64,000 nt of DNA from Craspedostauros australis (taxonomy: Eukaryota > Bacillariophyta > Bacillariophyceae > Mastogloiales > Achnanthaceae). Positions 1-64,000 of the stretch are shown in pieces (positions within the stretch are counted from its first letter, which is position 1; the number at the start of each line of letters is the position of its first letter). Made by a program: the position numbers and the translations under genes. The DNA lies in the NCBI GenBank assembly GCA_026770025.1, contig JAMXDE010000008.1:124001-188000 (forward strand). Direction: 5' to 3'. The notes beneath the pieces were generated by a model. The model was not told the origin of the DNA. It ran no database searches and worked only from the letters and a program-made list of their open reading frames with translations.

Positions 1-755
1 GAGATTCGTGCGGGCTCTTCGGCTGGCTCCGACGCAACGACGACAGCCTCGTCCTCTTCACCGGCAGCCTTAGCCTCCTCAGTGGGCTGGACAGGCTCTG
101 GTTCTGCCTGCTTAGCGCTCTTGGCTGGCTCAACGGCCGGATCAGGAGCACCAACCTCTCCAGCAGGATCGGCAGATGGTGCAGGCTTGGCGACTGGCTC
201 CTTCTCGGCCGGATCGATGCTCTTGAGTTGCACCACAGGAGCTTCGCCAGACTCCATGAGCGCGCTGGTGCAGGTCCGCAGATCATCGACTTCGCTCTTG
301 AGCTTCTGGATGAGCCGGGCCTGATCCACGAGCAGACGCTCACGGATGCGATCGCTCTCGAGCTGCTTCTCCTTGCGCCGCACCTGCTCCATGTCGACGC
401 CGGCGATGAACTCCTTGGGCTCGGGTGGCGCCACGTCGGCATCCGACGCATCGGGGTCCAAGCGCTGCGACGCAACGTGCTGCATGCGGCGGTTGGACGG
501 CGGATCGCTGGTTCGGTTCTGGCGGTTGATGGAGTCCTGCAGGTAGCTCGTCGGCGAGGTCGGTTTGGATGCGGCGGCGGCGACGGCAGCGGAAGGATCC
601 TTCAACCGCTCGACGCGTTCGAGGATGGAGAGGCTGTTGAGGTGGGACATGTTGTCGCCGGTGTTGCTGGTCTGATCAGCGTTCTGCGGAGATTCGGTCG
701 CCTGAGGATCGTTCGTTGGTGTTGCGAAGAACGGGGTCAACGGAACGGCCAACAT
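1..755 (-). CDS. Coiled-coil, acidic Ala/Pro/Glu-rich protein (3' end beyond window)
   Basis: The minus-strand frame is open from a stop at 885-887 to the window edge, giving about 250 residues from the ATG at 753-755. A second in-frame ATG at 648-650 is an alternative start. The N-terminal third is polar and rich in Ser, Asn and Gln. Plus positions of about 300-410 encode a charged heptad-like helix rich in Arg, Lys, Glu, Gln and Leu, probably a coiled coil. The rest, towards the edge, is a low-complexity Ala/Pro/Glu/Val tail with many acidic residues. No enzymatic motif, signal peptide or membrane segment is visible. The composition suits a cytoskeletal or scaffolding protein, but I do not recognise a family. 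The plus-strand frame 228-824 is the direct antisense shadow of this gene. Confidence 0.6.
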   Translation of the reverse strand, partial: MLAVPLTPFFATPTNDPQATESPQNADQTSNTGDNMSHLNSLSILERVERLKDPSAAVAAAASKPTSPTSYLQDSINRQNRTSDPPSNRRMQHVASQRLDPDASDADVAPPEPKEFIAGVDMEQVRRKEKQLESDRIRERLLVDQARLIQKLKSEVDDLRTCTSALMESGEAPVVQLKSIDPAEKEPVAKPAPSADPAGEVGAPDPAVEPAKSAKQAEPEPVQPTEEAKAAGEEDEAVVVASEPAEEPARI

Positions 756-1439
756 TGCAAGTTTGCTTCTGCTTCTGATTGCTGTTGCTGTTGCCGTTGG
801 TTTGAGGCTGCGCTTGATCTTTGACTGTTGTCTGTCTGTTTCTGTTCTTTTGCACCTCTCGTCTGCGGCAACGTGTACGATCTGCTAATACGAATGCGTG
901 ATGGATGTCTTCACTGCGAGTGGAGTCGACTGAAAAAGTGTGGAGTACGGTTATGATGCGAGATAATTGTGTGCGCAAGGCGCGGAGCAACAACGTGTGT
1001 TCAGCATCTTCTGCGAAGGAAGGCATCATCAAAGTCTTTACGTTGCGTTGGTGGGAGGTGATGATGTCTCGGTTCTGTATCGGAAAGTCAACGGTCCGAT
1101 GACCGGCTTGCGCCACTCAACCGAATTCTTCGCTAAGTAATCGCTGCGCAGGTCCTGTCGTGGGGAGCGATGCGAAAATTTTGACGTCTATGTGCATTGG
1201 CTACGTCGACTGCGAAAATGACATCTCACAAAACCGCAAGAACAAACGCAACGGCTTCGTGTGACACTAAAAATTACGAGCTCGATTGGGATCGGAGCAC
1301 CTGCGACGGTCGAATTTCAGCACGCAGCCGTGTCAGCATCAAGCGAACGCAAACGTGCGGCTATGGTACGAATATAGAGCAGAGTTGAGCTGAGTGGTGG
1401 ACGACTACTCGACGGATGAAGACCCCATCTTGTGTCCTA
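756..1439. other. Intergenic region, probable promoter of the leftmost gene
   Basis: No supported gene. The first 100 bases next to the minus-strand start are rich in GCT/TGT triplets on the plus strand, equivalent to a CA-rich leader on the coding strand. Such leaders are typical of the other genes in this window. Short reading frames here lack recognisable protein features. Confidence 0.5.
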
Positions 1440-3232
1440 TCAACCCCCATTCAGGGTCTGCACGTACGATTCTGAGGATTTGACATAGTAAAACGTGACA
1501 TTACTAGACAACGATACGGCATGTTGTCCATTCGGGTTAGATCTATTTAGCTAGCTTCTAAGACACAACTGCCTGGCTGGCTTTTCCTCCCGCGGACGAA
1601 AATGATGACGTCACGGACGGTCGACGTCAGACTGCGATTGTATCCAACGGTGTGGATGGTGGTGTCGTGGCGGATTTGGCATCGCGTTGATTCCTCACGT
1701 TGTTGGTGATTTGGCTCGGTTGGGTGTTTCCTCCTTTGTGCGTGTTGTGTCGAACAGCACAGCGTTGGTAGTGGCATCCCTGTGCATCCACGGCAACAAG
1801 GACACTTGCGAATGCTACACAACACAACGTCATGTAATGGAGCACAGTGACTTATCCAATGGTATGCAAAATATGGTAGAATGTAACATTATTTCACACT
1901 AAGCTTAGTTGTTCATACAAAGTCCTGCGCAACCTGCTTTGCTCCCCTTGGACATGGCATGCCGAGGTCTTCTGTTGAGCTGTTGGCATGGTGCGGAAAG
2001 AGGCTGGTGGCGGTAGTGTCGTTTTCCTTGTTGTTACTCCTGTTGTGCTTTGAGTGCTTGCAGGTTCATTGACACCAAAACAAGAAGCCAACAGGAGAGC
2101 AGATGAACAACAGCCAGAAGCCAACAATGGCTGCTGTTGATGACAAGCAGAGAGGAGATCCAAACACACAGGCAGGGAATATGATAGAACGATATTGAAA
2201 ACGAGGGTAACTTACTGTACGCCGAAGGGTGATCAATCCGTGGTAGTGCAGTAGGTTGGTGAGTTTGTGTGTGAGTGTGTGTCTTAGTCTTTAAAAGCTG
2301 ATACAAATCCAAATGAGACTTTCAAAAGGATTGTGAGCAGGTGATGAGCAGCATCCATTAGAGCTGGATCTGCATCATCTCTATTAGTAGTGGTATAGTG
2401 GAGCGTTGAGTCTCCCACGTGCAATCATCGCGGTGCCGATGTTGCCATTCGAGAGAGGAGACATCAATTTCGTGATGGTCGGAGAGAGAGTTTGTTGTTC
2501 ACTCTCTTCCGATCACTTTTGGGGAATGATGTTCATTCAACGGTCTGGTACGTTTGTCCATCCAGGACAGGTCATGTCACGCCCATAAGTGGCGTGGGAT
2601 GGCACGATCGCCCAAACCCAAATTCAGCGGACACGCGACATCGTCATAAGTAGAGCACGATTCGTGGGGAGAGACCCCGTGGGACCCCATCCCACCGACA
2701 TCGAGTCACGCTTCAATCCCGCTCAAACATTCTGAGCAGTCGGGCATTTGACTAACTAGACTAAATCTTAAGACGACTAATGGGAATACTAGTTTGAGCT
2801 AATAGAATAGAGCTGAAGCTTGTATGAAACTGCAGAATAGACTGGGAGGTAGTGTGTGCTGATTGGGAAGTGGACAAAGCTCAACCTGTCCAGCCATGAA
2901 CGGCAGCAGAACTGAGAACAACGCAGAGTGCAGGTCAAGTTAAGGGTGAGGGTAAAGGCCACATTGGGGTGTACCACCTGTGGGTAGCATGGAGCATGCA
3001 GCCTGCCAACCAATGCATTCACAGCTCTCCACATGCCTTCCACTGATCCAAAGCCTAGACAAGGCAGCAGCCTCAGCATGCCGACCGCCACTGCGCAATC
3101 CTTGACATTGTTTTGCAGCCAACCACCCCACCCACACGAAATGTGAGTGTGTCGATGATGGACATGACTGAACAGCAAGTTGAAGCAAGACTGGAGATTC
3201 GTATCTTCAGTTGCCTCTCTGCATCCGCATGC
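1440..3232. mobile_element. TIR DNA transposon family, copy 1 (one end lost, no coding capacity)
   Basis: This copy matches 54606-60915 in inverted orientation. The outer end carries CCCCATTCAG at 1445-1454, preceded by a TA dinucleotide at 1438-1439, and the same decamer starts both ends of copy 2. About 390 bases from this end align with 60915-60521, roughly three bases in four identical by eye, including a shared TGACGTCA at 1606-1613. The inner part (about 1830-2190 and 2800-3232) aligns with 55488-54780. Compared with copy 2 it lacks the central 5-kb block and has an extra segment of about 0.6 kb at 2190-2800. The second terminal repeat is not found, because homology stops near 3232. No transposase is encoded. 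Confidence 0.7.
2190..2800. other. Extra segment interrupting TIR element copy 1
   Basis: Alignment of copy 1 with copy 2 (55140-55165) breaks here. The flanking sequence is contiguous in copy 2 and separated by about 0.6 kb in copy 1. The hexamer ATAGAA occurs close to both edges and could be a target duplication. I see no terminal repeats and no open frame of note, so the type of insertion is unknown. Confidence 0.4.
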
Positions 3233-3497
3233 TCTAATAGAGCCCAAACGTGATGGCTGTTGTCTTGTTGGCTGTTGTTAGCTGTAGGGCAGAGGCTTGA
3301 TTGGCAAGCGGTCCAAACGTGAGTCTTCTGTTCCACAAGTAGTCAATTGAGAATACTGGTAGAAGGTGAAGAAACGTGCGGATTATGAGATTAGTACTAT
3401 GGTTCTTCCCTGCGGGGAGGATCTCCTGTGGTGTCCTGAGTGACAATGTGTATGGGTTGTGTAGCCCATGTACCGTGGGTCGAGATCCCTTGGCTGT

Positions 3498-3502
3498 GTT
3501 CT
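3498..3502. repeat. Target-site duplication GTTCT, left flank of the gypsy element
   Basis: GTTCT lies directly before the left LTR and is repeated at 16502-16506 directly after the right LTR. This is the 5-bp duplication expected for LTR-element integration. Confidence 0.9.
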
Positions 3503-4034
3503 TGCCTTATGCCGGCGTACGATTGAAGTTGTATTTTTTTTCTACGATTGATTTTGTACTTGATACGATTGAGGTTGTTGTTGATGATGTGATTCCAAAA
3601 ATTATGATTACTTGAGCTATCTCTCTCTTCTGCTGTCTGCACCTCTTGGTCGATCAGATTCATGCATTTCGAGATGATTCGGTTTGCACCTCTTGGTCAA
3701 TCGTATTCATGCATTCTATTAGCCTTCTTGTTTTGAATGGAGGTCAATGGTTGGTTGAAGAAGTGTCTGCACAATATGCAAATATTTCTTTACGATTGAA
3801 TCTTGACTCATCTGACTTCAGTTCGAGTCTTGACTAATCCGACTTCAGTTCGAGTCTTGACTAATCCGACTTCAGTTCGAATCTTGACCGATCCGACTGG
3901 ATGGATTGTTAACACGACTCGTAGGTGAGACTAACAATGTGATTGCTTGGGTGACTTATTCATGACTAGTATCTATTGTGCACAAGTCTAGGTCTTGTGT
4001 CACCAATAGTCTATCTAGCCAGCCGTCTAGGGCA
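3503..4034 (-). repeat. Gypsy LTR (3' LTR in element orientation)
   Basis: 532 bp, TG...CA, matching 15969-16501 almost base for base; a run of 8 T replaces 9 T. It contains a short internal tandem of a CGACTTCAGTTCGA-type motif around 3819-3885. On the element strand it directly follows a short purine-rich stretch, the likely polypurine tract. Confidence 0.93.
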
Positions 4035-4052
4035 CTCGCTTCCCGATGGTCA

Positions 4053-5562
4053 CTACTCGAAGAATGGGATGATCCGACGCAGGTTGATGCGTTCAGTTAC
4101 TATCCCTTTCTGTACTAGGAGTGTGCCATTCGTAAATACGTCCTTGACGGTGTATGGTCCTTCCCGTGGCTGTGCCATCTTTGGAAGGATTCCTGGCTTG
4201 GTCACTAGGACTTTGTCCCCAATTTTGTATTGGTGTGCAATCCTTTGAGAGTTTTCTCTTTGGTTGGATCGATTGATAGCATCCTGTTTGCGTTTTGCGA
4301 TGTGAGCCCAGTCGACTTTGAATCGAACTGGTAGGAGCATGTCTCGTCCAAACACCAATTGTCCAGGCGTTGCTTGGAGTGTGGTGTGGTACGTAGTCCT
4401 TACTGCATAGGCAACTGCCGTCAGGAAGGGCTCCCAAGGGTCTGGACCCTCATGTTCCATCGCATCTAGTTTGAACGTGCGGAACGCATCGCCCAATACT
4501 TGATGGATTCGCTCTACGATGGCATTCCCTTGTGGGTTGTAGCTACTTGTGGTTTTCTTCTTTATTCCAAAGTTATCGCACATCGTAGAAAACAGGAGTT
4601 TGAACTCGCTTCCATTATCGAACCCGCATTGGCTGGGTCGTGGATATCGTGCGAGCCAGTGGCTATCAAAGGCCTTCTGGGTTTCATCACTGTTTGGTTG
4701 GCCAATTGCGGCTATTTCGAACCATCCAGTTGCTGGATCGATCATGGTCATTGCTCTCATCTCGTGTTTCTTCTTGGATGGAGTGATGATCGTATATGGC
4801 CCAATGAGGTCGACGTTGACCCGTTCCCATGGGGTGACTTCAGCTTGTTTTGCTGGTAAGTGACCATACTTCTTTCGGTTCTTTTTAGAGAGTTGGCATT
4901 GCTTACAGGATTTGCAGCGGTCAGCGATGTCTGCTTTCAATCCTGGCCAGTAGAACAATTGTCTAATGGTTGCCTCCATCCGGGTTTGCCCAGGGTGTAC
5001 TAAGTAATAGTGGTACCAATTGGCTATTTTTGCGCGCAATTCTGTTGGTACATATATCTTGTCCTTGTAATGTACAAGTTGGACTCCTTCGACCTCTTTG
5101 GTCTGGTGTTTTTCATCCGGACTATTTTTTATTGTTCGTTGCAACGATTTGTCCTTTTTCTGGTACTTCTCGACCAGTGCTGGTTTCATCGGGAATTCCT
5201 CATTTTCGGTTTCCCGTGTTGACATGTACGAAAGTGGAACACGCTCGTCTTCGTTTGTGTTGAATACATCGTCGTCACGATGTTCCATTGGGAGTCTTGA
5301 TAGTGCATCGGCTACTACGTTATTTTCTCCCTTCACGTGGACTACGTTTGGTCCATATTCTTCCAGCAGGATTCGCCACCTCTGGAGTCTGTTCGAGGAT
5401 AGCGGTTTGTACAACAGATTGAGATGATCTGTGTGTATTGTTAATTGCTGACCAAGGAGAATGTTATTGAATGCTTTCAGCGTTTCGACTATGCTGAGAA
5501 GCTCCTTCTCTCCTGTGGTATACCGCGTTTGAGCGGCATTAAGTTTACGAGTATAGAATGCC
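4053..5562 (-). pseudogene. Gypsy pol, 3' part: RNase H end and integrase
   Basis: On the minus strand the frame is open from the Copia junction at 5562 to a stop at 4053, about 500 residues. It begins inside RNase H, with the end of the domain visible as DALSRL near 5290. An HHCC zinc-finger region of the integrase follows. The integrase core has its first Asp near 4810 in DLIGPY, its second in FDNGSEF near 4620, and its Glu in the NAIVERIHQ stretch near 4520. A GPY-type segment closes the protein; no chromodomain is seen. Codon phase joins exactly with 13079 once the Copia element and one duplication copy are removed, so this half is intact but cut off from its start. Confidence 0.9.
5557..5562. 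repeat. Target-site duplication AATGCC, left flank of Copia-1
   Basis: AATGCC precedes the left LTR and recurs at 13073-13078 after the right LTR. With TG...CA LTR ends the duplication is 6 bp; a 5-bp ATGCC reading would need one extra base at the LTR end. Confidence 0.85.
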
Positions 5563-6243
5563 TGTCAGGAATCGAGGGTACGACTCTGTCGGAAAGATAC
5601 CCATGATTGCCGCAACTCCCAACATTATTTGTCACACCTTTGGATATTATTCGTCACACCATTGAATATTGTCCATTCCACCCACGACACGAATCACACG
5701 GGAATGACCCCAGTCTTACCAAGCAAACAAGCCTGTCCTCTATGAATCCAGAAAAGGCCACGACATCTAGACCATGTGAAGGAAGATGATGACAGACACA
5801 TTGATGATCTCCCCATCTGGAGATCATGGCACGTGTCACCCACGGACTAGAACAACTCAGAAAGGGCATCAAACATGACACCAATCATGACACCAATCGT
5901 AAAGTTTGGTGTCAGGAGATCAAGAGCGAAACGCAAGACTGTGGAATCGTACCGCAGGGAATGTAGAATAAGGATATGCACGACGAGTCGCAAGGCAGGA
6001 ATGCCTTCGGACATGCACGACGATGTGCATGACAAGGATGCCTGCGGATGAGGCCTCATGCATGCAAGCGATGATCCATGACGTTGAGATGCATGAATGC
6101 AACAGTCTAACGAGATGCTGCCGCAGGAGATGCTACATGAGAAACGAAAGGCAAAGGAGCTGAAGAGAATGAGCTCACAGTTCTGAATAGTACGATCTAA
6201 CAACGAATTAGTTCTTACTAACACTAACCCCGGATTTCCAACA
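5563..6243 (+). repeat. Copia-1 5' LTR
   Basis: 681 bp, starts TGTCAGGAATCG and ends TTCCAACA. It is repeated at 12392-13072, and three independent LTR reading frames translate identically in the two copies. The internal region after it starts with a short palindrome at 6244-6255; I could not assign a primer-binding site to a tRNA. Confidence 0.95.
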
Positions 6244-6322
6244 CGTTTCGAAACGTTACGATTGAAATCCTACGTTTCCATCATCACCAACACAGCAACA
6301 AACGACTCTCACCATCATCACC

Positions 6323-9300
6323 ATGACGTCCTTCCTCGGTAAGACCGATCGTTACATGATCATGTTCGACGGCAAGCGATCCTCCTGGAAAGCTTGGAGT
6401 GCGAAGTTCCTCGCCCGCGCCAACCGCAAGGGTTACGGAGACTTGTATCTCAAGGACTTGGATGAAGTGATTGTGAAGACCGAGGCTTTTGACCCCTCTC
6501 CCCTCGCCTCCATCGCGGGAAGCGAAGAGAAGAAGCTTAAGGCCTCGAAGTTATCTGCCATGTCTCCCGAGGAGAAGGCGGAGTACAAGAAGGCTCTGGC
6601 CAAGTACGCGTTTGAAGAACTGACCATGGCAATCAACCATGAAACCACCGAAGGCGATGTCGCCTTCATGGCTGTGTTGGGATGCGAGAGCAACATCTAC
6701 GAGGGAGGAGACCCTCGCAAAGCGTGGAAGGCTCTCGAGCGCATCTACGAGCAACGCACTGCGCCAATGAAGGCAAAGTTGTTGGCTCAACTCAACGGGA
6801 TGCGATTGAAGAAAGGCGAACACCCGGATACCTTCCTCACCGAAATGGAGGTGATCCGTAACCGCCTCAAGCACGCGGGAGTTAACATGGACATGGAGCA
6901 GTACCACATGCTCGTGCTCAACGCTCTCGGAAGAGACTACGAAATGGATGTGAAGCTCATCGAGCTCAAGTTCGAGAACATCGAAAAGCAGATGACTATC
7001 GAAGACATCCGCGAAGCAGTGAGTGCAACCTACGACGCACGTCACATCAAGCAAGGAGGTAGTAAGCGCGAGAACCATAGCAAGGAAGAAATGGCACTCG
7101 CTGCCACTGGTGGCTTCAAGGGCCACTGCCGCAACTGCGGCGCCTACGGGCACAAGAAGGCTGACTGCCGCTCTGCGCCTAAGAACAAAGGAGGCAAGCC
7201 CTCGAAGAAGAACAAGAGAAGTGATACTGAGGACAAGGTCAAGTTCAACGGAAACTGCAAGTACTGCGGTAAGAAGGGACACAAGATCCTCGAGTGCTTC
7301 AAGTTGAAGGCAGCGATGAAAGCAGCCGACGCCGCCAATGTGGCCACCGACGGTATGGACGGAACAGACGACGTCGCCCTCGTGATGGTCGAAGAACCGA
7401 TGTGGCTACCCGAAGACGCCGCGGCAAACAACGCCGCGTTCGTCGTGGTAGATGAGCCCATGTGGATGTCCGCGGACGACGAAGAAGACGATATCGATCT
7501 CGTGATGACCGATGAATCCATGTGGTTACCCGACGAAGACAAGTCGGCCAACAACGAAGAATTGGTGTGTTTCCCCATCGACGAGCTCGAAAACGACCCC
7601 GTTGATGTCAAAAATTTGACCAACCCAAGAATCGTGACAATCGACGAAATCACGAACATCAAGCAAAACCAAACAATCAACACCACCAACATGGCGCACT
7701 ATGAGTCGTCCATCAACGACATGGCCCTCGCAACCACCGACGAAGACATGATCGGACTTGACATCGAAGAAGAGGACGAGTACTCTGAAGAGGAACGAGA
7801 GGCCCACACCCCAAGTGTGTACGGATACTACGGGCCCCCAGTTGCTGCAGTTGAGACAATCAACCGCGAGCAATTCCCATCAAGCGATGAAGACGACTAC
7901 ACCGACGAAGACAATCTCTTCGAAGGGATCGTCTACGAGGATGAACCCCTCAGCGTCGGAGACATCATGGAGAATGAAGTAGCGATGCCTGGAGTCGACC
8001 ATCGTGTCACCTCCACCATCTACTCTCGAACCGAACCAAGGACTCTGGTCGATCGAATGATCGAAGAGTCGTCCCGCAACGGAGGAAGCACCGCAGGATG
8101 GTGCCCGCTGTGTTTTCAGCGCGGCCCTCTCTACGCCATGTGCAAGAACTGCCGTAACTCGCCGTTCCTCATCCAACTGGCAAATCCCCCTGCAAGGGCG
8201 GCGCCAACAACGATCCAAGACATCATGACGCGCCGCCAGAAGCTCTGGACTGCAGGACCCCTGCACGTCGCAATGAGATACTCTCTCAGCAACATGATGG
8301 TTGCTGACGAAGTACGCTCTGAGCTCGCCCTACTGTGCTGCGACGCGGCGCACGCGTACACCGAAGGAGGAGGAGAAAGCCTGAACCCTCGCACGCTCTA
8401 CTACATGATGCATCGCATCGACGTGTTCACGCCAATGCAATTGGTGCAAGCCGTGCAACACATCAACGCAAGACTTGAGGAACTCAACTTGCCATCCATC
8501 CACAGAGGGCTCATCGACAGCCTGGTTCAGCATGCCGCAGAGATGCTGATGTGGATGCATCATGCAAGTGACCAAGGAGTCCGAGACCCAGAGGAGTTCA
8601 ACCAGCTCCCCATCTACCGAGCGGCCGATGCTCAACCAGACATGGCCATGGTGATCGGCGACCATCAAGACGCTCAACCAGACATGGCAATGGTGATCAG
8701 CGACCTCGACGATGCAAGCGCACTCCGCCACACCATCGCCCCCGACCACCATGAAGCAAACACTTGGCTGGGTGATTCCGGTGCCTCATGCCACCTCACC
8801 AATAGCGAGGAGGGAATGATCAACGTGCGAGTGGCCAACCACTCCATCAAGATCGGCAGCGGCCGATACCTCAAGGCAACAAAGGTTGGCGATAAACGCA
8901 TGGTCGTGATGCAGAAGAACGGGAACCAAGCTACCATCGTGCTCAAGCAAGTGAAGTTCGTGCCCAACCTGTGGGTGAACCTCTTGAGCATCAACAAAGC
9001 TCTCGAGAACGGCTTCGACATCAGCAACCAAGGTGTCGTGATGAGCTTGGAGAAGCGCGGGCAACGCATCACGTTCGACAGACTCATGGCAACCCACAGC
9101 GGTTTCGTGAGTGGAGTGAACATGATCAGTGCCCCTCCCCACGAAGACCAAGCCAATGTCGGCGTGTCCACCAGGTCCGCGGTGGACATCAACCAAATTC
9201 ATAAAATGTTAGGCCATGTTGACACTTACACGATCTCTCGCACAGCGGGACGATACGGTTGGAATGTCACAGGCAAGTTGCATGCATGCATTGACTGCGC

Positions 9301-12300
9301 AATTGGAAAACAGAAGCAGAAGTCAATGACAAAACGCCTGCAGCGCCGAGCAAAAGAAATTGGTGAGCGGTTGTTCATTGATACATCGAGTGTTCAAACG
9401 CACAGCTACGGACAAGGAAAATATTGGCTCCTTGTCATCGATGATTACAGTGATTACTGCTGGAGTTACTTTTTGAAAGAGAAAAGTGAAGTCGGAGAAA
9501 AGCTGATCACGCTCCTCAGATGGCTTCACTCCAATCAACAGGCACATGTGAAAAATATCAGATGTGACAACGCGGGAGAGAATTATGCCGCGGAGAAACA
9601 GCTTCTCGACGAAGGGTTCGGTCCAACGTTCGAATACACTGCCGCTTACACTCCCCAACAGAACGGTCGCGTAGAAAGAAAATTCGCGACGCTGTACGGG
9701 AAAGTCCGCTCCATGCTCAATCAAACACATCTACCAAGAACAGTGCGCGGAAAATTGTGGGCGGAGGCAGCCCGAACCGCGACTCAGCTCGAAAATATTA
9801 TCGAGACAAAGACAAGAGAACCAGCATGTGTTCTCTTCAACAACCGCATCCCAACGTTCGTGGATGGATTACGAAAATTCGGAGAAATAGGCATGGTATA
9901 CATCGGCGGTCGTACGATAAAGGCTAAGCTGGACGATAGATCCAGACCAGCCATGTTCGTCGGCTACGGCCAATCGCACGCAAAGGGAGTATATCGAATG
10001 CTGAATCTCGCAACAACCAAGATCCTAATCACGAGAGACGTGACATGGATGAATCAGTCATACGGGCAATTCAGAGGTATCGAGAATGCCAACAGATCTG
10101 TGCTGATAGATCTAGAAGATGACGACTCTACGTCGGGTATGAACACCCGAACTACGAGGACAACTTGGGAGCGACGATCGGAGACCATCAAGAGCATGGA
10201 GGCCGACGACGCGGATCGCAGCAGCAGAGCCAAAGAAATAGAAGATACTGATGACGCTGCGCGAGGGCAAGATAGCTTGCTCCCTGCCCAAGGGGAAAAT
10301 GAATCGAACGAAGAGATCGACGATGAATTCGGAAGGGACGACGAGGGGAAAGTAGACGAAGCGGCCGAGAAAGAGCCCGAAGACACCCCTGTCGCAGAAC
10401 CTGTAACACGCATACCAAGGATGCTGAGCGCTCTCGCCGGGTACAACAACGACCCAATCCCAGAAGAGGAGCGAGATCTCGGATCAAGTGATGAGTCAGA
10501 ACCTAATGACAGCGAGGGATATGTGACGCCCGAAGAGACCATCACAACTCCACCGAAACCAGGAGGACCCGACTTCCACGCAGACGGGTCAATATTCAAC
10601 AGAGATATCGCAGGTACGATGATAGACACACCTCATGGAATGATGAGATTAGACGACATCATCGCTGCGGACCAAGCATTGAAAGACGAACGAAATGAGG
10701 GAGGGGCAGAATACGCGAATGTCGCAATGCTACTGGACCCCACCACATTCGAGGACTGCTGGGACCATGCGGATCCCAACAAAAGAAAGAAATGGCGCGA
10801 AGCTATCAACAAAGAGTTCTACGATATGGCCAGAAGGAAAGTATGGGAGAAAATCAAGAAGGACCAGATGCCGAAGGATCGGCGGTGTGTGAAGACCAAA
10901 TGGGTTTTCAAGGAAAAGAGAAACGGGGTATTCCGCGCCAGACTCGTGGCATGCGGATACTCGCAGATCGCAGGAGTCGATTTCTCGGCACACCACGCAC
11001 CAGTGATACATGATGCAACATATCGAATCATGCTCACGATGAAGATGATATTACATATGGACAGTATCATCATCGACTTTGAGACAGCATTCCTGCATGG
11101 AGAACTCGATGAAGAAATCTACATGCAATGCCCAAAGGGTATGAGGCACGAAGCCGACGAATGCCTGCTACTCAAGAAAACCATCTACGGACTCGTGCAA
11201 AGCGCGAGACAATGGAATAAGAAGCTCGTCGACATCCTATTCAAGTTGGGGTTCAGACAGAGCGAGGTGGACCCATGCCTACTGATTCGGAATCAGGAAG
11301 GGAGACTGCTACTGATCGGCACCTATGTGGACGATTGCCTCTGCATCGGAGAGGAGCAGGAACTGAAAAAGCTCGTGAAGGATATCCGAGCGGAACGATT
11401 CGGTGTCAAAGTGGAGGAAGATCTCGAAGACTACCTGAGCTGCAAGATCATCTTCAACCGCGACAAGACGAACTGTTGGGTGAACCAACCACACATCCTA
11501 AAGAACATCATCGATACATTCGGAAGCGATGTGGTGAAGCTGCAACGATACGGAACACCAGGGACACCAGGGCAAGGCATCCAAAGGCAAAGCGATGCAC
11601 CCAAAGTGGACAAGCAGCGACACAGCAGATACCGAAGCGGAGTAGGTATGCTGCTATACCTGGTGAAACACTCTCGACCCGACATCGCCAATGCAGTGCG
11701 AGAACTGACCAAGGTGTTGGATGGACCAACAGCCGCAGCATACAAGGAAATGCTTCGAGTCATGAAGTTCGTATGGGACACGAGAGAGTATGGACTGAAG
11801 ATGAAACCGAATCCACTGACCCAAGATGCATGGAAGATTGCAATATACACCGACAGCGAATTCGCAGGTGACAAGGACAATCGCATCAGCGTAGGAGGGC
11901 ACATCGTCCTACTACAAGGAGTGCCGATCATATGGAGATCAAAGGCACAACGGAGCGTAACACTCAGCTCGACGGAAGCAGAGTACGTCGCCCTGTCGGA
12001 AGCAGGAAAAGAAATTCGCTTCGTAACACAATTGATGAGCGACATCGGACTGAGGATGCACAAGCCGGCAGATGTGATGGTTGACAATGTTGGAGCGATC
12101 TTCATCGCGTCCAACCCATCAACATCCGCCAGGACACGGCATATCGACATCCGACATCATTTCATTCGAGAACTGATTACAAACGGAGAGGCCAGAACCA
12201 AATTTGTGCGTTCTGAAGACAACATCGCAGACGGCTTTACGAAGAATACCAAAAAGGAGATCTACGAAAAACACAGGGATCACTACATCCAACTGCGTTC

Positions 12301-12316
12301 CACAATGGATCAGTGA
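6323..12316 (+). CDS. Copia-1 gag-pol polyprotein
   Basis: 1,997 residues, with the ATG 79 bases after the LTR. Two CCHC zinc knuckles begin at residues 269 and 312. A long acidic linker of about 500 residues follows. It holds three copies of a PMW-containing peptide (about 350-415), a CX2CX9CX2C zinc-ribbon-like motif at 594-610, and a doubled PDMAMVI peptide near 773-790. The aspartic protease motif DSGAS is at 818. The integrase zinc region is near 960, and its DD(35)E residues are D1020, D1082 and E1118. The reverse transcriptase carries YVDD at 1668-1671. RNase H has the TDSEFAGD motif around 1844. There is no stop or frameshift, so all enzymes could be made. The acidic linker is much larger than the usual short gag-protease junction. 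Confidence 0.96.
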   Translation: MTSFLGKTDRYMIMFDGKRSSWKAWSAKFLARANRKGYGDLYLKDLDEVIVKTEAFDPSPLASIAGSEEKKLKASKLSAMSPEEKAEYKKALAKYAFEELTMAINHETTEGDVAFMAVLGCESNIYEGGDPRKAWKALERIYEQRTAPMKAKLLAQLNGMRLKKGEHPDTFLTEMEVIRNRLKHAGVNMDMEQYHMLVLNALGRDYEMDVKLIELKFENIEKQMTIEDIREAVSATYDARHIKQGGSKRENHSKEEMALAATGGFKGHCRNCGAYGHKKADCRSAPKNKGGKPSKKNKRSDTEDKVKFNGNCKYCGKKGHKILECFKLKAAMKAADAANVATDGMDGTDDVALVMVEEPMWLPEDAAANNAAFVVVDEPMWMSADDEEDDIDLVMTDESMWLPDEDKSANNEELVCFPIDELENDPVDVKNLTNPRIVTIDEITNIKQNQTINTTNMAHYESSINDMALATTDEDMIGLDIEEEDEYSEEEREAHTPSVYGYYGPPVAAVETINREQFPSSDEDDYTDEDNLFEGIVYEDEPLSVGDIMENEVAMPGVDHRVTSTIYSRTEPRTLVDRMIEESSRNGGSTAGWCPLCFQRGPLYAMCKNCRNSPFLIQLANPPARAAPTTIQDIMTRRQKLWTAGPLHVAMRYSLSNMMVADEVRSELALLCCDAAHAYTEGGGESLNPRTLYYMMHRIDVFTPMQLVQAVQHINARLEELNLPSIHRGLIDSLVQHAAEMLMWMHHASDQGVRDPEEFNQLPIYRAADAQPDMAMVIGDHQDAQPDMAMVISDLDDASALRHTIAPDHHEANTWLGDSGASCHLTNSEEGMINVRVANHSIKIGSGRYLKATKVGDKRMVVMQKNGNQATIVLKQVKFVPNLWVNLLSINKALENGFDISNQGVVMSLEKRGQRITFDRLMATHSGFVSGVNMISAPPHEDQANVGVSTRSAVDINQIHKMLGHVDTYTISRTAGRYGWNVTGKLHACIDCAIGKQKQKSMTKRLQRRAKEIGERLFIDTSSVQTHSYGQGKYWLLVIDDYSDYCWSYFLKEKSEVGEKLITLLRWLHSNQQAHVKNIRCDNAGENYAAEKQLLDEGFGPTFEYTAAYTPQQNGRVERKFATLYGKVRSMLNQTHLPRTVRGKLWAEAARTATQLENIIETKTREPACVLFNNRIPTFVDGLRKFGEIGMVYIGGRTIKAKLDDRSRPAMFVGYGQSHAKGVYRMLNLATTKILITRDVTWMNQSYGQFRGIENANRSVLIDLEDDDSTSGMNTRTTRTTWERRSETIKSMEADDADRSSRAKEIEDTDDAARGQDSLLPAQGENESNEEIDDEFGRDDEGKVDEAAEKEPEDTPVAEPVTRIPRMLSALAGYNNDPIPEEERDLGSSDESEPNDSEGYVTPEETITTPPKPGGPDFHADGSIFNRDIAGTMIDTPHGMMRLDDIIAADQALKDERNEGGAEYANVAMLLDPTTFEDCWDHADPNKRKKWREAINKEFYDMARRKVWEKIKKDQMPKDRRCVKTKWVFKEKRNGVFRARLVACGYSQIAGVDFSAHHAPVIHDATYRIMLTMKMILHMDSIIIDFETAFLHGELDEEIYMQCPKGMRHEADECLLLKKTIYGLVQSARQWNKKLVDILFKLGFRQSEVDPCLLIRNQEGRLLLIGTYVDDCLCIGEEQELKKLVKDIRAERFGVKVEEDLEDYLSCKIIFNRDKTNCWVNQPHILKNIIDTFGSDVVKLQRYGTPGTPGQGIQRQSDAPKVDKQRHSRYRSGVGMLLYLVKHSRPDIANAVRELTKVLDGPTAAAYKEMLRVMKFVWDTREYGLKMKPNPLTQDAWKIAIYTDSEFAGDKDNRISVGGHIVLLQGVPIIWRSKAQRSVTLSSTEAEYVALSEAGKEIRFVTQLMSDIGLRMHKPADVMVDNVGAIFIASNPSTSARTRHIDIRHHFIRELITNGEARTKFVRSEDNIADGFTKNTKKEIYEKHRDHYIQLRSTMDQ

Positions 12317-12391
12317 CGGAGAAGAGAGGACGTGAAATTATGAAAAATGTGAGAGTGTGAGTGATGTGTTGTCGATGCGACAATGGAAGGG
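12317..12391. other. Copia-1 3' untranslated spacer with polypurine tract
   Basis: 75 bases between the gag-pol stop and the right LTR. The last ten, AATGGAAGGG, are mostly purine and directly abut the LTR, as expected for the plus-strand primer. Confidence 0.7.
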
Positions 12392-13072
12392 TGTCAGGAA
12401 TCGAGGGTACGACTCTGTCGGAAAGATACCCATGATTGCCGCAACTCCCAACATTATTTGTCACACCTTTGGATATTATTCGTCACACCATTGAATATTG
12501 TCCATTCCACCCACGACACGAATCACACGGGAATGACCCCAGTCTTACCAAGCAAACAAGCCTGTCCTCTATGAATCCAGAAAAGGCCACGACATCTAGA
12601 CCATGTGAAGGAAGATGATGACAGACACATTGATGATCTCCCCATCTGGAGATCATGGCACGTGTCACCCACGGACTAGAACAACTCAGAAAGGGCATCA
12701 AACATGACACCAATCATGACACCAATCGTAAAGTTTGGTGTCAGGAGATCAAGAGCGAAACGCAAGACTGTGGAATCGTACCGCAGGGAATGTAGAATAA
12801 GGATATGCACGACGAGTCGCAAGGCAGGAATGCCTTCGGACATGCACGACGATGTGCATGACAAGGATGCCTGCGGATGAGGCCTCATGCATGCAAGCGA
12901 TGATCCATGACGTTGAGATGCATGAATGCAACAGTCTAACGAGATGCTGCCGCAGGAGATGCTACATGAGAAACGAAAGGCAAAGGAGCTGAAGAGAATG
13001 AGCTCACAGTTCTGAATAGTACGATCTAACAACGAATTAGTTCTTACTAACACTAACCCCGGATTTCCAACA
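12392..13072 (+). repeat. Copia-1 3' LTR
   Basis: 681 bp, matching 5563-6243. It is followed by AATGCC at 13073-13078. The gypsy reading frame runs from 13079 into this LTR and ends at 12676, giving a chimeric tail about 130 codons long that is not a natural product. Confidence 0.95.
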
Positions 13073-15924
13073 AATGCCAGTGGCCTTCCTTCCTGTGCTA
13101 TCACGCCACCAAGTTGGTAGTCGCTCGCATCGGCGTGCACATGGAACTCTTTATTAAAATCTGGGTATGCAAGCGCTGCCTCTCGCATTACCATTTGTTT
13201 GGCTTCATCGAAGGCTTTCTGTTGGGTCTTGCCCCAGTGCCATTTCATGTTCTTGGCGGCGAGGGAGGTAAGCGGGGCCAACACATGGCTCCTGCGCTTC
13301 CACATATCGCGGTAATAGTTGACCATGCCTAAGAAACGTCTCAGCTGTCGTTTTGTCGACGGCGGCAGCACTCGCTGTATCGCTTCCACTTTCTTTGGCT
13401 GAGGCTCGAGGCCGCGTTGCATCAGTTTGTATCCCAAGTAGTCCAGCTCCTTCATCATGAAGAATGACTTGCGCAGGTTCACAACGAACCCAGCATCTTG
13501 GAGACGCGCGAGTACAGCATGACATTTTGTCAGATGATCGTCGTCACTGTCATTTGTATCCGACAGGACGAGTATGTCATCGAGGTAGACCAGTACGAAT
13601 TCTAGGTCTCCAAGCAGCTCATTCATGATGCGCTGGAATATGTCAGGGGCTGTGGATATACCCATTGGCAGCTTTTTATATCTGTACTTTCCCCACGGTA
13701 ATATTGTGGTGCACAAGTTCTGGCTGGGGGTATCTAATGGAATGTGGTAGTACCCCATTGACAGGTCGAATGCTGTTGCGTACTTGAACTGTTCCAGCTT
13801 CTGGAGCATGTCCTGTATTTTTGGCAACGGATACGGTCGCCGTTTCAGGTGCTTATTGAGCTCCCGAAAATCAGTTAGTACTCGGACATCTCCAGTCTTC
13901 TTTGGCTGGATGAAGCTGGGTGCAGCCCAGTCACTATTGGAGAACTTCTCCCACACTCCGATTGTCTCAAATCGTTTGCTCTCCTTCTTTGTTACCCGCT
14001 CATAGGCTTTGGGCACTGGAAAGGCTTTGCCATGGAATGGCTTTGCATTTGATTTGAGTTCCAGATGTACTGGACTGATCTTCAACGTACCCAGGCCTCC
14101 TTTGAAGGTCTTCGGTGTACGTTGGAGTGTCGCAAGCAGCTTTTGTTGTTGCGCTTCACTGAGATGGCTCAGTTTGGATACGTATTTATCCAGCTCTATC
14201 TCGCTGTAGTCAGCATCCATGATTCGCTTCTGCCTATCTTCTGCTTTGTTGAGCAGGGTAGACTGCATCGCTATCTGGTATGCGATGTTGAGTGCTTCCT
14301 TGTCTGTCAGCACTCCACGATTCTTCATTGGGATTGTGCTATTATCCCATGTCATTGTGTTATCTGAGAATGACAAGTCTATTCCGAGCTCATGCATCAA
14401 GTCTGTACCCACGATCATATCGTATTGGGCATTCTCAACTTGCGTTGTTTCATCAACGTGCATGGTCCAACGGATTGACTTATGTAGGTGGAATTCGGGC
14501 AGCACTAGATTGATCGTGGCTAGGCTGGACGTATAGAAGTTGCCGCCCATTGTTTTCCACTTCATGAGTTCACTTTTGTGTCTCAGTGTGCGAGGAGCAT
14601 ACTTTCTCAGTATCAGGCAGCTTGATGTGCCAGAGTCTAGCAGGACACGCATTCGTACCAATTCGCCTTTGCTATCAACCGTTTCACCAATAATTTCGGT
14701 GGACATATGGTTATGCTTACTGCGCTTGGCCTTTCGACTAGCCAGACTATAGCAAATTGCTGCACATTTGTGTGTAGGCGTTGAGTATTCTGTAGATGCG
14801 CTGCTACTAGAGCGGTTATCATTATTGTCCTGGTTCAATTGACGCAGGTAGTTGGCATTTTCATCAACTACATCGGCAATGCGACGCTTCTTCTTCAGAT
14901 TCCTCTTGCTTGGTAAGGATTGGACGAGTTGATGAAAGACCTCTTGGGTCAAGACCACATTGAGGTTCTCATCACTCTTATTGGAAGCCTTTTTGTCTTC
15001 GGACGGGACGCGCCAACCGCTTGGGCGGAGGCTTGCGTTCTTCGGATCATTCCAGCACTCACTGGTTTCGTGTCCGATTCTGCCGCATCTCCCACATTTG
15101 GGAATGGATTTGCCGTGACTGAATTTTTGGCGTTTATTGTCGTTATTAAGGCGTTTACCGCGCCTTCCACGACTGCGTTCGTCGCTTACGCTACGCTTGC
15201 CTTTCTTGGCACCATTGCCCTTTTTGAAGGGGCGACAGCTGTTTGCCACATCAAGGAGGCGACGATAGAGCTCCTCGAAAGAGTGCTCATACACCTGATA
15301 CCCACTTTGGAGTAGGGCACGGCTGTACTGTTCTGGACTTGCTCGGTCCAAGATCTCGACCAGCTCAAAGTCTGGGAATGCCGTTGGTGTAATATTAGCT
15401 CCTGGCTTGGGCATGAATGGAAGGTACTGATTTAGTTCCAATAGCCGAGCACGGAAGCTTGCTAGTTCACCATGCTTGAATGAAGCATGTTGGCGCATGT
15501 AATTGCGCTGGCGTCGCCAAGCACTCGTTGGGTGTCCAAAGAATGGAGCACCCACAGCATTCAGTCCCTCCTGGAGCTTGCTACTGGCTGATGAGGTGGT
15601 ATTGCCACCGACTGCTTGCACTGCTGTCGCAAATCGATTCTGCGCATCCCCCATCAACAAGTTGTTGAGGTGGATCATCTTCTGTGCTGCAGTGGTCATT
15701 CTCTTTGCTGCCATGAGAGTATCGAACTCACGGCGGAACCTCAGCCATTCTTCTGCGCTCCCATCGTTGAACTTGAGGACTGATGTCTCCACTGTGTCGG
15801 TATTGCCCTGATCTGATGGATCTTCGTAGACATCCATTTTGAGGTACATGCTTCGAGGGTACTTCTTCTCCTTTGGGCTCTCCCAATAGAGGACAGGCTC
15901 CTGCCCTGGCTTGACTTCGCTCAT
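13073..15924 (-). pseudogene. Gypsy gag-pol, 5' part: gag, protease, reverse transcriptase
   Basis: On the minus strand, from the ATG at 15922-15924, about 950 residues are open until the Copia insertion. Gag comes first, with one CCHC knuckle (CX2CX4HX4C) starting at about residue 277. A retropepsin-type LLDSGTSSC site has its Asp at residue 430. The reverse transcriptase includes the YLDD catalytic box at 780-783. The RNase H begins, with HADASDYQLGG, just before the break. The frame is undamaged up to the insertion and rejoins 4053-5562 in phase, so the only lesion I see is the Copia element. An in-frame GTG at 15966 extends the frame to the LTR edge, but the ATG is the better start. Confidence 0.92.
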
Positions 15925-15968
15925 CTTGCTTGGACTTGGATGCTCAACCGCAAGGAGTGATATCACTG

Positions 15969-16501
15969 TGCCTTATGCCGGCGTACGATTGAAGTTGTAT
16001 TTTTTTTTCTACGATTGATTTTGTACTTGATACGATTGAGGTTGTTGTTGATGATGTGATTCCAAAAATTATGATTACTTGAGCTATCTCTCTCTTCTGC
16101 TGTCTGCACCTCTTGGTCGATCAGATTCATGCATTTCGAGATGATTCGGTTTGCACCTCTTGGTCAATCGTATTCATGCATTCTATTAGCCTTCTTGTTT
16201 TGAATGGAGGTCAATGGTTGGTTGAAGAAGTGTCTGCACAATATGCAAATATTTCTTTACGATTGAATCTTGACTCATCTGACTTCAGTTCGAGTCTTGA
16301 CTAATCCGACTTCAGTTCGAGTCTTGACTAATCCGACTTCAGTTCGAATCTTGACCGATCCGACTGGATGGATTGTTAACACGACTCGTAGGTGAGACTA
16401 ACAATGTGATTGCTTGGGTGACTTATTCATGACTAGTATCTATTGTGCACAAGTCTAGGTCTTGTGTCACCAATAGTCTATCTAGCCAGCCGTCTAGGGC
16501 A
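15969..16501 (-). repeat. Gypsy LTR (5' LTR in element orientation)
   Basis: 533 bp, TG...CA, near-identical to 3503-4034. On the element strand it drives transcription leftward into gag. It is followed on the plus strand by the GTTCT duplication at 16502-16506. The bases just inside the element contain a GTGATATCAC palindrome; the tRNA primer is not identified. Confidence 0.93.
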
Positions 16502-16506
16502 GTTCT

Positions 16507-19500
16507 GTGAGAGACAAAGTGCAATGATTTGCATTGCTGGGGTACTGTTTCCCTGTGTCGGTGTTTTGGCAATGGTGGGTGTCAGTGGCTCGGTTATCGG
16601 AACCCTATTGGTTCCCTGACACGGGTTCCAAAGATCTGCTTCAATGTTCTGGATCTGTCCCCAAACGTGGGGGCCGGTGAAGTATTCATTCGATCTACTG
16701 GATTGCTGACAGGTCGAGTGATTCGTAGTCTCTCTCTAAGATGGGTACTAGTTTAGCTCTATTATGCTCGGCGTGTGTAGTCCTAGACGAATGCGAAAAC
16801 ATGCACTCATTAACGACATGGATCGGAGATTGTCACTTCACACATGTACTCTCTACAAATCATAGTATGGTCAAAGTTCTTTTCGTAATAATCCGCATGA
16901 TCGTACTTGCGAACCCTGAATCGGTTTACAAACCAAGTTTCTGGTCAGCTGATTCGCATGGATCAGGTGAGTCGACTTCCAAAGCAAAACGTTCTACCTG
17001 TCATATCAGTCTAGATAGAGAATGATACTCCAGACAACCGCACTAACAAACGCGCAGAACTCCACAATCTTGGCCCGAGTCGGGTTAAGCATGGGATGCC
17101 AAGCCGATACTAAATTCACATGGCAGTTTCAGAGACGTCAAGATCAGAGCTTTGTGGACAAGAGTGAGACTCCAGAGAGAGAGAGAGAGAGCATCGGAGC
17201 GGAGCGGAGCGCGAACAAGAGTGCGCCCGAGTTTCGTCTTGGTTCTTGGTGGTAGCACACAATTATCCAAAAGTCCGTTCGTATTGCTTCCGTGTCACAA
17301 CAATAGGCTCAAATCTGATTCCAATTGGCCTATTAGAGTATTCCGCTGGATTTCGATTTTGATGGAACAGAAATGGCATTTATGACGACGACGAAGGACA
17401 CGTTACGGGTGGGTCTGAAACGAAACCGCTGGCTCCGCGATGGTGCTACACGGCGCGAACCGTGAAGAGTGGCTCGTCAACGCGCGTGCGTTTTTGTCGG
17501 AGACTTCCGCAAGGCGACGATTCCCAGGCGCAAGCCCTCGTGGAGACACAGCACCAACCTTTTCGGTGTGAAGGCAATGCGTGTCACCAAATCCAAGACC
17601 AAACCGAACAAAGAGTACCAGCATACACTGTGCTCGGATAAATACACACACACCGCCAGTTCTTTTTTCTGCCTCTTTGCAGGGATGTGTTGTTCGCTGA
17701 GATACTTGACTCTATGCAAAGCGCATTGGTAGTTTGGAGATCAAGCACCGAGATCTCTGCCGTACTCGTACATACGTACATACATACATGCCACAAAACA
17801 TATCACGCTTTTGCAATCACGAGCATTGTCCCATCATCGGAGTAAGCCTCCTGGTCGTAAAGAAACGTGCTTGTGCCAAAGTGGAGTACATCCTCGCGAG
17901 GACCTACGAAGAGGGAGGACTTAGATCGTTCGACGAGGAAGAAGAGAAGAGCGCTGAGTAGAGAAGAGGCAAGTTACTACACATCTGTTTGCCGAGGATT
18001 GCTTCCTGTGAGAAGGAGGTGTGAAGGATGTTGGGCTTCTTTGACGGCAGCGCCAACTCCGGTTCGTGACTCGCGATGCTTGAACTCTGCACACGTGCAT
18101 GCACGGTGGTCACTGCGAAACTCCTCGCACGAGCACCATGCGTCCAACGTAACATGGCATCCCGAAAATGGCTATTGGCGAGAATGTGCAATGTGTGTCT
18201 CATCAGGAACTTCACTGTTCATTGCACGAGGATCGAATGCGGGAGAGGCGCCTCTCTCTACCAATACCTACAAACTCATACACAAAGAGAGACAGACAGA
18301 CAGAGTCCTCTCCAGAGGAGAATACTCTACAAAAGAGCGCACACTTGGCACGTCATGTGCTGTCCCGAATGGATCTCGCCAGGGAGTGAGTTTCCACCCT
18401 CCGGCGATCATCTTCTGGGAGAGATGCTGATCCCAGGAACATCGGAAAGGGCGGGCATGTCTATTTGCACCCATGAGGCAGTACCACAGACTCCCAAGAG
18501 TGCGAAAGATGGAGCGTGACACAGTCATTTGCATTTGCATTGCGTTTGCAATGTTCGTGCCTTTGCTGACTTTCTTGGACCCTGTCGGAGACATGAGCAG
18601 TTCACGAGTAGATACATGCCCTGAGACGTATAGTATCACAGTGTTCAAGAGCAGGGGTATCACAGAGCACACGACAAGAGATTGCTTTACTTTTATCTGT
18701 TCTGTTTGTTTCTGGAGAGAGAGAGAGAGAGAGGGGAATACCTGCACTCTGAGGTGGGGCATTGCTCTTTTGGTTGGAATAGTCATGCCCCCGGACTTCA
18801 CCATCAGCGTTCGTCTTGTTCCGTTTCGCAAATCGCCCATCACGTGTCGCCAAAATGTGAGAGCCAAATGGCCACCCCACAGCAGTTTCGATGTTTGTTT
18901 GGGAGGAGGAAGAAGGGCGAAGAGTTGAATAGTGGTACACTTCCCAAAGGGAGCGTGTCGTGCGCTTTGGCGCACATGGACTATTAGTTCATCGATCACA
19001 GCACCTTCGTGAATCAGGAACAGAGAAGGTCGGTATTGCGCAACACATACTCGCTCGCTGTAGAACTCCACAAAAGAGGCCCAAAGCGATTTGTCATTGA
19101 TCGGCATCGTGATCGGTCCGTGAATCCAGCATTGATGGAACAGACGCAGAGAGTGCGCCCACCGAATGGCATTTCACGCTCGCTGGTGTGCAACCGACAT
19201 TCTTGTGGTGATTCAATCGCGTTTGGGTGCTTCACATCACAGCGCAAAGAACTGGTGATTCTTCGTGTCGCGAGCAATCCATGCACGATCTCTGACCACA
19301 ATGCATCAACAATCAGAACCACCCCACTATTCACGTGTCGAATTGCCGATTCGCCTCGAGCATTGCATTCACACCAAACGCCCATGGGAAATCAGAATCC
19401 AATACTTAGGGCATCGCCGCTTTATATCCTCATCCATGACGGAGGAATCCTATAAATCTGGAGCAAAGCATGCACCCGTTTTCCAGAAACGCTCCGATCA

Positions 19501-20037
19501 CAGATCGTGAAGTTCCCAAACATTGGCTGCGTACACGGAGATACAGGAAATACCGATGTTGATCTCCCTCAGGTTGGGTGCAGACTGGGCTGTAGGGTAC
19601 CGTAGCGTGGAGTACTGGCTTGTATGTGCCGCGCTCTGTCTGCCCAAAAAGTATGTGGTCTTGGATCAACTCACGACACCTGCCACTACTTATGCGCTGG
19701 TGGGAACTCATGGTCAACAAACGATCACGTTGCGCTCTGTGGTTGACGCTTGGGGGTCCCACATCGCTGCATATGCAGGGATGTCGATGCAAGAAATCGT
19801 GATTGATCGGTCTTGTTGGGGCAAACAAACCACCCCAAAGGGTTTGTGTGGTGCTCGGCACTAGTGGAAAGGTGACCGTGAGCGGAAACACCAATTTCTG
19901 TTCTTTTGTCTCGTCCACTTCCTCTTTGCTCACAATTTCTTCACTCGACCAAAGTGCAAAACCCACACTCGAGTGGTAAGTTTGCCGCATTGGAATCCTC
20001 GGTTTCCGCCGTGCCTTCGTATTGCGATGCACTCGCA
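16507..20037. other. Long intergenic region without a recognisable gene
   Basis: Several open frames occur on both strands; the longest are 18268-19107 (-) and 19430-20038 (-). None shows a domain, a clear start context or plausible protein composition. A (GA)n run lies at 17174-17192, followed by GGAGC repeats to about 17211. A second (GA)n run is at 18714-18733, and a TACA-type run is near 17766-17790. The part nearest 20038 is presumably upstream control DNA of the large gene that follows. Confidence 0.5.
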
Positions 20038-20096
20038 CCGACTCTACTCTACGCTGCTCTGCTCTACTCTGCTCTGCTCTGCTCTACTCTACTCTA
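20038..20096 (+). repeat. CTCTA/CTCTG pentamer repeat upstream of the DUF4215 gene
   Basis: About 11 degenerate copies of CTCTA or CTCTG lie 243-301 bases before the ATG. Pyrimidine-rich repeats at this distance could be core-promoter or initiator-region DNA. Similar short CTCTACTC stretches occur elsewhere in the window (46201-46217, 26118-26130), so a regulatory role is only possible. Confidence 0.5.
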
Positions 20097-20338
20097 TGTC
20101 ACCCCACCTCACCTCACTCACCAGGCATCCACCCTGCTCGTCGCCCAACGCAAAAACAATACGCCTGCCGTTGCTTTCATGATCAGATCTTCCGCTTAGC
20201 GTCTCCAAAGTGCCGCCAAGCCACTTCTCTTCCAACAGACTCATTGCGACTTCGACATACAACGCGTCGACCAACAACAAACCAAAGCAACAGCTACGAA
20301 CAAACCAACAAACCAAACCAAACCAAACAACCATCACG

Positions 20339-23300
20339 ATGAAGTTTGCAAGGAAGGGTGCTGTCTGGGCGTTGCTCGTATCCGCCCTTGCCGCCATTCC
20401 CGCTGTGTACGCCCAAGGCGACGCGGTCGCGAACAGCGATGAACCCGCAACTGGCAGCGAGGTCTGTCCGTTGGACTATGAGCTCCTCCATTCCACGGAA
20501 GGCGCCAGCTACGATCTTCCTCCCATCGAGATCGTCAGCCAAGGAAAGACCTTTGTCGAGTTCAAGGTCTACAACGTGTTTTCCACGGCTGGATCCATCA
20601 AGGAGATCTACACCGAGTACCAGGAGAACAACCTCGATAGAGCCACGTGTACCTTGGACGCCGATCTGGAGCCCGGGCAGCCTGCCGATGAGGTCTTCCG
20701 CGCGGAATGCCTCTGCCTCAAGCCCGTTGCCGTCGTCTCCCTCTACGTCCGAGACCCAACCATCGACGCAACCATTGGTACTGGCAAGACCCCAGAGTGC
20801 TGCCATGCCGATTTGACCAACGGATATCCAACCATCAAGTTCACCTTCGTCCTCGACTGTGTGCCAACCTGTGACCCCACCCCGTTCGCAGTCTGCGGCA
20901 ACGGAAAGCTCGAAACAGGCGAGCTGTGTGACGACGGCAACGACGTCAACGACGACGGGTGCACCAACGAGTGCCTCCTCCCGAAGTGCGGAGATGGCAT
21001 TGTGCAAGGCGACGAAGAGTGCGACATGGGCGCAGCCAACTCCAACAACGTGGACGCCGCCTGCACCGAAAGCTGCACAATCCCGAAGTGCGGAGATGGC
21101 ATCCTCCAAGGCAACGAGGAGTGTGACGATGGCAACACCATCAACGACGACAGCTGCTCGAACTCGTGCATCACCGAACGTTGCGGTGACGGCATGAAAC
21201 AAGAAGGCGAAGAATGCGACGATGGCAACGACATCAACAACGATGATTGCACCAACAAATGCAAATTGCCAATCTGCGGCGATGGCATCAAGCAAGAAGA
21301 CGAAGAATGTGACGATGGCAATTCCGACGACGAGGATGGTTGCACATCTCAATGCAAGATCCTTGTTTGCGGTGACGGCATCCTGCAGGGAGACGAAGAA
21401 TGTGACGATGGAAACAAGGTCAACAACGATGGATGCAGCGAAACCTGCAAATTGGAGGTGTGCGGCGACGGCATCAAGCAGGACTACGAGGAATGCGATC
21501 GCGGATCGCAGAACTCCGACGGCCCCAACGCCCAGTGCACGAAGGATTGCAAGTTCCCGGTGTGCGGAGACGGCATCCTGCAAGGCGACGAAGAATGCGA
21601 TGACGGCAACAAGAACAACTACGATGAATGCACCGGCGAATGTAAGTTGCCACGGTGCGGCGACGGCATCAAGCACAAGGGTGAGGAATGCGACGACGGA
21701 AACAACGACAACAGTGACGGCTGCACCAACCAATGCAAGAAGGCAGTCTGCGGCGATGGAATCATAGGACCAAACGAAGAATGCGATCGCGGATCGCAGA
21801 ACTCCGACAACCCCAACGCCCAGTGCACGAAGGATTGCAAGCTCCCGGCATGCGGAGACGGCATCCGCCAAAATGGAGAGGAGTGCGACGACGGAAACAA
21901 GAACAACGGCGACAGCTGCACCAACCAATGCAAGAAGGCACGATGTGGCGATGGCATCGTCGGGCCTAATGAACAGTGTGATCTCGGATCCCAGAACTCC
22001 AACGGACCTAACGCCCGCTGCACTCTCGAATGTACCCGCCCCAAGTGCGGCGACGGCATCAAGCAGCAAGGTGAGCAGTGCGATCTCGGACCAAACAACT
22101 CCGACGCGACCAACAGCAAGTGCTCCACCACCTGCGAGCTCCCGCGCTGCGGTGACGAGATCCTCCACCCATCCAGAAACGAGGAATGCGATCTCGGCGA
22201 AAACAACTCCAACGGACCGAACACCAGATGCAACGCCAACTGCAAGATCCCGAAGTGTGGTGACGGCATCATCAACAAGCGACTGGGCGAAGAATGCGAC
22301 AAGGGCAGCAACAACTCTGATGGTCCCAACGCGCAGTGTACCACCATGTGCACCCTGCCCACTTGCGGCGATGGTATCGTTCAAGGTGGCGAGGAATGCG
22401 ACGATGGCAACGACGTCAACAATGACGGCTGCACCAACCAATGCAAGAAAGCAAACTGCGGTGACGGAATCATTCAGCCAGGTGAGGAATGCGACAAGGG
22501 TCCAGGCAATTCGAATGGACCTAACGCCCAGTGCACCACCACATGCAACATCCCCAAGTGTGGCGACGGCATCAAGCACAAGAACGAAGAATGTGACGAT
22601 GGCAACAACGTCAACAATGACAGCTGCACCAACACCTGCAAGAAGCCACGATGTGGCGACGGAATCAAGCAGGCCAATGAAGAATGCGACATGGGGCGGC
22701 ACAACTCGAACGCAGCAAACGCCCAGTGCACCGCAGACTGTACCATCCCCAAGTGTGGTGACGGCATCAAGCACATCGGTGAACAATGCGACGATGGAGA
22801 CAAGGTCAACAACGACGAGTGCACTAACAACTGCAAGGTCCCAACTTGCGGTGACGGCATCAAGCAGAACGGAGAGCAGTGCGACGACGGCAACAAGAAC
22901 AACGCCGATGGTTGCACCAACAACTGCAGACTCCCACGCTGTGGTGATGGCATCAAGCAAGCCAACGAGCAGTGCGACGATGGAAACAAGGACAACACCG
23001 ATGGCTGCACCAACCAATGCAAGCTGGCTCGATGCGGCGATGGCATCAAGCAAGACAACGAACAGTGCGATCTCGGACCAAACAACAACAACGGCCCAAA
23101 CACCAGCTGCTACACCGACTGCAAGGTCCCACGCTGTGGTGACAACCGTCTCAACAACAAAGCAGGCGAGCAGTGCGATCTCGGAGGACAGAACTCCGAC
23201 GGTGCAAACACCAGATGCAACAAGAACTGCAAGCTCCCGCGCTGCGGCGATGGCCTTGTCAACAAGAGGCTCGGCGAGCAGTGCGATCGTGGAGCACAGA

Positions 23301-25999
23301 ACTCCGACGGCCCCAACGCCCAGTGCACCAAGGATTGCAAGCTCCCGGTGTGCGGAGACGGTATCCAACACAAGGATGAAGAATGCGACGACGGCAACCA
23401 AGTCAACAACGACAACTGCACCAACGAATGCACGAAAGTGCGATGTGGTGATGGCATCCGCCAAAATGGAGAGGAGTGCGACGATGGCAACAAGAACAAC
23501 AACGACAGCTGCACCAACCAATGCAAGAAGGCACGATGTGGCGATGGGTTCAAAGCACCCAACGAACAGTGCGACGACGGCAACACCAACAACAGCGACG
23601 GCTGCACCAACCAATGCAAGAAGGCACGATGTGGTGATGGGTTCAAAGCACCCAACGAAGAGTGCGACGATGGCAACAATAACAACAACGACAGCTGCAC
23701 CAACCAATGCAAGAAGGCACGATGTGGCGACGGCATCGTCGGACCTCATGAACAGTGTGATCTCGGACCTCACAACTCCAATTCCGCCGGTTCACGGTGC
23801 ACAACCAAGTGCCAGAAACCAAGATGTGGTGATGGAATCCGCCAAAATGGAGAGGAGTGCGATGACGGCAACAACATCAACACCGACAGCTGCACCAACC
23901 AATGCAAGAAGGCACGATGTGGCGACGGCATCGTCGGACCTCATGAACAGTGCGATCTCGGACCTCACAACTCCAATTCCCCCGGTTCACGGTGCACAAC
24001 CAAGTGCCAGAAGCCAAGATGTGGTGATGGCATCCGTCAAAATGGAGAGGAGTGTGACGATGGCAACAACATCAACAATGACAGCTGCACCAACCAATGC
24101 AAGCGCGCAAAATGCGGTGACGGCATCGTCGGACCTCATGAACAGTGTGATCTCGGACCTCACAACTCCAATTCCGCCGGTTCACAGTGCACAACCAAGT
24201 GCCAGAAGCCAAGATGTGGTGATGGAATCCGCCAAAATGGAGAGGAGTGCGACGACGGCAACACGAGGAACACCGACAGCTGCACCAACCAATGCAAGAA
24301 AGCACGATGTGGCGACGGCATCGTCGGACCTCATGAACAGTGTGATCTCGGACCTCACAATTCCAATTCCGCCGGTTCACAGTGCACAACCAAGTGCCAG
24401 AAACCAAGATGTGGCGATGGTATCCGCCAAAATGGAGAGGAGTGTGACGATGGCAACAACGTCAACACCGACAGCTGCACCAACCAATGCAAGAAGGCAC
24501 GATGTGGCGACGGCATCGTCGGACCTCATGAACAGTGTGATCGCGGCTATCACAACTCCAATTCCCCTGGTTCACAGTGCACAACCAAGTGCCAGAAGCC
24601 AAGATGTGGTGATGGAATCCGCCAAAATGGAGAGGAGTGTGACGATGGCAACACGAGGAACACCGACAGCTGCACCAACCAATGCAAGAAGGCACGATGT
24701 GGCGACGGCATCGTCGGACCTCATGAACAGTGTGATCGCGGCTATCACAACTCCAATTCCCCCGGTTCACAGTGCACAACCAAGTGCCAGAAACCAAGAT
24801 GTGGTGATGGTATCCGTCAAAATGGAGAGGAGTGCGACGACGGCAACACGAGGAACACCGACAGCTGCAGGAACGACTGCAAGAAGGCACGATGTGGTGA
24901 TGGGATCGTTTCAACTGGCGAAGAGTGCGACGACGGCAACAATAACAACAATGACAGCTGCACCAACGAATGCAAGAAGCGTGATACCGTATGCCCGGAG
25001 GTGAAGCTCGACTTCAACGACTATCCCAGTACAGGATTCATCTATGACGAGTGGTGGGGATCCAAGGGTGTCAAGGTGATCGCGAAGGCCAACAACAGGT
25101 ACGCCGGATACACCCCCCGACCACGATCAGGATGCCGATCTGGATCACTCACCTGCTACTGCAAGGACTGGAAGACCAGCCGCCCTACAAGCTGCCCACA
25201 CTGGCAGAACACCAACAGCGGCGGAGGAGCTGCCCGTGTGTTCGACACATGGAAACCAAGAGGATACCACAGCGGTACGTACGAGGAGCGTAAGGGATGG
25301 AACAACCCACTCTGCAATCCCAACGACGAGTACGCTGGAGATGACGACTTGGGCACACCCAACAGATCCTGCGGTGGCCCTGGTGTCGGCGACGGAGGCA
25401 AGAAGGGCAGGAAGTACCAGAACTGCCAAAAGCTCGGCAGAGTCCTCATCATCCAGGAGGGCAAGAAGACCTGCCCAGACGACGTCGGCTCCCCAGGAGG
25501 AACCATCTCTTTCGAATTCGACACCGCCAGGCTCGGCGGAGTCGAGGTCACACTGGGCAAGTTCATCGACATCGATGACGGACGCACGAACCCGATCGTC
25601 GACTTCACAGAGGTCGGCAGGTCAAGCCCAACTCCCGGGCTCCGGAAGTACACCCAGCTCACAGGAGGCAACGGAGTTTTCGACCTCAGGGTCTCCGTCA
25701 AGAACGTCAGACGCGTGCAGATCAGCTACAAAGGATCCGGCTGCATCGCCGAGGTGCGCTTCCGCCCCAGCAAGTGCTCGCGACGTATGCTGCGTGTTGA
25801 GGAAGGCGAATCGTTCAACCTTGGCAACTACACCAGCACCGAAGAGTATGACGACTTCCAGGACGACTACGAATCGGAATTCATCCAGTTCGGCGGCGCA
25901 GCGCAGGGTCATCAGTACGAAGAGACTGAGCCAGCCATTGACACCGACCACGTCGTCTACCCCGAGGAGGCTGAGAACATGTTCCCCATGGATGCATAA
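20339..25999 (+). CDS. Secreted giant cysteine-rich protein with 42 DUF4215 modules
   Basis: 1,886 residues. The chosen ATG at 20339 follows an A/C-rich leader and opens a signal peptide: a basic start, a hydrophobic core, and AVYA near residue 21. Residues 22-185 are a cysteine-containing N-terminal domain. From residue 186 to about 1549 there are 42 modules of 31-36 residues. Each has the pattern CGDG, an EECDDGN-like acidic centre, and two later Cys, matching DUF4215 / the Myxococcus-type Cys-rich repeat. Some modules carry a longer ECDLG or ECDRG form. Residues 1550-1886 form a unique Gly/Cys-containing domain and an acidic tail. No membrane anchor follows. The protein is therefore probably extracellular: cell wall, adhesion or matrix. 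The acidic loops could bind Ca2+, which is inference. No intron is seen. Confidence 0.92.
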   Translation: MKFARKGAVWALLVSALAAIPAVYAQGDAVANSDEPATGSEVCPLDYELLHSTEGASYDLPPIEIVSQGKTFVEFKVYNVFSTAGSIKEIYTEYQENNLDRATCTLDADLEPGQPADEVFRAECLCLKPVAVVSLYVRDPTIDATIGTGKTPECCHADLTNGYPTIKFTFVLDCVPTCDPTPFAVCGNGKLETGELCDDGNDVNDDGCTNECLLPKCGDGIVQGDEECDMGAANSNNVDAACTESCTIPKCGDGILQGNEECDDGNTINDDSCSNSCITERCGDGMKQEGEECDDGNDINNDDCTNKCKLPICGDGIKQEDEECDDGNSDDEDGCTSQCKILVCGDGILQGDEECDDGNKVNNDGCSETCKLEVCGDGIKQDYEECDRGSQNSDGPNAQCTKDCKFPVCGDGILQGDEECDDGNKNNYDECTGECKLPRCGDGIKHKGEECDDGNNDNSDGCTNQCKKAVCGDGIIGPNEECDRGSQNSDNPNAQCTKDCKLPACGDGIRQNGEECDDGNKNNGDSCTNQCKKARCGDGIVGPNEQCDLGSQNSNGPNARCTLECTRPKCGDGIKQQGEQCDLGPNNSDATNSKCSTTCELPRCGDEILHPSRNEECDLGENNSNGPNTRCNANCKIPKCGDGIINKRLGEECDKGSNNSDGPNAQCTTMCTLPTCGDGIVQGGEECDDGNDVNNDGCTNQCKKANCGDGIIQPGEECDKGPGNSNGPNAQCTTTCNIPKCGDGIKHKNEECDDGNNVNNDSCTNTCKKPRCGDGIKQANEECDMGRHNSNAANAQCTADCTIPKCGDGIKHIGEQCDDGDKVNNDECTNNCKVPTCGDGIKQNGEQCDDGNKNNADGCTNNCRLPRCGDGIKQANEQCDDGNKDNTDGCTNQCKLARCGDGIKQDNEQCDLGPNNNNGPNTSCYTDCKVPRCGDNRLNNKAGEQCDLGGQNSDGANTRCNKNCKLPRCGDGLVNKRLGEQCDRGAQNSDGPNAQCTKDCKLPVCGDGIQHKDEECDDGNQVNNDNCTNECTKVRCGDGIRQNGEECDDGNKNNNDSCTNQCKKARCGDGFKAPNEQCDDGNTNNSDGCTNQCKKARCGDGFKAPNEECDDGNNNNNDSCTNQCKKARCGDGIVGPHEQCDLGPHNSNSAGSRCTTKCQKPRCGDGIRQNGEECDDGNNINTDSCTNQCKKARCGDGIVGPHEQCDLGPHNSNSPGSRCTTKCQKPRCGDGIRQNGEECDDGNNINNDSCTNQCKRAKCGDGIVGPHEQCDLGPHNSNSAGSQCTTKCQKPRCGDGIRQNGEECDDGNTRNTDSCTNQCKKARCGDGIVGPHEQCDLGPHNSNSAGSQCTTKCQKPRCGDGIRQNGEECDDGNNVNTDSCTNQCKKARCGDGIVGPHEQCDRGYHNSNSPGSQCTTKCQKPRCGDGIRQNGEECDDGNTRNTDSCTNQCKKARCGDGIVGPHEQCDRGYHNSNSPGSQCTTKCQKPRCGDGIRQNGEECDDGNTRNTDSCRNDCKKARCGDGIVSTGEECDDGNNNNNDSCTNECKKRDTVCPEVKLDFNDYPSTGFIYDEWWGSKGVKVIAKANNRYAGYTPRPRSGCRSGSLTCYCKDWKTSRPTSCPHWQNTNSGGGAARVFDTWKPRGYHSGTYEERKGWNNPLCNPNDEYAGDDDLGTPNRSCGGPGVGDGGKKGRKYQNCQKLGRVLIIQEGKKTCPDDVGSPGGTISFEFDTARLGGVEVTLGKFIDIDDGRTNPIVDFTEVGRSSPTPGLRKYTQLTGGNGVFDLRVSVKNVRRVQISYKGSGCIAEVRFRPSKCSRRMLRVEEGESFNLGNYTSTEEYDDFQDDYESEFIQFGGAAQGHQYEETEPAIDTDHVVYPEEAENMFPMDA
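23723..24892 (+). repeat. Six exact-length 195-bp tandem units inside the DUF4215 gene
   Basis: Modules 30-41 alternate between a 34-residue type (CGDGIVGPHEQCD...) and a 31-residue type (CGDGIRQNGEECDDGN...). Together they make a 65-codon unit repeated six times with no length change: unit starts fall at 23723, 23918 and so on to 24698. The units are nearly identical at DNA level, unlike the diverged modules 1-26, so this block expanded recently. Confidence 0.9.
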
Positions 26000-28900
26000 A
26001 CACAAAGTATTCTCCAAAGCACGAAGTAATGCGAAACTCATAGTAACCAACCAACTAACCAACCAACAAGCAAACGAGAATTGACTCTCGAGAGCCAAGT
26101 TCCGTCGTGCGCGCGAGTACTCTACTCCACTTGACTCGACCTTCGTGATCCTCCCAAATTCATCAGCTGCGGAATTGACGATGGCGACGCTCCAACAAAC
26201 GTCATGGCATGCCCTCTACGGGTCCAGTGTGGCACTCTACTCTCTAGTGGCTAGTGGCTAATTTCCACTTTTTTGGCACGTTTTGGTAATTATTGGTAAC
26301 CATTCGCCCATCGCCGACGGTCCAAGCAACCATTCGATGAGCTGACGACCGTTGCCTGACATCTTTACATCATTAGAAAGAGGAGAGTGAGAGCTCTCTG
26401 TTGATGTGTTCATTGTAGGCAAACGGTCTCCGCTTCCTGTTCATCTTGATGCCTGTTAAAACCCTTTATTGGCCCTTTTCATACGGACGACGTACGGACG
26501 TGATTTCGGAATTTTTTCGTTGGTAACCATTGGTAACTGCGTAGAGTCTACGACGTTCTGGTACAGAAATTCGTTGCTTCTTCGTCCAATCTTGACCGAC
26601 TGCCTTCCAAAGACCCGCATCCAATTCTGTTTCGTCTATTGCTCAAGTGAATGGCATGGCTGAATTCGTCACTTCATTCTGCTTCGGGTGGTGTGCTGGT
26701 CAGCGGTCCAGAATGCTTTTGTGTGTTGCTTTGGGTGTTTGAAGTCAGTCACTAATTCTCGTGACAGCCATGATCATCAACCCAGCAACAAGCAAAAGTT
26801 CGCGCCAAAAATTATGGTGTGGTTTTGCGTGTTGTTGAGTCGAACTGTGCTGCTCGCGTGAGTCATTTTCCTTTTGCAAGGTTGTGCCTCGCCCTGCCGC
26901 CGAATCATCGTGTCGTTGCCTTCAATCAATGCTGTATCCTCTCTTCTACCTGCCCAGGTAGCCTTGGTCTTCGAATCTCACTTGCTCCAAAGCTATATGC
27001 CAACTGCAAGTTCTTTTTCTTGCTTTACCGTGTACTATCATCACAAGAAAACTCTGCTTCCTGATCACGCCCACAACTGTCTTCATTGACACCGGTTGCT
27101 ACACCTTCGCAAAGACTAGTCACTTATCTCACGCTCATGCCATGGGTGGGGTCATTGGCACAGTCGCTTTTCGTGCTCCACCAAACCGCGTTCGAATCGT
27201 TCTGTGGAGGCAGCCTGATGATATTTAATGATCTTCAGCGCCGCTAAGGCCAATCAAACACTGGCATCTACATTTCGCACGCGATACATGCCAAAATGCG
27301 CGCACATTGCATGGAAATTTTGCGCGGCGCAGTTGCACATGCTCAGTGATGCGGAAGATCCAAAGAAGAGCGGTCAGAGCATGGCGAGATTGAACTCCTC
27401 GGTGTGAAACACTCTACTCTCTTCTATTCTGGACTGTTCTCATGTGCTGCTGCTAACCAAGAGATCATTGCTCCCCCAAGCAGGATGAATACAACAATAT
27501 GTATGCAGCCAAGTTGCTGTTGCCAAGATGACTGCTGGTATACGGTATTTCGGAGTAGAACTGATACGCTATTGTAGAAAGTAGCAACCAGTTAGGATTT
27601 GGGCGTAGTCGGCGCGAATCGGTGGAGGATGTCTCTTGGATCTGCCAGCTTCGGGATAGCCGTGTGATGCAGTTCAAGAGAGATGTGCTGATTGAAGAGT
27701 TGTTACTGTAACGATGAGTAGATGGGTGCTTTGTAGCTAACCTTTGTCTGTGTTTATTATGAGTTAGCTTGTGGTGTTAGTAGGGTGAAGAAACGATGCC
27801 ACACAACTTGGCGAGACCCTGCACTGATGTACTTGGTTCAGTGCTCAGGGTAGATGATCATAACAGTGCCTTGCTCTCCACACATGTAGATACACTGTAG
27901 TATAGGCCATGACGCATGTTGGTGACAGTCATGAAGCAGTGGTTGTGGCTGGAGCTGACCCTCGGATTCCATTGCTCAGGTTGAAGCAAGTTGGATACAC
28001 ATGTTGAGACTACGGCAATGATGCAGTAGTCGTCAGCATGAAGGGAATCGAGGTATGTTGTTGTAAAAGGATCTGAGGAGCATATAGTTCCCAAGGTGAG
28101 GTGTGAGTTAGGTCGGTCATGTTTGAGTCATGATGGATTCGTGAATGGAGGAGAGAAAGGAGGAGAAAAGATTTGGTGGTCGATCAAGTCGGAGGATTTC
28201 GCGCCAAAACGAGAATTTCTCCCATCTGGTTGATACCGTGTCCGGTGGTAGTCTGTCCCTCATTGAATCTCAACTCAACCATATCATCAACTACAATGCT
28301 ACACGATGAACGAAGTCACAATGGATGATATCAGGATGTACGGGACTGATCATATAATAGCATGTGAAGAACACACCGGTTGGCACCACATTGTTTCGTG
28401 ATCATTTCAACCGCGTGCTACTACACGCTGAGTCACACAAGCATTCGCCACGACACATCGCATTGATTGGCATTCGTGAATGGCACAACTGCTCGAGAAG
28501 CATCATGAAGAAAAGATAGCAACGAAAATTCACCAACACAACGATGCAATCTTCCCTCTCGGCATCGCGACACACCGCAATCGAACGAAGAAGGCCCATC
28601 CTCAATCAACAACAAGAACAAGGAAGAAATTCGTGTGTTGGCCTGTCCGGATGGAGCTGCGTGAATATGTCAAAACAAAATATTCTGAGAACTTTTATTC
28701 ACGGCTGAATCGATGAAACAAGTTTATTAAAATACTCCAGTTAGTCCAACATAATTACAATCAGTCTACGTATTGAGTCATTGAAGAACTCGACTCAACT
28801 TGACTCGACTCAACTCTGCCTTGCTTTTCTTTCCTTTGCTTTGCACGATCACTCCCTCCGCAATGAGAATAGAATAGAGTTCCATAGCTCGTACAGATTT

Positions 28901-29216
28901 GGCAAGAAGTGCAGTATCAGCTCTTCCAGAACTTCTTCACGAAGATCGCGAGAACGGGAGATCTTGTTCGCATGACCTGCCACAAGAGTGACACCAACAC
29001 TGTATAACCTACGCCTGCTCCTCCGCACAGAAGCCAACTGCCACCTCTCTTTCTGCTGGTCCCATGACCAATGATGCGCTGTGGTTGAGTTGGGCAGGTT
29101 CGTGAGTGTATATTCAACGAGACCGTACTTGCAATTGTAGATCCGAGACCAACTTCCGGGAGAGGGCAGACTCCAGTATGTCTGTTGACTCATCCTCCCC
29201 AAGGAGAAAAAGAACC
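26000..29216. other. Gene-poor intergenic region
   Basis: The first 90 bases after the stop are the probable 3' untranslated region of the DUF4215 gene. The rest has only short frames without recognisable features. TTGGTAA-type motifs recur around 26283-26300 and 26520-26537. I see no tRNA, no repeat array and no transposon ends here. Confidence 0.5.
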
Positions 29217-29226
29217 AATGATTAAG
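29217..29226. repeat. Left target-site duplication of the foldback element
   Basis: AATGATTAAG here corresponds to AATGATTAG at 31123-31131, with one extra A. A 9-bp duplication is typical of Mutator-like elements. Confidence 0.6.
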
Positions 29227-31122
29227 GAGGAAATTCATTAACCAGCCCTTTTGAAGTGCCGATTTGCATCAACCAGCCTGTTTTGTGTTTCTTAGCGACT
29301 CAAAACGTCCAAATGTCCATGCGACGTCCCATGGACACAAAATCTCACATCGACTCGCAAGTTTAGGTATAAATGTAGACTACCTGTACTACACACGAAA
29401 AGTATAAGCCACATCATACATGTTTAGCATAATCACGATAGAATGCAATCAAATAGTCCATTAGAATTTAATGCATCTAGTAAATGGAATAAGTGCCTAT
29501 CTTAGTTGTGGATGTGTACATCATCCATCTGTTTGCTCCAATTTCTTGCGTTGTGGATCGTATTCTGACGACATCTTCAATGGAAAGGACAAAAATATTG
29601 CATTTTATCAAGATAAGAGCATGGCGAGCATTCCAATGGGTATGCCATTAGCTTGTGGGCATCTAAATCCATCTGGAAGAGATGCTGGTATCCAAATCTG
29701 TGAATCGCGTGATACTGTGTGGTGCGCATCATGCTGTACAGTCTTCTGCATATCTATGCATTCGGCAGGCTGTTTTGAGAGATCCGATCAGCCCCATCAC
29801 TCCAAGAACACTCCAAAGAGTAAGGACATGAAGTTTGAAGTCCTTGATCCGTCAGGAAGGGATCCAATTCTACAGATGCTGATATCACGCAGTTCTGAAC
29901 AGTACGCGTCATGCTGTGCAGCGTTCTGAGAATATGTGCATAGACATTGGCGGTCATATTCCAATCCAACACTTTGGTTAATCCGAACGCATTCCACAGA
30001 GCACGGACATGGAGTTTGAAGCCATGAATCCTCCAGGAAGACGTATCGGTATGTGCCCAAGTGATCCACATGTCATGACGCCGCTCAGTGACACTCCACT
30101 TCAGCATCTGTAGAAATGGACCCCCTTCCAAACGGATAAAGAACTTCAAACTTCATTTTCATACTCTTTGGCGTATGATTGGAGTGGTCGGAGCGTTGGA
30201 TTGGAATACGATTGCCAGTTCCTATGTACAAACATCCAAATTAATGTACAGTGCGATGCGTACCAATCACTACTGTGTGATATCTGCATCCATAGAATTG
30301 GATCTGTTCCTGACGGATCAAAGACTTCAAGATCCATGTCCGTACTCTCTGGAGTATGATTGGAGTAGTGAGGTTGGCTGGACCTCTCAAAACGGCCTGC
30401 CGAATGCATAGATATGCGGAGTACAGTACAGCCATGCGTACCGCACAGTATCACGAGATTCGTAGATTTGGGTGCCAGCACTCCTTCCAGAAGGACCCAG
30501 ATCCTCGCAAGCCACCCTCATACCCATAGAAGCGCCGTTGCTATGATGGCATTGGTGGAATGGTATATGTTGAATCTTTCATATGAAGGTTTGGTCAACA
30601 CCCTGCACATCGCACACAGCCACCGTGCGGTATCCCGTGACTTGGCAGCGTACAATCCGCAACACCTTCTAGATGGATCCAGTCATTCACAAGCTAATTG
30701 TATACCCATTGGAATGCCTTCGATGCGCTGAATTTGGTATACTGTACTGTTTTTGTCCTTTGCAATGAAGATGTCGTCAGAATACGATCCACAACGCAAG
30801 AAATTGGAGCAAACAGATGGATGATGTACATATCTACAACTAAAGTAGTCACGTATTTCCCTCATTGGATGATTTACATTCGTGTGGACTATACTGGCAA
30901 TATGAAGCTGATGATAAACATGTAAAATATGATGTGGCTTGAACTTTTCCTGTGTGGTACAGGTAGTCTATATTTATACACTAACCATGGCAGTCGATGC
31001 GAAATCCCTGTGTCCATGGGATGTCACATGGACAATTGGACGTTTTGTGCCACTAAGTGTTGCAAAAACAGGCTGGTTGATGCAAATGGGCACTTCAAAA
31101 GGGCTGGTTAATGAATTTCCTC
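29227..31122. mobile_element. Foldback / Mutator-like non-autonomous element with very long TIRs
   Basis: The 1,896-bp sequence is almost entirely an inverted repeat centred near 30150. Both ends begin GAGGAAATTCATTAACCAGC when read inward. The arms stay alignable for roughly 900 bases: translated pieces of 29471-29929 (+) reappear on the minus strand at 30146-30481 and 30683-30865. Each arm contains tandem subrepeats of about 180 bases, beginning ATCCRTCWGGAAG-like at about 29665 and 29847. No transposase is encoded. Long TIRs with subterminal repeats and a probable 9-bp duplication fit a Mutator-like (MULE) or foldback transposon. The arms differ at many positions, so it is not a recent palindrome or an assembly fold. 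Confidence 0.85.
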
Positions 31123-31129
31123 AATGATT

Positions 31130-32376
31130 AGAGACTTCCTGAAACCCGAAACCAGTTTCCCGAAACGACACGCACTGTGACTATCAATAACGTCTACAAA
31201 TAACGGCCCGAAATATGACAGACGTCACCGACCGTGAACAAATATTAGAATCAAGGGGGTCGTATGCAAGACTAGCAACGAAAATGTAGTTTTCTAAATG
31301 GTTCCTGTGCTCCTTCGTCTCATTCATCCAACCTCCTACCACATTTTGTTCCTCACATCCACATCGGCATCCCTGAGCTGCATCCATCTCATCAGTTTCG
31401 TTCATCTGCGCCGGAGGCGTTGCCATTGAGATTGTCGACTTGCTTGTCCCTTTATGAAGTAGACGATATGATATATTGTACAACATTTTCAGTTTCAGTT
31501 ATTGTAATTCTTGACGACAACTCTACGTGTACAATGACACTTTATTCACATCTTTCGAAAGCCCTTGAGCACAGCTTTCCAACTACATGTTTAAGTGTTA
31601 TACTTCTTACTGCCATCTTATTGCTTATCGAGCCTGAAGTACTCGTGAATTGAATTTGGACTGCGGGACTGGAGTGAAAATGTTCAGTGGCACGTAGATT
31701 GTCGCAGCATCACAGCGTTTTTCTGCGCATCAAAGACGGTGAAACTGTCGTTGTCTTTCGCCTTCGGGGATACATTACTTTCCTCTTCCAGAGGATGCCA
31801 TCTCCAAGAACGAAGAGGAGGATGAGCGGCACTCAACCAGTGTTGAGCGAGGAAAGGTTAATGGGCGTGTACGAAGACTGCAAACACATCATCGAGGATG
31901 ATGGCAAGAAACGACTTTGCCAATATTGCTGCCACTTTAAAGCCACAAATAAAATTACTGACCTAGATAGAAACACGCCCAAGAGGGTAAAACAGATCTT
32001 CAGCTTGTGAGGAGTCCATATCTGCAAAGAAATTTGGGACATCTACCATGGAAGGTGATGAAGTAGGGTAAAGCATAAATTTAGTGTTCCAACGATAGCA
32101 CTAGTACTCAAGGTACAGATCTAGTTTTTGCATAGAACATGGTAGCCTCCGAATAAGCGTATTTTATTGGTGGATCCTTGGGCTGTGTATGGATTCCGCG
32201 TGGAAGTCGATGCTTCACGGGACACAAGGTATTTCGGGATCTTCCTCCAACCCGAAAAAAAGAGCCCCAGATGGCCATTTCCCGAAACTATTTTTGGGCA
32301 TGGCCGGCTCGAAATGTCGCAGTATTGGGTTATGAGTTGTCCGTACGATTTAATTTTCGGGTTTCAGGAAGTCTCT
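31130..32376. mobile_element. TIR element of 1.25 kb, probable degenerate DNA transposon
   Basis: The ends carry an inverted repeat of 22 bases reading AGAGACTTCCTGAAACCC inward, followed on both sides by scattered CCCGAAA motifs. ATT flanks both ends and could be a 3-bp duplication. The interior includes a short reading frame (31795-32010) with a Cys/His cluster. Superfamily is uncertain: clustered subterminal motifs occur in hAT elements, but an 8-bp duplication is not visible. The foldback element at 29227-31122 inserted exactly at its left edge. Confidence 0.6.
31795..32010 (+). pseudogene. Possible transposase N-terminal fragment with a Cys/His cluster
   Basis: 71 residues inside the TIR element. 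The sequence is basic at the start (RTKRRM), then contains CKHI followed 14 residues later by CQYCCHF. This vaguely resembles the zinc-finger (BED-like) N-termini of hAT transposases, but a full finger is not present and nothing homologous follows. It may be a remnant of the element's own transposase or a chance frame. Confidence 0.25.
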
Positions 32377-32601
32377 ATTAAGTCCAATCATTTGCGCGTT
32401 TTGGACATGACATCGATGCTGTGCTCGTTTGTCACAACCGATTGGTATCGAATTCGGAACAATGGAACTAACAAGGCCGTTTTGTGGGCCATTATTCGTT
32501 GTTCCATTCCCGCAATCGCACAATGTCAGTACAATCGGGGTACTGAGGACGAGATTGATGCGTCGGCTGATGCTGTTGACGCGGATGGACAGGTCAGATA
32601 T

Positions 32602-33218
32602 CCCTAATGAGTTTTTTGCTGACAAATTTGGCACATGTGCCAAATTTGTCACTTCTTTTGGGTTCGCATCAACAGCGCACGTTGGCCTCCACGTGTAGGT
32701 GGAAAGATCGCATGCCAGACCAACATGGTCCTCCAGTGTGGTGGCTTCTCTCATTGTTTAACTGGAACCTTCTGGCGCAAGCAATTTCCGCTGCAAACAA
32801 GCCCACATAAGGAATTCAGAACCCTAAGGACATACCCCATAAATGAATTAATTATCAACAAGCTGGAACGCTTCGTGCATAGACACTGTTGAAAGACAAT
32901 GATTGGATGAAAGTCGCAGACTTCGCTTGGAAATAGCACTGAAACAAGTTCCGTGAAGCATCGAATAGTCTCACCGTCGTCGGAAACCAACAGAAGCACA
33001 AACGCCAATCCTGGAGAAACAACAATCAAGAGTTTTGAGGACACAAAAGCGCCTCTCCGCGATAACGCTGTGTGGAAGTCAAAAAACATTATCAGTACCA
33101 CCTCAGCTGGCCGATGCGAACACACAGGATGTGACAAATGTGGCACATCGATCCAAATTTGTCACATCGATGTGAAGTGCCAAATTTGTCACATCGGGGG
33201 CCCAAAATCTCATTAGGG
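32602..33218. mobile_element. MITE, 617 bp, with CCCTAATGAG terminal inverted repeats
   Basis: The ends read CCCTAATGAG inward on both sides and are flanked by ATAT. The inverted homology extends about 100 bases and contains repeated ACAAATTTGGCAC / GTGCCAAATTTGT units. One of these forms a perfect 28-base palindrome at 32622-32649. Because ATAT is its own complement, I cannot tell whether it is a duplication or part of the repeat. No coding capacity. Size and structure fit a miniature inverted-repeat transposable element. Confidence 0.75.
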
Positions 33219-34928
33219 ATATGCATACATTGACAAAAGGATTGTCCGACTGACTCGGGTCGTACATGGAACATGGTATTGATGTGCGAACTGTCACTCA
33301 CCTCAGCTCACGCTCGCACTCGCACCCACATCTCCACTCCACCAAGTGCGGACGCGGGGTGCAGCAAAGTAGAGCGGAGCACGTTGGAGTGATCCACTCT
33401 CTCCCCAGAGACTGCGACACCGCTAATCTCTCGACTATCTCTGGATTGGAAGAATCTGTTTGCGGCAGTTGCCGGATTCCCTTGGTTGTTTGGTGCTTGC
33501 CCTTACGAGGTGTCACGAACGGAAGTCTCACGCTGGTCGAAGGAGAAGAAGGCGCGTGGCACACAAATGGACCACTGGGGGGGGGGGACAGGCAGAAAGC
33601 TGTATCGCCACAACAAACGGCTTTGTTCTCCTCTTGTTCCAAGAGCCGACGAGCACGAGGTGCTGAGCCAGTAATCGTCGGTCCTCCCTTCTCGATGCGA
33701 ATCTGGTTGTCCATTCAGATGAGATGTACTTAGTCTGGACTTTGTCGAAATGTCTCTCCAGGCAAGACACGATCCTTCTACAAGGATAACTGCGGCTATT
33801 TTGTCCGCGGAGCCGAAAAGGCAGACCATTACCACCACCCTCCTGTTTCCGACGCCATCGGCGACCAAGCCTCATGAGAAGCACGATCATCACCGATAAC
33901 GGAGACATCCAGCGTCGAGAAAGGAGAGAGAGAGACCGCCGTGATCGTTTCAATACGGCTGTCTGTTTCATCTGGTCTGTGCGTCTTTCTTGCATCCGCT
34001 GGTGCTGATCGCCCACGAATCAGCACTTGCTGATGAAGTGCAGCTTGCGTTCGTTTGGATCTACTATGATCATTAGGGAGGTACGAGTGCAGCGGTAAAG
34101 TGGTCACGCACGAGCAAACCGATCACCAGTTGAATGACTCATTGAGTAATTGATTGGATGGCACGGATGAATTCTCGCGAATGGGAATGAGATAACGCGA
34201 CAACACTGCGTGCTCAACGCCGGTTGTTGCTGCGCAAGTTGTATCATGACAATGTCAGTTGTCTTTTGTGTACTTTGCTCACCACAACGCCACGTTGGAT
34301 GTAGTTGTCAAGACAGAAACGGTATCTCCAAGCTGAAGGCATGGCATTATGTGGTGTAGGAATCCGATACTGGAGTTCAATAAGACATGCACATCGGCTA
34401 AGAGATACTACTCCGCTCGGACGAGTTTGCAGCACCTTGCCGGCTCGCAGTTCGGTTGGTTGCCGTTCAGTGTTTTGGGAGCCGCGGCAATTTTGGAGAG
34501 AGCCCTTCGCAATGACGTTCCCGGCAAGCCTGACAGGTTGTCAAGTTGCTGGACATGATGACGTTGGTTGAAATGTCTGCGACCTCTGAACTCTCTTCGA
34601 GCTCCTCTGTGTATACCATGTATTGAGTACCTTAGTATGATACTACAAAATCGATGCGATACCATTCGTATAGAGCATGCGCCTCATCCGGCACACTCAG
34701 TATATCTTCGACAGTGAATCGGGTTCTCCACTATTCTCCCGTGCGTGCCCACTGTGACGAAGTAGACAAAAATACATAGGCACATCCATGTACACAGCGC
34801 ACTGCTCATTGCGCACTCCTACCTTCGTCAGACTCAACTGAAAGGCAATGCGTCACTATGCACCATACTATCATCGTCCATGGCATCCATGTTGGTACCT
34901 GCTTCCTGCTCGTGTCATCCTCGTGGTC
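33219..34928. other. Intergenic region without a recognisable gene
   Basis: Overlapping short frames exist around 33300-34016 on both strands, but none has a domain or credible composition. A run of ten G lies at 33577-33586. Nothing else is distinct. Confidence 0.45.
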
Positions 34929-35758
34929 TGTTGGCAAGTTCCGCTCACGGAAGCCTACGATCATGGAAGACGGTGTTGTTGATAGCCGGTCTGTTTGCAA
35001 TTTCATTAGTTGAGCACTCCGATCCTCTTGGTGTCTCAGTTGTCTTGCCCGATGCTCTCGGCGCGTTTGTCAATCTCGTAGATTGGATGGTCCGACTATG
35101 AGTCGGCACGCGGGATCCTCTCTCGCTCCTCTCTGTATTCTCTCTCTCTCTCTCTCTCTGTCTCAGCATCGCGTCCTTCGTGCTACACGATACTACATGT
35201 TCGATGCGTGCTCCACATTTGACACTCTGTTCGTTCACTACTGGTTCCTACTCCACGAGTACTTACCATTTGAACTTCACCTCCTGTATTCATGATCTTG
35301 ATGCCCTTCGGTCATCGGATCTTCATCTCCTGCTCTGACATGGAGACAGATGTTGACGTGGTGACACAATGACATCCTGTCAACGTCAGTAGGTGTCCTT
35401 CTGCTCTCCAGATGTCACGTTCCATTGGTGATGCAGCAGTCTGTCAGATGATATCGTTATCTGAGGTTTAGTTGGGAAGTACCTCGAGATTCTCTTGGTA
35501 CCATTGATGGATGGACAGACGATGTTCCAATTCTCTCAGAAATCGTCATTTGCAAATTTCCTCCAGAAATCTTGCTCCTTTTTGTGTGTTCCATTTCCCC
35601 TGTAATTCTGACGAATCACAGCATACTATTGACACGAGTGTAGTTATACCGTTCAAGTGCGTATGAGAGAATAACGGGTGAATGATGCACATATACATGT
35701 ACATCTCGACATATACTCACATGTACATCTTGACACCCTTCCTGTGTGCATTCAGTCA
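34929..35758 (-). repeat. Copia-2 LTR (3' LTR in element orientation)
   Basis: 830 bp, TG...CA, with a (TC)n run at about 35139-35160. It aligns with 40450-41214 throughout, with many substitutions and indels, and carries a duplicated ATGTACATCTYGACA-like stretch near 35695-35732 absent from the other LTR. The pol stop codon at 35756-35758 overlaps its edge. Confidence 0.8.
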
Positions 35759-38700
35759 TTCGAATGTTCTCGATGTGTCAAGGTACGACTTCTCATGTTC
35801 GCGTTGTAAGTCGGCCTTGATGTTCTTGGTGAATCCGTCACTTGTGTTCTGCTCGGATTTGACGAAAATGATTTCGATGGTTTTGTTGATTACCATGTTT
35901 CTCACGTAGTGATGGCGCACGTCGATGTGCCGCGATCGTTGGGATGTTGATGGGTTCTTGGCGATGAAGATTGCTCCGATGTTGTCCACACGGACCTTGA
36001 TCGGTGTCTTCACTGGGACGCCCACACTTTCGAGTAGCTGCATGACGAAGAAGATCTCCTTTGCCGCTTCGGAAAGGGCAACGTATTCTGCTTCGGATGA
36101 GCTGAGTGTGACGGCCTTCTGTGCCTTGGATCGCCAAAGGATTGGTACCTTGCACAGGTATAGGATGAATCCCCCTACGCTGATTCTTGTATTCTTGTCT
36201 CCTGCATATTCGCTATCGCAGAAGAGCTCCATGTCCCAGCCGTCGTCGTCTGGACGCGCTGGATGGATCTTCAATCCATAGTCCTTTGTATCGATCACAT
36301 ACTTGATGATCCGATACATCTCCTTCATTGCGGCCTTGGTGGGCCCGATTAATACCTTGGAGAGTTCCCTCACAGGGTTCGCGATATCTGGTCGCGAGTG
36401 CTTGATGAGGAAGAGTAGCATACCGACGCCTCGGCGGTATTCGGCATGTTCTTCTGGTCCGACCTTGTGTAGTCCGTTATCTTCGGATGGTCGTACGATG
36501 ATTTGACCTGGGGTTCCCAGTGTCCCATAGCGCTGCATCTTCACAACCTTGGTTCCGAACTCTTCGGTGAGGTGTCGGATGAGATGTGGTTGACGCAATG
36601 TCGCTCTAGTCTTGTCATGGTTCAGTTCGATGTTGCAGCTGAGGTAGTCTCCAAGTCCGCGCTCGATTGTCACCTTGAATTTGCTGCCTTGGATGTCCTT
36701 CAGGAATGTCTCCAATGCCTTGGAGTCTCTGCAGCAGAAGCAATCGTCCATGTAGATGGCCACGATCATACTTCCTTCGTTCGTCTTCCTGTAGAACAGG
36801 CACGGATCTGCCGCGCTCTGTTCGAAGTTGATATTCTTGAGGGTTGATACCAACATCTTGAACCATTGCCTGGCGCTCTGCACAAGTCCGTAGATTGGCT
36901 TGTGTAGGGTCAGGGCTTCGTCTGGTTGATGATCCATCCCGTTGGGACAGTTCATGTAGATCTCCTCGTCGAGGTCTCCATGTAGGAATGCCGTTACAAC
37001 ATTGACGAGTGCGCAGTCCATCTTCTTGATCAGCATGATCACCATCATGACCCGATAGGTCACATCATGGATGACGGGTGAGTAATGCTCTTGGAAGTCC
37101 ACTCCTGCGACTTGTGAATAGCCACATGCAACGAGCCGTGCTCGATGTGTGCCATCGCGCTTCAGCTTGAAGACCCATTTGCACTTGCAGCATCTGCGGC
37201 CGCGTGGGATGGCATCTCGTTTGATCTTGCTGTACACCTTGCGTGTGTCCATGGAGTCGAACTCTTTCTTGATGGCTGCTCGATATCCCTTTCGATGGAT
37301 AGGGTCTGGATGATTGAAGGCTCCATCGAATGTTGTAGGTTCGATGTGCTTCTCTGGTTCTTTCTTCTCGTCCTGCATCGACAGTCCGATGTCGATCGCT
37401 GGTGATTCGGTGATGATTGCATTCATTCCGTACAGTCCTGTTGTGCTATAGTGAGTGATCTCAATCTCTCCTTCATCTGCAATTTCTTCGTCATCTGTAG
37501 TTTCGTTGTTGGAGTCGTCGATCATCTCATCGCTGAGTTCGTCACTGTCTTCATTGGATGATGACTCGCTCTCATAGCCTTCCTCCTTTCGACCTCGTTC
37601 GTTGAAGTCTGCGAGCTCACGCAGAGCTCTGGGAATACTCTTCCCTGCAGTTGACTTGGGATTAGCTTCTCCCTTCCTGCCTCGTGCTTCGTGACGTCGG
37701 ATTCTCTCCTTTCTAGCTATGTCACGTTTACTTGGTTTGCTTGGTGGAGGTCTGGATGGTGTGTCATGTGTAGACCTCGCTGGTGTGTTCGGAGGGGTGA
37801 CGCCTGTGTCATCGTCGTCTTTGTCGCCGGATGGTATGATCTCGTCATCCTCATGATTGGATTCGCTCCGATCTTCCTCGTCGTTATGGATTAGTTGAGT
37901 CACTACTCCATCGTTCTCATCGTCGCTATCTGATAAGATGTGATACCTATTGGTATCAGCGAAAGATACTCTCTTCGCTTCTGATGTTTGATGCATTGCC
38001 GTCTTTGGCGTTGCTCCCTTTTGTCCGATGGTTGTGAAGCTGTTTGCATCTGTTGTTCCTGCTTCGCTGGATATGTTCGGTGCTGGTGCCCAGCCACAGA
38101 ACTGTCTGTATGATTGGTTGAGCCACTTGATGTCGCGAGAGCAGATCAGTGACTTGGTCGATGGTCTGTACATGTTGTAGACCCCTGATGCGTGTTGGTG
38201 TGCATATCTGATGAACGCCATCTCTTCTCCTCTATTCTTGAGTTTGGCGGTGATCCCGCCGTAGGTAGTCTTCACAACACCCACCTCTCCAAATGTACGG
38301 AGTGCATTTGCGTATGGTGGATCGTTGCCAAAGAATTGGCGATATGGTGACTCCTTCTGGTTCTTCGCTACAGTGATGTTGGCAATGGCGGTGGCAGTGC
38401 TTGCAGTTGTTGCCCATAGACCATGCCTATATTCTTCGTCGAGCTGTGCTCCGTTGAGCATGGAGCGGATCTTGGTGTAGAGGTACGCGAACTTGCGTTC
38501 TACTCTACCGTTCTGTTGCGGCGTGTTCGATGCTGTGAATTCGAATTTCACGTTCAGTCCTGCATCGATGAGAGTATCCTGCGTGGACTTGTTCTCTCCG
38601 CTGTTGTCACCTCAGAAGATGATCTGTTGGTCACCAGTCTGTGACTTGATCGTTTGGATGAATCGTTTGATGTATCCTGGTTGATCACTCTTGTTCTTGA

Positions 38701-40429
38701 GAAAGAAACTCCAGCAGTGATCTGTGCGGTCGTCCACGATCAGGGTCCAGTAGCGTTTATCTCCGAAGCTTATGTGTTTAGTGTAACTAATGTCAATGAA
38801 GAGCCGTTCGCCGCGGCGAGTTGCTCTCGGAATGGTTGCTTTCGGGATATTCTTCACTCTTGCGTTCGCGACCGCGCAGTCGCGACATACCGGCATCTCG
38901 CCAATGATCTTCCATCTGTATTGGCCGGATGTCCGCTTCATGGTTTCGAGTGGCGCGTGGCCGAGCATTCGATGCAAGTTCACCGCGCTGATCTCCTTGG
39001 ATGGATTCTTGACGATGGCTGTGCAAGCCTTGTCGTCGTTCGTTGGCATGATGGGATGCATCTGCACTCCCGTGATGAATCCGTTGGATGTAGGGAAGAC
39101 TCGATCGAACACGATCTTCGTTCCGGATCCGTTGATAATGTCCATCAGAATGCCGTTGCCACCAAGTTGGTAACCGTTGTACAGAGCCTTGTTCGTAGAG
39201 AAAAGGTTCACCGCCATTTTTTGGTGTGTACTTCACATCATCAAATCGGATGATATGACCAGTGTTGTCTCGTTGCTTGACCTTCAAGCGAATGGATCCC
39301 ATTTTGGGAGAGTCCAGCTTTGTGCTGTCTCCCACTTGGACGAAGGACTTGATGTGCTGCACGTTGAAGAGAGCGGCGTCCGAATTCACAATGTGACACG
39401 AAGCTCTTCTGTCGGCGAGCCAGGTGTCCTTGTTGACCTTGTCTTTGTGTTTGGTGCTCAGCTCGTGGAGCTGTTCCACAGCGGCTGCAGCCAAGTCATC
39501 CATGTGACCTCCATCATGGTTGTCTGGGTTGTCGTCTTCGTGGATTCCATCTTTGTTGTAGGGGTCATGGTCTTCGTCGTCCATGTCATGATTGGCAGTC
39601 TCGTCGTTGGGTAGTTCTGCGAACTCCGATGGAACCGTGCTGTTTCGATGAGTTCCTGTCACCGGATTGTACGGCATGACTCATGGTTGCTCGCGTAAGA
39701 GTACCTGCATACATCCTCCAAGGATGTAGTACATGGCCATGTCGGGAATTGAATTGTTGTTGTACTCCCCCAACAATCGGTTGATGACCAATCCGTTGGC
39801 AAGAATCTCTTTGACTTATCAGAAGTTCTTCGACAGTATTGTGGCTGCCGCGCACACCCATAGGCGTCGCTCTCCCACATTGGCATCGTCTGGGTACAGA
39901 TGCATGCCTGCTGTCATCACAGCGTCGTGGATGAGCTGACATTGCTTAATCTCTGCTGTTGCTGGGACTGTGGTGTTGTGTCAAGTCTGTATATCACTCT
40001 TGTTCCTCTGAACTCTGAGGTCGGTGCGAATGCAACGTTGGCTGGGTAGACGACTCGCTTGTCGGGGTTGAATCCATCTTCTGATTCATCACTGCTATCT
40101 TCATCGAAGATGCCCGTTCTATTGTTCCTTGCCGGTGGAGGAGGCGGCGCCTCGCTGCCATTCATCTCGTCGTCGGGGACATCTTTGTTCTTGTTGGGGC
40201 CTGCGCCGTTTGCATTCTTGGCGGCTTCGATCTTGATCTCGATTTCGATGGCCTCAGTTTCCATTTCAGCTGCGTTGCCGGATGGATTGATGATGTCATT
40301 CTCGTTGAAGCAGTACTCAAAGCTGATTTCACGATGTGGATCGACTTCATGGATGATTGGCTCGTTGCTGAGCCACGCTGGTACGGCCTCGTCGTTGCGT
40401 ACTTCACAATCCGAGCCGCGGGCTCGCAC
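35756..40429 (-). pseudogene. Copia-2 pol remnant (protease, integrase, reverse transcriptase, RNase H)
   Basis: Minus strand, in several pieces. From 40429 an acidic, Asp/Glu-rich frame starts just inside the LTR and resembles only the linker region of Copia-1, so gag is absent. A shift near 39600-39950 leads to the protease region, with a degenerate site LADRRASCH in place of the usual DSGAS near 39400. A shift at an A6 run near 39218 leads to the integrase zinc region and core. A TGA at 38612-38614 then interrupts it. The last 931 codons (38551-35756) hold the end of the integrase, a reverse transcriptase with YMDD near 36750, and RNase H with CDSEYAGD. The reverse transcriptase and RNase H look unbroken despite the dead context. 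Confidence 0.88.
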
Positions 40430-40449
40430 TGATCTATGGTTTATAAACG

Positions 40450-41214
40450 TGTTGGCAAGTTCCGCTCACGGAAACTCTTGCAACTGTTAACAACAGTGTT
40501 GGTGGTGGTGGTGGTTGCAATTCTGTTTGCTAGTTCATTACGTTGCTATTCCAATTCTGTCTTGGAGTCTCCTGATTATGAGTCAGCATGCAAGATGATC
40601 TTTCACGGTTGCTCGTTTTCTCTCTCTCTCTTTCTTGTGTGTTGGTTCTACACAATATTCCGTACTCAATACGTGCTCCGTATTCGATACATATTCAGTT
40701 GTCTCATCCTCTATTGGTGTACTACTTTGTGTGCAGTTGCCAATGTCTCATCTGAACTCCTCCTTGCAGATCCACAATCTCGATGTCCCTTGGTCATCAA
40801 ATCTTCTCCTTCTCGATCTGATGTGGAGACAGCTGTCGATGTGGTGACATGATGACATCTTGTTGACGTCAGCTGTCAACTTCCATGGTCCTTCCGATTC
40901 CATGTTCCATCATTGATGCAATGGTCTGTCAAGGATATCGTCATTTGAGGTTAAGTTGAGAAATACATCGAGCTTCGCTCGATGCCATACGTTTCCACTG
41001 GTTGATGGACGGACAATGTTCCTGATACTCTCAGAAATCGTTGTTTGCAGATTTCCTCCAGAAATTCTGCTCGTTGTCGTGTGTTCCATTTGTGATGTGA
41101 TTTCGTTCCATCACAGTTCACTCATGACACGAATGTAGTTGTACTGCCAGTACATGAGTATAAGAGAACAATGGGTGAGCGATGCACATACACATTTGCA
41201 CATTCCTACAGTCA
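40450..41214 (-). repeat. Copia-2 LTR (5' LTR in element orientation)
   Basis: 765 bp, partner of 34929-35758. It starts TGTTGGCAAGTTCC and ends CTACAGTCA. A (TC)n stretch lies at about 40618-40634. Divergence from its partner indicates an old insertion. Confidence 0.8.
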
Positions 41215-42283
41215 TGGATGATTTTCCACTTGCTTGTGCCATTGCACAGGGAGTGAGTGATGCATACAAACATGCACACAAAACCCCAACAAACAAGTAC
41301 ATGGAAGGCTCTCATTCAAAGCTACACACTGAGGAATTGGCAAGGTGCATCACAGAGACGTTGACAACAACAAGTCAGAACGAAACGAGCACGTTCCATT
41401 GTGCAACGCACAGCATACACAACTTTGATGCATACAAGAGCGTTTGGTGAACGCAACTAGAATGTGGCGAACCCTGTAAGATCGAGCACCTTGATAGTGG
41501 CGGTAGGCAGTCGTGTATTCTAATGCAGTGCAGATAATAATGCTGTGTTTGCGATCATGATGCGCAGCAGGGTACTCCCAAAAATGATGACTCGTGCACG
41601 CGGCGAGCCAGCCTGTAGTATGCGCACGAAGCTCGTATTTGCCCACATGATCGCCGCGAACAGAAAGGAGACAAAATGAACGAAGATCTGATACTGGGAT
41701 GGAGGTATCTCATTGAGCAACTCAGAGAAATGACGTCACATGTTGATGTGGTGTTGCGACACCCACAAAGACAAAAAAGAGTCTGTTGATGACGTGGTTG
41801 CGAGCGTGCAGCACTCGGGAAGGGAGTTTTGGGAATAACAGGAAAAGGGTTTGCCGCAGCTTCCAACTTAACCCTTTACCGTTAATGACAGTCCCAACTC
41901 ATGTCCCACAGCACACTCGTCCGAGCGGAGTAGTATAGTACACTCATCCGAGGTGGCGGGCAGTTCTCGTGGTCCACCAAATTTCAGTTGACCTGCTGTC
42001 ACGTTGGCGCAGGTCTTGGTGGAATGATGTGAGATGGGCAATAGCAGCAAACGAGAGCTTTGTGATCTGCTTTGATGACCGGACGGAGAAACCAAGAAGA
42101 AGGCAAGACCGTCGGTTGTCAGCGTTCGCAGCACAAACAACAAAGACAACAACATGTGATGGACGCTTTGATGCCATAAAATCACTCGAGGCACCAACAA
42201 GAAGAGCAGCATAAAATCACCTTTGGCACCCAAACACGTCCAAACATCCACACAAAACCACAACGTTTCCATTTGCTCGAACC
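41215..42283. other. Intergenic region with one TGACGTCA site
   Basis: No gene recognised. A perfect TGACGTCA palindrome lies at 41731-41738, about 550 bases before the candidate start at 42284. The last 100 bases are rich in CA and AC, like the leaders of other genes here. Confidence 0.4.
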
Positions 42284-43246
42284 ATGTGCACCCCCGCATC
42301 ATTCCTCACACGTCGTCGTTCTCTCGCTCATGCTGAAGACTCACCGGCCCGATACTGCGCTACCCGCAACGGCAAGAACAACAGCAACAGCGAACAGCGC
42401 GAGCTGAAGACAAGATATTCCTACTCATCAGCAACACCATCCTTTGCATCGACCAGTAGCATGGATCAACACTTCGGGTACGACGGTATAGATGAAGACC
42501 TTTCCTGCGATGACACCAACTCCTGCAGCAGCGATGACGAGAGCACCTGTGATTGCTGGAGCTCGGCGCGTGACACCCTGTTGAACAGAGACCCGGATCA
42601 GGAGGCCCTCCCGGTCATCCACGAGAGTGAAGCGTTCACAGAAAGAAGCCAACAACGCTTTCGACCCGTCACGACGCAATGCTGCCGTGGTGATATCCGT
42701 CGGTGGAGCTCCACCTCATCGTCGAGAGGCTCGCTACCACTTCGTGCCCATGCACACGCAGCATCGCAGAACAGCAAAGATCGTCCGTTGCAATGCCCAA
42801 CCCGGCGGATGTCTTGAACGACGCGTTCGATAGATGCGCACAAGAACATCCCGGACTGGCAGAAACCAGACAGTTTTGATACCTCAGCTGGATCCTCTAT
42901 GGAGGATTTCAGGTGAGGTGCTCCATCCATAGATACAAGAGAGGATTCCAGTCGAGATCTGCACCATTGTTCCGAAGATTTCAGCTGGAGAGTGGTCATC
43001 CAGCAACGTCACGATGCAGATGGCACACAAGCATCAGACGTTACATCGATCGTGGAGCAGAAAAACGATTTTTACAACAACAGAAAACCAATAGAGAAAG
43101 TCCTCGGGCCAATTTTGACCAAGCCATACCTTCGAGCAGAGAGACTAATAAACGACGTTGTTCTGCATGGACCATTCGAGTACTCTTCAATACTTGCATT
43201 GTATGGTTGCGCTAGAGAGAGAAGCGGCATCAGCATCGTAGCGTAG
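42284..43246 (+). CDS. Candidate intron-containing gene, unknown function (possibly broken)
   Basis: An ATG in an A/C-rich leader opens a frame (42284-42817) rich in Ser, Asp and Arg, with a Ser/Asp/Cys-rich stretch near residues 66-95. A likely intron lies at 42913-42984: it starts GTGAGG and ends TTTCAG. Splicing joins a frame before it (from about 42834) to one after it. The latter encodes a credible C-terminus of about 85 residues, with KPIEKVLGPILTKPYLRAER, ending at the TAG at 43244-43246. Both flanks are in the frame used by the ATG, but a TGA at 42815-42817 intervenes. It could lie in a second short intron (for example 42783-42833, which keeps phase) or be a disabling mutation. No family recognised. 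Confidence 0.4.
42913..42984 (+). other. Probable spliceosomal intron, 72 bp
   Basis: The 5' site is CAG|GTGAGG and the 3' site is TTTCAG|CTGG. Removing 72 bases preserves the reading frame and avoids the in-frame stop created by reading through. This is the clearest splice pair in the window. Confidence 0.45.
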
Positions 43247-43440
43247 CACTGCTATACTCGTAAACCATAAATTGTTATTCAGCTGGCACCAAGCTGATCG
43301 GCGCACGCTGTCATTGAGCGTCAAATGGTTTCGTGTGGTTGTTGCGTTGTTTGTGCCTCGCGACAAAGGCTGGCCGACTCCTGCGTTCGGACTATTATAG
43401 GACACATTCGGCTATTCCGCGATGAAAGCGAGAAGGTGAG

Positions 43441-43445
<5 letters not shown>

Positions 43446-43480
<35 letters not shown>
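43446..43480. repeat. (GA)n microsatellite
   Basis: About 17 uninterrupted GA dinucleotides between the candidate gene ending at 43246 and the minus-strand frame at 43517-43735. Confidence 0.85.
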
Positions 43481-43482
<2 letters not shown>

Positions 43483-43516
43483 CGAGGAAAGTCAGATACG
43501 AGCCAGAGTAGTATTG

Positions 43517-43735
43517 TCATGAATCGGTTGGTACGGTCGGCGCCGGCATAGTTCGTACCAATTCTGCAACATCTCGTCTCAATCGGAACATCCTTCCAAG
43601 TGCGGCGATGCCCATACTATCGATGTACGATCCTCTTGTGGTACTCAGAGCCTCGCAAATGTGTTGGAACGCATCAGACCCGAAGGTGTCGCCAAGCAAG
43701 GCCTGCCTGAATGCAAATCGCAATAATGTCGGCAT
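43517..43735 (-). CDS. Small candidate ORF, 72 residues, unknown
   Basis: From an ATG at 43733-43735 the minus-strand frame encodes 72 residues with ordinary soluble-protein composition: Leu, Ala, Arg and Asp in helix-like spacing. The frame is open further upstream to 43993, where composition is less convincing. A long (GA)n run at about 43446-43480 lies just beyond its stop. No motif is recognised, so this is a weak call. Confidence 0.25.
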   Translation of the reverse strand: MPTLLRFAFRQALLGDTFGSDAFQHICEALSTTRGSYIDSMGIAALGRMFRLRRDVAELVRTMPAPTVPTDS

Positions 43736-45099
43736 GTCTGGAAACGCAGATGCGGTCCCACAACAGCCACCACGGCAGCTTCTGCGAGTGTGTCTCGTTA
43801 ACAGAAGGAAAGGGCATCCTTGACTTTCCTCGGCCGCGCGTGTTGATGGCTTATTAAATGGAGCAGAGTACTCTATCACTCTGCTTTGAATTGAATTGGA
43901 TGAATGGCCGACTGGCTGTGTCTTGGCATGAATGGCCCGGCGACACAACCAATCGTGCCAACCGCCACCCTGTGATCTCTGATGTTGACCCATCGCAACG
44001 GCAAATGACCATGTCTGGCACAGCTGTGTGAGCCGTCGTGGTTGCAGAAGTGGAGAGGCTCCAAATTAGAGTGTTGAACGATGGGCTTTCCGTCTTCAGT
44101 TGGTGCAAACACCACACTTGTCACATGTGAGAATCTGGGAGAATCGCGCTATCAGGCCCGCCCAAGAGACCCGCACAAACAAGCGACTCCTCTCAAAAGA
44201 GTCGCGAACACATCATTTTCATGATTCCCTCATTCTTTTTGCGATCTATTGAGTCTCCATGCCGGTTACTTCCCTCTTCTCTTCCGCAGTTTGTTGCAAT
44301 CATTCCTCACACAACAGATACACACACTCATACGAATAGTAGAGTACTTCAGGTTTGTAAAGTCTCTGTGTCGTCGTATCTTGCAGAGTAAAGTTGTTGG
44401 GGCACCGTGGATTGTATCGTACGTGGCGAATGCGCTCTTCCGTGATCTTTCCATGCACAAGTTGAACTGGACCAAGCCGATAGCAAAGTCTGCAGCGCCC
44501 ATCAAGGTGGCGGACCGTGGTTTGGGCTTCTTCTGAGTGCCGCATCGATGACCCCCCGTACAAACTTCAAGGTTATGCTCCATTCACAAATTCGACTTTT
44601 TGTGGCGCACGTGGCAACAAGACAACAAGCGAAGCAACGCAATCGCACCATCATCGCCTCGTCCGCAAACACAAGCACGCCCAAAGAGAGGGCGGAGCGC
44701 TCAGCTCCCCACAAGGCCGCTCACAACACAACAAGACAATCAATTTTGCGACTGCAGACATGCGGATCTGAGAACACCGAAGAAGCTATCCTGCGCCATT
44801 TACAGTTAACACGGTCACACGAACGACATCAGCATCAACACGAACATCTGCACAGAGATCTCTCCGCACGACCTTGGTCATTCTTCCTATCACTTTTGTC
44901 CTTGAAACACAAAGCACCGCAAAGTACTGGAAGGAGCATCAGTGGCATCATCGTGTCTCTCTGGCCCGCACAAGTACGCGTGTACAAGCCAATGCATACC
45001 GAACACTATTCGCAATCTCGGCGAGCTGCCACAGTGAAATTGTGAGCATAATCCCCGTTCTGTTGCGCGAGTTTAACCTGAACGGCACCAGAACAAAGA

Positions 45100-45956
45100 A
45101 TGGGCACACCTCGACTTACGAATAACAACATGCGCGAAGCTGATCGGATCATCCGCACACATAATGCCATGGCCTCGGCTGCTGACAGCAAACCACCATC
45201 CAAAGCACAGCTGCATGAGTGCCATCGGGCCACGATGGTGATGTCGATATCAAGCCAATCGCCGACCATTGCGGGATCTCTTCCGAAATCACAGCAACAA
45301 GCGCACGGACAGACACAAGCGCCACCTTCACGCTCACGTTCACCATCATCAACCATATCCGTCCCATGGCATCTGACAGGTCATGCCCAGCATCACGGCT
45401 TCGGGGTCGCAGCCGCATTCGAACACCAAACGCCGACGCAGACACAGACACAGCTATTCGTTGGCAAAGATTCGCCATCAACATCGGTTTTTCAACACGA
45501 AAGCGATCGCTGGATTCCATGCCAAGCATCTCGGAACGATTGCCCACCCTCGTATCCCCCTCGCGCGCTCAGGAAGACGGAGACAATGCGATCAAGGCAG
45601 CACAGATTCCCAACGCGACTGATGAGATACAGATCTTCCTCCTCATGGTCACTGTCCCTGTCGACGATCGATTCAGTCGCGGAACACCCGAGCGAGATGG
45701 AAGCAGAGGCAGACACCAGTACATACAGTCACGAGTATCAACCGGCTCATTGACATTGATGTTCGTGTCGGCGCTGTCGCGACTGTCGCCACTGACGTAC
45801 AAGCATACACGAGCATGCACGAACGCGCACGAATCCGGAATGAATCGTGTTTGTGAGGCGAGAGGCCCACATCGGCAGAACAGAGCAACTATGTACGCTT
45901 CGTTTTCATACAGCACATGTACATACGATCTGGACGAATTTTTGAGATACGCGTAG
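45100..45956 (+). CDS. Candidate gene region, two overlapping long frames, unknown
   Basis: Two plus-strand frames overlap: 45100-45753 (217 codons, ATG start) and 45219-45956 (about 245 codons, no early ATG). Two such frames in about 52 percent GC DNA suggest that one is or was coding. The first begins plausibly and becomes Gln/Ser/Pro-rich. The second has more balanced composition in its middle, around 45560-45680. An intron or a frameshift joining them is possible. No domain or membrane segment is recognised. Confidence 0.25.
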
Positions 45957-47312
45957 AGTAAATCCTTCTAAAGTAGAGAGTGTTGGCACTCGCACAAGTC
46001 TTCCATTCTTCTTAGCGCTGATCATGAATTCACGAGTCGAGCACGAGTTCACTCGAAGTTCGCTGGATGGTCGTTCATGGCTCTTTTGCTCCATCGCTCT
46101 ATCATTTTCAACCCGAACGCAGTCACCCTCTGAAGAAATAGGTGGATGAACATCATCCTTCACCGAAGCAGATCGACTCTCTCTGGAGCGGGGTCGTCTG
46201 CTTCTGTGTACTCTACTCTACACACGAGTACTTGGAGCATACAAGTGCATGATGGTGACTTCGTTCACAGGAGGAACCTCGGTGGCCGAGGGAAGAATAT
46301 CGTTAGAGAGAAGACGAGACCAGAGCAGTTCTCCGCAAGGAACCGCTTCTTCCCCAAGGGTCAACAACAACAAGGCACGCATAGTTGCTCTCAGCGTGCG
46401 ATTTCCTCACTTTGCCAAATGGAGTCTCTGGTCAGCGTCATTACGTTGACATGTCGAACACATCACACACAAACTGACGTGGAATCATTCCACGCACTAT
46501 CTCACAAGTTGGTCCAGCCGACTTGCGTTGATTGTTGAACAACAAAGGACTGTTTCTTGTGTCTTCTCCCTTCAACATTGGTTTATAGCTTTGTGCAGAA
46601 ATCAGAAAGAGGTTGGTCCACATTGTGGCGCCTGCGGTTCAGATTGCGTCACTTTGTGTCACAAGCGCTCCAGACGTGATCTCGCCAAAGCGCACAGAAG
46701 CCCAACAATACTACGCGACCTGCAAAGGCGAAGTTGGCAATGTTCGAACAACTCCATCGAATTCCGGGACTGCGTGCAAGTCCGATGGCAACACACACGA
46801 ACATTGCTGTGCCCGTGCGCACATTAACGGCACCAAAAGAGAACTTCGCAAGGGACAAATCAGTTTGTAAGAGCAAACCGGTTCAACTGTGTTCCTAGTT
46901 GAGCGACCAACAAAAGTTCTCCGTTGTGGTTGACACCAAGGTGGTATCGACCAACGTCCCACGCACACTCGCGCTGTTGTCGCCCGTTTGGGCCTCTTCA
47001 TGCGGAATCGATATTCCAAAGAAACCGGTTGGTCACATTCGCCTGCGGTTGGCTCGGCGAAGAATGGTGCCATCAGACGCCTCACCATCTCCACACAAAG
47101 CGCTGCGTGGTCTGCAGCATCGTCCCGAGGCGAAACTCCAAACAGCGTCGTTGTCGTGATCAGCGAAACAACACGTTCACCTCCACACTGGTGCACCCGG
47201 AACACAACCGGCGCAAACGAGTTCCGTACTGTCATAAAATCACATCAAATCACAACAAAAACGCTCACAATCCAATCGCAACCTAGCAGCAACAACAACA
47301 ATAGCTATAACC

Positions 47313-48172
47313 ATGTCCAACGAACAACCACTGTCAAGCTTCATGCAAACCCTCCTATGCGAGGTGCAACAACTGGGCGAGATCCTGGTGGTCTGCGACA
47401 ACGCCCGCACGGAGCCGAAGGCCACCGACATGGCCTGCAGACGAAGCAGCCGACAAAGCCGTTCAAGCGATCGATGGTCAACCTGCTCAGCGGAAAGCAA
47501 CACCATGCTTCCACCAACACGCAAGGACACCGTGCTGCAGGCACCAATCCGCAGACCCGACCATGCATCTGCCCAGAAGTTCACTGGGGCACGAGCGGCA
47601 TGAACGATCGGCCGCGTCGTAATCCACTCCAACACAACACAACACGTGTGCACATGCACATGCACAAACGAGGTGACAGCACCCCCAGCAGCCGCTGGTG
47701 TTCCAAGCACCATCCCGCGAGCTTTCGCCATTCGGGACGAACGCAGGATCGGTGCATGAGCGACGCATCAGCATTTCACTGTGGCTACGAGCAACAGGGG
47801 GGCAATCAGCAGGAGGATCTGCCTTTGGCTCTCCAAGATCGGCAACGAAGTCTGCACCATGTGCGGCTTCAGATCGGTCACCAAGCGACAAGGTGCCTGT
47901 CGCGCCCCTCCGCGATCGGTTTCAACACAGCGGCGCCAACATTGGCGCTGAGGTCCAAGAAGCCAAGCAGGCAATCGATATGCATGGACGAGCTATCATA
48001 GCTTGGCCTAGAGGTTCTTCTCCATTGGGTCTGCTCCGGGCAACTCCGAGAACACCGCACCAGCGAGATGGAGAAGGCAAGCGCTTCAAGAGGCGGTTTG
48101 ATCAAAGTAACTCTCCAGAACGACCACTTCGGGTACATTCGTAGAGACCGGCAAGAGTGCGCGTTCGCATAG
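47313..48172 (+). pseudogene. Split or broken gene candidate, possible cold-shock-like C-terminus
   Basis: An ATG at 47313, after a CA-rich leader, starts a credible N-terminus of about 45 residues. Coding-like segments then appear in different frames. One near 47800-47880 contains CTMCGF, a possible half zinc ribbon. One at 48002-48172 ends with GGLIKVTLQNDHFGYIRRDR and a TAG, faintly like the first strands of a cold-shock domain. No single frame connects them. Introns could account for this, but I could not place consensus sites that restore one frame, so decay is equally likely. Confidence 0.3.
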
Positions 48173-48800
48173 ACCGCGCCACTCCGACAAGCATGCAGAC
48201 CTTAACATTCTCAGAACATCTTTCAGAACATTCTATCAATACCACGTACACTAGTCCGCTCTACTCCATTCCGACACTGTAAGCGCATGTCAACTATCCC
48301 ATCGCACGATCGCAATTAAACGAAGCCAATTGCACAACATCTGAACTTGTTAGCGCGCTGCCACCACCTTTTGCGGCGTAAATCGCCCGTTGCTGATCAA
48401 GCGGTACCGTCTCACGTGCTTACCGTGCATAGTGAGTCCCATGCAAATCGTGACCCAGCCTCTTTCATTTGGTCAGAGTTGTCGGCTGGGCTTGATTCGC
48501 CTCATCGAATCCGGTTTGGCGAATCTTTCACGCGGTCACAAGAGACCGATGGCGATGGTGCCACGAACGTTTGCGAGGTCATCGTGCCTCCATGAGATGA
48601 CAGCAACGGAGTGACGAACATACAGGAACACCTGAACATCGGAGCGTTGTGGGAGGAGGCAGTTTGAACTCGATTGTCCAAGCCTCGCACACTCTGCTCT
48701 GTGCTACGGCTACTCTTTCTTCATCAAGTCTGTCGGCACCAGTTGCTTCCTTCTCCGAGCAACCAACGATTGCCTTCATACTGGTGGAGCAAGCATCCAC

Positions 48801-48852
48801 CGAACATCGATCGAACATCGATCGAACATCGATCGAACATCGATCGAACATC
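48801..48852 (+). repeat. 11-bp tandem repeat just upstream of PAP2 gene A
   Basis: CGAACATCGAT is repeated about 4.7 times without error, ending 45 bases before the start codon. It lies in the promoter or leader, so copy number could affect expression; that is inference. Confidence 0.9.
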
Positions 48853-48897
48853 AAGTGAGCCGATTCAGCCTCTCTGCATCCAACTGAGGCAGTCGCC

Positions 48898-50445
48898 ATG
48901 TCGCACGTCGTGTCGAGGAAGAAGCATCTGGCTGCTGCAGGCGTCCAGCGAGCCGATGCAGGCAGCGACGATGATCACAGCAGCAGCCACCACCGTCGCC
49001 AGCGATCGCAGCTTGGTGCGTCGGTCCCAGCCAACGTGGATGCCCATGCAGCGACAACAGCAGCAGCAGCAGCAGCACCAGCAGGCGGCACCAACAAAGT
49101 GAACTACCGCAGCTTCGTCGGCCATCATGGTGCTGAGCATCTTCACGAAGGCGCCACTGCAGCTCCCAAGCAGAACCGCCACGTGCCCGGATTGCATTAC
49201 CGCAAGCTCGATTCCAACCAGGATCTCGAATCCTCCCTCGCGGAATCCTACATGCACGATGCCGACGATGAGGCATACGATGACAACTCCGTCAGCGATT
49301 TTGGACACACGGATGTGGACGGCGAGAACAAGGACGTGCGCGCCACCGACAACAATGGACACAACACCACCGCCACCAACAACACCAACTGGGACAACGC
49401 CGGCGACGATGATGATGACTCGTCTTCCTTGATGGTCCGCATGCTCAGCGATACTTCGTCGCACAACGCCAATGCGAATGCGATGGTCGGGCGCAGGATC
49501 ATGGCGACGGGCAACACCGTCTGGTTTCGGCTGCGGCGCAACGTGTCGTCACTGCGCATGGACGATGCGTGGGAGCTGCTCTTCGCCGTGGCGGTCTTCA
49601 TGGCGTGCGAGCTCTTGACGCGCACCATCCAGGCAAACTTTCATTGGCAACGGCCCATTCCGTACCAGAAATTGTCCAACGGGGACGTGGTGCTGGATCC
49701 TCAGCTGTCGTACCCCAAGCTGCCCAACACGGTGACGCCGAAGCAGCTGACCCAGATCGCCGTGATCTTCCCCATCCTCACGGTGCTGTGCGTGGGTTTT
49801 GGCTTTGGCCCCATCCACGATGCCAAGGCGGGGCTGTGCGCCATCCTTGTGGGACACGGCCTCACCTTCTTCGTCTCGCACACGCTCAAATTCTACGTCG
49901 GTCGCTTCCGCCCCAACTTCTACGACATGTGCAAATTCAACAAGGAGACGTTGCAGTGCGATGCACCCGCATCGACGATACGCAGCGCCAGCCATTCCTT
50001 CCCCAGCGGTCACTCAGCCGAGAGCTTCTGCGGTCTCGTCATTGTCAGTCTCTACTTCATGGGAAAGATCGGTCTGTACTCCAGCTTCCACCAGCACAGC
50101 AAGTCGCATCGATCGCGACATCGACAACGGCAGCAGCAACAACAACCGGTTGCATCATCCGTCACGTTGCACGGTCACAGATGGCAACGACACATGTTCC
50201 ATCTGCGCCAACGCTTCTTCATGATCCTCGCTTTCGTGCCCATCATCGTCGCCATGCTGATCGCGGGCAGCCGCATCCACGACTTTTGGCATCATCCGGC
50301 CGATGTCCTGGCCGGGTCCTTGATCGGCGGCGTCTGCGGATGGTTCGCGTACTCCCTGTGGTATCCTCCCGTGTGGGACACGCGTTTTCCGGGCATTCCG
50401 TACCAGACCATCGAGGAGCAGCAGCATCCGCATCGTGCTGTATGA
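48898..50445 (+). CDS. PAP2-family lipid phosphate phosphatase A
   Basis: 515 residues, single exon, ATG 45 bases after the 11-bp repeat. Residues 1-215 are low-complexity (Ser, His, Asn, Asp, poly-Ala), probably disordered and cytosolic. Membrane segments start near residue 224. The three phosphatase signatures are complete: KX6RP at 331-339, PSGH at 369-372, and SRX5HX3D at 458-469 (S458, R459, H465, D469). H372 and H465 are the expected nucleophile and general acid/base pair. The family removes phosphate from phosphatidate, diacylglycerol pyrophosphate or related lipids at membranes. A basic His/Arg/Gln-rich loop interrupts the region between PSGH and the last motif (about 400-430). Gene B at 61152 is its closest relative in the window. 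Substrate and compartment are unknown. Confidence 0.93.
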   Translation: MSHVVSRKKHLAAAGVQRADAGSDDDHSSSHHRRQRSQLGASVPANVDAHAATTAAAAAAPAGGTNKVNYRSFVGHHGAEHLHEGATAAPKQNRHVPGLHYRKLDSNQDLESSLAESYMHDADDEAYDDNSVSDFGHTDVDGENKDVRATDNNGHNTTATNNTNWDNAGDDDDDSSSLMVRMLSDTSSHNANANAMVGRRIMATGNTVWFRLRRNVSSLRMDDAWELLFAVAVFMACELLTRTIQANFHWQRPIPYQKLSNGDVVLDPQLSYPKLPNTVTPKQLTQIAVIFPILTVLCVGFGFGPIHDAKAGLCAILVGHGLTFFVSHTLKFYVGRFRPNFYDMCKFNKETLQCDAPASTIRSASHSFPSGHSAESFCGLVIVSLYFMGKIGLYSSFHQHSKSHRSRHRQRQQQQQPVASSVTLHGHRWQRHMFHLRQRFFMILAFVPIIVAMLIAGSRIHDFWHHPADVLAGSLIGGVCGWFAYSLWYPPVWDTRFPGIPYQTIEEQQHPHRAV

Positions 50446-51048
50446 AGCCTGTCACATATATACAGCAATACAATCAAAGGCAATCCCACAGCACCGCCAC
50501 AAGGAATCATGCTTGTCGACACGAGGACTCGTCGGGTATCGTGAATGCAGAGTAATGGATCTCCCCGCGAGTAGAAAGCGAGCGTATTGGCGCTGCAGAA
50601 GTGTAGAGATTGGTTGTCCAAACACCAGCAATGGAATTCGTATTTTTTCGTTTTTGGTGCAGCCGTAGTACTGAGTTAGCCCCTCACAAAAGTCAAGGCC
50701 TGGCTATGACTCATACGACCAATCCACATCGGAATCCTTCGCGAGCGGTCTGAAATCGTGTCAGTTTTCCCGCTTGTTCTTTTTGGAGTGTTTTCGGTCG
50801 TTGGTTGCGGAAGGACAGAAGTGAAAAGACTGAAAAGGCCCTGGGCAGGATGGGACATCGCTCTTGATTGGTGCATGCCGCGCAAAGCCACGACAGTTGG
50901 CACAACCACTCATCAACAGCATCGCAGCTCGCCAACAACACTGTCTTCCCATAAATTCTTCTTCGCACTCGAGCAACAGCAACGACGACAGCAACGACAA
51001 CAAGCAGAGCATCAACAACGACACTCCACAATAACACAGAATAGCACA

Positions 51049-52041
51049 ATGTCTGCCGCCCCAGTCGAAACCACCAACCTCTCCGGATCTGCGGATCAGC
51101 CGGAGCAACCCGCCTCCGAAGACTACACCACCATGAGAGACCCGGAGACGGGATCCTCAAGCAACGACAATGCCCAAAACACAACAGCCGAGCAATCCAC
51201 GGAGCAGGAAGCGACGATGGAGGAGATGGATTCAGGCGCATGGAAGAAGAAGGCTTGCATCGCTCTCGTCCTCATCGGCTTCGTGGTCTTCGTCATTGTG
51301 GATTCTCTCACGAACGGCTACATCCGCGATGGTCTGGAGTCCTTCCTGGAATGGATCGAGGATAACCCCGCTGGCGGATTCTTCGTCTTCATGGTCGTCT
51401 ACATGTTCGCCACCGTCTTGTTCGTTCCGGGATCCATCCTCACGCTGGGTGCTGGCTTCGTCTTCGCCAACGCCTTCGGGCTGGGCGTCGGGGTCCTGGT
51501 CGGCAGTCTGGCCGTCTTCGTCGGCGCCAGCGTCGGTGCCATCGCCGCCTTCGTCCTGGGCCGTTACCTCCTGCGCGACTGGGTCAGCAACACCCTCACC
51601 AGCAAGTACACGCTGTTCCAGGCCCTGGATTCGGCGCTGGCCGAGAAGGGACTGCGCATCATGTGCCTTCTGCGACTGTCGCCCATCATCCCGTTCAACG
51701 CCATCAATTACATCGCGGGCGTCACAGCCATCAGCTTCTGGTCGTACGTCTGGGCCATGTTCGCCATCCTGCCCGGCACCATCCTCTACGTCTTCCTGGG
51801 CGCCTCTGCGGGGTCGCTGGCGGATTCGGCCAGCAGCGGCAGCGATTCGACCGTCACCATCATCGTCGTCATTGTCGGCGTCGTCTTCGGCATTGGTGCC
51901 ATCGCCGTGACGTCGTACTACGCGAAGGCGGAGCTCAACAAGGTCGTCGCTGAGAAGGAGCAGCAAATGGAGGTGGAAGGCCAGCAGCAGCAACAGTTCG
52001 AAGAAGGTGGCGGAAGCACGGCGCTGTCGCCGACCGTGTAG
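51049..52041 (+). CDS. VTT-domain (TVP38/TMEM64-type) membrane protein
   Basis: 330 residues. The ATG at 51049 is preferred over the open upstream extension (from 50758), because it follows the usual CA-rich leader and the extension is poorly composed. Residues 1-64 are acidic and Ser/Thr/Gln-rich. The first membrane segment is about 69-87. The VTT core follows, with VPGS at 126-129, glycine-rich helices to about 170, and GRYLLRDWV. The family signature LLRLSPIIPFNAINY begins at 207, and PGTILYVFLG lies near 250. A last membrane helix at about 275-297 precedes a Glu/Gln-rich tail. Members act in the Golgi, ER or plastid membranes; some relatives (TMEM41B, VMP1, DedA) move lipids between leaflets. 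The role here is inferred from family only. It starts 603 bases after PAP2 gene A on the same strand. Confidence 0.9.
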   Translation: MSAAPVETTNLSGSADQPEQPASEDYTTMRDPETGSSSNDNAQNTTAEQSTEQEATMEEMDSGAWKKKACIALVLIGFVVFVIVDSLTNGYIRDGLESFLEWIEDNPAGGFFVFMVVYMFATVLFVPGSILTLGAGFVFANAFGLGVGVLVGSLAVFVGASVGAIAAFVLGRYLLRDWVSNTLTSKYTLFQALDSALAEKGLRIMCLLRLSPIIPFNAINYIAGVTAISFWSYVWAMFAILPGTILYVFLGASAGSLADSASSGSDSTVTIIVVIVGVVFGIGAIAVTSYYAKAELNKVVAEKEQQMEVEGQQQQQFEEGGGSTALSPTV

Positions 52042-53261
52042 AGAAAATACAAAAGGCGTGATAAAATGAATGAACGAATGAGTGAACGAAGGGATGAATG
52101 TAAATGAAAGAGGGAACGCAACAGCAACATTCCAACACTCGTTATGCTCAACAAACTCACTGTACCATACTCTAGAAAGATCAATGATCACAAAGATACT
52201 GTTCTCTCCTGATCGAACAGTCGCAGCGACACTGGAGACTGCATGGAGAGATTTGATGGAGATCTTGCGCAAGAAGAAAGCCACAAGAGGTTGAATCTCC
52301 TTGAGATGATTTCGGCGGGAACAATTGCATCTTGTCTTTCATCATTCGTTGGCATACCCACAGAATCGCATCATCCGTCGAATCGAATCGAATCCAAGTC
52401 AGGGGACAAGATGCTTCCACATCTACAGATTCGCGCTTTTTGCATTCGATGATGTGAAAATGAATGTTGGTGGGTTTGCGGTGAATTCACATTTACCGTA
52501 TTTCACACAGATAGCAAACATCGCCGATGCATGAAACTTCCACGTGGAAGTGTGATGAAACAAGAGTCGAAAAGATACCTTCTTCTTCTGTCGAAACTGT
52601 TCATTCCAAATGTCGATGGTGTCAGGAAACAAATCAGAACCATGACACAAGGTGGAGGAGCATCGATTGTCGTCCCTCTCTCTGAAGCATGAATTGATAA
52701 CTCCCCATCTTCCCTTCTCTCCATCTCTCCATCAACTACGCCTCAGAACTTTCGATAGCACGGAAAACCACCGCCCCGCCCAACTTGCCGATGTTCTTGG
52801 AACGGCTCCATCTCAGTGAATTCATGTACGAATGAAGGCAAACACGAGCGATGATATGTTTCTGCATCGCATCGCATCGTATCGCAAGTGTGTTTGAGCA
52901 TCTCCGATGGTTCTCATCGTTCATTCACGCTGCATGATGGAGTTTCTGCACGACCAATGGTACCTACTAATGCATGGAATACCATTCGCATAGGGACAGC
53001 CCTCACGTCACATGAAACGCTCCATTCGACCATCGTGCGCCGTTGTCCAGTTCCTGATTTCACCAGTACCGGGGAGAGTGTCACGTTTGCATTCGCTTCA
53101 GGTATGTTCAATCTACTTCACTCGTGTTCCAACAACCTGAGATGGAGCACAGTTTGTTGAAGTCGGACGTCCCATCACAAACAGGAGGAACCGAGAAGAA
53201 ACATACTGGGGCGGCTGCTTTGATACACCTCGTCTCTTTCCAAAAAGAGTGTGTGAATGTG

Positions 53262-53335
53262 TGAATGTGTGAGTGAGTGAGTGAGCGAGTGAGTGAGTGA
53301 GTGAGTGAGAGTGAGCGAGTGAGCGAGTGAGTGTG
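53262..53335. repeat. (GAGT)n / GAGTGAGC microsatellite
   Basis: About 18 tetramers of GAGT with occasional GAGC and GAGA variants, preceded by TGTGAATG repeats. The long frames read across it on both strands are artefacts of the repeat. Confidence 0.9.
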
Positions 53336-53589
53336 GTATGAAGAGAGCACGAGTGCGAGTTGGTCTGGGTCGTGCGAGCATCGGGATGGCGCTGCCGTCT
53401 TCGGATTGATGTCGATGACGATCATCGCGACACCTGGTGGATGGTGACCAACACCAGATGCGAGATGATGTCGTGATGCACGTTGCGGTGAAGGCCGAGG
53501 AGTCGCGAGCGCCACCAACACTTGTGCGGACACAAAAGCTCCCGCTGGAACCAACATGTCACTCACACATTTTGCACCGCTTTGTGCGC

Positions 53590-53597
53590 TGACGTCA
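53590..53597. promoter_or_regulatory. TGACGTCA palindrome (bZIP/CRE-type), first of a pair
   Basis: Perfect eight-base palindrome, repeated 169 bases further at 53759-53766. TGACGT sites bind bZIP factors, and in diatoms they serve as CO2/cAMP-responsive elements. No gene start lies nearby, so function is unproven. Confidence 0.35.
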
Positions 53598-54605
53598 CAT
53601 AGCTCCGCTTCGTTTCACAAACACAACCCAAAAACGAGTGGAGCGGTTTTCCGAGAATCGGTTCTGTTGTCGTTTTGGACATTTTTCCGTTCTTCCTGTC
53701 GTGCGAAAATAGCGTTGTGTCGGCGTACGAGTTCGCACACAAAGTGTGCGTGTCTGCGTGACGTCACAGAGCCAGCAACAAATGCTCAACGGTGCCACGG
53801 ACTGTGAAATGGAACAGAATAACGATCCGATGTGGCACGATCGCTGGAGCAAATTAGGACCAAGCGGGGCGCGATAGATTCACGAAAGGTGTGCGAATGT
53901 GTTGGAAGATTCCGCAGCCGGATCTCCGCGCAACCACAAGGTTCTTCTTGTGCAGAAAACAAAGAGCACAATTGCACATGCAAACACGCACACAAACACG
54001 GACAACCACCAAAGTGCGCAGCTGATCCAAGTAACATGCCTGTAATCGCATCCCACGCATCTTCAACGGCTCATAAAATGAAAGATCAAGCAAGTGCACT
54101 TGCATCTGTAAGTCGAGGCGCGACGAAAGAGCAGGCCCATCTTGCCTGGATCATGTTGCGCTGTGTTGCATTGTGCATGTCGAGGGTTGGGCCGGAGGGA
54201 AGATGATGATGATGGTGACGATGATGACACCTGCCAACCACGACGACGTTGACGTTGACGGCGGCAACTTCACGACCAAAGAGGCGAGAGAATATAATGG
54301 AGCAGAAAGTTGTGAGGTTTGTTGCTGCACTTGCGACACAGGAAACATGGGACGCGGAGAAGGAGACGATGACGGAGGATGGCCCCAATGATACCTTGCA
54401 GGGTGCAGAATGCGCAAAAGACGCTGGCAATGCAGGACGACAATGACCGCGACTCAGAACCCCGTGGGTCGTCCATGCGCGCCGGTCTTCGTATTTGCTC
54501 CATTCTCGCTAGTCCTCACATTCAAATCGATCCGGCCTTTCTCTCTTCCCTTCCCTCCTTTCCTCCTCCCACATGACTTTGCTTGTCATCGGGACTTGCA
54601 TGTAT

Positions 54606-57600
54606 GACCCCATTCAGGATACGATAGTATAAAAATGCGGATTTTTAATATTTTTATTTAAATCATTCTATTATGTTGTAGATAGTATATGGGTTAAGTT
54701 ACAAGCTTCTGGGCCTTGTATTTAAAAAGTTTATATTTTTCGCATTAGTCTACAACTAAACACGTGAGGCATGCGAACGTAAAGGGGCAACTTGGATTCG
54801 AAATTCTCAGTCGTGCTTCGACCAATGTCCAGTCGTGTCCTTCATCGACACACTCACATTTCGCGTGGGTGAGGCGGGTTGTTGCGAAACAATGTCGAGG
54901 ATTGGGCAGTGGCAGTAGGCATGCTGAAGTTGCTGCTTTATCTGGGCCGTGGATCAGTTGTCGAGATCCAGAGTTGTGGGTTGGTGTGTAATCCAAAGCC
55001 TGACCCCCACCAAGACTGCCGCACTGCCTTGTTCTCGGTTCTGCCACCGTTCATGGCCCAACAGGTTGAGCTTCGTCCATGTCCCATTCAGCACACATTG
55101 CCTTCCCTCCATATACCCACTCAATTGTACAGCCTCGTCCTTGCTTCAGGTCTATTCCCTGCCTGTGTGCTTGGACCTCCTCTCTGCTGGTCGTCGCGAA
55201 CAGTCATTGTTGGCTTCTGGCTGTTGTTCATCTGCTCTCCTCTCAACTTCTTGTTTCAGTGCCAGTGAACCTGCAAGCACTCACATCACAACACCAGAAA
55301 CAACAAGTAAAACCACTGCTGCCACCAGTCTCTTTCCACACCATGCCAACGGCTCAGTAGATGGCCATGGCGTCCCATGTCCATGAGAGCAAAGCAGGTT
55401 CAGCAGGACTTTGTATTTACAAACAAACCTAAGTGTTCAATAACATATGTTTTACATACCAAAGGATAAGTCACTGTGCTTCATTGTACTATTTATATAA
55501 CCCATGGATTAAGCCTATTAGTATGTGCCCAGCCTGCGCCGTAGACTTTTTTACGCCGCCCGCTTTTATCTAGTGTAGGGCACGAGGCAGAACGGCTATC
55601 AAGTCAATATGTATGCACACGCAGGGGATCACGACGGCCTCCACCTATCCTGCTCTCCACTATTCGTGGCTCTCCGGTAATATAGAAGGTGTATGTATTT
55701 GTGTACTCACACAGGGAAATCTAGGGACAGCTTCGTTCACGATGGCCAGCTACCGCCATCGGCGGAGCCAAGTTCGGACTTCAACGGGAACTTGATTGCC
55801 TGGTATCTGCAGCACTCGGTGCACTTGTCCGAACCATATTGTGACCATTTCCATATCTGTGGCTCCATTGCCTGACAGCTGTAGTCGGGCCCACATAGCC
55901 GTGCTTGCCCCTCGTAGTTGCGCTGCGTCTTGCAGGGTCGAGCTGTAGTCTCGCAACACCTGCCTCATGTGAGCCTCTGGCCCCTCATCAGTGCGATGCA
56001 TCGCCTGATTGCGTTGGTGCCAATGCTCCCATGCCACCTTCCAGAGCTTGCGCACGATCTGTGCCGCCCACCTTGCTGTGGACAGCCTGCGACCAATTTG
56101 CGCGTAGTACTGCTCCTGTAACTTGGTCCATGACCCCACGATCACGCCCGTGACCAGCCAATCCCATCCCGCCTCCTGTTGATCGTCCATCAGCTTTGCC
56201 TCAGCCCAGTTCGCGCATATGCATCCAACAGGTCCCAGCCCTCTCAACACTTGCTTGACATTGCTCAACCGTACTTTCGCAATGGCAGGATGAGTCTGCA
56301 TCTTTTACATCGTGATCCTCAGCCGTTTCCGCTGCACTTTCCAAAACGCCATCGATTCCAGTGAGCAGCAGACCCAACGGTGGCCATGAGTTTCCATCTT
56401 GCCGCACCTGGGGCAGCTGTCACTTGCCCTTGCCTTCTACCAAACCATCTGCATTCCCACAGCCACCTCCTGTATTGTGAGCTCCATGGTGAGCACCCTC
56501 TGTGCATTGGTGAGCTTGCCCGCCACCCGTCGTTGCACGCTTTTGTTGGCATCACCACCGATCACCTTCATGCCTCGCTCCCACCTGACCCTCGCCATGT
56601 CCGCCTCCACCACATTTCTGACAACCCTGGCATATGTGATGCTCGACCTGCGAATGCCTTGTCTTGCAATGTGCCACAATCATGTCCCTGTGTTCTGGTG
56701 AGAGCCCTGCGCATCGCCCTCTTCGAGCATTTGTCATTGCTGTACTGCAATCTGGTCTGTAATGACATTCATATGTTCCCACACATCAAGTTTGTCAGGC
56801 TTCTTGTGCTCGTCCTGATACCCACGCACGTGTCATCCCACAAGCGTTGTACTCAGCTGGCTTCGGCCCCTCATGGCAGCCACCATCATGTCATGACCAG
56901 GACTCGCCAGATCCAGTTCATGTACCCACTCCAGCACCTTCAGGGCTTACAGGTTGTCACAGCTTTAGCGCCCCCGTCCGTCTTGTATTCCAAACCTCTC
57001 CTCCATTTCCCAAACCTTCATTGGCGCACCGTAGATTCCCGCCAACTCCGCTTGCTGGGACGATGTCAGGCCCTCCCTCCGCGGAGCCTCAAAGGTTCTA
57101 AACACTGTCACCTCCAGAGTCTCATTAGTGGTCATCGCCCATGCCAACATTCCCTTGCCATTTCTGGTAGACCTGTCACTTCTGCCCACTGCTGTCTCTT
57201 CTTGTATACTCTGGGCCATATCTCTCCAGTCGACCTTGCATCTGATGTGTTTCGCAGCCCACGACTTGGCCTTGCCAAGACCTTCCCAGACATTCTCCAT
57301 CCCCTGGGTATCTGCCACCACGGTATCATCCCATTCGCCAACTGCCAGCATCAGTATGCCATCTCCTTGCTTGTAGCTATCCAAAGGGACCTTTCTCCAT
57401 TTCCCACCACTCCTGGCACTTGCCAAAGCAGCTTCCTTCTTGACTTCATTGGAACCTCCCTCCATTCCATCCATCCATTGCCATGGACCTGAAGCCTCCC
57501 AGTTTGCTCATTCTACCTCATGGAGGTCGCACTGCCTGCCTTGCTCCACTTGCCCAGCTGTAAACGATCCTGAAGCACGCTATTCCGACCCAGCATCTCC

Positions 57601-60600
57601 TTGAGCTTGGACCTCCATGTTTCCCAATATGCTTGCTTGAGCTGCCCAACTCTAGGCATGTTCACTTCACTGGCTTCCACCATCGCTCCATCATCTTCAA
57701 GGACCGCCTTCAGAATGCCTGTTCCGTCTGCCATAACGATCTCATACATCCAGAACAACTTCATTGACCTTTGACAAAGATTCACTTGTCGCATTTCCTC
57801 CGTGTTGCACAACTCCGCAATGGCTTCCATTATCGGGCAATCACCCTGCCTCCTCGGTTGTATCAGATCCTCCACCATTCACACTTCCACGTGTGCTGCA
57901 GATGCTTATTTGGCCACACTTGCCCACCACGACTGTGGAACCACCATTGACCACTTGCTTCCTACCGCCTGGAAGATTCGCATCATACCTGCACTTGTCG
58001 CCACGGCCTGGTAGGATGCTCGCAGGAGCCTCCACCATGCATCGCTTCATGACCAACTTGATAGGCTTGCCGAGCGCCGTCCCTTTTTGACTGGTGTGCG
58101 TTGTGAACGAGTATGCATTTTTGTTGTCAAGCGCCAGCAGTCAAAATGACGATCCTTCCACCACTTCGAGTCCTTTGATCTCGACATCCGGAAATTCGTC
58201 TGCCACCATCAACATCAATTCGATCTGGAGCACCACGCACTTCCCAGTCTCCTTGTCATACTGCACCTGATGCACCTTGGCTTGCTCAGTCAGAGTGAAC
58301 CAGTTTGCGCTGGTGGCTCCCACTTCCCACGTGCACCTTGCTGCCAGGGTGTTTACGATTGCCTCTGCCCTCACCAGATGTTCTGGGAGCATGTATGCGT
58401 AGGCAATGTCGGTCTTTCCATTCCAGGGCACCTCCTGCTTGTCAACGTGAATAAACACCAGCCTCTTTGTGATCAGATGCACCTGATTGGCAAGGTTCGA
58501 TCTCAGTGGTTCCTTGGATCCGTCGTGTCCAGCTCATCAAGGTCTTCGACTCCTCTGATCTGCACTTCCACCATCCTTCCCATTACCACTTTGAGTTTCT
58601 GTAGCATCTTTTTTGTGGCTGCCACTCCATCTGGGCCCAACTTCATTGCCATTGGATGGGGGATGAATCTGTTGCAGAGTTCTCCTGGCCCAATCTTGGA
58701 GATGTCATTGAACATCTCACAAAGGATTTCGGCGATTCTCACATGGATGCGGATGTCAGCTTCAAGCCTGAGAGCTTGCCAAGGTTGCACCTTGAAACTC
58801 CTCCCCATAGCTTTAGGAGCATCTTGCCATTCCTGGCTGATCATTTCGTCCGCCCTGACTCTTCCCCCAACTTCGCCTTTGACTCCTGCAGCCTTCAGAC
58901 GCATGTTGATGATGGCACATATAGCAGGTCCATTGGAAAAGTTCCCCATGTAGGTGAGCATTCCAATTTGCTTTGTGTACTCCACTTCATCCAGCAGTCT
59001 CTTGTACAGAGTCTGTCTAGTCGACTGGTAGAAGAAACTTAGCTGCGATCCTGACTTTGACACGATGTCCTTTGGATCACATGTCATAGCAATACGCACT
59101 TATGCCGCCACCGTTCGACCATTCAATGTCGCCTTCGTTGTGCTCATGTACACCATCAGCTCCTTCTCGGTCGTTGGGAATTGGTTGGCATCACCAATTG
59201 CCTTGTTGGTGTCTTGTACCTTCCACACCATGAGGAAGATCGTGTTGTCGTGATCCTTGAGCGCCCCTAGCCATTTTTAAGTGGCTTCAGATACCTCTTC
59301 ACTGGATTGCCGCCTGATTTGACCAGTACTGTCATGTCAAATCTCTTTGCTACCATGCCTTTCTTCAGCGTATGCGTGGCCTTGCTCTCCACGGATGCAT
59401 CGCTATCACTGTCTTCATCCGTTTTCGCACTGCTTGTGCTCCCTTCACTCTTGCATGACTCCTCATCTTCGTTGGACTCCTCACTCTCACTACTTGTGTT
59501 GTGCTCCATCGCCTTTGCCAAACGCTGTCCCTCCACCTCTATCGCGGTTGGTGTGCTGGTCATGAATTTGATTTTCTTCTGCTTGAGGTTTCTTGGTTGG
59601 ACGATGTCGCTATCTCTCGTCTTTTGCTTCTTTCCGCTCCCTTCTGCGGTTGTGCTCATCATGCTGCTTTTGGTTTCCCCCATTACTGCATCTTTGCCTT
59701 GGGGAACGAACGTGATGTCTGGGCACTGTGACCCCAACACATTCACAGCTGCTCTCCGCGCAATGGTGATCTCAGTCTTCCTCAGGAGCCCTCCTGAATT
59801 GGGAATCATCATGTCTTTCAGCATCATGTTTGGATCTGTCATGCTCAAGTCAGCAGCAAGTTGTTGAATCTGCTGTCGTCGTTCGTCTGTTTTGGGCACG
59901 TGCGCTACACCAAATTTTTTTCTTCCATCGATGACCATGCTGATGAACACCTGCACTTCCTGCACCGGGATAGTGTGTCCTGTTTTTGCAGTTGCCTTCC
60001 CATTCCACCTGTATTGCTGATTCATCATCCCTTTCACCAGGATATGGATCGACCTGCCTTCCTCTGCTGTCACTTCACAGGAAGAGAATGAAACAGCCAC
60101 CTTGCAGATTTCTCCTGGCAGAGATTTCCACATGCTTGTCGTTGTCTTATGTGCAATGGAGACTCCTGCCTTGTTTTCTCCTTCCACAAGTGTCAGCATC
60201 TTATCCCTGTTCTTGCTCCCAGCCTTCCTTGGCATGGTCTTGACAGCCCTTGTTTGTGACTGTCCTCCTCCCCGTATGCCGTTGGCAGTCTCCTTATGAT
60301 TTACCATTGCTTTGCCTGCCATTGTCGCTGATGTTGGCCTCACTTCTGTATCTTTTCTACAGTTGGTACCCGTTGACATCAGTGCTGTTTCGGTGTTTGC
60401 ATTCATTTTGTAGAATACTATCTTTACATGTTTCTACTGTGTTTGTTTTCCTGGTCCCTGGTGTTATGCTCCATAACACAATACTATATTATTATATGAT
60501 ACTATATGATATAATATTATGTTGTGTCATATTCGCAAGTGTTGCTATTGCCGTGAACGTGGAAGTGGACGTGTAGGGATGCCACCACCAACACCGTGCT

Positions 60601-60915
60601 GTTTGACATCCCACGCACAAAGGAGGTAACGCACACCAGAACCAAACCATCGACAACGCAAGGAATGAACGTGACACCGAACCTTTCACAACATCACCAT
60701 CGAGGCCGCTGGATACCATCTCAGTCTGGCATCGACGGTCAATGACGTCACCATTTTCGTCCACGGTGAGGACAAGCCAGCCATGTATTTGTGTCGTAGA
60801 AGCTAGCTAAATATATCTAGCCCTAATGAACAACACGAAAAATTGATGTCTAAAAATATCACGTTTCAGTATCTCAAATCCGCAGAATAATACTCGACTT
60901 CGCTGAATGGGGCCG
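54606..60915. mobile_element. TIR element copy 2, 6.3 kb, with large internal coding block
   Basis: Both ends read CCCCATTCAG inward (54608-54617 and, inverted, 60903-60912), and the ATTCTGCGGATTT-like inner part is also similar over about 45 bases. TA dinucleotides flank both ends (54604-54605, 60916-60917) and may be the target duplication. About 0.85 kb from the left end and 0.4 kb from the right end align with copy 1 at 1440-3232. Between these lies a block of about 5 kb (55489-60520) absent from copy 1. It holds decayed minus-strand frames including an RNase H-like domain. Either copy 1 is a deletion derivative of such an element, or copy 2 received a nested retroelement. Confidence 0.7.
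55750..60406 (-). pseudogene. Decayed element frames: ORF1-like protein, RNase H-like domain, Cys/His finger
   Basis: Minus strand, broken by many stops and shifts. From 60406 a basic, Lys/Thr-rich frame of 379 residues ends in an acidic Ser/Glu tail and KPLKNG (59267). Pieces at 59099-58503 and 58482-58141 continue with balanced composition. A Trp/Lys-rich piece lies at 57878-57513. At 57474-56965 the stretch GKGMLAWAM, followed later by SSQQAELAGIY, matches the first strands of a ribonuclease H domain. VRGYQDEHKK near 56800-56830 and a CPRCGKMETHGHRWVC finger near 56370-56410 follow, then a Trp/Arg-rich tail (56301-55750). Downstream RNase H, QD motif and finger are typical of some non-LTR-like retroelements. 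No reverse-transcriptase box (YXDD) is visible, so it is either deleted or never present. Confidence 0.6.
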
Positions 60916-61151
60916 TATTCCGACCCTCTCTCTACCTTTGGCACGATCGCAACTGTGACTGTGCACAATCACCCCCACTTCAACCGCCTGCAGACAACGT
61001 CCACAACATTCATCACATTCGCAGAAGACCAACCACACCAACAACAACCGCCGAGCTTCTTCCGCTGCATCACTCAACCATCCAACCATCCAACCACCTC
61101 ATAATCTACAACCTCGGTGACGACCATTCCATCACTCAACCCAACAACATC

Positions 61152-62555
61152 ATGAGCTCACAACACACGAGTACTCGTATTCAGACAGAAGATTCATCAT
61201 TTCCAATGCCAGAGCGAATCTCTGCACAGCATCAACATTCGATGCAAGCAAGCGCACCAGCTGCAACTGCACACGCGGATTCGGAAACCGATGAAGCCAC
61301 TAAGGCAGCAACAATGCCACCGGCGCTGCCAAAGCAGGTCCGGGCTCAACACCAGGACACATCCCTGGAGATGTCAACCGCCATTGCTGCCACCATCGCC
61401 AAGGCCGACATCGAGATGGCCGCAACCGACACGTTTGTGCTGCCACCGCTACCGAACGGAGCGTCATTCCACTCTCTGTCTCCCAAGAAGCGATGCGTCA
61501 GCACCAGCACGGTCATGACGGCACTGTCCACCTCCAGCGACGTCGACGATGACGATAGCGGCGACTTCTTCTGCTTGGCAAGCGATCACAGCAATGCGAC
61601 CGACGGGACAGCAGATATCACAGCCCGCGCAACGACGCCCGCGGCAAAGACGACGTTGCTGTCATCCATCCTCAAGGATGTCAAGGACCTCGCCTTCGCC
61701 ATTGCCATACTGGTGGTGTGCGAGATCATTCCCGTCGCGTTGTTCGAGAACTACGACTGGCGTCGTCCCATTCCCTACCAGCAGCTGCAGGACGGGCAGG
61801 TGATCCTGGATCAGGAGCTCATGTACCCGCTCAAACCAAACACCGTCTCGCAGAAGGTACTGACGTTGACCTCGATCGGCCTTCCGCTTTTCGCGTTCTT
61901 CCTATGCTCCGCCATCAACCTCGCGCGCAACTGCTACAACAGGAACACCGGAACCACCATCACTACCACCATGTCCTCCATCAAGAACGACCTCAAGGCA
62001 TCCATCTGCATGTTGCTGGCGGCGCACGGCATCAGCTTCGCCATCACGCACAGCCTCAAGATCTTCGTGGGGCGCTTCCGACCCAACTTCTACGCCATGT
62101 GCGAATTCAGCTCCACGACGCTGCAGTGCGAAGCCGAATCTCAAGGTTACATCATGAACGCCCAGCACTCCTTCCCCAGCGGTCATTCGTCGGAGAGCTT
62201 CACGGGCATGACGATCCTCGCCTTCTTCTTCCTCGGCAAGGCCATGCGTCTACGATCTTCCAACACGTTCCGATTGTCCATGCTGCTGTCGCTATCGCCG
62301 TTCCTCGTCTCGATCGCCATCGCGGCCAGCCGGTTGCACGACTTCATGCATCATCCATCCGACGTCCTGGCGGGCAGCTGGATTGGGATCGGATGCGGTA
62401 TCCTCGCCTATCACATGTGGTACCCATGTCCCATGATATCGAATCCAAGTGTCGGAGTGCCGTTGGAGGAGGAGACTCAAATGACTGATACTCAATTGAC
62501 AGGCGGCGGCAGTAGGAAGTACAACCTCCTGCGCCGACAAGAGAGCGAAGTCTGA
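61152..62555 (+). CDS. PAP2-family lipid phosphate phosphatase B
   Basis: 467 residues, single exon, with the ATG after a CA-rich leader. Residues 1-175 are low-complexity and acidic near 118-130. Membrane segments start near 180. Signatures are complete: KX6RP at 303-311, PSGH at 342-345, SRX5HX3D at 393-404 (S393, R394, H400, D404). It shares RPIPYQ, VILDQEL-like and GRFRPNFY blocks and the overall order with gene A at 48898, so the two are paralogues. They differ in the loop between the second and third motifs: the basic Gln-rich loop of A is missing here. Like A it should dephosphorylate membrane phospholipid derivatives. Copy 2 of the TIR element lies 236 bases upstream and may have separated an original tandem pair. 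Confidence 0.93.
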   Translation: MSSQHTSTRIQTEDSSFPMPERISAQHQHSMQASAPAATAHADSETDEATKAATMPPALPKQVRAQHQDTSLEMSTAIAATIAKADIEMAATDTFVLPPLPNGASFHSLSPKKRCVSTSTVMTALSTSSDVDDDDSGDFFCLASDHSNATDGTADITARATTPAAKTTLLSSILKDVKDLAFAIAILVVCEIIPVALFENYDWRRPIPYQQLQDGQVILDQELMYPLKPNTVSQKVLTLTSIGLPLFAFFLCSAINLARNCYNRNTGTTITTTMSSIKNDLKASICMLLAAHGISFAITHSLKIFVGRFRPNFYAMCEFSSTTLQCEAESQGYIMNAQHSFPSGHSSESFTGMTILAFFFLGKAMRLRSSNTFRLSMLLSLSPFLVSIAIAASRLHDFMHHPSDVLAGSWIGIGCGILAYHMWYPCPMISNPSVGVPLEEETQMTDTQLTGGGSRKYNLLRRQESEV

Positions 62556-62960
62556 GCGAAAGTGGAGCGCCAAGCGCCACTCATTCGGCACGCTTGAGTT
62601 TTTGGTTTGAATGTGAATGGTTCGTCATCTATTGCACGAGTACGTCCGTATGGTATTATATATTCTATGACACAAAGATTGAGAAAGATGCGATACTCTG
62701 CATGGTATTATTATATATTCTACATAATCGCGAAGTTAATGATAGAGCAGTACTCAACAACGACAACGGCGAGTACAGGGATACAGCAAGCACAGCATAG
62801 GTATATAGAGTAGAGTTGAGTACTCTCTCCCAACAGAGAGAGAGAGCAGAGCCACCTGTCGACGGCTCCAGCTTCTTCACGATTGCACGCTTCAAGAGAG
62901 GCATCGACACCAACGTCTTTGTTGACAACGCCACAGACACGCAAACGACAAAACGCGACA

Positions 62961-63152
62961 ATGGCGATCTGCGCAACACCCAACTGCGGCACTCCGGGAC
63001 GGCCCTTCCCAGCCTGCGACCTTTGCGGACGGCGACGATACTGCGGCAGCCATTGCTTGCAACCTCTCGTCACATCCACGAGCACGCTCATCGTCTGTCC
63101 CGAGTGCTTCACGTCGCAACAGCAAGGCACAACGAAGGCGTGCGATACATGA
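62961..63152 (+). CDS. Small cysteine-rich (zinc-binding type) protein, 63 residues
   Basis: The ATG at 62961 starts a compact frame with eight Cys plus one His: C4, C9, C19, C22, C28, H31, C32, C46 and C49. CDLCGRRRYCGSHC and CPEC resemble paired zinc-binding knuckles of the MYND, AN1 or treble-clef kind, but spacing matches none exactly. The frame is open upstream to 62883, where composition is poorer. No signal peptide is seen, so it is probably cytosolic or nuclear. It sits between PAP2 gene B and the TEX264-like gene, on the same strand. It could be an adaptor or, less likely, the end of a longer spliced gene. Confidence 0.55.
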   Translation: MAICATPNCGTPGRPFPACDLCGRRRYCGSHCLQPLVTSTSTLIVCPECFTSQQQGTTKACDT

Positions 63153-63653
63153 TAGATCGTACATGTCACGCACAACGCGTCCATAGGTATCTCTAGACTA
63201 ATGTACGTAGCATTCTCCATTTCAACAGACAAGAAATGACACGTTTCATTCTTTCCACGCTTTCAGGTGTGGAAGTGTCATTTCTGAGGAGGCGTCCAAA
63301 GTTCCCGAAGCACAAACAAGAAAGTGCCCAAATCACGCAGGTCGCTTTTGCGACCAGATCGCAACGTGATTGGGTCAAAAAATCCGAACACGATCGATCA
63401 TCGATGATGTCCCTGCGACGCAGCGCACTTTTGCATCCGCCTCTTCTGCTCATTCGTTCGTGTCAACAACAACGACAACGACAACAACGACGACACACAA
63501 ATAGAATTCTCACCCGCATCTTTCATTCACCATCGCACACAATCCAAGAGAGGATAGCAATACACACACTCACGCCCACGCAGACGCAGACGCCCAAGCT
63601 CATAATCTACATAGCATACCTACACACCATACTAACGTCACACAACCGCCAAG

Positions 63654-64000
63654 ATGTTGATGAACTACCATGAAATGACGATGAACGAGCCGCGCCACTC
63701 GCCGCAGAAGCGCAAGCAGTTCCTCGTCATCTGCACCATCATGGCCGCCGTCTTTTTCTACACCTGCATGACGTCGGGCATGTTCCTGGCCATCGAGCCC
63801 ACCGTCGGCACCTTCGAGGGCGGCGAGTACATGTACAAGATGGCCTCGCGTGATTACGCCGCCAGCCAGGGCCTCGGCAAGCACATCCGCAAGGCGGTGC
63901 TGGGCCTCAAATCGGAGTACGCGGTCGATGATGCGCTGTACCACGTCTACCTTGACAATCCACCCCGCATGGGCGGTCGTCGTCAGCGCTGGATGTCGGG
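63654..64000 (+). CDS. Membrane-anchored protein, TEX264-like (3' end beyond window)
   Basis: The ATG at 63654 follows a CA-rich leader; an in-frame ATG two codons later is possible. 115 complete codons are present before the window ends. Residues 1-22 are polar and basic (RHSPQKRKQ), and 23-46 form one hydrophobic signal anchor. A soluble domain follows with TVGTFEGGEYMYKMASRDY and, later, LYHVYLDNPPRM. That spacing of a GGxY strand and a YxDNP element resembles the GyrI-like domain of TEX264, an ER-membrane protein that in animals acts in ER-phagy and protein-DNA crosslink repair. The identification is tentative, because only the first part of the domain is visible. Confidence 0.5.
   Translation, partial: MLMNYHEMTMNEPRHSPQKRKQFLVICTIMAAVFFYTCMTSGMFLAIEPTVGTFEGGEYMYKMASRDYAASQGLGKHIRKAVLGLKSEYAVDDALYHVYLDNPPRMGGRRQRWMS

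Follow-up and report, generated by a model that had tools for sequence, protein, structure and literature searches.

A TIR-bounded element of Craspedostauros australis as the probable product of a dead LINE carried by a piggyBac-like DNA transposon

The stretch of DNA analyzed here (the window; 64,000 nucleotides, G000:C6:124001-188000) was taken from the Craspedostauros australis genome assembly, which totals 74.8 Mb. A mobile unit of 6,309 bp with inverted ends (GRCCCCATTCAG), referred to as family A, occupies positions 54606-60914; element coordinates (el) were converted such that el position p equals window position 54603+p. The left inverted terminal repeat, GACCCCATTCAG, is located at 54606-54617 on the plus strand, and the same ends are found in related families. 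Its partner at 60903-60914 lies on the minus strand, where it reads GGCCCCATTCAG (CTGAATGGGGCC as read on the window). The original prediction that these ends match was confirmed exactly. The TA flanks it described are also present, but they belong to a wider, 4-bp target duplication, GTAT, the left (54602-54605) and right (60915-60918) copies of which are identical. The ends are the outer limits of the two arms of a DNA transposon. The left arm (54606-55485; el 3-882) is homologous to the related elements of families B, C, and D (by blastn, mostly 75-83% identical to L010-L026), and the right arm (60503-60914; el 5900-6311) is likewise homologous to related elements. Between the arms, at about 55490-60457 on the minus strand, a LINE is nested that is near full length save for an internal deletion, with its 5' end at the right and its 3' end at the left.

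Other parts of the window (6266-12313, 12679-15972, 4056-5564, and 35759-38611) hold a Copia-type, stop-free frame of 2016 aa along with Gypsy-like and further Copia-like frames. An open frame with a PAP2 domain, delimited by stop codons, covers 60891-62552 and begins within the right end of the family A element. The element is located immediately upstream of this gene, which is likely a host gene.

The decayed minus-strand frames within the element had been described as containing an RNase H, a VRGYQDEHKK motif, and a Cys/His finger, and two explanations had been offered: nested elements, or an undescribed class of coding element. The frames are real. A remnant of LINE ORF1, reaching to about codon 811 of 887, was located at 58043-60433 on the minus strand and contains the open frame 59270-60433. 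The frame at 59267-60406, for which Pfam returned no match above cut-off, is the N-terminal part of this ORF1 and not RNase H. The RNase H-like remnant was placed at 56743-57195 (minus strand) by mapping residues 1420-1570 of ORF2; it features SDRS and AEL motifs and includes VRGYQDEHKK near 56830-56800 on the same strand. The finger, CPRCGKMETHGHRWVC, is at 56368-56415 (minus strand) and is zf-RVT-like, with Pfam zf-RVT scoring below cut-off in the relative P0001.

No Pfam call of RNase H was obtained in the two window pieces scanned or in the ORF2 of an intact relative. A search of PDB chains with a profile built from 13 ORF2 proteins yielded no match with an E of 0.01 or lower. Four relatives were scanned with Pfam; RNase_H was called in one of them (P0024, E 8.1e-06) and not in the other three. 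D1231, E1274, and D1308 of P0024 align with D1426, E1469, and D1499 of the LINE, and its histidine aligns with H1545. The LINE domain was identified as RNase H because it aligns with this one relative called by Pfam. VRGYQDEHKK is the counterpart of a KGHQD motif in intact relatives, and the finger comprises four alignment columns (C, C, H, and C) that show no variation across 13 ORF2 proteins. The predicted domain content was borne out by alignment, not by Pfam on the window itself.

Copies were sought with two core probes (56300-57500 and 59270-60406). Near copies matched at 89-97% identity, and weak matches (64-72% identity) led to free LINEs at C6:2258000-2272500 and C66:115000-128000, the two loci inspected; further weak matches at C12, C14, C28, and C59 lie outside this two-locus inspection. 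The C6 and C66 loci have in common an 8,498-bp segment that is 97.4% identical and ends abruptly. They feature target duplications of 14 bp (TAGCAAATTCACAA) and 12 bp (CACACCCAAGAC), and TIR arms were looked for at both loci and found at neither. In the free LINEs, ORF1 is 887/890 aa and ORF2 is 1901 aa long; in the ORF2 of L045, Pfam detected RVT_1 with E 7.7e-14 and Exo_endo_phos with E 5.2e-06. When the second half of the free ORF2 was used as a query, 28 proteins related to it were retrieved from publicly available genomes and metagenomes, and RVT_1 or Exo_endo_phos is present in many of them. These elements thus have the endonuclease and reverse transcriptase (in intact relatives), the duplications of variable length, and the lack of terminal repeats that define LINEs. 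LINEs that combine an APE endonuclease with RNase H and a zf-RVT-like finger are known; the free relatives have the same domain order, whereas the window copy is without endonuclease and reverse transcriptase.

The window LINE is 63-79% identical in blocks to the free copies (L043/L044 and L045/L046). Its 3' end is that of the free LINE to the base (core 5428 = C6-locus 10467), and its 5' alignment begins 11 bp inside the free LINE (1981 vs 1970). At a deletion junction (58016-58043, minus strand), 3.55 kb are gone (C6 locus 4393 to 7946), which leaves ORF1 without its end and ORF2 without endonuclease and reverse transcriptase. The LINE's own duplication in its host element is imperfect (about TGCTYCAT on both flanks, with weaker matches further out), as would be expected of an old insertion, though it is not clean.

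The segment 56300-56750, to which eight other loci align better than the free LINE does, was considered as a foreign block, and this idea was dropped. Parts of two of those eight loci come from relatives of the same LINE that lack its 5' portion and have an identical 3' end. L059, L060, and six further probe matches represent a relative of the family A LINE that is truncated at the 5' side and has a single, sharply defined start. L059 and L060 are 95% alike over 2.4 kb, flanks included; since the likeness extends into the flanks, this truncated relative also seems to ride in another repeat.

The end pattern CCCCATTCAG occurs 298 times genome-wide (155 + 143), compared to 14 occurrences (7 + 7) of a backwards-read control pattern, a count that is far above chance. 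With the two core probes, family A was found across the whole genome in at least 18 places including the window, and the other 17 sequences were retrieved. All 17 align unbroken with the window copy over the deletion junction. Both exact ends are present in 14 of the 18 copies, and each of these 14 has an exact 4-bp NTAN duplication; their ends are 6.28-6.51 kb apart in 13 cases and 13.7 kb apart in one, which contains an extra insertion. L033, L037, L040/41, and L042 are truncated or have one end altered, yet each aligns with at least one arm. The core and at least one TIR-end region are kept in all 18 copies.

The copies could have been spread passively, via segmental duplication or ectopic recombination instead of transposition. 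L017, L022, and L023, which are outside family A, fit such an account, having matching outer flanks and no exact duplication. Within family A, it is opposed by the exact duplications in all 14 copies with both exact ends and by the flanks (10-12 bp shown), which differ from copy to copy; in longer flanks, compared among L009, L016, and L020, the matches stop at the element ends. Passive spread is accordingly considered extremely improbable.

For divergence analyses, 14 copies were aligned (the window, L009, L016, L020, and L027-L036); four copies that are interrupted or truncated (L037, L038/39, L040/41, and L042) were excluded. The divergences of arms and core are correlated (r 0.80 over 91 pairs). 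Family A therefore moved as one unit. The arms are ca. 30% less diverged between copies than the LINE core (means of 0.0335 and 0.0474, respectively, among the 14), which composition, or selection on the ends, could explain.

The codon positions of the changes were used to date the death of the LINE genes. Differences from the free LINE that are common to all 14 aligned copies are distributed over codon positions 1/2/3 as 141/117/317 in ORF1 and 163/144/370 in the ORF2 part, whereas singletons within family A are distributed as 71/82/94 and 86/88/74. A pooled chi-square over codon positions yielded p 5.8e-58 for the common differences and 0.74 for the singletons. The concentration of the common differences at third positions indicates that the LINE lineage was under selection prior to its capture. 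The 14 copies also have lesions in common: two 1-bp deletions in ORF1 and, in the ORF2 part, a single 1-bp deletion together with three stops. The stop at ORF2 codon 1496 (numbered by mapping) is inside RNase H. No ORF1 stop is common to all 14 aligned copies, the commonest being found in 12. Given the shared lesions and the even distribution of copy-private changes, the LINE genes, as read from 14 of the 18 copies, were dead before amplification and were passive cargo; the passenger could not aid its own spread.

The same data bear on the proposed new class, in which TIRs, an ORF1-like protein, and RNase H would constitute a working mobile element without reverse transcriptase. Such a class would account for the retention of the core with at least one TIR-end region in 18 of 18 copies and for the RNase H and finger motif residues, eight of which are kept in 108 of 112 codon-copies. 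This retention could suggest function, yet by rough estimate (not a calculation) about as many would be expected to survive by chance at such divergence. Coding capacity in the mobile copies is contradicted by the frameshifts and stops common to all 14 aligned copies, one of them within RNase H, and by copy-private changes that fall evenly across codon positions; moreover, the intact free LINEs possess a reverse transcriptase and are without TIR arms. A new class is therefore held to be exceedingly unlikely. The original prediction had itself named free relatives with their own duplications and a clear reverse transcriptase in intact relatives as evidence for nesting and against a new class, and both were found. 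Its expectation that many copies with constant junctions would signify one element holds for the transposing unit (18 of 18 copies), but not for a coding element class, the genes being dead in the 14 of 18 copies aligned. The element combines two types of element that were already known.

The DNA-transposon shell was characterized through its relatives. Elements with the same ends form families in which the arms are mostly 75-83% alike and the cores differ. One of them, L011, is 4,575 bp long and shares these TIRs, its duplication being ATAC, and its 304-aa frame matches DDE_Tnp_1_7 (PF13843) with E 8.6e-24; its close relative L018 has a 96% version of this transposase with one stop. Further relatives of the transposase, at 82 and 98%, have frames that are open. 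A search with the L011 transposase scored 86 matches genome-wide, none of them within the window element (C6:178604-184917). Fragments in the window at 31447-32145 and 16772-16924 resemble the L011 element (74-79%) and the L026 end (74%).

Among the 35 end pairs examined in same-end families, 31 are flanked by exact 4-bp duplications; such a duplication is lacking in L017, L022, L023, and L021, the last of which is a 45-bp palindrome. All 31 exact duplications are NTAN, and only one is TTAA. At the ends of the CCCCATTCAG families, GR stands before CCCC. For piggyBac elements, PMC10813416 gives TTAA as the target of most and lists a few others (e.g. TTAG, CTAA, GTAA, and TATG), and it also lists CCCAT as a motif of the TIR ends. 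Compared to that description, the family A shell is alike in its 4-bp duplication, its ends containing CCCAT, and the DDE_Tnp_1_7 domain of its relative L011, and it differs in its NTAN duplications and in the GR ahead of CCCC. As TTAA is not the usual target, the shell was classified as piggyBac-like and not as a typical member. The NTAN target is the most unusual feature of the element and, in departing from the TTAA typical of piggyBac, is one of the observations that stand against the explanation favored below. The word “non-TTAA” occurs in PMC7351741 and PMC3849761, and the term NTAN is in none of the ten papers that a search of the openly available literature listed for it; no claim is made that this target is unpublished. 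Passages of PMC5963040, which deals with transposons in the alga Tisochrysis lutea, contain nothing bearing on family A.

Sites without the LINE were found in the relatives. In L011, in the B elements, and at window 1445-3232, the arms continue through the LINE site with 0 to ~20 bp between the matching parts. The LINE-free site was seen in families B and C and at window 1827/1836, where, in an older decayed relative of the DNA transposon (1445-3232), el 5914 and el 882 are 8 bp apart. Family B (L010, L012-L015, L024, and L025) consists of elements mostly about 6.35 kb in length. L012 and L015 are 99.95% identical at different sites, and such near-identical copies imply recent movement. In seven frames scanned from the family B core (about 5 kb), there was no Pfam match above cut-off (the best, a weak one, was FA_hydroxylase, E 0.0051). 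When family B frames were compared by blastp to proteins of the LINE, the transposase, and the ORF2 relatives, the 40 best matches listed were to L011 and L026 frames, matches that probably reflect the shared arms.

Two other cases of LINE cargo were encountered. Family D (L019, L026, and G000:C5:100848-118506) has a different LINE in the same element type, in the opposite orientation to that of family A. This LINE has a duplication around TTTGCATACYAAAGAA at its two sides and lies ~20 bp away from where the family A LINE is inserted. The family D composite has moved as a unit at least twice. Its reverse transcriptase-like piece has no Pfam match; it matches the reverse transcriptase region of many genomic LINE ORF2 frames, with family A relatives at ~30%. 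A single ancient LINE insertion common to families A and D was considered and dropped, given the opposite orientations and different duplications. At C6:2789255-2804015, a 14.76-kb pair of B-type ends with matching GTAT duplications (sequence read at the ends only) has a 1907-aa LINE frame between them.

Family D raises the alternative that each family A copy arose by independent insertion of a site-specific LINE into a pre-existing transposon copy, with no movement of the composite. A different LINE, oppositely oriented, within about 20 bp in the same arms would be in keeping with this, as would the richness of the genome in such LINEs (150 reverse transcriptase matches scored genome-wide). 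Independent insertions are, however, at odds with the one deletion junction common to all 18 copies, the lesions shared by all 14 aligned copies, the joint divergence of arms and core, and the NTAN duplications at the ends of all 14 composites with both exact ends. Nor were arms of different sub-families seen around near-identical cores in the 14 aligned copies. This alternative is judged very unlikely. A broader proposal, offered tentatively, is that, in a piggyBac-like lineage whose NTAN target is relaxed, an AT-rich inner spot is a recurrent LINE landing site, repeatedly making LINEs transposon cargo (families A and D and one B-type element). Chance may explain the repeated nesting, given the 150 LINE matches.

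We consider it very probable that a LINE jumped into a non-autonomous piggyBac-like DNA transposon, lost its reverse transcriptase, and died, after which the composite was amplified with the LINE as cargo. Under this scheme, a LINE with an ORF1 and an ORF2 (endonuclease, reverse transcriptase, RNase H-like domain, and Cys/His finger) would have inserted into the transposon, undergone a 3.55-kb deletion that removed the reverse transcriptase among other parts, and gained stops and frameshifts. A transposase acting in trans, most likely from the related 4.6-kb piggyBac-type elements, would then have moved the 6.3-kb composite; this source is suggested by the shared ends and arms. Cut-and-paste movement would have brought the composite to at least 18 places and left the 4-bp NTAN duplications, with RNase H as a passenger having no role in movement. 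That the deletion preceded the burst is suggested by its sharing among the copies.

Related arrangements are known. In Tx1 of Xenopus laevis, the site-specific LINE Tx1L is located within the TIR element Tx1D. In that system, as in family A, an inverted-repeat DNA element is found both with a LINE nested inside and without one; whereas Tx1L is site-specific, family A represents one dead, reverse transcriptase-deleted LINE copy multiplied by its host element. The mammalian MER6/MER6A, a Tc1/mariner MITE, carries a V-SINE segment (PMC6887750). As described there, it resembles family A in that a retrotransposon piece in a non-autonomous TIR element was amplified as cargo, and it differs in that the piece is a SINE and not a LINE, the element is a mariner and not piggyBac-like, the unit is far shorter, and the host is a mammal. 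Teratorn of medaka, in which a piggyBac element is combined with a herpesvirus and transposition activity is reported to be retained (PMC5601938), is also a piggyBac-type element carrying another mobile genome; its cargo is a virus, while that of family A is a dead LINE.

A reading of raw sequence can suggest a new class of element (RNase H and TIRs with no reverse transcriptase) when a transposon has amplified a dead LINE. Family A is a clean case of a passenger amplified in this way: target duplications are present at two levels, there are insert-free sites, and the death of the cargo was dated at the codon level. The consistent NTAN target in a piggyBac-like lineage is of interest for target choice by the transposase.
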